A stretch of 64,000 bases of DNA, taken from NCBI GenBank assembly GCA_963924555.1, contig OZ004581.1:2356001-2420000 (forward strand), in the 5' to 3' direction. The position numbers and the translations under genes were made by a program. Shown here in pieces: positions 1 to 64,000 of this stretch. This stretch comes from Crambe crambe (Eukaryota > Porifera > Demospongiae > Poecilosclerida > Crambeidae). The notes under the pieces are model-generated. The model was not told the origin of the DNA and did no database searches. It saw only the letters and a program-made list of their open reading frames with translations. The first letter of the stretch is position 1. Every line of letters starts with the position of its first letter.

Positions 1-650
1 AGTTGTAGAGGCTTTAGCCTGGCTTATTTAAGTACTTTGTCACATATAAAATCTTCTAAAGAGTTGTAGCACTAACTTGCTCGCTTGCTGTCAAAATTAA
101 TGTTGCACATTGCTCTAGTACAAGCAACCTAACTGCTTTTTGTCAGCTATTAATTGCAGCGAGCGAGCTGACTCTCAGGTCATGACTCATTGTCTACACT
201 CCAAAATGCCCCAGGCGTACGTACGTGTCGTGCAATAGTAGCGCACTGCGCGTGCATTTATGCGCATGCTCCAAGTGTAATTGCTTGATTGATTTCTACA
301 TCGCTTTGTTTATAGCATGGTGGATAGTAGGCTAGGCTTATCTAAGTGGATTGTAGGCACTAGACATATTTAAGTGCGCATGCAGCTGCCTGCCACTTAT
401 ATAACTCAACAGCAAAGCACAAATCAACTATCAGCTCAACATTTCTACAGCCTTTTGGGAAGCAGGCTCAAGGCTGGCTTGTAAGCAATAGGCTTATCTA
501 AGTGCTTTGAGTTTTCTATGTATGCAGCTACCTGCCAACTTATCAAAATCTAAGGAGTTGAAAGCACAAATGAATAGCTATCAGCAAGCCTATAGGCTTG
601 CTCGCTCGCTGTGACTCAAATGTTGTACATTGCCCTAGTACAGATGCTAG
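1..650. repeat. Dispersed repeat (inverted partner at 22830-23430)
   Basis: The segment contains phrases such as GGCTTATCTAAGTGGATTGT, GCAGCTGCCTGCCACTTA and runs of GCTCGCTTGCT. They recur in reverse orientation at 22830-23430 and in shorter form near 24930-25020, 26500-26800 and 62220-62360. No coding sequence is seen. Confidence 0.65.
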
Positions 651-990
651 TTAAAGCTGACTAGATACTCACCTGAACCACATAATGCTTGTAGACGAGT
701 CTCATCTCTGTCTGCAATCAAGGCTTGCTGCTACAGGAGAAAGCTAAAGAACTCGTTCTTAGATTGTATGGTAAAGATCGTCAACATGGAGACAGTAGTA
801 CAATTACCGTCCGCGATCCGATGATAGTAAAGCTGACTAGATACTCACCTGAACCACACAATGCCTGGTAATGCACACTAGTCTCATCTCTGTCTGCAAT
901 CAAGGCTTGCCGCTACAGGAGAAAGCTAAAGAACTCTGCTTGCACGTGTTCTTAGATTGTCAACATGGAGATGGTATATAGTACAATTTC
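640..990. repeat. Tandem duplication of about 175 bp carrying a mini-exon
   Basis: Two neighbouring units (about 650-790 and 826-985) share a candidate donor reading GTGAGTATC on the minus strand, a candidate acceptor and downstream sequence. Each holds a possible 39-45-nt symmetric exon encoding DRDET...ALCGS. One unit differs by a six-base insertion, which keeps the frame. Confidence 0.7.
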
Positions 991-2459
991 TGACCTGATG
1001 CGCAGTCCAAAACGAAGTAGGGTTAGGCGCTCTAAGTTAATAGCATGAAGAAGGATGAAGTTGCTTTAGAGATCCGTGATGGCAGCGAAGCACTGAGGTA
1101 CTCAGGGAAGAAATGCGCTTTGATTAGATTTATACACATATTTCTTTTTTTTTTCTACTTGGTATGTAATTTTTGGTTATGCAAGTATAGATGAAAGTGT
1201 ATACGCTATGGTGGCTTGTATAGGGGATGGTATAATGTACATTTATTATTATGCATTTTGTACCCATGTCCAGGCTTAATGTGTAGGGACTCAGACATCA
1301 TGTGCAATTCTCTAAATGAAGTAATAGAAGCCTAGAACATCATCAGAGAGCAGTAGCTAATAGGACTAGCTGACATTTCATGATGCAGTATAGCTATAAC
1401 TAGTGATCAAAATTTCTTTATAAAGTATACATCTATCACTGGAAGATTTTGGCTTGATCGTTCCTGAAAGTGAGAAATCACTACAACATGAATTAGCTAG
1501 CTAACTACCACCTTAATGACATTAAATCACCTTCTGAATAGATGCCACTTGAAGAGTGAAATGTTTCTCTAGCATTCTCTGGTTTCTTTCCAACTTTACT
1601 CTGAGGCCCTTCAGAATATAAATTTTGATTGGGCATAATTAGCTAAAATGCATGTTTGTGTATAGCTACATAGCAGAAATTTCCCCAAGAGCCTTTGTTT
1701 TTCTGTCCTCCTCAATAATTATGGTACGTAATAACGACTTCAAGAATTTATTTTTGTATGTTATGAGTACAACACATTTTTTGAACAAGGTACCCTGTTG
1801 GATGTTTAGCAAGGGGGATATAGAGGACTGTACATACATCCCATTGGTATTGTCATAAAGCATAATTATTGTGGATATAATTTGGTGAGTCTGTGACTCA
1901 CCTGCTCTGTGTCTACTTGCAATCCTTTCAGCTTCAGCCGTGTTATTCCCTCCAGTAGGATGTTTGACAGCATCAACCAGAGCCTTCCAAGTTGGAGGCT
2001 CATGACTATCATAATTCTTTTTTAGCCACTCCACAATCACTTCCTTCATAGCTGCTGCTACATTTGACGAATTTTTTTTTTTAATTGCTTCTAACTTGTC
2101 ATCTGACAGATGGAGCCTCCCACCTATTTCATAACAACGAGATAGGACGTTCTTCAGCTCATTCATTATAGTATGGCTATCCTTCTCAACTGCATTGAGA
2201 GGGTTAAGAATAATATAAAATGATTTTATCCTTGGATTTCCTGTATCAAGAGTCGATTACTATACTTTATACTACCTACTGGGCATGCTCAGATATAGAA
2301 ATCAAAATAGAAGTCTAATAATAGAAGTCTTCTATAAACAGAACTAGCTAGTCAGGGGCAAAAATGGATATTCATCTAAGACATGATTTTAAGCCCATAT
2401 AAGTGGCACAGGTCTGAGGTATCTCACCTACCTAGAGTGGTGGTATCTATTTTATCTGC

Positions 2460-2490
<31 letters not shown>

Positions 2491-3418
2491 TAATGCAAAA
2501 ACCATTTATGTAGCTAATAGTGGAAGCCGAGAGGGGCATATTAATTTTTAAAACTCTTTTTCATTAGTTGCGGAAGAATTGCGGAGCAAATGCGGCAAGT
2601 GTACGGAGCTTTGACCTTATGTGTGTTAGGCCTATGCAAGAGTGCATCAAGCCACAAAGTGGCAAGAGGGCATGCAACTAGTGTAATTGTAGAGGGCGAA
2701 ATGTAAATTGTTATCCCTTCAGCAACCACAAGTGAGTCAAGTAGCTAACCACCCATCACCAAACTCAAGAACCACAGCATATTACAAAAATCTACTTCAC
2801 TCCCACGTAGGCCTCGCCAGTCGCGATCCTATATAACATTAACAGTAGAATTCACTCTGATCACAAATATAGCTAATTATGACGAGTCATACTATATCTA
2901 TGATTGTGCACACTCCCGCAACTATTTGCGCCGCAAGTCTTAATGTGCCCCTCTCAGCTTCCATAGTATACAACTACTGTAAGTTTATTAACTGGAACAG
3001 TGATGGCACACTGGCATAGCTATAGCAGCATAAACACCCCCTGAATCATAATGAAAAAAAAATACTGAAGTGCTAATCCTCAGTATTATAAGCTAATGGC
3101 ATGCATGCATGTGCATTCAGCTACATAACTATAGCAGTGTGCTATCTTGATCTTGCAATTAAAGAGGTTTAATCATTATGGTTATGTAGCCTTGTTCCTT
3201 GGTCAAGCAGTTCAAACTTTTTATAAAGTCTGAGTAAAGAATCCTTTGTAAGATAGAGCTATAGCTAGCTATAGCAGCTTTATGCATTAGCAGTATAAAG
3301 TATAGGTTAGCTAGCAAGCTAATGTTTTATAGCCATGATAGCTAGCTACGTACATAGTATGGAACTTACCTTCATCTGAGTCTGATTTTACAGTTTTGTC
3401 TTCAGGGCTGGCCATCAT
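673..3418 (-). CDS. Death-domain protein, N-terminal part, possibly front end of a SAMHD1-like paralogue
   Basis: The model starts at 3418 with a 49-nt exon (3370-3418) ending in phase 1 at a GTAAGT donor. It joins in frame to 1902-2189, which encodes a Death domain of about 85 residues; the typical helix-4 tryptophan is visible in PPTWKALVDAV. The short first exon (about 16 residues, with KTVKSDSDE) resembles the first exons of the SAMHD1-like genes here (TVKSDLDD in SL-E, TVKPDLD in SL-A), so I infer this is the N-terminus of another paralogue or a gene derived from one. Two tiny exons, 849-893 and 673-711, both phase 1 in and out, could continue the frame. No HD-domain exon follows within the window, so the 3' end may lie off the left edge or be lost. 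The Death domain is secure; the rest is tentative. Confidence 0.6.
894..1901. other. No gene seen
   Basis: AT-rich sequence between the mini-exons and the Death-domain exon. Read as part of the minus-strand gene it would be intron. No conserved element is recognised. Confidence 0.5.
2464..2490. repeat. (GA)n microsatellite
   Basis: Uninterrupted GA dinucleotide run lying in the intron between the two main exons of the Death-domain gene. Confidence 0.95.
2522..2962. mobile_element. Short terminal-inverted-repeat element (MITE-like)
   Basis: The left end reads GGAAGCCGAGAGGGGCA and the right end is its near-perfect inverse (TGCCCCTCTCAGCTTCC). Both ends are flanked by ATAGT (2517-2521 and 2963-2967), a likely 5-bp target-site duplication. 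The interior has no transposase, so it is non-autonomous. It shares its terminal sequence with the large palindrome at 33476-35938. It sits in the intron of the Death-domain gene. Confidence 0.75.
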
Positions 3419-3628
3419 CAATTCCGATCACCTTAGTTATATCAAGCTAATCATACACAATTCCTTTTATGGAATGTATTCTTTTACCACATGAATGACT
3501 GATCATTCATTAGCATGACATGCCTCTGATCATGAATGTACTTAAGTTGGAGACACAAGTCTGATATTATTATGGCCAGAGTTGTCAGTATAGAATATAG
3601 CTGGAAGTATTTGGAGAGGATTATGTAC

Positions 3629-3672
3629 ATACATACATACATACGTACATATACATACATACATACATACAT

Positions 3673-3737
<65 letters not shown>

Positions 3738-3750
3738 TACATGTGAGACT
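3629..3750. repeat. (CATA)n(CA)n microsatellite
   Basis: A run of CATA units leads into a CA run and back to CATA. Open frames across it on both strands are repeat artefacts. Confidence 0.97.
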
Positions 3751-6700
3751 ATAGCTACCATAGCTGTTAGCTTTCAATATTATCATGTGTTATGATAACA
3801 AGACACCATTTCAAAATTTCAAAAAGTCTTGTTTATTTATCTGTTATGATAAACAGCTATCTTGAACACACTATTTACTGACTGGACATGAAGAGTGTAG
3901 CTACATATGAAAATGATCGTGCTATGGGAAGGTTATTGCATATAATATTATTGCTACGTACCAATATAGCTCACAAGACAGTTGAGAGATCAGTATATAC
4001 TCCTGCTACTATCTAGAATTATGTTGTAGCAGACTATTATGGATGATGGCTATTAGCTATGTGCAAAAAAATACGTATGTAGTGTCTGTGTCAACGTTAT
4101 TCATGGATTTGAATTTGCAGATTATATTCATTAGCTATTGGAATTAATAAGCATGCTGCTCCAGCCATGCATGATAGTGCTAACTCATGCTCCAGTAGCT
4201 AAGTCCATGCAGTCTCTCTCAGTCCACTGCTATGTCACAATTATGTAGTACCATAGTGGGAGCATGCCATGTTTAACTGTATAACTATGTTAGCTAATCA
4301 TTACAGTGCAATGTAACAATATGGTTAACTGAATGTATTACTACAGGTAATCATTACAGTGCAATGTAACGGTTACTATATTATACAATTAACAGTTAAC
4401 TAAAACTTTGTTCTCAAGCCCTTAACCTCACAATAGTTGCATACAAAAATGGGCCCAGTAACCTTACCAGAAATATAACACATTTCCAGAAAATTTATCC
4501 GTGACTACTGACCATTAATTTTTCAGTAACATTTAGCTTTTGTTGATTAAAGTGTTTACTCCATATGAGGCTTCCAGTTATACAAATTCTGGATTGGTGG
4601 CTGTAAGCAAATGCAACTTTGTTTACTTACATACAATAAGTTGCATGCAAGTAACTATGGGCCCATTAGAATATTCCTTCCACAGATACAGCACATTTTG
4701 TATTATCCCATTGAGATTACACCTGTCCATGATCACTACCTTCATTGTTCCACCACCCTTAATCAAATCAGAACCTAGTAGTGCTATAAGTATAGCTCAA
4801 TCACATATGATATTTAACACAAAATTTAAAAGAGCCTAAATTTCATAGTAGAAGGTCAAAGGTTAGTCCAGTAGTCCAGCCAGTCCAGTAGTCCAGTCCA
4901 CTGTTAACACACTCCCATTTCTCTAATTTTTTACTATTACTATACCCAAGAACAAAGTGAATGTGTCTAATATTCATATCTATTTGAGTGTACATCCCTG
5001 CCTCCCTCCCCATCTGTTTATTTAGTTGTGTAAAGCTACCTCCAGATAAACTCATTGGTGAGTCCGAGGTGATGGTATTCACATGCAAAATAGTCCCACT
5101 TGTCCACATCTACGTATTCCACTTGTCAGAGAGTACGATAGTACTCTCTAAGTAGGGATGACACGGATCGCCCCATTGGACAATAGCTACTTAGTATTTT
5201 CTTTCATAACTCCAGAATATGTACTTCCCTCCTACAGTCAGCAACTCCTACCTTGAAGACAGAACACCTTCAATATCAAGTACGAAGAGCAGAAGACAAA
5301 TCGCCACTTTTAATTTCATTATAATTAAGGTATACACAGACAAAGAAAATATTTTTCAAAAAAATCACTTCACCTTCGCTATAATTTTTATATCACACTA
5401 CTCAGAATTGACTGCGCTGTAATCCTTTACCTTTAACTCGACATGTTCAAAAATAGCACGTCATTTCCCCTTGCTACGTACGTAGCTTTCAACCTACAAT
5501 GTGGCAGACATTTTATGTTCCGGCCCCGTACATGTGATTCTTGCTTGACCTCACAAGTACAACTGACTATAGAATCTGGCTTTCGTTGGTCTCTTGATGC
5601 TCAGAACGTAAATCCTAGGCACTAGACTAAGCTTAAGTCTGGTTGTGAATCAAGCCTTGATGCAACAGTATATCAGGTACATATCAGCTATACAAAATTA
5701 GGTCAATGGCAATCTTGTATAGATAGCATTAGTCCTTCCAGATCAGATTTATTTCAACTCATACAATAATGAACTACATAGCTAGCTACAATGCATGAAC
5801 TTTAACTTGGACAGCAGGATCACAGCATCCAGTTGCCTATATATAATAAACATTACATCAAAAAAGGTGATGAACAAGTAAAAGAAAAAAAAATATTTTA
5901 AAAAAAGTAGGGATGGCTGTGTGTGGTTCACAATAAGAGAGTGAACTTCAGTCAAGTAACCCCTTACCCATCACCAATTTACAAAATTACAAGCTAACTA
6001 TTCCTATGTACTTCACACTCCCTTTCATCTTGGCCTGTCATGGGTGGTAGCTATAGCTAGCTACTACAAGTGAATGCAAAAAATTTCTTCTAAATAAAAA
6101 GTGAAGTAGGGATAGCAGTAAAATTTAGCTGCATTCCTATCACTCCTACCCCTCCTAATATTTTAATATCCACGCCCATATATACACCCAACTTAAATCC
6201 CTACTCTTCACTCCCCCTTCAGCAATACGTAAGTTAAGTAACCCCTTACCCGTGCCCATCACCAAACTCAAGAATCACAGCAATAATATTATTACAAAAC
6301 TACTATTCCTACTTCACTCCTAAGGAGGAAGTAGGAATAGTAGTTTTGTAATAATAGTAAATCTGTTTATTGATTGTTATGATAAACAGCTATGTATGTA
6401 TGCATATCATGATGTTTACATACTAAGCATGTCATTCATTCATGGGAAGTTATTGCATGATAGTACTTGAGAAAAGGGGTCTCATGGATTCAAAATGGAG
6501 TTATTGGTACCATTTGATCTATGACAGTAAACTCCTCCATATCATGTAATAGCAAACTAATTATACACACAGGACAATATTACGTACCTGCATGTAACTT
6601 GATAGTGTCTGTAACATCAGACCACCATTATTCATGGATTCAAATTTTCAAGGTAATAAAATTCATTGACTACTTCCTCCTACATCTGCATGCAAATTAC

Positions 6701-8420
6701 ACGTCTGCTCAAACTATGACAACCAAAGCATGCCATGGTTCAGCCATGCATGATAGTGTCAAGCATACACATGTAGCTATAAGCTTCTCCTTCTGGGTGG
6801 TCGAAGAATTACATAAGTCAAAACATGTTATGGAGATATTTGTATGACCAACATAATGTGATATTTACGTATCATATCACACATACGTATGGAAAGGTAC
6901 ATGTACATGCATGTGAGCTACCCACACAAGATTTGAGGTTCTATCGAGTAGCTAAGACCATTGGCATAGTCTTATCCAAAGATGTGTATGTCCCTGGTTA
7001 TATATAACTCAGCATACACTAATACCAAAAGATAAACTAACAGTAACTTTACAAGCTAAAGTTCTATTTTGATTTAAGGGCCCAATGAGATATCTCTAAT
7101 GGCTAGCTAAATGTAGCCATTAGCTTTCATGGTTACTTTCAATACTTCATGAGTTATGATAAACATGCTAGACACCATTTCAAAATTTCAAAATCATCCG
7201 AGTCTTCTGTTTATCTAACTTGCTGATTGTTTTTCCATCTGCTATGATATACGTATATATCATGATGTTTACTAAGCATGTCATTTAACCGTTCATGATT
7301 GTCACATGCTATAGCTAGTCATCATGCAGCTACTCTTACAGTATAGAATAGCTCATAAAGGATCTATGACAGTTAATAGTACTGTACTCCTGCTACTATA
7401 TAGACATGTAGCTAATAATAGACTTAACCTATGAATTACAATATTATGTGTAGGATAATGCTATATCCATATACGTACACCTGTAACTTGATAGCGTCTG
7501 TATCATCAGTCCAAAGGGATGTCTAGATTTGGTGGAATGGAATAAGCATGAAAAAATTGCTGTCACAGTCAGAGGGTTGGAGTGCACAAGAGATGTGATC
7601 ATGTGAGCACATGCAGGCTATAGCTACCTTCTGCTGACCACTTATTCCTACTATAATTATAATTATCAACAGTTCCCTGAGGATGTTTACTGATATCAAC
7701 GATGAGTTTCCTGCAGGAGAATAAAAGTTCCCAGGAAGATACACTAGCACTGATATCACTTGCTAACTAGCTGTATCAATTTAATGTCAGAAAAAAGTGC
7801 TGGCTGGATAGTTTAATTTAGTATATAGGCAGTATTCCATTCCAGTAATCCATTCCACCAAATCTATTCATGGATTTGAATTTTTCAAATTGCTATATTC
7901 ATTATTACAGCACTCAGTGCTAACTCAGAGTTGCTCCACTGGTGAGTCCAATCTCTCCCTCTACTAGTCTACTCCTTATAATACAGCTGTTGCCATGACA
8001 ACCCTTGATGTGTTACTATGGCAACCTTTGATGTTTAGCATTACACACCAAGTGTGTTAAATTTAAGCACACCATTTTTAACAGTGTGCTGTTCCACATA
8101 TTAAGTATGATTATGGGAGACACATGTAGCTTCTGGATGGTTGCAAGTACGTATCTGAAGCTACCCGACGTACGTAGCTATATGTTGGCTGCATATACAG
8201 AACTAAGACTGATTCCATTTCCATCCTTCATCCTTACCCTTGTTTCCTTACTTTTTTGAGCAATGATCATCCCTACATTTTTTTTCATTTCACAGAAATG
8301 TTTTTTCCCTTAGCTCTACTTGTTACAATTCTGTGTTCAAATTACTTATAATCTACAAATTAATAAGCTATGGCTAACTTTATATGCTGGCTACAAGCAT
8401 GAAGTTATCTATAGTCTCAG
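3751..8420. repeat. Repeat-rich intergenic region
   Basis: No gene is supported. Dispersed families found elsewhere in the window are present: the 'GTAACCCCTTACCCATCACCA' type (about 5870-6360, with a strong hairpin around 6285-6350), a family containing 'ACTTGATAGTGTCTG' and 'ATTCATGGATT' (6580-6690, 7480-7510), the 'CCCAATGAGATATCTCTAAT' family (about 7078-7215) and the 'CAACCTTTGATG' family (7970-8110). A hairpin with AGAGAGTACGATAGTACTCTCT arms lies near 5127-5150. Confidence 0.6.
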
Positions 8421-15722
<7,302 letters not shown>

Positions 15723-16879
15723 TATCAACACTATCTACCACAGCTACCTGCAGTAGATAGGACTGTAACTTGCTGGCTATTATATTAATTGTATGCACCA
15801 TTCCTTTTATAGACTACAATGTCATTCTTTTACGTCATGACTGATGATTAGCTATGCATGCCTTGCATGGTCATGAATGCACTTAGGTTGGAGACACAAG
15901 TCTAATTATGGCATAGCTAGCTGCTAGAAATAGTAGCCAAGTCCTTATATATAATGTCACACTACAAAAATAGCGACTAGTTATATGTTCATAGCTAGTG
16001 CCCTTATAGCTAGTTCATACAAATTCTAAGTGCCCAATGAAGCTAGAATCATGTCGTACATAGTAGAGTATTAATATTATGTGCAGGACGCTATAGCTAT
16101 AGCCATATGTACCTGTAACTTGATACGCTAATTAGCTTTTGATTATTTTTTGTCCATGATTCTGACTCAGACATGGTACATTTAGCTTCCTGGTATTATT
16201 TTTATGTAATAAATATGATGATCCTGCAGTATTGGCCAATACTGGTGATATAATTAGTAGGGTGTTACTTTCATATGGGGTGTTATTCTTCAGCGTCTAC
16301 GGTATGCTACCTCAAAAGGTTAGCTACTACTATAATGTTTATTCATAATTATGCTAAGTTTAACTTCCAATATGTCATGAACTACGTAGTAAACATTATT
16401 TTAAAATTCGAAATCATCAGTTTGGCTAACCAAATGGCTGTATAGAAAAAATCTCTCTGTCCCTGTATTTCTGGTTTGCTAATAGATCTAGTTCCCAATG
16501 TGCATGATAGATATGAATCATTCAGTGGCGTAGGAACAGGGGTGGCCAGGGTGGCCAGGGCCACCCTAAATTTTTGAGGCATTGCCAATGCGTATCCTTA
16601 TTATAGCAGCGCCCTGCACACGCATAATGCAAGGATTATAAAAGTGCTTGTGGTAAGAATTACAATTTACAGCTTCCCACAAACTACAGGCATAGTCATG
16701 TTAGTAGACACATGGTCGTTTAGAGCAGGATGTCGAAGAAATTAGTTTTTCCAGGACACCACGGCCCTGCGCACATTATCTAGGCCACCCTAAGGAAAAC
16801 CATCTTCCTATAGTCAGGTGGCTTAGTGAAATTATGGGGACACACTGGACAAAAGTGCCAAACTTTGTACAGCTAGTCT
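15723..16879. other. Intergenic, with a possible hAT-like terminus
   Basis: No gene is seen. At about 16514 the sequence CAGTGGCGTAGGAACAGGGG looks like a DNA-transposon terminus and resembles the CAGTGGCGTA ends of the element at 29895. No matching far end was found with confidence. Confidence 0.35.
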
Positions 16880-19800
16880 TAGGATTCTTCAAGTAAAAAT
16901 AATAATTCAATGGAACTCCCTATAGCTGTATGTATAGGCTTATAACCTTGTCAAAGAAATATATATCCATTAAAGGATCAGTTTTTTTTTTCAGAAGCAT
17001 ATGTTATGGAAACACACTGAGAAAAATTATATAAGTAGAATGAGGATCTACTTAATAAATGTCATTGAAATACTTACTTCAATCTCCATTAGTTTTTCAT
17101 CAATGGACAATTTATCCATTCCAGCCTTCTTTCCTTGAAAAATCTTTTTTTCATCCTAATGCAATTTTCAGTATGCTTTGTGCAGCATATAAAACAGAGA
17201 TGAATAATTACCTCTGTGACTGGATAGGACTCTTCGTAACCTTTACATGTATAGGATTCTTCACCTCTTACCATGATTTCTTTTACCAGCTTTTGTGCCT
17301 GTCATAATGAGAGCTTCAATTATTAGTACCACATTAATTTCACATATTATAGCTCTGGCTATTACGTATACATGAGAATCCTCTTTTTGATCAAGTGGTA
17401 TGTGCATGATGCGGTCCAGGATGGAATCATTCAGAGTTATATATCCAGACAAGTCTGCTCTATCAGAGAATGCTTTATCCACTGCTTCTAACCAGGAAAT
17501 TGGTTTCTTTCTGCATTGCCGTATAAGTTTCTCATCTTGAACTTCATCAAGAATATCCTTGATCCTATTATGATAGGCATGCATCAGAATAATAACTTAG
17601 TGGCTGAGGTGCATAGTTATAAAAAAACCTACATCATTTTCAATTCCATTTGCAACAGGATGTTGATAAGCTTTCCGATGTAATACACTTCAAGTTCGAA
17701 ACATGGAATAAATATTATTCACCTCCTGTATTATAAAGGTATCAACTATTGAAATTCATGTCCACTCACCTGGCCAACAGCCAGAAGTAACTACATAAGA
17801 TAACTACGTACACATTATATGTATAAATGCTACCTTAAGAACCAGCACATTTAACAAGCTGCAAATTCAAAATGAGACTAGAAGGGGTGCATTTACTGTC
17901 CAGGTAGTAGATCTATAGCTGATGATTAAAAGTTAGAGCAAATGATACTCTGTAAATACTGATCACATCCCATCATTATAAGGATAGTCCATTAATTACC
18001 TAGCTATTTGTATGTACGTACTAACCTTGCTTCTAAATCCAATATGCAACTCTTTCAAACCCTCGTCCACAACTATTTCACTGAGCTCCATGCAGCGTCT
18101 AATTTTTTCACAGAGCACAATAAAGGCACATAGCTGAACATTAGTACAGCTAAATAATTATAACTGGGACAATATGATGGTGCATTATGCAGTACAGGAT
18201 ACTACAACATATAATCAGGACACCTATAATACAATCATAATTTTGACCTGAGAGTCAGCTCGCTCGCTGAAATTAAGGTGGAAAAGCAAATCTATAGAGA
18301 GGATGAAATGGAGGGATAGAGATTGGTTGCAATAATAACCCTCCTGTAAGTAACTTCAGTATAGCATCTATCGCTACACTTTATTCATTGGTAAGTCCAA
18401 GGTAGTGACAGTCATGTGAAAAATAGTCCCACTTGTCCACATCCACACCACTCATTTTATTGGCAACAATCTAAAACGACAATAGATCTACTTCGCTATT
18501 ATATACATCTGCAATCTGGGCTATAACACAGACATAATATATAGCTACATAGAGGTTGTCCTCTGAAATGTAGTAGGCATCTTTTGTTTCTTCTCTTTAA
18601 TACCACTGTATTGCCTCATAGAGAAAAAGAGGCAAAAACCATTCTCCTTTTATTTTGACAGGAACCTGTAGCATAAAAAATTTATGGGTATGTACAGTAT
18701 ACTGTACTGTGTTGCATTTACGTGTGTATTACATGTATGTATGTATGTATGGAGCCTTCATCCCTACCCTTGCTTCCTTACTTTTTGAGCAATGGTCATC
18801 CCTACATTTTTTTCATTTCACGGAAATGTTATTTCCCTCATCATAAACTGTACTGACATGGTTTTATCTGGAAAGCTTGCTTAAACTCTGTATTTCAAGA
18901 GACTGAACATACTAGCAGTCATACCCCACTTTACCCTATTATTTTTATGGCCCTGGTAGTAGGTTAATATTCAAACTCACTCTGTGAGGCTTTGATTTTG
19001 CAGTTGCTTGTTCCGGTTAATAGGCAAAATAAATCAGTTTGACATTAATTTTTGCTAATAGAATGTGAACTTGGGGGCATTTTATTTTTGCCGTTCATTT
19101 TCTTTAAATGTTATTGATTGGTTGATTGGCACTCACCGGCCTTGTTTCACTGCATGTGAACACTGGCCTGTTGAGCTTCTAATTTCTATAATATCATAAT
19201 ACAGGGTAGCTAAAAAGACTACAACTAGCTATTGGTATGAAAATATTCTCACCATAGCCTCCTTAATTTTGTCCATTTTTGGATCTATCATATCCTCAAT
19301 TGTCTGAACATGCTCTTTCCTCAGTCCTAGTTTAATGAAATTAGCTAGCACCTTGGGACAATCTAGAAGAATCTTCTTAAAAATCAGCTGAAACAGTTCT
19401 TCATGCTTTTTAAATCCAGGCTATATTAAGAAAGAGAATATTAATTTTGATCACCTGAACCAACAAACCCTTTGCATTTTTTAACCATTCTAAATAATTA
19501 ATATGAAAATGGCCATGACCTACAGTGTATAAATAATTCAAGAAATCAAGTTCATTTTTTTCTTCTCACCTAAATCATGACAAAGAGCAGCCATCCTGAT
19601 ACAATTTTCATCTTCCCAAGAAATCTTTAGTTTATCTTTGTCTTCCCAAACATTCTTTTCTCTCTCTAGTGGATCAGGCCTGTACATATCTTCCAGTTGA
19701 TGTTTGAAGTGTCTAACATATTCTCCAGCAATGTAACAAACACTGATTTTTTAAGAAAATTGGCTAACCTATTTGTTTACATCAATCATATCGGGGTGAG

Positions 19801-21200
19801 TGCGCATGCTCAGTTACCCAAGGTCATCATGAAAAGAAATGACCACAGGCTACACTGAGTAGATGACATCTTGTGATCAAAGCATTGAAAAAACCTAATT
19901 AATAATGAAACATGATTGGGACAAACGAAACAAGCCCCACACTATAGTGATGATGCAGTTGACATCACGGGATTTCTGAGAGTAAAAATGGTGTGTTCAT
20001 TTGCACTTGTGTATAATGCAAAGGTTGCCATAGTAACACATCAAAGGTTGTCATGATAACACACACTAGTGTGTTCAATTTAAAGTCAATACGTAGAACA
20101 CACCATTTTAAACAGTAGAGCTAGCATAAAAGACAACTTCTAGCTGCTTACAGCATGCTGCTGGCATTCAGTGCAGAGCTAGCTAGCTAGCTGCCTAGTA
20201 GCTATAGGTCAGCGTCGATGACGTTGAATAGTTAGTCTCACAGGCCACATCCCCACCTATGTAACTAGGACTTCGTATGTTCACGTAGTTATCAGAATAT
20301 GCCCTAAGAGGAGGTAGTCTTCAGAGAGAGTACAATAGTACTCTGATGGCATGGATCGCCCCATTCCTCTTAGAGTCAGCAACTCAATACCTTCAATGCA
20401 AACAAGTACAACTTAACCGTATTTCAGACGCCACGGCTACTAATTATTTCATTCTGCCAGAAAGGCTACAATTCGAGAGAGGCCACTAAACAGGGGTGAC
20501 TATTACTATTAATGGTTGAACAGCTAGTTACTAGTCATCCTCTTTTTTAGGACTTAGCAGCTTCACGAATCTCTTGATGGCTTTCGGCTTTCCAGAAAGC
20601 GTGTAAATGCAGAGAACTTCCAAACCAACTCTGATGGACTTGTACACATGATGGCTAAGAACGCCTTGAACAATGCTATCTACCATATGCTATCTATCAA
20701 ATGCTAACAGCGAATGGCCATGAACAAAGAATGGCCATACCATTTATGTGGGCACCTACGTACTATTCAAGAGAGACTACTAAACGGGGGCGGCGTCTGA
20801 TCACGGAAATACAGTGTCATATGAAAATAGGCATCCTCTATAATCAAGGCCCCTAGGGGCCCTCTCTAAATATCTATAGGGGCCCTATTTACACATGGGA
20901 GCTGATTTGGGCCTTTATAGTATAGGGGCCCCATGTTTGTACATAAGCAATTAATAATAAGCCCCCCCCCCCCCTCCCTTTTACACATGATCTCAGTAAC
21001 TGGTACATGTGGTCATGCGTACGTCCATATGTACATACATGAGGGGGGCCCTTATTTTATGGGGCTGGTGGGGCCTGATATTATGGGGACCCCCAAATTT
21101 TATGATAACAGGAATTTTCAGAATCTCTTCTACTAAGAAGTAATTTTTCCTTTCACATACCCAATGGAATGTTCAAATCTAGTGTGGGTTGCAGATCCAT
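16880..21200 (-). pseudogene. SAMHD1-like: SL-B: truncated duplicate of SL-A
   Basis: Almost base-for-base copy of SL-A from inside its penultimate exon (8803) up to the TRFEHSIG exon (12618). It lacks the first exons and the NDPIHG exon at the 5' end and the last coding exon at the 3' end. The FEHSIG exon (about 21155-21190) is cut after [11 protein letters not shown]. The exon that should read GHGPFSH (about 19460-19517) has lost a base relative to SL-A and reads GHGHFH in the shifted frame, destroying the core motif. Introns are duplicated too, so this is a DNA-level segmental duplication. The extra 900 bp before the FEHSIG exon is unrelated to SL-A and GC-rich around 20820-21070. Confidence 0.88.
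20820..21075. repeat. GGGGCCC-rich palindromic patch
   Basis: Short self-complementary motifs (AGGCCCCTAGGGGCC, TAGGGGCCC, GGGGCCCC) and a C-run at about 20960 occur within 250 bp of otherwise AT-rich DNA, inside the SL-B pseudogene. Function unknown. Confidence 0.5.
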
Positions 21201-21339
21201 ATCCATATCACAGTTCCATAAATTAATGACTGAAATAAATGCAACATGCTAATTGCTCCACCAGTGGTATTGGCTATGTTTTTAGAAAACATGGTCCTTC
21301 CAGCAAATATTAATTTTCCCAGTTCAGCTTCATCATTAA

Positions 21340-21439
21340 TATTTTTCTTATATTATGATATCGCATCATATTAACATACTTCAATTATTAATAATTGAAG
21401 TATGTTAATATGATGCGATATCATAATATAAGAAAAATA
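21340..21439. repeat. Perfect 100-bp palindrome with no spacer
   Basis: The two 50-bp halves, meeting between 21389 and 21390, are exact reverse complements. It lies between the broken 5' end of SL-B and the 3' end of the beta-helix pseudogene. It could be a real hairpin-forming site or an assembly or cloning artefact. Confidence 0.9.
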
Positions 21440-22566
21440 GAATGTCAACAGATAGACAAACAAATTTTCACGATCATTAATATTGATGGCACCACCAGCA
21501 TGAGCTGAATTGTTGGCAAATGTAGTGATTCCATTGAATGCTACAAGATAGAAATTATTTGTCTTCATTGCTCCACCATGTACATTCGCTGTGTTATTGG
21601 AAAATATGTGAAATAGTATGTCTCCAAAATTAACATTCAAGGCACCACCATAGCAAGCTTTATTGTTTGTGAAGGTAGGCTATACGTATCATATATTCTT
21701 ACTGTGGTATGTGCTACTAAGTCTATAGCACCACCACAAAAATGCTTGATTGTGTGAAAAAAGTGCTGTTGCCTTTATTGTAAGCTTCCCAGTATCACTC
21801 ATCCTTATGGCCCTTCCACTTCCTCTATATCTTCCGTTGCAAGAATCTCGAATCTTGCAATCTGTAGTTTCCTTGTGATATTTTACTGAATTTTGTGAGA
21901 AAATAGTTGGCATGGGTCCACTGATAACTATGGAGCTTTGTCCTGCATATATGGCACCACCTGACACATTGGCTCTGTTTCTGATGAAAGTATTTCCTAT
22001 AAGAGTCAATACAGTTTCACTCATAGCACTAATAGCTCCACCTTGGCTCCCTGTGTTACCTTCAAAGAGACAGTTTATGGTTGTACGTAATGATGGAATT
22101 GTCAGAATATATTGCTGGTCCTGAGGTATTGTAATTTTTCCAAGAAAAGTGGAGTCAGAAATTTATACTTTTTTGAAAAAAAAGAAAGCTGATACTCTCC
22201 TCCATGATTCAGAAAGAATGTCAGTTGCTCAATGATCAAGTTGGTTACACTTATACATTGAATAGTAACTTCATTCATGTGCAGGATATTAACATCAGAT
22301 CCTTTCCTCTCAAGGTTAGGTTGAAGACGTTAGTAAGATGCACTGTAGTCTGTAGTCTGTGATTCCCTGGCAGGAATAATTATGAATGTTGATCCTGATG
22401 TGAAGTATCTGTTACTCTCCTTCACATACTGACCCAAAGTAAGACATGGTTGATTTGGGCAATTGAAAGGTAGAGAATTATTTGGTTTCACATACTGAAT
22501 ATTTTGTGCTGAAGCACCCAGCACAAGTATCTGGACGTAGATCAACAGTAATGATAGTGACTGCAT
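21440..22566 (-). pseudogene. Right-handed beta-helix (pmp-like) surface protein, broken
   Basis: The reading starts at about 22566 with a hydrophobic signal peptide (LLLIYVQILVLGASAQ), then a cysteine pair in CPNQPCLTLGQYV, then repeats of the polymorphic-membrane-protein type: GNTFIRNRANVSGGAIYAG, NNTANVHGGAMKTNN and FANNSAHAGGAI. Such proteins form parallel beta-helices on the cell surface or are secreted. The sequence is not open: a frame change is needed near 22370 (after FIIIP), another near 22305, and others between the repeat blocks. The 3' end runs into the 100-bp palindrome, and only a fraction of the usual repeat number remains. I infer a decayed fragment; splicing cannot easily explain shifts inside conserved blocks. 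Confidence 0.7.
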
Positions 22567-22829
22567 CCTTAATTCTTCTCCGGGTAAGTCCAAGTGGTCC
22601 AACTTATGCTTATATATTATTAGCTATATGTAGCATATGATTAGGCTCCCAAAGTTTTTAGTTAATGTTTTTTTCCCCCAATTGCCGATCATGATAATCA
22701 ACCATTTCAATGGAGTTTTCACATTTTGTTAAACACTCCAATTCGTAATTATGATAAATAACCATTTCAATAATTTTCACAATTATTAACACTCCAAGAG
22801 TATAACTAGGGCAATGTTCAACATTCAGT

Positions 22830-23430
22830 TGACAGCGAGCGAGCAAGCAAGTATTCTTCAACGATTTTCATTTGCTGTTGAGTATCTGTAGCAATGTGCA
22901 GCATTTGACAGTGAGCAATTAAAGTAGCTGATAGGCTTCAGTGCTTGATATTGCTAAGAGTCATGTAAGTGGTGGCAGGCAGCTGCTTACCTCAAAACAC
23001 TTAGATAAGCCTAGTGCCTACAAGCCGCTTAGATAAGCCTCTTGTGCCTGCTGCCCAAAAGGCTGTAGAAATGTTGAGCTGATAGTTCATTTGTGCTTTG
23101 CTGTTGTGTTATGTAGCTAAGTGGCAGGCAGCTGCATGCATAGAAAGCTAAGTACTTACCACAAAGCACTTGGATATGTCTAGTGCCTACAATCCACTTA
23201 GCCCTACTATCCACCATGCTATATACAAAGCGATGTAGAAATCAAGCAATTGCAACTGGAGCATGCGCATAAGTGCACGCGCAGGGGCGCTACTATTGTA
23301 CGACACGTACGTACGTACGTACGTACGTACGTACGCCTGGGGCATTTTGGAGTGTAGACCTAGATATATATTTAAAATTTCAATGAGTCATGACCTGAGA
23401 GTCAGCTCACTCGCTTCGCTCGCTCGCTGC
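22830..23430. repeat. Dispersed repeat, inverse of 1-650
   Basis: Reverse-complement relative of the start of the window, with the same GCGAGCGAGC, GGCAGGCAGCTGC and TAAGTGGATTGT-type phrases. An (ACGT)n stretch lies at 23306-23334. No coding potential. Confidence 0.65.
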
Positions 23431-24246
23431 AATTATCACTCTGTTTACTGCATGCTAAATTGTCCATACACACACTAAAAACTAAATAGTGTATGTATAT
23501 GGTGTGCAGTAAACACTTTCATTTTTACATTGCATGAATTTTAAATGTAGCTAGAAGTTCTTTTCACACATGCTCAGAGTGTATAGTGTGTAGGGATAGT
23601 GGGTCAAAGGGCATAAGACACTTATATTATACAGGTTCTCATAGTGCACTTATAGCTAATGTTACTCTCTCTATCTTTCCTCCCTTGATCTCGATCCTTT
23701 TATCATTCTTTCTCCTCCCTCCTCTCTTCCTTCTCCATCCCTTCTCCTTTTCCTCCCTCTCTCTCTCCACTTCCTTTCTCCCTCCATTTTCTCCTCCTTC
23801 CCTCTGGACAGTTGGCTGTTTGCTCATTCGTGTGTACATGTATTTTAACTAGTGGGGGCAATATCTCTTATTGTTCATCAGGAGCCCAATACATCAGAGT
23901 GGAGCATGTGATGACTATAACTATGTGCACATCAAAACAGTACAAATATAGTGGTACTATTACACTGTAATGCTATATTGTGTAGTGGTAACACTTTACA
24001 TGTCCTTCTGAATGACTTACAGTAGCTATAGAAGCTGCATTATACAGTGGTTAATATTGCTATACACGGAGAACCAAATGTAAGCTCAGTAAAGAGAATA
24101 ATGATAAGATCTGTATAGGTACAAGGCCTGCATGGGCACTAAGGCCCCACTCACTCATCAAGCAAAAAAAATTTGTATTTTATAAAAAGTTAGCTTAACA
24201 TGACTATGTAGAGTAGATTCTTATTGCTTAGATAGGACTGTGCAAG
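23431..24246. other. Intergenic, pyrimidine-rich tract
   Basis: A CT-rich, CTCC-type tract spans 23665-23812. The overlapping open frames are low-complexity artefacts. No gene is seen. Confidence 0.5.
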
Positions 24247-25174
24247 TTATAATTCCAATTCTTTAAAACTGATTTTGCTTCTTATATCATCTTTATTGAT
24301 CCCCTTTTTCTTCAAGTATATTAGTAATTTGCTCTCCTCAAAGACTCTTGGGACGTTAATAAGTTTAGAAACCCTTTCCTGCAGTTAGTTAGAATAGTAT
24401 TTTACATGCATGTATACATGCTGCAATACATTGTTCTTTAACTACCTGTAGGATTTTACTATCTGACAGTTTTTTTCCCTCAACAAAATCATCAGCCTAC
24501 ATATAAAGAAAATATAGCTTCACATGATGGTAACAGTCTTTATCACACTGGAGGTCAGTTTACAATTGTGGATGAAGGGGTCTAAGTATATTCTAGTGCA
24601 GAGGCAGATCTAGAACATGTTGAGTTATTATAGCATGACTGGGAGGGTAATGTGGAGAAATACATGTAGCAGGCAGTAACTATTGGCCTGACCACAGGGA
24701 GGGACAATACAGAAGCCGAGAATTGAATATTGCCCGAACTGGAATAATTAATACTTATTGCACATTCCTGCGTTGAATATCATAATTTTTTACAGCCTCG
24801 TGAAATATTCCCAACCGAGGGTAGTAATAAATATGATATTCAACAAAGGAGTGTATTTTATTATATAAGTGGATTCTACTGTTGGTTCCAGCCAGGCGGC
24901 TACATATGCCAGTGTAGGAAGTTGTAATGTGAACCTGTAATGCACTTGGATAAGCCTATCAGCCTACCAGACCTATAAACAACTAAGATAAACCAATGCA
25001 CTTTGACAAACCGCTGTAGAATTCAATTAAGCTTGCCTATCATCTTCAGAAATGTGGCCAAAAACATTACTAGGCTAGTTTGTGCATGCGTAGACAACAT
25101 AGATAAGGTGTTGAATAATGCCATTGAGTACCGTGAATTATTCAACGGTAACAGACTAATCAGATTGCTTGAAT

Positions 25175-25239
<65 letters not shown>

Positions 25240-28200
25240 ATACATTATTATATGACTTCTTAAAAAATAGTTCATGCACAAGCTATATGTTGTACAAGAG
25301 ACTAACTACTTCTTGTTCAGCTAGCTGTTCAGTGTGGAAAACCCCTAAATTTGTTAGGTAACTAGTGTGAAGTACAGTTATTGACCCATCTCTCCATGCA
25401 ATACAGGCTCATATAGCACACCTATTGACCAATCAGATTTGCAGTATGCAGAGTAGTAGCTATTATAATTACTGTATAGTTATAGAGAGAAATAATTACG
25501 GAGAAGTGCATCATACTAACTATACAATGTTTAATATATGGAACTATGCCATTGTCATAATCATTTTAGGGTGTAGCTATAGCTATATAAATTACTGGCA
25601 TTCCATATTTCTTACGTACAATCTTCTCCTTTTCAAAGAAATAAATATCCTTCACTGGATCAATGCTTTTTTCTGATGTAAACTTGGTAACCACTTGCTA
25701 AATTATAAAAATTGAGTAAATTGTACGTATAGCTATTTCTTTGTCTTATTAGTAATGGCTAGTGTATCTTATTACCTTAATATCTGTTGATTCTTCTTGT
25801 TTCTCAGTTAATGCTTGGCAATAAAAAAAGACTAAATCCTCCTTCTCTACATCTTTTAGATAGATTGATTTCAAGATCTGCATATAGAGTATAGGAAAAT
25901 GCAAAAAACAAAAAAACATAGTAGTTGGCTGGATTCAAAGTTATTTACCTCCTTTTCATGAACATGTTTTTCAGCAATAATCTCATAAATCTCCCGACAT
26001 TGTATTCTCCTTATAAGCTCTCGGGCCTGAAGTAGTAAAAGGAATAGAGTATTATTGTTGATAGGCATAGCTAGTCAGTATAGTTTTATGACTCTGGGTA
26101 CCTTTATTAATGAGTCATCATTTGTTTCAACTGGCACAGCATGCATAATATGATTCAGAATGCCATCTGATAGTGCCAAATATCCTGTCAAATCAGCACG
26201 TTCAATAATTGCCATCTCCAATGCTTTCTTCAAAGAAATTCTTGTTGGCTTTTTATCTTCAATGATAATCTCCACATCTTGAATTAAAATAAGGATATCT
26301 TCAATCCTGTATCAAGATGATGGGCATACTTTTTTAGGTTAATATAATTGCATCCAGCTATAATATCAACTCACATTAAGTCTATTAGTATTCCTTTAGA
26401 ATGTTGATAAGCCTTTTGATGCAACAAACTCCGAGTTCGAAACATGCCATAGATATTATTTACTTCCTGCATAATCATGTAATAGAATTAGCTTCTTAGT
26501 GCTATTCAGCATAGCGAGCGAGCAACCTGAGAGTTCATGACCCATTGAAAATCCCCCCCCCCCCCCCAGGTATGCATCCTGTTAGTAGCACCCTGCATGT
26601 GCATAATGATTTCTGTTAATAGGCTTATCTAGCTAAGTCGATTGTAGACACTATATAGGCAGCTGTACCACCATCATTTACATAACTCTTAGCTAAGGTT
26701 GAAGCACAAACTGAGTTCAGGAGCCTATCAGCTCTTTACTTCCTCGCTCGCTCGCTTGCTTGTTGTTGAATGTTGCACATTGGCTCTATATATTATATAG
26801 TCACCAAGATTGTTAATAAACATTGAAATTTATAAAGTGAAAACCAGGCCTGCTTATTGTGACCATGTGTATGAGCAAGCTTAAGTAAACCACTTACATG
26901 ATTAGACAGGCTTCACTGTATGATAGTATTCTAATTTATTGTATTGACCTTATCTCTGAATCCAATATGTAATTCATGTTCTGTAATCGTTTTCACTTTG
27001 ACTATCGTACTTAATTCCATGGAGCGTCTGGATAATGAATTGATAAATAATTTTTACGGCATATGCTTTTTCAGAGTATATATAGGGTCACATCTCTGGT
27101 ATAAAATTAAATGCTCTGAATCAACTAGGTGATGTCTTGTTTACAATTATCATGTTAATTTATTTTTGTTGCTACAGCTTAGCTTTTACACTATTTTGTA
27201 TAAGGTAATTAATTTTTATGTGATTAATTCATTGTTAGCATCAATAAATTTCCCAATTTACAGTAGAAAGATAATTCTGTAGCTGAAATAGTACCTCCAA
27301 GTGAACTCATTACTGAGTCCGAGATAATAGCAGTCTCTGGCGAAATAGTCCCATTTATCCACATCCATGCCATTATCTGAGTTATTTACAATCTAAATGT
27401 TAAATAGAGCAATCTGATTGGTTACTATAAAATTTGATAATAATCTCCAAGAGGGATATAAACCTCAAATGGATTTAGTAACCCTAGCTCTCAGGGCATA
27501 TACATGTAGCTAGCTACCTGTAGTTTACTAAAAAAATTTTGGATATGACTTATAGAAATGAAGGTTAGCTAATATAAATTACCTCATAAAGGAAGTTTAA
27601 ATATAATTTTTCATTGTGAAGAGTTTCAAATGATATCTGCATGAAATGCATGCTATAATATTAATGGTAAAAATTATGTTACCCTCACTTTTAAATCTTC
27701 TGCAACAATTGATTCACCAATAATCATACTTTCAATCATCTTCACGTGTTTTTCCATCAGTCCATAATCTCTGAATAAAGCCAATACTACTGGATAGTCT
27801 AGAAGGATCTTTTTGAATATCAACTGAGAGAGTTCTTGACGTGTAAGAAATTGATCTTCAGGCTATGAATATTAAAACATTTTTTATTATGTTATGTTAT
27901 GTTTTGTTTTGTTTTAACAACGTACAATGAGTTTCTTGGATACTTTTTTGAATACATGTGAAAAAGGACCAAAACCTATGTATAAGAATTTATGTAATAG
28001 TTATCCTGAGTATGGGGGGTGTATCTAGCGCCAGAGCTTTAAATCCAGATACTTATCAGAGAGTGCTACCGCACTCTCTACGTAGGCTTGACACGCAAAA
28101 CGCCCACACTCATTATAATAATAATAATAATCTTCTTCTTGATAGCCATAACTCCCGACTGCTTCATCCTATATCTACGATCTTGGTACCATATTGAAGC

Positions 28201-31200
28201 TCTACACCTGATCTAAGGAATGGTATTGTTCAAATTGAAGTAGGGTAGGTGTGGGTATTATGAGTCAGTCCCTATTATGGGTTCACCACTTGATAGGAAT
28301 CTAAAAGAGTTGATACTTTAGATATGAAAACTTAATCATTTTTTGGTCTTTTGATCAAATAAAATCATCCAGAAAATGCCTTATTCATACATAAACATAA
28401 TCTTAAATGAGAAGTTTAAAAATGGGTACAACGTAACCAATCTGAATAAAAAAAGTGCAGGGAAGCGCAATGATGCCACAAGATGGAGTAAAAAATGAAT
28501 TTTAAAGTAATCTAAGGTTATTATTTTTATTTTGTAGAAATCTTAGCTACATTATCAATTTTTAGAGACAAAAATCAAGCCAGCGACTCATAATTCATAC
28601 CTATGACTCATAATACCTTCCTGAGTATGTTATGTAAGATCATATAAACTCCTATCTACGTACAAGATGCAATATTTTTATTACTTTCTCCACACATTAG
28701 TTCTACATAACCTATTTTATATCTGGAGCAATTTTCAGGATTCTAAGATAGTCCATTTCCAAGAAAAGAGCAACAATACTTAGCTGACTCATAATACCCA
28801 CACCTACCCTAAAGCTCAAGTCCTAACTGTCAATTGCCGTCCGAGTGCCTTCGTGGAGCCATAACTCTAGTCTGGCGGGCGATGACCCCTGGTAAAAAAT
28901 AGGGGTCTGGTGACACCCTATGCCGAACCAGTTTTTATCCCACGATTCTGGGGGGAAGTTGCAGTATCGTGAATATCATTAGCGCGACCAAAGAATTCAA
29001 TTAGCCAAAGAGCGACTTCCGCATGGCTGAATCTTGCTGCAATTGGGCGCCATAGATTTTCCATGCATGGAGCCCGAGACTGAATCTTTGAAGGTTGAGT
29101 CAGCTAAGCACCAGGCGATCTACAGTTGCAGGTTTCAAGAGATGTTTTTGGGATCTTGCCTACGGGGTATGGGAAAAGTCTTTGCTATGGACATTCGACA
29201 AGATCTGCAGCTCTGGATCCCCTGAGCCATCTATAGTTTGTGCTTTGACTGAAGAAGCATCGCGCAGGCGGCTGACCGTGGTTTTTTCTGTGACCGCGAT
29301 GACGTCCTCAATTCGCGCGCTGATCACATTCGTATTCTATTAGAACTGGTACGGTATAGCGGTGTCACCAGACCCCTATTTTTTACCAGGGGTCGTCGCC
29401 CGCCAGACTACCATAACTCCCGACTGCTTCATCCTATATCTACGATCTTGGTACCATCTTGAAGCTCTACACCTCAGGTAAGGAATGGTATATCGTTCAA
29501 ATTGATCAAATTGAAGTAAAGCTCAAGTCCTAACTGTCAATTGCCGTTCGAGTGCCTTCGTGGACGACTCAAATTCTCGAACACTTCGTAGACAGCAAAG
29601 TTAGTTTATACACTTCATAGACGCTACGTAGACGTTTCGTAGACAACATTAGAACGCTAGAACGCTTCGTAGACACTGCTAAGAAAAAAACTGTCTTGCT
29701 GAGTTGCAGTGGGCGTGGTAAGGTTATTTGGTAAAGGGTCGTTCTTGCCATCTTTAGCCACGCCCCTTGAAGAAGTGTGCATACAAGTGAGAGTAAAAAT
29801 ATTTCTTCTAAATGAAAGACAGGCGTAGAGGGGGGCTGAGGGGGCTGGAGCCCCTCCCCCCAATGTTTTTCAAGGGGGGGCAGAGCCCCCCTATCAGTGG
29901 CGTATCTAGAATTTAAGCTAGGAGGGTGCTGAGATAATGTGAGCGCGCGCGAAATTTTCTCGAACTACGCCCACTTTTGATTAACCACACCCTCTTTATT
30001 ATGCCCAGATGATGGCCTAAGTACTAGCTACCCCACTTTACCAGCGTACAGGATCAGAAGTGAGAAGGCATTCAGTTTGAGACACTGGTGCAGACCATAG
30101 ATACTGTACATACATGAGTAGGGATAGGAAACGCGCGCAATTAATTGATTCTATTTTTGATCATCCGCGTTATGCTCACGTGATAATAATAATTAATGTT
30201 GTTGCTAAGAGAAATTGTCTACTCCCGGAATTATATGCTCGCAAAATAATGAATAAGGTCAAGAAAGTAATTTCTTTAATTCTTGAAAGCCCAGAGTACC
30301 TTCTGGATACACCAAGGAACACCATCACATTGTCATTACTTGTCCATTCTCCTCTTTCTTTTTGGGAGGGGGGTTTCATCAATGACTATTTCTTTTTGTC
30401 TTCTTCTCTTTCTGCAATTTCCTCTGACAGGGTCAAGTGCCACTGAACCCTGCAATCTCAGCGAAGTAGTGTTATCCATAAACTGTTTTACAGTAGGATT
30501 GTCATTCCGGCCACCACAGGCACGTTGCTTGCCAAAGAATTCTTCCACAGGATCTTGACAGAATCTTTCACTGAATAAGTACTTCACCCCATGTTGTCTC
30601 AAGAGGTACTTTGCCATATCTACAAAGGAGTTCACTGCAACATGCTGCATGGGGTACTTTAAAAGTTGATGAGGTTATTGCATGCACTGAATATAGCTGT
30701 TTTATCCTCTATACCAGTTATCTTTAGGCCATCCAGAGTCTCCCTAGAGAGGCACATCATTTTCTTCTGTCCTTTTGTGAAAGTGGTTCTTGTATCAACA
30801 CTATTCTGCCACTCCTCAAGATATCCCAGAAAGCAGTCCATACACATGAACAGTCCAAGAGCTATCACTTTTGATGGTAAGGCAGTATTTCATCATAGTA
30901 CATTCAGCAGACATTTTACAGAAAGTAATGCATTCATTCGTGAGTGGTGAGACATCCTTCCATTCTACACTAGGGAGAGTTATGCGCTGTTTTATGGAAG
31001 CCAATTTCATATTCACCTATACACAGGAGTTGACATTATTTTTTAGGTACCTATGATCATAGAGTACCACTTACTCTCTGCTTATAATCTCCATAACGTT
31101 TTGTACCCTTCTTTGGTGGGCGCCCTTTGGGCCTGATGATATACTCTGCTGTCTTTCTTTCTTCGTTTTTTTCAACCTTGAGGCGTAATTTTCGTTTCCC

Positions 31201-33841
31201 CATTACTTGCTTCTGTTTATACCAAACAAAGATTCCTTATATTTATGGCATGTAGTAACCATTACTATGTATAATGATAAGAAATGGAAATTGAAGAAAC
31301 TTATATGCCTTGAGAAAGAATCCCGCAAACTCTGTCTAGAATGTCACTAAGAAAAACACTAAAACCAGCAATGAACATAATACCTATCATTCTAAATGGG
31401 ATAATGGCATGTAGTTGTGTAGAAACTGCCTGTTGAAAATACCTATACTATTGTGTCGATTTAATATCATCCAAAAAATTCCCACAAAGTATTATCCTCA
31501 GCATTAAGAATTTGCATGCACAGTTGCATGGTACGTGCAGAACCTCAAAGCAGACTATGACAATTGACATTTACTAGAATTTAGAACCTTTTTACATTGA
31601 TAATCCTCCAGTTATCAATTTCGGAGGAGACAGCTTAGACCACCGAAAACTTCCCTACTCGCATAAATAACCGTTACTATGCAGGTACCGTAACGAGCTA
31701 ATTCCATCGCTGTGACGTCATTGCCCGAAAAAATTTTGCGCGTTTCCTATCCCTAATGTACAGTATCTATGTGCAGACTGAATAAAGAAGCACAGATTTT
31801 AGATCGAGATGTGCATTATTTAGAGTAAAAACGTGCCGGGGCGCATGCGCCTCGCCGATGCGATTATTGAACTCTGACCCAATGCTGCACTCGGGAAGTG
31901 TATGTGTAATAACTGCTTGCTAGACGATCAGCTTAATTGGATAGATAACTATAGAAGCGAGCCTACTGAAAAAGCTAGCTAGCAGCTGAGGGGGGTGCTC
32001 GAGCACCCTGAGCACCTCGCTAGATACGCCACTGCCTATATTTTGACAACAATTCTTTAATCATTGTATTGATGAAGCTAGATTAAAGGTCATTCATGTT
32101 ATGTGTTAAAATACTCAACCACATTCATGTTAACTGAATCACATAAAAACACAAAATTTATGACTGGTATGTTCTACCAGCCCCCCACAATGATTATGCT
32201 CCTCATACGCCTATGAAAGAGTGATGTAGGCTTGAGTACATGACTATAAAAAGTACGGAAACCTATGTACTGACCCTACATCGCTGCATGGACTGCTCTG
32301 TTAACTGTCATAAAATTGACATAAACCCTACATCGCTGCAAGGTGTAGCCAAAAGGATAGTATGGCAGCAGCCAGCACCTTGTTTCCGTACTTTTTATAG
32401 TCATGTACTCAAGCCTACATCACTCTTTCATTTAGAAGAAATGTTTTTACTCTCATAGTATTTTGTGTCTAAGATCAAAGAAGGTGGTGCACAGAAAATA
32501 GCTACTGTCTTTTTATGCTCTACTCTCGTTGGGTTCGAAAGTGGAATTTTATTCAATTTACCATATTGCATATTTGAAATAATATTCATTGACCACATTT
32601 CCCAACAAGCTTTGCAGTTGCCCAGCTACTGTGCCCTCACCTTCATGGGCGAGTTAAAGCACAGTGCGTGGGTGGGTTGTAGCACACTTGAACTTTAGAT
32701 TGCATAAAGTTCGAGTGGCTTCTTTGATCTTCAGGCTGGGCATGAAAAATGTATGTACATGTATTCTTACCTAAGTCATGACAAAGCGCAGCCAGTCTTA
32801 CACACATCTTATGTTCCAATTGTAGTATGATTTCCCCACTTTTGTCTTTATTCCCATTTACTTCTTTTATCTCGTCCTCCAAATGATCCACAAGTTCTCC
32901 AGCAACATAACATACACTAAAGATTTTGATTACAACTCTGAAGTGTACATTTATAGAAAAATTACCCTATAGAGTGTTCAAATCTAGTGTGAGTAGCTCC
33001 TGGATACACATGAAACAGAGGTCCTTTATTTAGATAATAAAAAATAATGATGCCACAATAGAACAATACTAAAATCTCCTTACCAAGTTGTTTTATATCT
33101 CGGAGTCTGTAAAACTCCGGAGTGTCAATGATGGCCTTTTCCAGACTATTCAACTTGATGGTACCATGAATTGGATCATTGATGATCAGATACTTTCTTT
33201 TGTGTAACTTATTGGTAGAATTAATAATGTTGACTATTATATGAGTGAATTATCAACTAGCTACTGCCTACCTTGTCTAGTTTGTCTCTTTCTTCTCTGC
33301 ATTTAGCTGAGTAATATTATACCATGAATAAATCATTGACATCACCATTGACCCATTGCAGTATAAGCATGGCTTATTTCCAGAAGCTGCCAGTTTTCTC
33401 CCTATATCCAAACTAGCTACGTAACTGCTTCTGAAGCGTATAGTCACATAATTATATATACTCACATGGCATACATATGGAAGCCGAGAAGGGCACTTTT
33501 TTTCTTTTGAGAGTCGGCGACAGGCGGCGATAGGTCAGCGACTGTCGGCGACAGTCGGCGACAGGCGGCGACAGTCGGCGACAGTCGGCGACAGTCGGCG
33601 ACAGGCGGCGACAGTTCGGCGACAGTCGGCGACAGTCGGCGACAGGCGGAGACAGTCGGCGACAGGCGGCGACAGGCGGCGACAGGCGGCGACAGGCGGC
33701 GACAGGCGGCGACAGGCGGAGAGTGGCAGTGCATGTTAGGAAGGTAAAGGGTCGGCAAAGACATTAGTTATTACTATTTTGGCAACTTGATCATCAACTC
33801 ACTTCTCTCATGCTCAAAAACTTGCACTTTCATAGCCCATT

Positions 33842-33885
<44 letters not shown>

Positions 33886-35433
33886 GAGCTCTTAGTAAAC
33901 AGTTTTTAAGTTATAGCTACATAGTTACTCCTATAGTGCTCATAGCTATAGGGAGTTGGTAAGGTACTTATTCATGCAGACCCCACAGATAATGAATGAG
34001 TAGCTATATGATAAGTAGCTATAGTGAAATATAATGTGCAATAGCACTAACACACGATATGCTCTGAATGTGATGTGGTTGTATAGAGGATATGATAACC
34101 CCGAGATCCAACTATACTGGCACTCCTTCCGAGACCTAGCTGCTTTACCACTCCTTACTCTTTATGGCATCCCTCCCCCTTGTTTTGTATTTCATCGTTA
34201 TTTATTGTAAATAAATCATTATTTTCCTTGGCTTTTCATTTTGTCACTTTGTTCATCACTTTAATTGGTTTGTTCTCTGCGCGCTCGCCCCAGAATTTTC
34301 CTAGCCACTATAGTGTTGCCATAGTGTATATAATTGTTAGAACGAAGGTTCCCCTTGTCAGCTATGTCTTTGACTGGTATAAGTGCCTTTGTTGCTAGGT
34401 GTACTAGACACGAACCACGTGCGTGCATGCATGCATGCAATATCAATATCAATATCAATCTAAAGCCCAAAGGGCATATGCCAGGGATCAGGTGACTGCA
34501 TGAGGGAGGCTATTCAGATCTAGTCTCGGCCCATGCTCCCACCCGGAAAGGAGAGGGGTCTGGTGACTATGGGCATAAATCTTGGTTTTGCTGACTCAGC
34601 TACGTGCGCAGCGAATGTCAAGCCCCCCCCCACACCTGCAAGCTTGGACTAGGCCGATTTTGTGCAGTGCTAGTGACAAGCAGGGTAAGCTTCGATCCAT
34701 GGCGCTGGCAAGATCGATCCCACTAAATTGAATCATGTGACAGTTAGTGCTATTCTGAACTGCTGAGTCAGCAAAACCAAGATTTATGCCCATAGTCACT
34801 CTGGGTGGGGGCTGGGCCGAGACTAGATCTGAATAGCCTCCCTCATGCATGGCATTTAGATTGATATTGATCTTGATATTGATATTGCATGCATGCATGC
34901 ACGTGGTTCGTGTCTAGTACACCTAGCAACAAAGGCGCTTATACCAGCCAAAGACATAGCTGACAAGGGGAACCTTTTGTTCTAACAACTACACTATGGC
35001 AACACTATAGTGGCTAGGAAAATTCTGGGGCGAGCGCGCAGAGAACAAACCAATTAAAGTGATGAACAAAGTGACAAAATGAAAAGCCAAGGAAAAATAA
35101 TGATTTATTTACAATAAATAACGATGAAATACAAAACAAGGGGGAGGGATGCCATAAAGAGTAAGGAGTGGTAAAGCAGCTAGGTCTCGGAAGGAGTGCC
35201 AGTATAGTTGGATCTCGGGGTTATCATATCCTCTATACAACCACATCACATTCAGAGCATATCGTGTGTTAGTGCTATTGCACATTATATTTCACTATAG
35301 CTACTTATCATATAGCTACTCATTCATTATCTGTGGGGTCTGCATGAATAAGTACCTTACCAACTCCCTATAGCTATGAGCACTATAGGAGTAACTATGT
35401 AGCTATAACTTAAAAACTGTTTACTAAGAGCTC

Positions 35434-35486
<53 letters not shown>

Positions 35487-36338
35487 AATGGGCTATGAAA
35501 GTGCAAGTTTTTGAGCATGAGAGAAGTGAGTTGATGATCAAGTTGCCAAAATAGTAATAACTAATGTCTTTGCCGACCCTTTACCTTCCTAACATGCACT
35601 GCCACTCTCCGCCTGTCGCCGCCTGTCGCCGCCTGTCGCCGCCTGTCGCCGCCTGTCGCCGACTGTCGCCGACTGTCGCCGACTGTCGCCGACTGTCGCC
35701 GACTGTCGCCGACTGTCGCCGACTGTCGCCGAACTGTCGCAGACTGTCGCCGACTGTCGCCGACTGTCGCCGACAGTCGCTGACCTGTCGCCGACAGTCG
35801 CTGACCTGTCGCCGACAGTCGCCGACAGTCGCCGCCTACCATTCTCTGCCTGTCGCCGCCACTTTCCGCTTGTCGCCGCCTGGCGCCGCCACTCACCGAC
35901 TCTCAAAAGAAAAAAAAGTGCCCTTCTCGGCTTCCATACATACATGCAGTAGTAAAGCCACATTTCTGAATAAACTAGCTACTGAGACTTCCCCTTCTCT
36001 ATAGATCCTCCCCAAGTCAAAGGTATTCAATCTCTGCTCATTATAACTCCGTTGTTCTGGGTAGCTACAGTTAGCAGCTAACATAGGAACAATTAATATT
36101 TTTTCCAACCATGCGAGTCACTCAATTTAACCCCCATAGTCATGATATAGTTTTGTTAAAATCCTTTCTCTTTGGGCACTAAATCTCTCTCATCATAAAA
36201 AGAGCTTCAACAAGATACATAACAGCTAACTGTAGCGTTATACTTACCAACTAGGTCATCATCAGAATGAATGCCTAGTACTCTTCCTGAACAATGAGTT
36301 ATTATTTCCCTTGTTTGTTCATCATATGATTCAGCCAT
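24247..36338 (-). CDS. SAMHD1-like: SL-D: SAMHD1-like protein with altered HD motif
   Basis: Exons (minus): 36248-36338, 33272-33306, 33084-33192, 32966-33023, 32771-32916, 27926-27975, 27683-27862, 27583-27636, 27295-27392, 26949-27027, 26375-26466, 26102-26306, 25949-26026, 25776-25877, 25620-25697, 24446-24496, 24247-24378. They join in phase to about 545 aa. Conserved parts include [35 protein letters not shown] and [13 protein letters not shown]. Two differences stand out. GHGPFSH reads GFGPFSH, so the position of human H210 is Phe. The position of human H233 is Arg (TRQELSQL). Metal-ligand residues (FEH, HD, DVD) remain. I infer impaired or altered catalysis. The acceptor of the NDPIHG exon (33192) is purine-rich and uncertain. 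Two introns are inflated by mobile DNA: 2.5 kb of palindrome in intron 1 and 4.8 kb between the CHDLG and GFGPFSH exons. Confidence 0.85.
25178..25231. repeat. (CA)n microsatellite
   Basis: Dinucleotide run lying in an SL-D intron. The open frames through it are artefacts. Confidence 0.97.
26500..26800. repeat. Dispersed repeat in SL-D intron
   Basis: Contains the GCGAGCGAGCAACCTGAGAG and CTCGCTCGCTCGCTTGCTTG phrases of the family at 1-650, plus a C-run near 26551-26567. Confidence 0.55.
28243..28809. mobile_element. Tc1/mariner-type MITE with TA duplication
   Basis: The termini are perfect 26-bp inverted repeats beginning GGGTAGGTGTGGGTATTATG. TA flanks both ends (28241-28242 and 28810-28811). 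The second copy of the host repeat near 29512-29525 reads straight through with a single TA, giving a paralogous empty site. The 567-bp interior has no transposase, so it is non-autonomous. TA duplication is the hallmark of Tc1/mariner-type insertion. Confidence 0.88.
28868..29410. mobile_element. Non-autonomous element with about 50-bp TIRs and 9-bp duplication (Mutator-like?)
   Basis: It begins TAGTCTGGCGGGCGATGACC and ends with the inverse, about 50 bp with one mismatch seen. Both flanks carry CCATAACTC (28859-28867 and 29411-29419). The matching stretch at 28146 is uninterrupted, confirming the junction. A 9-bp duplication with long TIRs fits Mutator-like elements. No transposase is present. 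A tiny relative with TAGTCTGGCGG ends lies at 58365-58436. Confidence 0.8.
29575..29680. repeat. Short repeats of TTCGTAGAC
   Basis: Five variants of CTTCGTAGAC (including CTTCATAGAC and CTACGTAGAC) occur in about 100 bp directly after the second host-repeat unit. Confidence 0.6.
29895..32034. mobile_element. P-element-like DNA transposon, degraded
   Basis: Ends CAGTGGCGTATCTAG and its inverse CTAGATACGCCACTG, both flanked by CCTAT (29890-29894 and 32035-32039). The interior carries remnants of a P-element/THAP9-class transposase on the minus strand. It sits in the intron of SL-D between the CHDLG and GFGPFSH exons. The duplication may be longer and imperfect, since P elements usually make 8 bp. 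Confidence 0.75.
30336..31203 (-). pseudogene. P-element/THAP9-like transposase remnant
   Basis: Three pieces in minus-strand order. A small exon from ATG at 31203 to 31075 contains an AT-hook-like core ([10 protein letters not shown]). A middle part lies at 30660-31020 in two frames. The C-terminal part at 30336-30650 contains [18 protein letters not shown] and [12 protein letters not shown], which match the conserved C-terminal block of P-type and THAP9 transposases (QDP/S-E-FF...GG-NDNP). The middle part needs a frame change and the N-terminal THAP and catalytic regions are missing or unrecognisable, so it is not expected to be active. Confidence 0.72.
32212..32431. mobile_element. 220-bp palindromic MITE
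   Basis: Inverted repeats of about 48 bp beginning ATGAAAGAGTGATGTAGGCT enclose about 120 bp. No coding sequence. It lies in the same SL-D intron as the P-like element. Flanking duplications were not resolved. Confidence 0.8.
33525..33722. repeat. GGCGACAGn minisatellite (left arm)
   Basis: About 20 units of 9 bp alternating GGCGACAGT/C. The right arm (about 35608-35840) has the inverse with a different unit count and order, so the arms have diverged in copy number. Confidence 0.93.
33847..33885. repeat. (AAT)n microsatellite (left arm of palindrome)
   Basis: AAT trinucleotide run. Its inverse (TTA/ATT run) is at about 35436-35482 and is longer, another copy-number difference between arms. 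Confidence 0.93.
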
Positions 36339-36598
36339 AGTTGTTCACTGATAGAGTCTCTACACAACTATTAACTGACCAGCTTGGGTAGCTAATGAAT
36401 GCTACGTGTATCCCGGCTCTGTAATCATCATACCTTATATGAATAAGTTTATTTTTATCCTCATGTGATGATCTAATAATAATCATGAATATCCTCTACA
36501 TTCTTCAATTATTAGCTGCATGCAAGAAGTCATGCAAAATCAAGTGCATATTACGTATGTAATTATTATGGCCCATCTCCTGGCCCTTGTACATTATT

Positions 36599-39500
36599 TT
36601 ACTCCATCACAATTTTTACAAAATAAGGTTTTTCAAAATATTTTTTCACTCTGTCGAACAAGTGATCCAACTCTTCCTTAGTGTTGTCCTTCGTCTTTGA
36701 GTATAATCTGACTCTATATTCCAGAAATGCCTGTGGAAGATTCAGTTTGGAAACTTGGTCCTGCATGTGCATATGACTATACTAATAATTATTAGCATCA
36801 ATTTATATGTAAGTTATGAGTTGTAGCTATATGTATACTCGAATTCAAGTTTAACTGAACTAGCAACTGTACCTCAGTATCAGGATTATTTCTCAGTATT
36901 GTTGTCTTATGAAAACAAAACTCTTGATCATCATCCTAAATGAAAGTGAAAAAAAAAAAAAGATGAGCTAGGGCTTGATGGATATGAATAAAAGTTACAA
37001 CATATCACTGTATATATAAGCACACTGGTGTGCTGTCACATATGGCTACAGCTATTAGTACATACCCTACTGAAGAAGTACATATCCTTTAAAGGATCAG
37101 GATCATCCTTTTTTTCTGATGCAAATTGTATTGGCACACACTGAATAATTTGATACGTAATCCATGATGACTATATACGTAATATGTAACTGTCCATTTT
37201 ACTACCCACTTCTATTTCCATTCTCTCATTGGCAGCAAATTCTTTATGACAATTCTTCTTTTTGGCTTTCAAATCCTTCTGCTTTTCAATCTAGAGAAAT
37301 AGCATCCACACAGTAGCTAGTAGTAGTTAACTCCACTACTATTTGGAGTCGTCCTATGTAGCTACCTCTTTTTCTGCAGCCTCTTCATAGCCAAATTGGT
37401 CTGATCTTTCATGAGGCCAGGCTAAAAGTGGGTATGATTTCTTACGTTTACATTTATACATCACACTTTCATCTCTGCTCATAATTCCCTTTATGAGTTT
37501 TTGAGCCTGCTCCATAATAATATTAATAATGACAATAGTATACTATGTTACTGAAGTACCTTTTCTAATCCTTTTTCTAACACTCGAGTTTTCCCATGTG
37601 GTGTAACAATGCGATGATGCATAATGCAATCTAAGATTGTGTCAGTTAGCATGATATATCCAGCTAAATCAGCTTTATGAGATAGCACGTTCTTAACTGC
37701 ATCCATCCAGGAGATCGGTCCATCACTACCACATCCTATCATTTTAACATCCTTTACCGCAATGAAGATATCTTTGATCCTATGCAATTATGGTCATACT
37801 GTATATTATTATACATGCATGGTCAAACTCACATCATTTCAATTCCATTCGTAACAGGATGCTGATAAGCTTTTTGATGTAAAATACTACGAGTTCTAAA
37901 CATACCATAGATATTGTTCACCTCCTGTTCAATGATACTGCAAGTATAAACATCGATATTCTTGCCTACATTATAGAACCTTGCTTCTGAATCCAATATG
38001 TAGTTCTCTGTCATCTCTGTCAAGAATGATTTCACTGAGTTCCATACAGCGTCTGTATGACATAAACGACTGTGAACATCATGTCCCTATTATGTACATA
38101 TATGTTTAAACTTTCTGTAATGTACTATGATTTTATGCCCAAACAAAGTAAAATGTTCATATCTGCTTAGGCCAGTTTCAGTGTATTATCCCCCCCCCTT
38201 CCATCTGTTCATAATAGTACCTCCAGTCGAACTCATTGGTAAGTCCAAGGTAATGACAGTCACGTGCAAAATAGTCCCACTTGTCCACATCCATACCACT
38301 TGTTTTATTAGCCACAACCTACAGGTGCAGCAGAATAGTAGCCATAGTCCTACATACATGATAGCAATAGCTAGATACATACCTCATAGAGGAAAATTGG
38401 TTTGAAAGATTTCCCTTTGATTTCGATAGTCTCCTACGTATATAAAAATCCAAGTAGCATATATATACATCACTTATTATGATTGACTTCTTTATGCATA
38501 CTATTTTCTCCTTTATCTTATCCATATCTGGATCAATCATGCTCTCAATAATCTCAACATGTGTCTTCCTCAATCCATGGACAATGAAATTAGCCAGCAC
38601 CAGAGGATGATCTAAAAGGATCTTCTTGAATATTAGCTTGGAAAGTTCTTCATGTCTTATCATTTCCGGCTGTTATAATTATACATAGACTAATGGTATG
38701 TACGTAGCTATAAGATCAATGTAATAAAGCTAACGAACCTCGATTATCTTAACAATTTTTCCAAATAAATGTGAAAGTGGACCATGACCTTATAAAACAT
38801 CAAAGATCAATCAGCTGTCTAATTTTTAATGATAATTATGTATACATACCTAAGTCATGGCAAAGAGCAGCAACTCTGATACAATATTCATCCTTGATAC
38901 AAAACAGCTTCTTCATACTTTCTAAACATTTTGATGAATCATTCAGCTTTCTTCTTTTCCTATTCTGAAGTAGTTGTGAGTTTGTTCTTTTTCTTCCTCT
39001 TTCAGCCCTGAATGCCAGAATTTCTTCCCTTTGACTTTCTAACTGTTCTCTTAAATGTCGGACTAACTCCCCAGCAATGTAGCATACACTAAATGAAATA
39101 TATTGTACAGTGTACATGCATAGCTAGATCATTAAACATTGACTACCCAAGAGAGTGTTCAAATCTTGTGTGGGTTGCTCCAGGATACACATGAACGACT
39201 CCTCCTGTTGAATATTCTAATCATACATGTACTAGTTATGGTTACAAAAAATTGTTACCAAGTTGTTTTATATCTTTGAGCCTGAAGAACTCTGGAGTAT
39301 TGATCATGGCTTGTTCCAAACTATTCAACTTGATGGAGCCATGAATTGGATCATTGAAAATTTTATGATCTTTCTAGTAAAGAGAGCAATACAAAAATCT
39401 TCAGCTAGTACCAGTAGCTGTGTATTTCCTATACCAGGTTTTCCTTGATAGCTGCAATCTTCTCCATGCATTTTCCTGTATACATTATATGGGTATACTA

Positions 39501-40538
39501 ATACGTATTGCATGCATGCTGGTGAGTATTTACTAGCTCTTCGTACCTAAAGAGTGTTATAGCCATTATCAATCGATCACTAATTGAACTCCTAGTTCTG
39601 TATGGTCATACTTTTATGGAATGTGTTTTTACATCCTGAGTCTTTATTATGCATACATACATACCGTTATATATTTGGCGGTGTATTAAATTTGATGGTT
39701 TAGTGGTCTGTCTTGGAACCACTAATTATATAATGTCCGCCAATATCTATAGCTATTGGGGGTGGGAGGAGGAGGGGTGGCTAGCTCGAATGTATGCACG
39801 CACAAGATCAAGTAGCTAGCTAGTTCCATTTCCAGCTGTTTTGCGATCGTGATGGCCCAAGTTCTCGAAGAAGGAGGAGGAAAGGGAGTATTTCCTTGAT
39901 GGAAGCTCAAAGAGATAGATCATGAAGTGAAGAGGACGGAGCAAAGTATCAGACCAAAAAAAAAAGAGAGGGAAGCAGCATGCATGAGTGCGCGATAACG
40001 CGCCGCCACCAATAATAATAATGTCCGACAAAGGTGTATGTGCTTACATAGGGATAGGAAACATGGGGGCAATGGAGCCAATGGCCTCCATGCCTAAAAA
40101 TGCTATGGGGGCCAAGCCCCAATGGAGCTAATTGAGCAGTACATTAAGGTATTGCTAAGAGCCGGCCTGAGGCTGAGATTTTATTGAGACTCTATGAGAT
40201 TTACATGTATGCCACATGAAGTTATCAGTAATGATTTCATGCATGCAGGTGTCAATCAAAGCACAGTACGTATTGGTTTCATACTTGCCTGAGCACTTGT
40301 GCATGCTCCAGGCCTGCACTAGCCCTAGCTCTAGCCTTCTAGCTCCAAGCCCTAGCCCCCTAGCCTAGCAATGTCACTTAAAGGACATAGTTATTGTAGT
40401 TATACAAGGTAATGCTTTATAGCCAAAGATACACAACTTACCCACTTTGTCATCTAAGTCGGATTTTACTGTTTCTAAGCAATATTCGATTATCTCTTCT
40501 GCAACTATTATGATGTCTTCTGCATCCACACTAGCCAT
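36599..40538 (-). CDS. SAMHD1-like: SL-E: SAMHD1-like dNTP triphosphohydrolase
   Basis: Exons (minus): 40442-40538, 39435-39475, 39259-39373, 39147-39204, 38850-39088, 38739-38788, 38502-38669, 38383-38433, 38221-38318, 37980-38052, 37833-37924, 37560-37779, 37366-37506, 37210-37290, 37066-37140, 36873-36935, 36599-36760. They join in phase to 607 aa. Motifs: [34 protein letters not shown] (Phe to Leu against the usual motif), [35 protein letters not shown]. The HD metal ligands and dNTP-site residues are kept, so an active enzyme is predicted. It carries a basic insert before CHDLG ([10 protein letters not shown]...RKRRK) that looks like a nuclear-localisation signal and is absent from the sister copies. 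No Death-fold or SAM domain is seen. SL-D starts only 260 bp beyond its stop codon. Small ORF 1 lies 2.2 kb upstream on the same strand. Confidence 0.93.
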
Positions 40539-42240
40539 TAGCTATCAATTCCAATCACTACTACAAACAAGCCTTACAGCTGGATCTGTGGATACTTTAT
40601 GGAATGCATTTTTATACCTCATGATTGACTCATATAAGCATGCACGCCTCTGGTCATGAATGCACTTAAGTTGGAGACACAAGTCTGATTGTTATAATAA
40701 TTATGGTCATAGTTGACATAGCTGGAAGATTAAATCAAGGATATGTACATACATATGACCAACAGCAATAGCTATGTACATGCATAGTGTCCATGTAGTT
40801 CATACAAACCCATGAGGTCTCTTATGGCTACTACAATAGCTGTTAGCTTTGTTACGTATGATAACAAGACACTATTTCGAAATTTCAAAAGTCTGCATAT
40901 CTAACTTTCCCTTTCATCTGTTTTGATAAACAGCTATCTTCAAATCACAATAGAGTAATGCTTACTGGATACAAAAATGATCATGCTATTCAACCACTAT
41001 TGCATTAGCTAATTCCCATATTAGTTCACATGCCAGGGGGACTGATCAGTTAGATCATTATACTATATAAGTAGCTAATCATGTCGTAGCAGACTATTAT
41101 GGATATCTACGATAGCTATATTATTTGCAGGACAATGCTTATAACCTGTAACTTGATAGTGTCTGTCCAGTGCATTTGAGCCCAGTCTCTCCCTCCACTT
41201 CCTATTTTAGTTGCGATTAAGACATAGAAAACATTTTTTCTAAGCAAGTAAGACACTCCCAATGGGGTTCTTCATGGAATTATTCGCTTCGGTGATCAAT
41301 TACGTACATCACTTTAATTCCATGATGAACTCCATTGAGAGTGTCTTACCTATATATACCACAACCACAATATTACCATTATGGGATCCAGGAGGTGGCA
41401 TGTGATGGTTGCAAGTACATTACTTGGACATTTACTTGGACATCAGGTTAGTTATAATGCAAGAGAGCAACTAGCTATTTATGTATAGTGCCCTCATAGT
41501 CAAACTACGTATTTTGATCTAAGTGCCGATCTAAGCCCTAGACAAATTACTAGTGTATGCAGCTACACTTCTATAATTTTTCACATGTGCCAGGTGAAAG
41601 GGCAGTCCAGTAGTCCATTCCAGTAGTCCAGTCCACCGATTGTATACACCCCTAAGTGTCCATGAGATCTCTGTTATGATAACAGCTAATGTATCTTCAA
41701 ATTCCAATAATGCTTACTGGATATAAAGAGTATAGCTAGTGTATTAGCTAGCTATACATGTTATTCAACCATGGGAAAGTTATTGTATTAATTTCCATAA
41801 TAGCTCACAGTTGAGCATTATAGCTACTTCTATAAAAGTATAGAATCATGTTATAGCAGACTATTATGGATATCTATTATGTGCAGGACAATAGCTACAC
41901 CTGTAACTTGATAGTGTCTGTATCATCAGACCACCATAACATTATTCATGGATTTGGTAATGTATGCATTATTGCCTGTTCCAGCATTCATGTATATAGT
42001 GCTAAGACACCTCACCACAGGCAGTACGAGCCTATTTTAGTTGCCTTCATGGAGATTAAGACACCTCCTCATTATAGAAAACATTGAAGTTCACCATATT
42101 CTAAGCAAGTAAGACACTCTCTTCATGGAATTATTCGCTTCGGTGATCATTTGCATGACCTTCAGTGTCTTTAATCCCATGAAGAACCCGATTGAGAGTC
42201 ACGATGGTGTCTCGTTCCTGTCTCATTGAAATCACACCTC
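40539..42240. repeat. Repeat-rich intergenic region
   Basis: Contains copies of the 'TTATTCGCTTCGGTGATCA' segment (41280 and 42126), the 'ACTTGATAGTGTCTG' family (41150 and 41900-41960) and sequence resembling 3750-4050. No gene is seen. Confidence 0.5.
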
Positions 42241-42399
42241 CATGATGCATACAGTGGTCTATTCGCAGGACATTTGGCCGAGAAACGTGTTTACAATAGA
42301 CTAAGACGTGAATACTGGTTGCAAGGGATGAGAGGAGATGTCAGGAAACATTGTCATTCATGTCTCACTTGTGCTAGTCAAAAAAGTACTGTACTGTAA
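42241..42399 (+). pseudogene. LTR-retrotransposon integrase zinc-binding fragment (Ty3/Gypsy-like)
   Basis: One frame reads HDAYSGLFAGHL, then EYWLQGMRGDV, then CHSCLTCASQK, and stops. The His...His...Cys-x2-Cys arrangement and the surrounding residues match the H2C2 zinc-binding N-terminus of retrotransposon integrases. Only about 53 residues survive, and no RT, RNase H or LTR was found next to it. It lies between small ORF 1 and SL-E. Confidence 0.8.
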
Positions 42400-42697
42400 C
42401 CCGTCCCCCATTGCACCCGATTCCAGTAGGTGAACCCTTTTTTTCCCTTTATCATTATGTATAGCATGGGTAGGAGTGAATAAATTTCACAAAGTACTGT
42501 GGGAATATAAATTGCAAGCGCAGCTGAATGCAATTTGCATGAGTAGCTATACAATCCATCAAAAGTGTACATTTTCAACAAATCAAATACAATAGGGGGG
42601 CCCTAGGGGCCTAATACAATAAGGAAATGAAACTACGGCTATAGTCTCGTTCCTAGACCTATATTTTTCTCCATGCAATTTATTCAAATGTCATATG

Positions 42698-43096
42698 CTA
42701 CTCCATGGGATGTTCTTCAAATAGATATGAACAAGCCCGCATTATAATTATACTCAACTTCTCTCCCTTCTCTCCATCCTTGACCGGTTTTCTTATTTCT
42801 TTGTTAAGTGCCAGTTCTCTGTCCCGTTCTTTCCGTCCGTTTTTGCCCTCCACAAAATACATTGTGTGCTTTCCACACTGTACAGTATCTATTAGTTTAG
42901 CCCAGTTCTTTAGCTCTTCACTTTTAATCAAACTCTCTTCCACAGCTTGAAGTTCAGATTGATCAAAATCTTTGCAATCTTTCTTCATTATCATAATCCA
43001 GAAATAGTTAACACAATCATCATTGTTTCCTGGATATTTCTTTTTCAGCAATTTACCAATTTCGTCTGTAGTCATCTCATTTTTCTCGAATGGCAT
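42698..43096 (-). CDS. Small ORF 1: unrecognised partner-family protein, 132 aa
   Basis: Single-exon open frame. I do not recognise the family. Shared blocks with the copies at 47065 and 57828 are TT-EIG-LL near the start, YFWIM, a KD/KRD...FD segment, W-KL-D-V-CGKHTMYF in the middle, RDREL-NKE, then SIIIMRAC near the C-terminus. Predicted soluble, with no signal peptide or membrane segment; charged and probably helical. An internal Met at residue 8 lines up better with the starts of the other copies. It lies upstream of SL-E on the same strand. Conservation of blocks between diverged copies suggests selection. Confidence 0.75.
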   Translation of the reverse strand: MPFEKNEMTTDEIGKLLKKKYPGNNDDCVNYFWIMIMKKDCKDFDQSELQAVEESLIKSEELKNWAKLIDTVQCGKHTMYFVEGKNGRKERDRELALNKEIRKPVKDGEKGEKLSIIIMRACSYLFEEHPME

Positions 43097-43244
43097 TGTA
43101 GCTGCAGCTTAGTCTACTATAATTAAACTATGACACTCCCTAATATTATTGCGAGCTAGGGTTGAGGTATAAGTTCAGTTCTGAGACTGTCAAGAGACCA
43201 ATTATTCAAGTGTGATTAAAAATAATGCAGATTTTTTTTCAAAC

Positions 43245-43720
43245 TAATAGAATTCATGAAGTGGCTATACGTCCGGCAGCCAGACGCGATTTTTTAATTG
43301 GGGTCAAAGGTCGGCCACAAATCGCGCATGCTCGAAAACCTCTGATGTCAGATTCCTGTAACTTTGTCTTGAAGTCTGTAAGCTCAGTATTCACTTTTCG
43401 GTACCTTCTTTATCTGTTCATAGTCTCAAAAGGCAGGTGAAGCTTGGAACTTGATTGGCACGGCTAGAGTTGTGACCTTTGACCTGTTGCTAAAAAATCA
43501 AGTTCCAAGCTTCACCTGCAGATAGAAGGCTTTTGAGACCGTAAACAGATAAAAGAGGTTCCGAAAAGTCAATGCTGAGTTTACTAAACTTCAAAACAAA
43601 AGTTGCTGGAATCTAGCATCAGAGATTTTCTAAGTTTTTGAGCATGCGCGACCTGGTGACCTTTAACCCCAGAAACCGTTAAAAAATCGCCAGCCGGACG
43701 CTATTAGCTAGTCTATCGGT
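43245..43720. mobile_element. Foldback element, about 475 bp
   Basis: The left half (43245-43450) and right half (43490-43720) are imperfect reverse complements. Matching pairs include CAGGTGAAGCTTGGAACTTG and its inverse near the centre, and CGTCCGGC / GCCGGACG toward the outside. No coding sequence. A tRNA-like segment follows at once. Confidence 0.7.
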
Positions 43721-43730
43721 TTCAAACTGA

Positions 43731-43800
43731 GCGTTGCCACTGTAGCGCATTGGTTAGTTTGGAACGTCCGGTAGTCGGTTCGAATCCTGGAATTGCTGGC
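43731..43800 (+). other. tRNA-like segment (pol III promoter, SINE head or tRNA relic)
   Basis: TGTAGCGCATTGGTTAG resembles a tRNA A box and GGTTCGAATCC is a consensus B box about 35 bp downstream, the normal spacing. The T-stem and acceptor stem do not pair properly by eye, so this is probably a decayed tRNA or the head of a tRNA-derived SINE rather than a working tRNA gene. Confidence 0.45.
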
Positions 43801-46800
43801 TTCTTTGGATCTGATCTATGACAGTAAACTCCTCCATATCATGTAATAGCAAACTAATTATACCCACAGGACAATATTACATACCTATAACTTGATAGTG
43901 TCTGTAACATCAGACCACCATAAAAAGAAACCATGGATTCAAATTTTCAAGGTATAATAAAATTCATTGATTACTTCCTCCTACATCTGCATGCAAATTA
44001 TACATGCTATGAAAACCAAGCATGCCTGCTTCAATCATGCAATTTTTTTCTAGCTTCAACTAGCTACCACACAACTCAACTGGAAAAAATTGGCATAAAT
44101 CATTAATCACTAGCATGACGTGGCACAAAAATTGGCTGATGACGTGGCACAAAAAATTGTAAACTCATGTGGCACAAAAATTGTAAACTAAGGTGTGATG
44201 ATTGAATGTAGTTAGGGGCCTCTGGGTCCATGGGAGGAGGTCCCTGGCATAGTGTCAACCATACACATGTAGCTATATGTATAAGTTTCTCCTTCTGGGT
44301 GGTTGAAGAATTACTTAAGTCAAAACGTGTGTTATTCCATTAATCATAACAAAGTTTGGAGATATTTTGTATGACCAACATAATGTGACATTTATACTTA
44401 TCATATCACATATAGAGAACACTGCATGTGTACTATCCGAATTACAGTTTTGGTACCAAACTGAAGCATGAGGTAAAATCGTGATATATATTATATGCTA
44501 GCTAGCTGATATAATAAACAATAAAAGTTTATATGCATGCATGTAGCTATTATCATTAGCACCTATAATACATGTAGCTAGTCAATCTTCATGTGGACAT
44601 TCAAGCCCATCTTATGATAATATTATACTCGAGTTCTCAATTTCCATTCCCTCCTTGGTTATTTCCTTGTTTAAAGAGCGCTAGTTCTCAAGCTGTCCCC
44701 TTTCCTTCCGTCTTTATTGCACTCATGTAGCTATTTTTCACACAATACAGCATCTTTTAACTTATGTTTCCATAATAATGTCATCCAATAATAATCATGG
44801 TATCTTAATCCAAAATCCATGGTTAGCAATTTTCTTTTGGAGTTACGTTATCCATGAGCAATAAAAGATTAAGATCCCTATACTATATCGTTATGCATGG
44901 CAGCATTGTAGTTATTATGATTCATGGCACACACATGTTATTATCATACATGTATACATTATAGCTACTGCATGCAGGGTCACATGATTGTCATATGATT
45001 GTCACATGCTAGTCATCTTGTATAGCTACTGACATATGTACAGTAAGTACTAATTGTGCATGTATTATGATATCCCAAAAATAATTATTATACAGCTTAT
45101 TGATATTGATGACATCATGCATGCATGACATAATAATAGTGCACATGTGCATGCATGCATTCATGATACTGGGAAAGACATGTAGAGACTGAGATATGCA
45201 TGTAGCTAGGTGGCATGAAAACAATTCAACCAATGAATTAAGTTCAAAAATTCAAAATCATGAATATGTATACAGACTCCTGTTATGGGAGGTCTGAACA
45301 AAAGACTGATGACACCTGAGAACCTGCTGTGTCATCACATGCAATGTTATACCAAAAGCTAGATTATTTTAATTTTAAGGGCCCAATGAGATATCTCTAA
45401 TGGCTAAATGTAGCCATTAGCTTTCACAGTAGCTTTCAATACCTCATGTGTTATGACTCAGCTAAACATGCTAGACACCATTTCAAAATTTTCAAAATCA
45501 CCTGAATCTTCTGTTTATCAACTTTTTCCATCTGTATGATAAACAGCTACGTAGCTATATCCTTGAAATCATGATGTTTACTAAGCATGCATTCAACCAT
45601 TCATGAGGAAGTTATTGCATTGTCAATTGTGATAGTACTAGAGAAAAGGGTCTTATGGAGCAAAAATTCGACATAGAGTCATTGGTACCATTAATTCTTA
45701 TGGTTTAGAAATCAAATTAATGCTCCCCAAGTCCAATTTTACATCTTGTGTATACTTATTGTAAACTTTACAAGCCTTTTAATATTTTGTGTGATAAGAT
45801 CCCTTTTCTCAAGTACTATCACAATTTATCATTGCTACAGAGTAGGAAGAGGATATGACAGTAAACTCCTCCATATCATGTAGTAACAAACTAATTATCA
45901 TACCTGCCATACGCTGTAACATCAGACCACCATGTAAAAGAAACCATTATTCATGGATTCGAATTTTTGAGGTAATAAAATTTATTGATTGCTTCCTCCT
46001 GCATTTGCATACAAATTACGTATGAAATCCAAGCATGCATGGCTGCTCAAACTATGAAAATCATGCAAGCGTGCCTGCTTCAGCCATGCATGATTGTGTC
46101 AAGTATACACATGTAGCTTGTAGCTTCTCCTTCTGGATGGTTGAAGAACTACGTACGTAAGTCAAAACGTGTGTTATTCGATTAGCTAATATGGCAAAGT
46201 TCGTAGATAATTATTTGTATGAATTTACATGACATTTACGTATCATATCACATATATAGAACACTGCATGTGTACTATCCAAATTATCTCTCTTTGGTAT
46301 CTTAATCCAAAATAATCCATGGTTAGCAATTTTCTTTTGGAGATACCTCATCCATTGTATGGCTATGAGCAATAGAAGATTAAGCTCCCTACTGTATCAT
46401 ATGCATGACAGGGTCATATAGCCGTTATATAGTCACATGTTTCATAGCACACACATTATTATCATACATGTACATAGCAACTACATACAGGGTCACATGA
46501 TTGTCACATGCTAGTCATCATGTAGTTACTAGAAGTACACCACAAGCATTATTGTGCATGTATTATGATATCCATTGATATCGATGACATCATGACATAA
46601 TATGGTGCACATGTGCATGCATGCATTCATGATACATGTAGGCAGCATGAAAACGATTCAACCAATGAATTTGGTTAATTCAAAAATAGATTCCTGCTAT
46701 GGGAGGTCTGAACAACTAGCTATGTACACCTGAGAACCTGCTGTGTCATCACATGCAATGTTATACCAAAAGCTAAAGTTCTACAGATTATTTTGATTTA

Positions 46801-47064
46801 AGGGCCCAATGAGATATCTCTAATTGCTAAATGTAGCCATTAGCTTTCATGGTTACTTTCAATACGTCATGTGTTATGATAAACACATTTCAAAATTTCA
46901 AAATCATCCGAGTCTTCTGTTTATCTAACTTGCTGATTGTCATAAGAGACTTGTGTTTATAATTATGGCTAATCATGTGACATTATTAATAATAGCTACG
47001 TGATCCTGTATGACATTATACGGGAGTGTCGTAAATAACAAGATCTAGAGCAAATAGCTGTACA
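43801..47064. repeat. Two tandem copies of a composite repeat of about 1.5-2 kb
   Basis: A string of motifs appears around 43820-45540 and again around 45850-46950: CTCCTCCATATCATGTA, ACATCAGACCACCAT, ATTCATGGATT, CTTCTCCTTCTGG, GGTTAGCAATTTTCTTTTGG, GTGCATGCATGCATTCATGA, GAGAACCTGCTGTGTCATCA, CCCAATGAGATATCTCTAAT. Further copies lie at 52130-53580 (plus) and 55740-56800 (minus). Inside each is decayed sequence resembling the small-ORF family (about 44600-44830 and 46280-46380, minus strand), with in-frame stops. Confidence 0.7.
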
Positions 47065-47465
47065 ATGGCATCCAAGATAACCACAAAAGAGATTGGTAAA
47101 TTGTTAACTGAGAAATATCCAGGAAGAAACAATGATAGTATTGATTATTTTTGGATCATGATATCGAAGAGAGATGAATGTTTTGATCAATCAAGACTGA
47201 ATGATATTGTGGAGAAGTGTTTGATGCAAAGTACACAGATAAAGGAATGGTACAAACTAAACAATACTGTACAGTGTGGAAAGCACACAATGTATTTTAT
47301 AAAGTACATAGAGTTAGAGAAGCAGAATGAACGGGACAGAGAGCTGGCACTAATAGGGAAATAAGAGTGCTAGGAAATGAAACTTGAGAAGTTGAGTGTC
47401 ATTATAATGTGGGCTTGTAATTATTATCATGAAGAACAGGACATGGACACTAGCAGCTAACTAGC
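47065..47465 (+). pseudogene. Small ORF 2: partner-family copy with late frameshift
   Basis: Open for 99 aa (47065-47364) with the family blocks TTKEIGKLL, YFWIMISKRD, WYKL and CGKHTMYF. It then shifts frame within the RDRELAL block: the following bases encode NREIR in another frame, meet a stop, and later EKLSVIIMWAC in a third position, which matches the family C-terminus. So it is either truncated by about 30 residues or recently broken. It ends 490 bp before the SL-F start codon, same strand, and could share a promoter region with it. Function not recognised. Confidence 0.7.
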
Positions 47466-47587
47466 TATATACTGATCATGCAGTGATCTTACAATAATTT
47501 TGTTGTTTGTTATCATAATTATCATTTCGAAGGAAATATATAGGCAGTGTGGCACTGATGTATGGACCCTCTCAGTCCCTCTGGCTT

Positions 47588-47612
47588 TTTTTTTTTTTTT
47601 TTTTTTTTTTTT
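47588..47612. repeat. T homopolymer
   Basis: About 25 T in a row, between small ORF 2 and SL-F. Confidence 0.95.
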
Positions 47613-47852
47613 GCTATCCTCTGAACTGCTGAGCCACTGGACAGTGAAGCAGTGAAATATAATGTCAGCTTCACACTATATAGTATTTTTGCTATTATTG
47701 TTCTTGTGAAATAATACTTCAGACACTCTATGATAAGTGTATTCATAATGCATAACTTAAAATTTAATGCTTCCATATAAGGCTTGCTATTTAGATAAAC
47801 CTACACAATTAAGCTATTCTTGGTGTGGAGTTCTATTTTGTCTAAGCTTACC

Positions 47853-50800
47853 ATGGCTACTGATGAAGATGAAAAAAAGGCAAGGGATATCATTGAATAC
47901 TGCTTGAAAACAGTAAAACCAGCCAATAATGACTCAGTTCCAAAATTGATAGGTAAGATTCACTTAGCTTAGAACCTCAACACATTAATTAATACATAGC
48001 TAGCTAGGATTTAGTTTAGAACCCAAGTATCACCAGCTAGAATATATATGGAGGCTTTTATATCTTCCTTGACATAAAGTTTGTTACCTTTATAGTTACA
48101 CAGCTCTAGTCTTTCAGCACAATGACAAGGTGATACTAGCGCTAGCTAATACCTACATCACAATGTTGATTTGTCATAAAAAAAATACCCTAGGTATAAA
48201 GAACAGCTAGCTCTGTAGCTCCTAGCTAGTTACGTAGCTACCCTAGTAGCGTGCCAAGCCGAACCAATCCTCCCGATCCTTGCACAAACAGCAGCGATCG
48301 CGATGCCGAAGCCTAGCGCGCATGTGCGCCTAAGCTCACGTGCGTGCGCAAGAGCTCACGTGCATGCGCCTGAGCATAATAATAATGACATTCATTATTG
48401 CAGAAAACTGTAAGAGGGAAATTGAGGAAATCAGGAAAAAACAGGTATAAAAAAATCATAATGTTTAAAACTGAGAGATTTCCTTATATCCAAACAGAAA
48501 GACCCCCAGCTGATCAATGATCCAATTCATGGTTCAATCAAGTTGAATAGTTTAGAACAGGCCATGATCAACACTCCAGAGTTCTTTAGACTCAAAGACA
48601 TAAAACAACTTGGTAAATAATGACTAGAGGGTGGCTAGTGGCAATATTAATACAAGTTGTTGTTGTTTTTATGATAATAGGGGGAGTGGTTCATGTGTAT
48701 CCAGGAGCAACACATACAAGATTTGAGCACTCCATCGGGTAATCTTCAAGTATAGCTAGCTAGCTAGCTATATTCATTAAACACCTCGAACAGAAGAAAC
48801 CATGCATCTTGTCAGTAAAGTACAAGTGGGGTAATCCTGAATGGTGCATGGGATAAAATATTAATTCCAAACAGTTCAAACTCCTTGAGTTTATGAGCTC
48901 TGTTTCAAATTACTATCCTAGAGATTATAGCGATCCTCAAATTTTGACCTCAGAAGTCTCAATAGTTTCAGAATTATTCCACCATTCGGAAATACCCTGC
49001 TTTACCTTAACGTGCAAATGTTCAGCTATACTATTTAGCCATCATACTGTCTGCCACTGATAACTGTACACCATGATTAAGATTTCTTCTTGATACAGTG
49101 TCTGCTACATCGCTGGAGAGTTTATTAGGCACTTCAAGCAGCAACTAGAAGAGATGAACAGAAAGAGATGCACATTCGACGACAAAGTCATGGAGTTAGT
49201 ATGGGAAGATGAAAACTGTATCAGAGTGGCTGCTCTTTGTCATGACTTAGGTGAGACCTGCTATTTATAAAAAGAACGAGAGTTACATATTTCGTACACC
49301 AATTAATATAATAGGTCATGGCCCATTTTCACATATTTTTGGAAGTGTGGTTGAAAATGTGAAAAATAAGGTTTGCTCCATACTTAAATTGATGGCTGTA
49401 GCTAGTTAATTTTTTAATCTGGACAGAAAGAGGATGTTGAACAGCCTGAGTCAAAAGAGAAGTATGTGTTCAAACATGAAAAACTGTCCCAGTTGATATT
49501 CAAGAAGATCCTTTTAGACCATCCGATAGTGCTGGCAAACTTCGTGGACTATAAAATGGATTCAGATCACGTCCAGAAGATTGAGCATATGATTCATCAT
49601 GATGGCAAATTTGATGTCAAAGTCAGTGTAATTAAGTATTAGTCCATCATCACTTCAAAGAGAAATTTTATTGTGTTAGGATCTAGATGAGAAAACTGGA
49701 TTTAAGAAATGTTATCTTTACGAGGTAAATTAAGTCCTTGAAATCGCTCCAAACCTGTTCTTCCATAGATGATCAATGATTATGTTTTATAGATTGTGGC
49801 TAATAAAACAAGTGGCATGGATGTAGACAAGTGGGACTATTTTGCCAGAGACTGCCATTACCTTGGACTCACCAATGATTTCGATTGGAGGTAGTTACGT
49901 ACCCCATTAGCTAGTATAGATGTGCCAGCCACCATTGCAACATAAACTCCGCATGCTGTAGCTAACTAACTAGCTATACAGTAATTTCTTGCATCATCTT
50001 TGACTGCACTTTGCCTATATAAAGTATATGCATGCATAATTAGGTATGTGTTTCTCTCAGATAGCATCTTACAGTTACTTCCATTCTAGGGATTTATATT
50101 CAACTATTGGGCTTATTCCTCACACATGCATGAAGATGATAAGTTATAATGATCATACAGTATGTGCACCTTGTATTATTAAAAAGAGGATCATTTTTGC
50201 TATGCTACAGACGCTGTATGGAACTCAGTGAAATTGTCCTTGATGGAAATGAGTTACATATCGGATTCAGAAGAAAGGTTATATTTTTCTAGGCAAAATA
50301 TATAGCAATGCTATGAGCATAGTTAATGGTAATTGTAGGAGGTGAATAATATTTATGGTATGTTTCGAACTCGGAGTGTTTTACATCGGAAAGCTTATCA
50401 GCATCCTGTTGCAAATGGAATTGAAATGATGTGAGTTGTAGATTTGTAGCAAGCTATATTATATACGTACGTAGCTATGAGGAACTGAAGTGAACGTATA
50501 GAAATTTAATTATATTTTAGGATCAGAGACACACTCATAATGATTAAGGATGTGAAGATGATACATTCTGAAGACTCCATTTCTTGGTTGGAAGCAGTGG
50601 ATAGAGCATTTTCTGACGAGGCTGATCTATCCGGCTACATCACGTTAAATGACAGTATCTTGGATCGCATAATGCATGTACCACTCAGAGGCATTGAGAA
50701 TAAAGTGAATCTTAGAGATGTAGGTACTGCATGTTTAAGCTTCAGCAGTTACGTAGTCTGATATTTATTGCAATGATAAATTTTTCTATAGGCCCAAAAG

Positions 50801-51829
50801 CTAGTAACAGCAATAATGAACAGAGGTACTAACTGGTACAAATGCGAGACTGAGCATGAAGAAGCCTATCCTGTTACTGATGAGGTAGCTATGTAAGCTA
50901 GCTAGTCACACTTGCATGTATGATGTAGCTACATGTAACTATAAAGTAATCGATAATAATTATTAGACCAGGTAAAGTTGTTTCTGATCTCTTATTGAAC
51001 ACTTCACCTTGATTTCAGTGAGTGAAGGAGGTCATTATTCATTATGACCAAAAAAATAATAATAATAAAAACATCAAAAAGTGATCAAAATTAAACCTTA
51101 ATTTCGTTGGTGTGGCTCCCAAGATTTGTTATTGAGAGGGCATTCCAAGGTGGTGAAACAAAGATCTATACTTTATTCAACCTTAATTATTTCATAATAC
51201 CATAACTAAAGTGGAACTTTAATTTGACAGGTTCAAAATAAGGATTTAAAGAAGAAAATGGAAGGATTGAATCGATGGTCTCACAAGTCTTCTATCGATT
51301 TGAAGCTAATGGAAATAGAAGTACTGTATAAATTATTCAACATTATGATCTAAAATTTTAGCTCAATACTTCATGTTTGTTCAGTGTGTGCCAATCAAAT
51401 TTGCATCAGAACGTAAGACAAACCCCTTGATGGACATGCATTTCTTCAGCAAGGTGGATTATAATTAGCTAGCTAGCTATAATACAGCATTGTCTAACCA
51501 TTATGGCATTATGCATGGTATATTACCTTTAGAATGCCAATAAACACCAATCTGGATTTCATGAAGCCAAAATGTATAGAGAGGATTCTGAAATCATGGT
51601 AATAATAACTATGTCATGGTAGAAATTGAACATTGAATATTAATTTTGGGATAGTTTTTAGATGTTACATAATTATTTTTATTCACAGGGGAAAGTTTCC
51701 AAACTGAATATACCACAAGCATTCATAGAATATAGAGTCAGGTTGTACTCTAAGACGAGGGAGAATAAAAAAGAAGAACTGAAGCGTGTGTTTGACAAAG
51801 CTAAAGAATATTTTGACAAGAGAACATAG
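47853..51829 (+). CDS. SAMHD1-like: SL-F: SAMHD1-like dNTP triphosphohydrolase, intact reference copy
   Basis: Exons: 47853-47952, 48404-48444, 48498-48612, 48681-48738, 49099-49250, 49315-49370, 49427-49621, 49680-49724, 49793-49890, 50211-50277, 50339-50430, 50521-50719, 50792-50884, 51231-51320, 51385-51453, 51533-51598, 51689-51829. All junctions are GT-AG and the frame stays open for 558 aa. By position: NDPIHG 54-59; [11 protein letters not shown] ending at H102; H153-D154 of CHDLG; H157 and H162 of GHGPFSH; H191; D266 of DVDKWD; R321, H325, Y329, Q330 of the dNTP helix. These match the metal and substrate residues of human SAMHD1, so activity is predicted. Residues 1-33 form the short N-terminal peptide shared by the paralogues; there is no SAM or Death-fold domain. 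At the positions equivalent to human D137, Q142 and R145 (GTP allosteric site) it has N72, F77 and K80. Confidence 0.95.
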
Positions 51830-54200
51830 CTAAAAATAATTATTATATTTATGAAGAAATTAATTTTTACAATGTATTAACTATCATGCATAGGTAACAT
51901 AATATAGCCAATAACTGGCTGGAAAGTGGGTGTGGCTTGTTATGTGTACATTTTTGTTGGGTTTTTTGTTGTTGTTTTTTTTGGATTACTACAAGTAATT
52001 CTTGAGTAATGAATTATTAACAGATATATTGCAGTGCAATTTGTGCTATGAACAGTTTATTAATTTTGTGTGAGTCCGGTCTTACAACTCTTGATCCCAC
52101 TATAATGGTACCTTAACATAATATTATAACTCAGCATACACACAATACATTAGCTAATACCAAAAGACAGTAACTTTACCTAAAGCTAAAGTTCTATTTT
52201 GATTTAAGGGCCCAATGAGATATCTGATGGCTAAATGTAGCCATTAGCTTTCACGGTAGCTTTCAATAGCTACCTCATGTGTTATGATAAACATGCTAGA
52301 CACCATTTCAAAATTTAAAATCATCTGCATGAGTCTTCTGTTTATTTAACTTGCTGATTGTTATGATAAATAGCTATGTATATATCGTGATGTTTATAAG
52401 CATGTCATTCAACCATTCATGGATTTTGCGTGATCTTCACACAATACAGCATCTACATTTCCTCCATTTCAAAATAATATCATCCAATAATAATCGATCA
52501 TCTCTCTTTGGTATCTTAATACAAGAATAATCCATGGTTAGCAATTTTCTTTTGGAGTTACCTCATCCATTGTATGACTATAGCTACATGAGCAATAAAA
52601 GATTAAGCTCCTTATAAATATACACTGTCGTTTAATATGTATGGCAGGGTCATAGCTATAGCCATTATAGTCACATGATTCACAGCACACACATTATTAT
52701 CATAATAATATATGTACGTACATAGCTACTGCATGCAGGGTCACATGATTGTCACATGATTGTGACATGCTAGTTATCGTGTAGCTACAGTAAGTACACC
52801 AAGCATGATTGTGCGCATGTATTATGATGATGACATCATGACATAATATTATGGTACACATGTGCATGCATGCATTCATGATACTGGGAAAGGCATGCAG
52901 AGACTGAGACATGTAGGCGGCATGAAAAACATTCAACCAATGAATTTGGTTAATTCAAAAATTCAAAATCATGAATATGTAGTTTCCTGTTATGGGTAGC
53001 CCTGAGCTAATTATTCATATATAGATGCCCATTATTCAAGTATTTTATTCAACATTTTGCTCCCTATTATTCAAGAGACAGCCCCCTATTATTCAAAACA
53101 GAGTGATGACAACACTCTGACTGACTGACCAATGTGGCTAGAGACAAGTAATAAGGATCATTATTAAGGATGTACATTGACAGGATTGACAGTAATAACT
53201 ATTACATAGTTCATTAACTCATCGATTATTGTACTGAAGCATCAAAGATGTCTCAGTTAGAGCCTATTATTCAATTTCTGAAAGAAGCTACCTATTATTC
53301 AAAAAATTATTCCTGAATAATTAGCTCAGGCCTAGTTATGGGAGGTTTGAACAAAAGACTGTTTTGCTATGTACACCTGAGAACCTGCTCTGTCATCACA
53401 ATGTTATACCAAAAGCCCAAGAGCTAAAATTCTACAGATTATTTTGATACAATCCTCCCTTAAGGGCCCAATGAGATAACTCTAATGGCTAAATGCATGT
53501 GTCCTTTAGCTTTTACGGTAGCTTTCAATACGTCATGTGTTAGTTATGATAAACATGCTATGCACCATTTCGAAATTTCATAAGGATTTAGGATATCAAG
53601 TAGCTACATTTCTTAAATGCTGTAGTTCATGTTCTATGTCTTCCTCAATAGATATCAACTTCTCTGCCCTGTCAAACAAACATTTAACTACACCTCGCTT
53701 GTGGCGTGGTGCAATTTAAAATTCAAATAGCTACCTGTCAGTGTGGGTGTAAACTTTGATACTGATTAAATTGCCATTTTCTCTTCTTGTCACCTCACAA
53801 TCCAAGATTGATGGTCTGACACTATTCAGGTGAGATTTCTTCTCCATTCTTCAATATGCTACAAATGTCATCCACATACCTACTCCATATTCTAGGTTTC
53901 ACAGAAGGCTAGCCGAAACGTTGAGATTGTGTTTAATTAAAATATGTATGTTGATATGATGTGATTATTATTATAAAATATATATAATGTCAACAAATTT
54001 TAGACCCCAATAAATTTTCACAAACATAAATATTATAATTATGAAGAAATTGCAATGTATCACCTATCATGCAAATGTAACATAATATAGTCAACAGTTG
54101 GCTGGAAAGTGGGTGTGTGTATTTTTGTTGGTTTTTTTTTTTTTTTTTTTTTTTTTTTGGATTACTACAAGTAATTCTTAACAGCTTAGCTACTTGCAGT
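51830..54200. repeat. SL-F 3' flank followed by composite repeat, left arm of an inverted duplication
   Basis: 51840-52030 is repeated at 54040-54185. Between them, 52130-53580 is a composite repeat unit of the kind at 43820-46950, including a decayed small-ORF-like piece at 52500-52620. The whole block recurs in reverse at 55500-56800. A T run lies at 54131-54158. Confidence 0.7.
53590..53950 (-). pseudogene. Penelope-like retroelement reverse-transcriptase fragment
   Basis: Minus-strand pieces read WSRYVDDICSILK (the Y-x-DD catalytic box of reverse transcriptase), then in another frame LDCEVTRRENG...VYTHTDR, then HKRGVVKCLFDRAEKL. This order and wording are typical of Penelope-like elements. 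Frame changes and stops separate the blocks, so it is dead. It is inserted in the left arm of the inverted duplication and is absent from the right arm. Confidence 0.75.
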
Positions 54201-55500
54201 GCAATTTGTGCTAGCTATATACATAGAGTTTATTTGTGTGAGTCAACTCTTGTAACTCTTGATCCCACTATATAATTATGGTACCTTAATATTAGCTTCT
54301 GGCTATAGCATGCTACAATTATTATCATAAGCACTGGACAGGTGTGTGACTAACACCTGCATGGCTGTAACAGTTTAATAACTTCCATGAAATTGTACAT
54401 AGCTATAGCTACAGGAGCATGGTTGAAGCAGCAATAGCTAGCTAGATACTCTTTGTTTGCACACATGCAGGTGTACATGTATAGCTAGCTACATGTAAAT
54501 CAATGATTTCTACACAGCTAATAGTTTGAATAGTCCATTAATTTTTATGGTGGTCTGATAATACAGATCATGTTACAGGAATCACTGGCAATGAATTCAC
54601 TTGCAGCAGCTCTAGCTACACTGTAAGAATAAATGCGCAACTGAGCTGGTTAGTGAGACACATGCATGTGTCTGTCAGTGTGTCAATGTTATTCATGGAT
54701 TTGAATTTTCAAATTAATAAAATTCATAGATTACTTCCTCCTGCATCTGCATGCAGATTATATTCATTAGCTAATAAGCGTGCATGCCTGCTCGAGCCAT
54801 GAATGATATATTGCTAACTCATGCTCCAGTAGCTAAGCTAGTCCATACAGTCTCTCCCTCTTATTAGTTATTCCTCAGCTATGCTACTATCATAATCTAC
54901 AGTATTAGTGCTGCAATTGAGTCACAATAGCTAGCTATAGCAAAGATTGCAAATGTGCAGTTCTGCAGGGCTCCAGGGGAGGAGGCAACTACCATAACTA
55001 AACTTGTCGAGCCATTAGCTAGTTGAATTAGTCAACAGCCATAATTATAAACAATCATCAAAAATAGAATGCATGTGGTGGGTAGCTAGCTAGCTATAGC
55101 TACCTATTATGTAGATATGTATTTGTACCTACCTATTTGTGTAAATTGAGACATCCGTTATTGAAACAATAAAGCTCAAAGTGCACCTACAGTGACCTTT
55201 GACCTACAATATATGAAATACAGTATTGATATATCATATGAAAGTAAATTTTATTTGCTACAAGATGGTGTAAGTTGTAGCAAATAAAAGCAAACACAGA
55301 GAAAGATATGGCCAATTGAATAACTACAAGTTCACCGAAAACTGGGATTTTGTATTGGGCATAACAGGGAAGCCATTTAATGTGTGGTCCTAAAAATTAC
55401 TAAGAAGTAATATCTCATCATACATTATGTCTGTACCAAGTTTCATTAAAATCCATGACTGATATTTTTTTTTTGTGTTGAACTGACTTGGAATGACCCG
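54201..55500. other. Spacer between inverted arms
   Basis: AT-rich, with short copies of sequences resembling 3980-4210 and 4070-4260 (around 54650-54870). No gene is seen. Confidence 0.5.
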
Positions 55501-56800
55501 TAAGCTGTTAATAATTCATTACTCAAGAATTACTTGTAGTAATCAAAAAAACAAAAAACAAAAAATGCACACCTAACAAGCCACACCCATTTTCCAGCTG
55601 GCTGTTGGCTATATCATATTACCTGTGCATGATAGTTAATACATTGCAAAATAATTTCTTCATAAATAATTATAATAATGATAATTATTTTTATGTTCTC
55701 TTGTCAAAATATTCTTTTGACATTTTTATGTCACAAGATTAGTCATAATTATAAACATCAGTCGCTTATGACAATCAGCAAGTTAGATAAACAGAAGACT
55801 CAGATGATTTTGAAATTTTGAAATGGTGCATAGCATGTCTATCATAGCTAACACATGACGTATCGTGAAAGCTAAAGACCACATTTAGCCATTAAGGATA
55901 TCTCTTAAATAATCTGTAGAATTTTCTTTTGGTATAACATTGTGATGACACAGCAGGTTCTCAGGTGTATATAGCAAAACAGTCTTTTGTTCAAACCTCC
56001 CATAACAGGAAACTATGTATTTATGATTTTGAATTTTTGAATTAACCAAATTCATTGGTTGAATTATTTTCATGCTGCCTACATGTCTCAGTCTCTGCAG
56101 GTCTTTCCCAGTATCATGAATGCATGCTCGCATGCACAGGTGCACCATATTATGTCATGATGTCATCAGCACAATCACGCTTGTGGTGTACTTACTGTAG
56201 CTACACGATAACTAGCATGTGACAATCATGTGACAGTCATGTGATCCTGTATGCAGTAGCTATGTACATACATATATGATAATATGTGTGTGCTGTGAAT
56301 CATGTGACTATAATGGCTATACATACATAACGATAGTAACTTTATTATATTTATAAGGAGCTTAGTCTTTTATTGCTCATGTAGCTATATAGCCATACAA
56401 TGGATGAGGTAACTCCAAAAGAAAATTGCTAACCATGGATTATTCTTGTATTAAGATACCAAAGAGAGATGATTATTATTGGATGACATTATTTTGAAAT
56501 GGAGGAAACATAGATGCTGTATTGCATGAAGACCACGCAAAATGCATGAATGGTTGAATGACATGCTTATTATAGTAAACATCATGATAATAATTATATG
56601 TAGCTATTTATCTAAACAATCAGCAAGTTAGATAAACGGAAGACTCGGATGATTTTGAAATTTTGAAATGGTGTCTAGCATGTTTATCATAACTCATGAC
56701 GTGTTGAGATATCTCATTGGGCCCTTAAATCAGAATAGATTGCTGTTAGTTTGTCTTTTGGTATTAGCTAATGTATTGTGTGTATGCGTGAGTTAATATA
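55500..56800. repeat. Right arm of inverted duplication
   Basis: Reverse complement of 52130-54185, lacking the Penelope fragment. At 55690-55735 it contains the reverse complement of the last coding bases of SL-F (AAAGAATATTTTGACAAGAG), so it once carried a SAMHD1-like 3' end on the minus strand. Confidence 0.7.
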
Positions 56801-57427
56801 TAACCATTGACATGGCACTTGGCTTCCATGCTAGGGTGGAATGAAGGGTTGGTAGTAGTGCAAGGGCCACTCCCCCACTTGGCTCAAGTAATTGTGGAGA
56901 CCTGCCCTACATAGCTATAACATACGTAAGCCTACATAATTATAAGCTGCCCAGCCTGGCTATTATGGGCAGCCTGCATGAATACGTACAGCATAATTAT
57001 TATGCACATAATTATAGCCTTATAGCCCAGCGACATACAGTCAACATAACAGCATGAGGGAGTGTTGAAGCACATCATGAACATGCAAAGGCAATGCATG
57101 CATGCATGAATTATAAGTGTCAAAAAAAATCTTATAAAAGGAATGATAACTCATTAGCCAGCAAGCTAAAGGCTTACATAGCTACAGTTATTTCCAGTAG
57201 CTATAGCTATAGAGCAATTCATGTCAGAAGAATTATGAGCTATTTAATTTTTTTTTAGCTACTTACTTTCCAATTCCATTCTACGTACATTTCTCTGCAA
57301 TAATAATGAATGAGTATTTAGCTACAATATAATCCTCATGCAGGTGCACGTGTAGTATGGCATATCGTGCTATAGATAAGGTTGTCAACGATATATATCT
57401 TGATTCTTCATCTTCATCAGCAGCCAT
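55690..57427 (-). pseudogene. SAMHD1-like: Relic of a second SL-F-like gene (first and last exon scraps)
   Basis: At 57427 on the minus strand an ATG opens a segment reading MAADEDEE, closely matching the SL-F first exon (MATDEDEK), and it diverges after that. Upstream sequence (57440-57830) matches the SL-F promoter region, and small ORF 3 lies beyond it as small ORF 2 does for SL-F. The far end, 55690-55735, matches the SL-F last exon. All the HD-domain exons are gone, and repeat DNA fills the gap. Confidence 0.65.
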
Positions 57428-57827
57428 GGTGATTTAGATGTGCTCCACACAGAGAATAGCTGAGTAGCTAGCTAACTGTGGGTTTATCTAAATAGCAAGT
57501 GAATACACTTATCATGGAGTGTCTGATGGACTATTAGTATAATTATTTTAAAATAATATTATTATATAGATGGCTACATCGCTGATATTTTTTTTCACTG
57601 AATGCACCTGCAATTGTTCTTCTCTATCTAGCTATATATATTTCCTCTCTATCCAGTGGCTTTTTGAAATTATAACTCTCAGCAGTTCAGAGGATATAGC
57701 TAGTCTGGTGTAGCAGACCCTTTGTTATACTACTCACTATTGCCAGAAGAGGGTCTGTACATATATCAGTGCTATCACTTATTCTCCATTGACAATGATA
57801 ATAACAAATAACAAAAATTAATAGTAG

Positions 57828-58199
57828 CTAAATATTAGATGTGTATAAACAAGCCCGCATTATAATGACACTCAATTCCATTTCATCCTTGATTAACAAT
57901 CTTACTTCCTTATTAATTTCCCGTTCTCTATCCTGTTCATTCCATCCATCTTTTTTATCATACCTTACGAAATACATTGTGTGCTTTCCACACAGCACAG
58001 CATCTTTTAACTTATACCATTCCCATCCCTCTGCACTATCAGCCACAGACTTCTCCACAACATCATCCAATTCATATTCATCAAAAGTTTCATCTCTCTT
58101 CGATACCATGATCCAAAAATAGTCAATAGGCCTGCAATCATTGTCTGAATATTCCTTTTCCAATTTTTCTCCAATGTCTTTTGTAGTTATCAGTTCCAT
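57828..58199 (-). CDS. Small ORF 3: unrecognised partner-family protein, 123 aa
   Basis: Intact single-exon frame beginning MELITTKDIG and ending shortly after ELSVIIMRACLY. It shares the family blocks: YFWIMVSKRDE, FDE-EL-D-VEK, W-WYKLKDAVLCGKHTMYFVRYD, QDRERE-NKEVR. No signal peptide or membrane segment. It sits 400 bp upstream of the SL-F-like relic on the same strand, mirroring small ORF 2 and SL-F. The ORF has outlived its enzyme neighbour. Function unknown to me. Confidence 0.77.
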   Translation of the reverse strand: MELITTKDIGEKLEKEYSDNDCRPIDYFWIMVSKRDETFDEYELDDVVEKSVADSAEGWEWYKLKDAVLCGKHTMYFVRYDKKDGWNEQDREREINKEVRLLIKDEMELSVIIMRACLYTSNI

Positions 58200-60996
58200 T
58201 GTCTTGGTCAGCTATTCACCAATTTCTATTGTAGTTATCTTGGATGGCTATTAGCCACGTAGGTCTAGATCTCTTGATCTGACACTCCCTGTAATACTAT
58301 GTAATGTGTAGGTGTTAGGCCACTATTAATAGAATAATTGTTTCCTGTCCACTGCCGGCGCGGCCATATTAGTCTGGCGGCGCCGACCCTTTACCTCCTT
58401 TTTCTTGGGGGCGGGGTCGGCGCCGCCAGACTAGGAGGTTATCAGCTATTATTGCAGTGCTTCGTTGTCCATTCACCACGGGGTTTCCCAAAAAGAGCTG
58501 TTTGTGAAGCCAAACGTGCGCGCTCTACTGCGCTCATGAGCAGTAAGTCTCGCGAACCAGACCGCTTTTTTTTTCTTTTTCTTTTTTTTCGCAGAGCGGA
58601 GGGACTGGCCTAGCTAAACTTGTGTTGCACTGTCAGCTATTATCTTATTGGGCGAGGAATGTTGATATAAATACAATAAAGTTAAGTGGGTATGGATAAG
58701 GTCATGGCCACGTGAGCTTTGTAATTTGTGCTGACTGCCATAGTAGAGAGCGGGAAGAAACTAGGCTATGACTGTATATGTATAGCACACACTGCATCTA
58801 TGTCTCATTTCCTCCAAGAAATCCAGTGATAGCTAATGCTCTGAGAACATCCTTCACTTCTTTAGAACAGGGCCATGGAGCCTCTTTTTCCTCCTACGGT
58901 CAGAAGACACAGATCTAGAACACAAACAGCAAACTGACATCTTTTCAGTAGCTATAGCTAGCTTTGCTTTGTGGCTTTTTTATCTGACCATGTGCTAATG
59001 ATTATCCATGATTTTTGTGGACAGTGTAACACACAGACCCTGCTCTGTGAAAAAAAAAAGTAGTCTCGTGGTCTGGCTCGTGAGACTACATGAGCAGTGG
59101 CAGTAATAATATTTTTTGATGCGGTGATGATATTTTCAATACGCCCGCAGCACTTGTGGATGTCTTCTTGGACAGGAAACTGGATTCAATAGTGGCCTTA
59201 ATAAATAATATAGCTATTGTATCAGCCATGAAATATGAGTCTCTTATAATTTTGTGATGACGCAGTATATAAGCATGGGATGCAGAGATTGAGACATTTA
59301 GGCGCCATGAAACCTATAAATTGCTAATATGCATGTAGCTATGTTAGTTTAGAATGTAGGGCAGCCAGTGGTATTTCCTTGAAATCAATGATGCAGAAAA
59401 ACATGTGACTCAGACAATTAATGACTGACTTCTTTACAGTACAAGTGAATGCAAAAAATTTCTTCGAAATAAAAATGTGAAGTAGGGATGCTATTATAAC
59501 TGCAGCTTCATTATGAAAACCAAGTACTGCAGCATCGAAGCAGTATGGCCCAAAAATCTAGCTGGAATATGTATTATAACTGCATGCAAGAGAGTGAACT
59601 TAGTGAAGTGACCCTTACCCATCATCAAGTACAAGATACTATTCCTACTTCACTCCCATGATCAAGGGCCAATTACGTACCAAATTGAAGCATATAATGT
59701 GAATTTCAGGATGGTAAGATATTGATGTAATGAACAATAAAAAATATACTGCCATATGCATCCATATGTATAATTGCTATGATGAGCGCAAAAAATTCCT
59801 CCTAAATAAAAAGTCAAGTAGGGATTGCCATAAAGTTTAGGTGCATTCCTATCATTCCTAGCCCTCCTAATTTCAATAACCACCCTAAATGAGTCAAGTA
59901 ACCCCACAGCAATATATTACAAAACTACTATTCACTCGTAGACTAAGTCTTTACACATCTGAATGCATGGTAGCCATTAGTCATGTGATAGCTATGATAT
60001 TATCCGAGACACACAATTTTCAAGATTTCAATTATTATAGTCTGTATATAATTATGTGGTACACAAGAGGGTGATTGATCTATGACCACAGTCAAAATCA
60101 CTATACTACTATACCTCCTATACTGCATGTGCTGCTACAATAATTATTAATTAAAACTTGATTGTAAGAACTGGTATAATAGTTATTATACGTTAAGAGT
60201 CAAACCCAAGGGCATTACAGTAATAACACAAGAAAGATTATTTATAATAGCTATAATTACTATTATGAGCACTATATCATGTATACATGTATATATAGCT
60301 AGCTTAGTCAATCTTCAGGATACACTTTATCATCTTCAAACAGAATAAGCCCGCATTAAGGGATCATTTCTATGATTGAATGCATTGAAAAACAATGTTA
60401 TGAGAGGCTATATTACATAGTTCTGTATCATTAGGTCATCGACAAGAAGTGCTTGGATCTCCCTTGATCCCCCCCCCCCAAAAAAAAATTGTTAGATCAG
60501 AGGAAAAACTTTTTTTAAACACACTCTGCTTCATATTAGGTATACATTAGGGACCAAGCACTCCCTCACCATAATTTTTAGGCATGTAGCTAGGCTTATC
60601 AATCTCTCTAAGACCTTTTCAGTTTTCAGAGTAGCTACAAAGTCTTCCGAATAGCAAAGCTACAATATAAAATTTAATGTTGCTGCTAAAAAATTACTCG
60701 ATTAGCTACTGATAGTCATGCACTTACGTACTATAGTGTGAACATTACTACTTCAATGATCAGCTATAATATGAACTTACGAGTTTTTTTTGCACCATTT
60801 TTTAAACTCTTTGCTATAAAAAAAAAGTTGGAAGAAGTGACAAAGACCTTATAGCTAACTATACGTAGCTAATCCTTGATACTAGCACATTGAATCATTA
60901 GTAGCTACGTATAATAATGTAGTCATTGTAGTGGGGAAACTGGCAGCAGGTCTGTCAGAAATACATACATATACGTACTATCATGTGCTGACAGTT
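58200..60996. other. Intergenic, repeats only
   Basis: Contains a 70-bp hairpin at 58365-58436, a pyrimidine tract at 58566-58590 next to TCTCGCGAACCAGACC with related inverse sequence at 59062-59090, and the 'CAAGTAACCCC' family with AAGTAGGGAT phrases (about 59440-59960). A C/A-run is at 60470-60488. No gene is supported. Confidence 0.5.
58365..58436. mobile_element. Tiny TIR element or hairpin
   Basis: TAGTCTGGCGGCGCCGACCC and its inverse are separated by only about 30 bp. The outer 11 bp match the ends of the element at 28868-29410, so this may be a minimal deletion derivative. No clear target duplication is seen. Confidence 0.6.
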
Positions 60997-63900
60997 TTAC
61001 CTTTCTTCATCATCTTTCTCTTTACTTGTTGTCTTTCTGTACAACCTTACTTTGTACTCCACATAGACCTTTGGCTTACACAAATCTGACATTTTCTGAT
61101 AAGGTTTATATAAACATTTAGCTGGCTTCCAATCTGGATATATGTAATTATTACCTCAGTATCCCTGGTTAAGTCTCCTTCTTTCTCTCCTGTTGGTATC
61201 TTTGGAGTATCTTCCTTAGGCTATAGCAACATACGTATAACTTGGTATAATAATAATTGCTGCAAACCACAATTATACCTTCTCAAAGAAATACACACGA
61301 TCAATGGGATTTCCTGAGGCATCACCTTCTGATCCGAATTTGAAGCAAATAGGCTGAGGAAAAGCTCCCATTGTTAAACTTGTGAGTACTACTGCTTCTA
61401 GTGCATTAAAGCATAATATACCTTATATTCATATTTTTCTTCTTTTTCTTCTTTATCCTATAACATAATAATTTATGAGCATGATTGCCAAAAATAATAT
61501 CATTACTCAGCTCTCGTACCTTATTTATTTCTCCACATTCTTCTTCCATATTTTTGTTCTCGAACTGGTGATTAAAAATACATTAGCTATAAGCTTTTGC
61601 TTTTTATTTCATGTGCATAATTTAATCAAGTTGACAGTTTTCTAATTAATTAATGTCAACATAATATAGATGTACATGTAATTATAGCTATGCAGTTTTG
61701 AAAATAGTCAGTGACCTTGGATGCACATGTATACTTATTAATAGCACACACTTCAGTAGCTTACTAGCTCATCTTACACTTTTCTCATCAATCATTTTAT
61801 AAAGTTCTCTTTTTTTCAGTCTAGTAATCAATTCTTTGACCTACAGATGAAATAATAATGATGATTATTATTATATATAATGCTGTATACCAATACCCTT
61901 TCAGATGGATCCTGATGTTCTATCCAATATAATACACTATCTGTCAGAGTAATGTAGTCACCCAAATCAGCTTTAGTCTGATCGAATGCAGAGCATACTG
62001 CATCTTTAATAAGTTTCCCACTGTTTTCTTCAGCAGAATAGATAAGTATATCCCTTATCCTATAAAATTAAATAATTATGTCTAAATACTTACTTACATA
62101 CAGAACATGGTTAAAGTTTATAGCTAATGTACCACTGACCATGGTAGAGTGCATATTGGCATTATTAGTGTGCATGGTGGTTTGCTAGCCAATACAGTAT
62201 TCCTATGGCTTAAAGATAGGGCTGATAGGCTCTAGCTAATTCATTTGTGCTTATCTAAGTGGATTGTAGACGTTTGGCTTTCTAATTAAGTGCTTGTGGT
62301 AAGCATTATACAGCCTCCTGTGTTTGCAGCTGTTCATCCTGACAGCACTATCTTAGCCTAAGAAGTTAAAGTATAATGACTTTCATCAACTGCTTCACTT
62401 ACGAACATACCCTAGTATTATTAGCTAGTGCATGTATGTACATACATCATTTCAATTGCAACAACAGTAGGATGTCGTAGAGATTTATGATACAAGGTGC
62501 TCCGAGTTCGAAACATGGCATACATGTTAATCAACTCCTACGTATGTATATAAGTTATGGATGATCATAACAACAATAACAACAACATTATTTTTTTGGG
62601 TGGCTACTCTTGACAATTCATGCATGATATTAAATTTAATAATAACCACTCTTATAGAGGTATAGCTGTACAGTTAGGCCACATGCATAGATGTACGTAC
62701 CTTGCCTCTGAATCCTATATGATATTGATCTCCTACTTTGACAATGCTACTAGTTTTCATACATCTCCTGTAAAAGTAATCCATGTAAGTTTATACCAGA
62801 AATATTGACAATTTGACATTTTGGCAGTTTAACAAAAAATAGAACCGTCAAAATGTCACACAGTTTAATTAAGTTCGCGATACATACGCATGCGCATAAT
62901 ATTGCGTGCCATTTATTACATGCCACTACATGCAGTGTGTCTCTGCTGAAGTGTATTCTACCAAATTAAGAAGGAGAATCCAGTCCTGAATCCAGTCCTG
63001 CCTGATAAAGATGTGTGTAACTAGCTCTTTATCTCGTGTAGCTTAAAGTTAAAAAATGTTTGGAAACTGATAGGCTATGCTATCAATGAGCTGTACACAG
63101 CATGCATGTGCAACGCAGGCGCATTATTTATTTTGCATACTTTCAGATTCTGTCAAGTCGTATAATAGCTATATGTATAATTCCCACCAATATTTCCGGC
63201 TATATGCATATTTTCGAACCAAGATTACCTCCAATCAAATTCATTGTTGATTCCCAGATGAAAGTAGTCTCTGGCAAAGTAATCCCACTTGTCAACATCA
63301 ACACCACTGCTCTTGTTTGCTACAATCTATAGAATGTTATTGAATCACATGTTTCATTATTTCTAAGATGGAATGGACCACTAAAAGACATCACTACTGC
63401 ATGTATGTATGAAATATCTTCCTAGTACATAACTAGCTAGGTCATTTCTTTTTAGTTGATAGCTAGCTACAGTGCATGATTATGATGATGTCTTAGTTTC
63501 ACTCTATCCAGACCAAGAAATCTAGCAAAAATCACAACCTAATGTAATGTAATAAAACTCACTTCATAGAGAAACTTTCGTTTTCCCTCTTCTGTAGACT
63601 CCTCTGATGCCTGGATAATGAAAAGCTGTTATCTCTTCCAGCAAATTTACCACTGACAGTATGATTTTGTTGCATGAATTCCGTAGAATTTTATTATTCA
63701 GATCATATCAAAGTCATAATCATTCTAATCATTATTATCTTGTACAATTGATACATGAGCTATGGTGGAAACAGTGGCTCACCTTTTTTTCAGGACCGAT
63801 CATGTTAGTTATAACTTCTATATCTTCACATCTCAGTCCACTTTCCAAATAGTTGACCAATACCAAAGGATGATCCAGAAGAATCTTTTTAAACATAAGC

Positions 63901-64000
63901 TTAGAAAGTATCTCGTGAGAGTGTTTCTCTTTCTCATATTTTTTCACCTAAAAACTCTAATGCATGAGATTCATAATAGCTAGCTATCTCTTGATACTAA
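60997..64000 (-). CDS. SAMHD1-like: SL-G: divergent SAMHD1-like protein, 5' part outside window
   Basis: Exons within the window (minus): 63783-63947, 63563-63610, 63229-63326, 62701-62767, 62446-62537, 61897-62059, 61778-61840, 61520-61564, 61422-61457, 61279-61353, 61155-61220, 60997-61095, joining in phase to the stop. It begins in [21 protein letters not shown], the segment after the HD motif, so the NDPIHG, FEH and CHDLG exons lie to the right. [11 protein letters not shown] is kept. The dNTP-binding helix is changed: where sister copies read LHxKAYQHP this reads LYHKSLRHP, replacing the equivalents of human H370, Y374 and Q375. The C-terminal tail is short and acidic. Family membership is clear; substrate use or activity probably differs. 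Confidence 0.88.
62200..62400. repeat. Dispersed repeat in SL-G intron
   Basis: Contains TTATCTAAGTGGATTGTAGA and CAGCCTCCTGTGTT phrases of the family at 1-650. Confidence 0.5.

Follow-up and report, generated by a model that had tools for sequence, protein, structure and literature searches.

A small gene family, probably single-exon and orphan, within a SAMHD1-like gene array of the sponge Crambe crambe

Results

A SAMHD1-like gene array spans the locus

The window, by which we mean the whole 64,000-nucleotide stretch of DNA that was analysed, corresponds to C1:2356001-2420000 of a 143-Mb assembly and lies at the middle of an array of SAMHD1-like (SL) genes that extends over C1:2325665-2436000, mostly on the minus strand. 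Manual grouping gives 11 multi-exon SAMHD1-like units in the array, together with two remnants of a single exon and one lone first exon. Three of its components are relevant here, each located 3' of a member of a family of small open reading frames (copies B, C and D below): SL-E, next to B (36602-40541, minus strand), is defined by open frames containing exon matches; SL-F, next to C (47853-51826, plus strand), is defined by exon matches; and a relic matching SL-F lies next to D (57404-57499, minus strand; 71.8% over 103 columns). The hand-joined exon translations of SL-F match SAMHD1 structures (4.6e-39), and the alignment with SAMHD1 chains includes the motifs CHDLG and GHGPFSH together with one 12-residue stretch, which identifies SL-F as a SAMHD1 homologue.

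Outside the array, one SAMHD1-like match was found among the matches listed (C21:2851888-2852001), and the genome searches detected no copy of the small ORF on that contig. The Pfam HD family likewise gave one match outside the array among those listed for the assembly, and the scarcity of such matches is perhaps due to the short exons of the array genes. This single HD match (G000:C97:8385-8756) falls within an open frame of 481 codons; the 10.5-kb contig that carries it is possibly a microbial contaminant or symbiont. Among the papers listed in literature searches on sponge SAMHD1, one concerns SAMHD1 in the context of human transposable elements, and another (PMC12254500) uses a sponge as outgroup for a different gene and cites SAMHD1 papers.

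Several further features were observed in the window. On the minus strand, positions 30339-30674 match the C-terminal domain of the TNP-like RNase H family in Pfam (8.9e-9, above cut-off), which probably remains from a DNA transposon of the P-element/THAP9 type; an open frame at 21689-22162 contains Chlam_PMP-type repeats (5.3e-9, above cut-off); and an open frame at 1669-2256 has a sub-threshold match to the Death domain (E 0.0066). A short repeat arranged in two facing blocks (33452-36004) is open in several frames.

The small ORF family is confined to one cluster

An earlier note on this DNA had described three related small ORFs, all of which we recovered: copy B (42698-43096, minus strand), copy C (47065-47465, plus strand) and copy D (57828-58199, minus strand), with protein identities of 50% between B and D and 57% between B and C. 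As the note had it, B (132 aa, intact) and D (123 aa) are open; C is a pseudogene, with 99 codons open and two internal stops. Two of the sequence blocks said to be shared, YFWIM and CGKHTMYF, are common to all three copies, but the third, IIMRAC, is present only in B and D, since C has IIMWAC, beyond its stops. Two additional full-length copies are located outside the window, copy A (C1:2286292-2286687, minus strand, intact) and copy E (C1:2427314-2427760, plus strand, frameshifted). The assembly therefore contains at least five full-length copies, all those found lying within 142 kb (C1:2286292-2427760). The same five were returned by three whole-genome searches, using the B protein, the D protein and the B DNA, in which counts are lower bounds, and this agreement implies that the family is not dispersed through the genome as an element would be.

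A DNA profile of the surrounding 210 kb added four fragments: a decayed one between B and C (44585-44764, equivalent to C1:2400585-2400764, minus strand; nhmmer 7.2e-11), and three others at C1:2423605-2423785 (minus strand), C1:2429860-2430029 (plus strand) and C1:2431240-2431333 (minus strand). Fragments are interspersed with the composite repeats in the array, as had been noticed earlier; tblastn matches with E >0.01, some of which lie in these repeats, were taken as chance unless the DNA profile concurred.

A and B are the nearest pair (p-distance 0.135, compared with at least 0.26 for every other pair) and are separated by 112 kb. Their homology runs from positions -43/-46 to slightly beyond the stop codon and has a sharp 5' edge. 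We considered a retrocopy origin for A on the basis of this edge and of a short motif at both ends; no poly(A) tract was seen by eye at A. D and the fragment region C1:2429788-2430029 each bear part of a second small-ORF 5' end (58202-58290 and C1:2429788-2429933, respectively) and match each other at 81% over 146 bp, so that they may be sister copies.

Coding status and gene structure

The length of the small ORF alone is unsurprising, since the longest stop-to-stop ORF per random 64-kb window reaches 109-170 codons (n=20 windows). The ORF is nevertheless more than a chance frame because the copies are homologous, dN/dS is below 1 for A and B, and indels preserve the frame, those among A, B and D being without exception multiples of three in length. 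For the A-B pair, dN is 0.086 and dS 0.276, which gives a dN/dS of 0.31 (bootstrap 0.15-0.64), and differences at codon positions 1, 2 and 3 number 11, 9 and 22, respectively. The open part of E gives values of 0.39 against A, 0.39 against B, 0.46 against C and 0.42 against D, with upper bounds of 0.82-0.89. Only A-B and the comparisons with E show clear constraint, because in the other five pairs (A-C 0.65, B-C 0.59, A-D 0.58, C-D 0.57 and B-D 0.77) the intervals reach 1 and variability does not peak at the third codon position. In a neutral simulation consisting of substitutions only, with 110 substitutions, the number estimated for the branch of D from p-distances, 3.5% of trials kept a 369-base frame open. 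Coding status is best supported for A and B, the evidence of constraint being weaker for D; the family is real, and at least A and B are probably functional.

The small ORF starts in the context ACAATG, with in-frame stops nearby upstream in A and B, and its C-terminal end is conserved (MEID then a stop codon in A and E). Four of the five full copies are preceded by the element GGGAGTGTC, which is found 5' of B at 43132-43140 (minus strand), at the edge of the homology with A, 5' of C at 47022-47030 (plus strand), 5' of D at 58281-58289 (minus strand) and also 5' of A; no exact match is present upstream of E. In A, B and C, 41-44 bases separate the element from the ATG; in D, where a short 5' tandem duplication accounts for the greater distance, there are 90. 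Within 210 kb we saw six occurrences, four of them at small ORFs, against 0.57 expected from base composition, and the element may belong to a start site or may be a splice acceptor. The small ORF would be a single-exon gene in its own right, independent of its neighbours and with a start and stop of its own, though conceivably with an intron in its 5' untranslated region.

The small protein matches no searched family above cut-off and has a predicted ferredoxin-like fold

The earlier note had considered the family unrecognised, and the profile searches bear this out. Nothing scored above the cut-off in Pfam or in a PDB sequence search, NCBIfam gave no match up to E 1 and PHROGs none below E 0.15; no relative was found on viral contigs, and none above the cut-off on bacterial and archaeal contigs. 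The nearest Pfam family, DUF4718 (PF15842), was matched by two of the five members (best E 0.0032) at 17.7 bits, below its curated cut-off of 27 bits, so that membership is not indicated; the match covers at most positions 28-101 of 184. Searching the genome with DUF4718 gave one match (15.7 bits, E 0.86), and a literature search for this family found no paper.

Structure prediction gave models of middling confidence, both of which drew on the same three sequences. The best of five models headed by B had a pLDDT of 60.7 and a pTM of 0.50, and the best of five headed by D had a pLDDT of 69.5 and a pTM of 0.65 (the other four had pLDDT values of 47.5-58.3). The two agree in the order of their elements: an N-terminal helix comes first, then beta-alpha-beta-beta-alpha-beta. 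The protein would most likely combine an N-terminal helix with a ferredoxin-like domain. Foldseek searches with both models, including a viral structure library, gave no match with E <=0.001. Solved structures among the matches listed are mostly ferredoxin-like or contain such subdomains, with scores close to those typical for models without a clear match. A likeness to IS200-type transposases was rejected (best E 0.0069; first encountered at rank 34 with the better model), and matches in the viral structure library were also dropped (best E 0.0035). The ferredoxin-like arrangement is very common and uninformative on function. No hydrophobic segments were found in A, B or D, and the encoded protein, of about 15 kDa, is hydrophilic and probably cytosolic.

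These data bear on whether the small ORF lacks a host function and belongs to a transposable element or to the composite repeats. Fragments do sit among the repeats of the array, the homology of A and B ends sharply on the 5' side with A as a separate copy 112 kb away, and constraint is unclear in several pairs; a transposable element would, however, be expected to disperse, and the five full copies found form a single cluster in 143 Mb. The constraint between A and B, the empty profile searches and the lack of a relative on viral contigs also argue against this explanation, which we regard as unlikely.

Small ORFs and SAMHD1-like genes are inconsistently paired

B, C and D each lie 5' of SAMHD1-like sequence on the same strand, in agreement with the earlier observation. 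The stop codon of B is 2.2 kb from the first-exon ATG of SL-E, C is 0.39 kb from that of SL-F and D is 0.3-0.4 kb from the relic. One copy had been said to have outlived its enzyme partner: at D a relic is indeed present, but it amounts to a match of about 100 bp to sequence surrounding the first exon of SL-F, with about 24 coding bases. Copy E is 4.4 kb 5' of SL10, with a reverse-strand SL remnant in between. On the same strand as the respective gene, one fragment precedes SL10 by 2.1 kb and another precedes SL9 by about 3 kb, measured to its first matched exon. Each of the distal units (SL-E, SL-F, SL9 and SL10) therefore has a same-strand copy or fragment upstream, whereas none was detected upstream of SL1, SL2, SL3, SL4, SL6, SL7 or SL8 (7 of the 11 multi-exon units); no first exon was recognised for SL7, SL8 or SL9. 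Among the three open copies, only B adjoins a multi-exon SL gene; D is accompanied by the relic and A stands alone, with no SAMHD1-like match within 39 kb, so intact members are not always found beside an intact SAMHD1-like gene.

The duplication histories also differ. SL-E is nearest to SL3 (99% over 118 residues; 83% over 3.4 kb), in a tree where the support for this fork (83/86) is under the program's 95/80 mark and the SL10 row was one column off in one exon (the identities of SL10 to three others were corrected). These two genes share the first-exon ATG and about 0.36 kb of collinear upstream sequence, beyond which there are short matches only, out of line or in repeats. No small ORF was detected upstream of SL3, and the proximal 5' region of SL-E therefore exists without one. 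The partners have not duplicated together in this case, since the sister of B is the lone copy A. C and D, on the other hand, are alike not only in the ORF but also in parts of the spacer and in the beginning of the SL exon, which implies the duplication of a single ORF-SL unit, in line with the earlier note.

The note's central proposal was a two-gene module. On such a reading the small protein would serve the enzyme as a dedicated partner or regulator, and the pair would be ancestral to the distal array, with members lost later. The like order and strand of the three pairs, the shared spacer parts and exon start of C and D, and the same-strand fragments or broken copy 5' of SL9 and SL10 are what this predicts. 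Against the proposal stand the isolation of the intact copy A, the seven units that have no detected copy or fragment, the mismatch between the B/A and SL-E/SL3 sister relations and the SAMHD1-like match on C21, on whose contig no small-ORF copy was detected, and we judge it quite unlikely. The SL-E and SL-F pairings, presented as the independent evidence, agree in order and strand, but only B with SL-E is intact, since C is broken. These pairing tests reduce the evidence for a module to B beside SL-E and a same-strand tendency in the distal array. Its specific version, in which a small ferredoxin-like protein is the dedicated partner or antagonist of an expanded family of SAMHD1-like dNTPases and B with SL-E is the surviving working module, is highly unlikely. 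That the small ORF is a 5' exon adding an N-terminal domain to the SAMHD1-like gene is scarcely credible, since the shared strand and the position 0.3-2.2 kb upstream are outweighed by its own ATG with upstream stops in A and B, its own stop codon and conserved C-terminal end, the common first-exon ATG and 5' region of SL-E and SL3, which lack the ORF, and the absence of an SL gene downstream of A.

Discussion

We consider it probable that the small ORFs form an orphan gene family, single-exon and independent of the enzyme genes, which has undergone birth and death inside the SAMHD1-like array. The codon-position counts outside the A-B pair make this reading slightly less firm and lend slightly more weight to the alternative without host function. 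The small ORF would have been copied and lost within the array through local duplication and inversion, which would place some copies just 5' of an enzyme gene. The small-ORF and enzyme copies look to have multiplied largely separately, making the small gene an ordinary neighbour rather than half of a two-gene system. The small protein may act alone, as a small domain with a binding function; that it takes part in nucleotide metabolism or innate defence is a guess suggested by its neighbours only.

This analysis adds a probably functional orphan family and removes a likely false 'system', since adjacency in a scrambled array is weak evidence of a functional pair. If the pair were kept in other sponges, it would indicate that an early-branching animal possesses a protein that regulates SAMHD1-like enzymes.

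Compared with ferredoxin-like proteins such as designed ferredoxin folds, ACT domains and ribosomal protein S6, to which identity is 2-20% in the VIA rows listed, the small protein has an additional N-terminal helix. Taxon-restricted (orphan) gene families occur in tandem arrays. The family described here, searched for in a single animal genome and a candidate for such taxon restriction, resembles them in forming one cluster, in having no known domain and in comprising both intact and broken copies.
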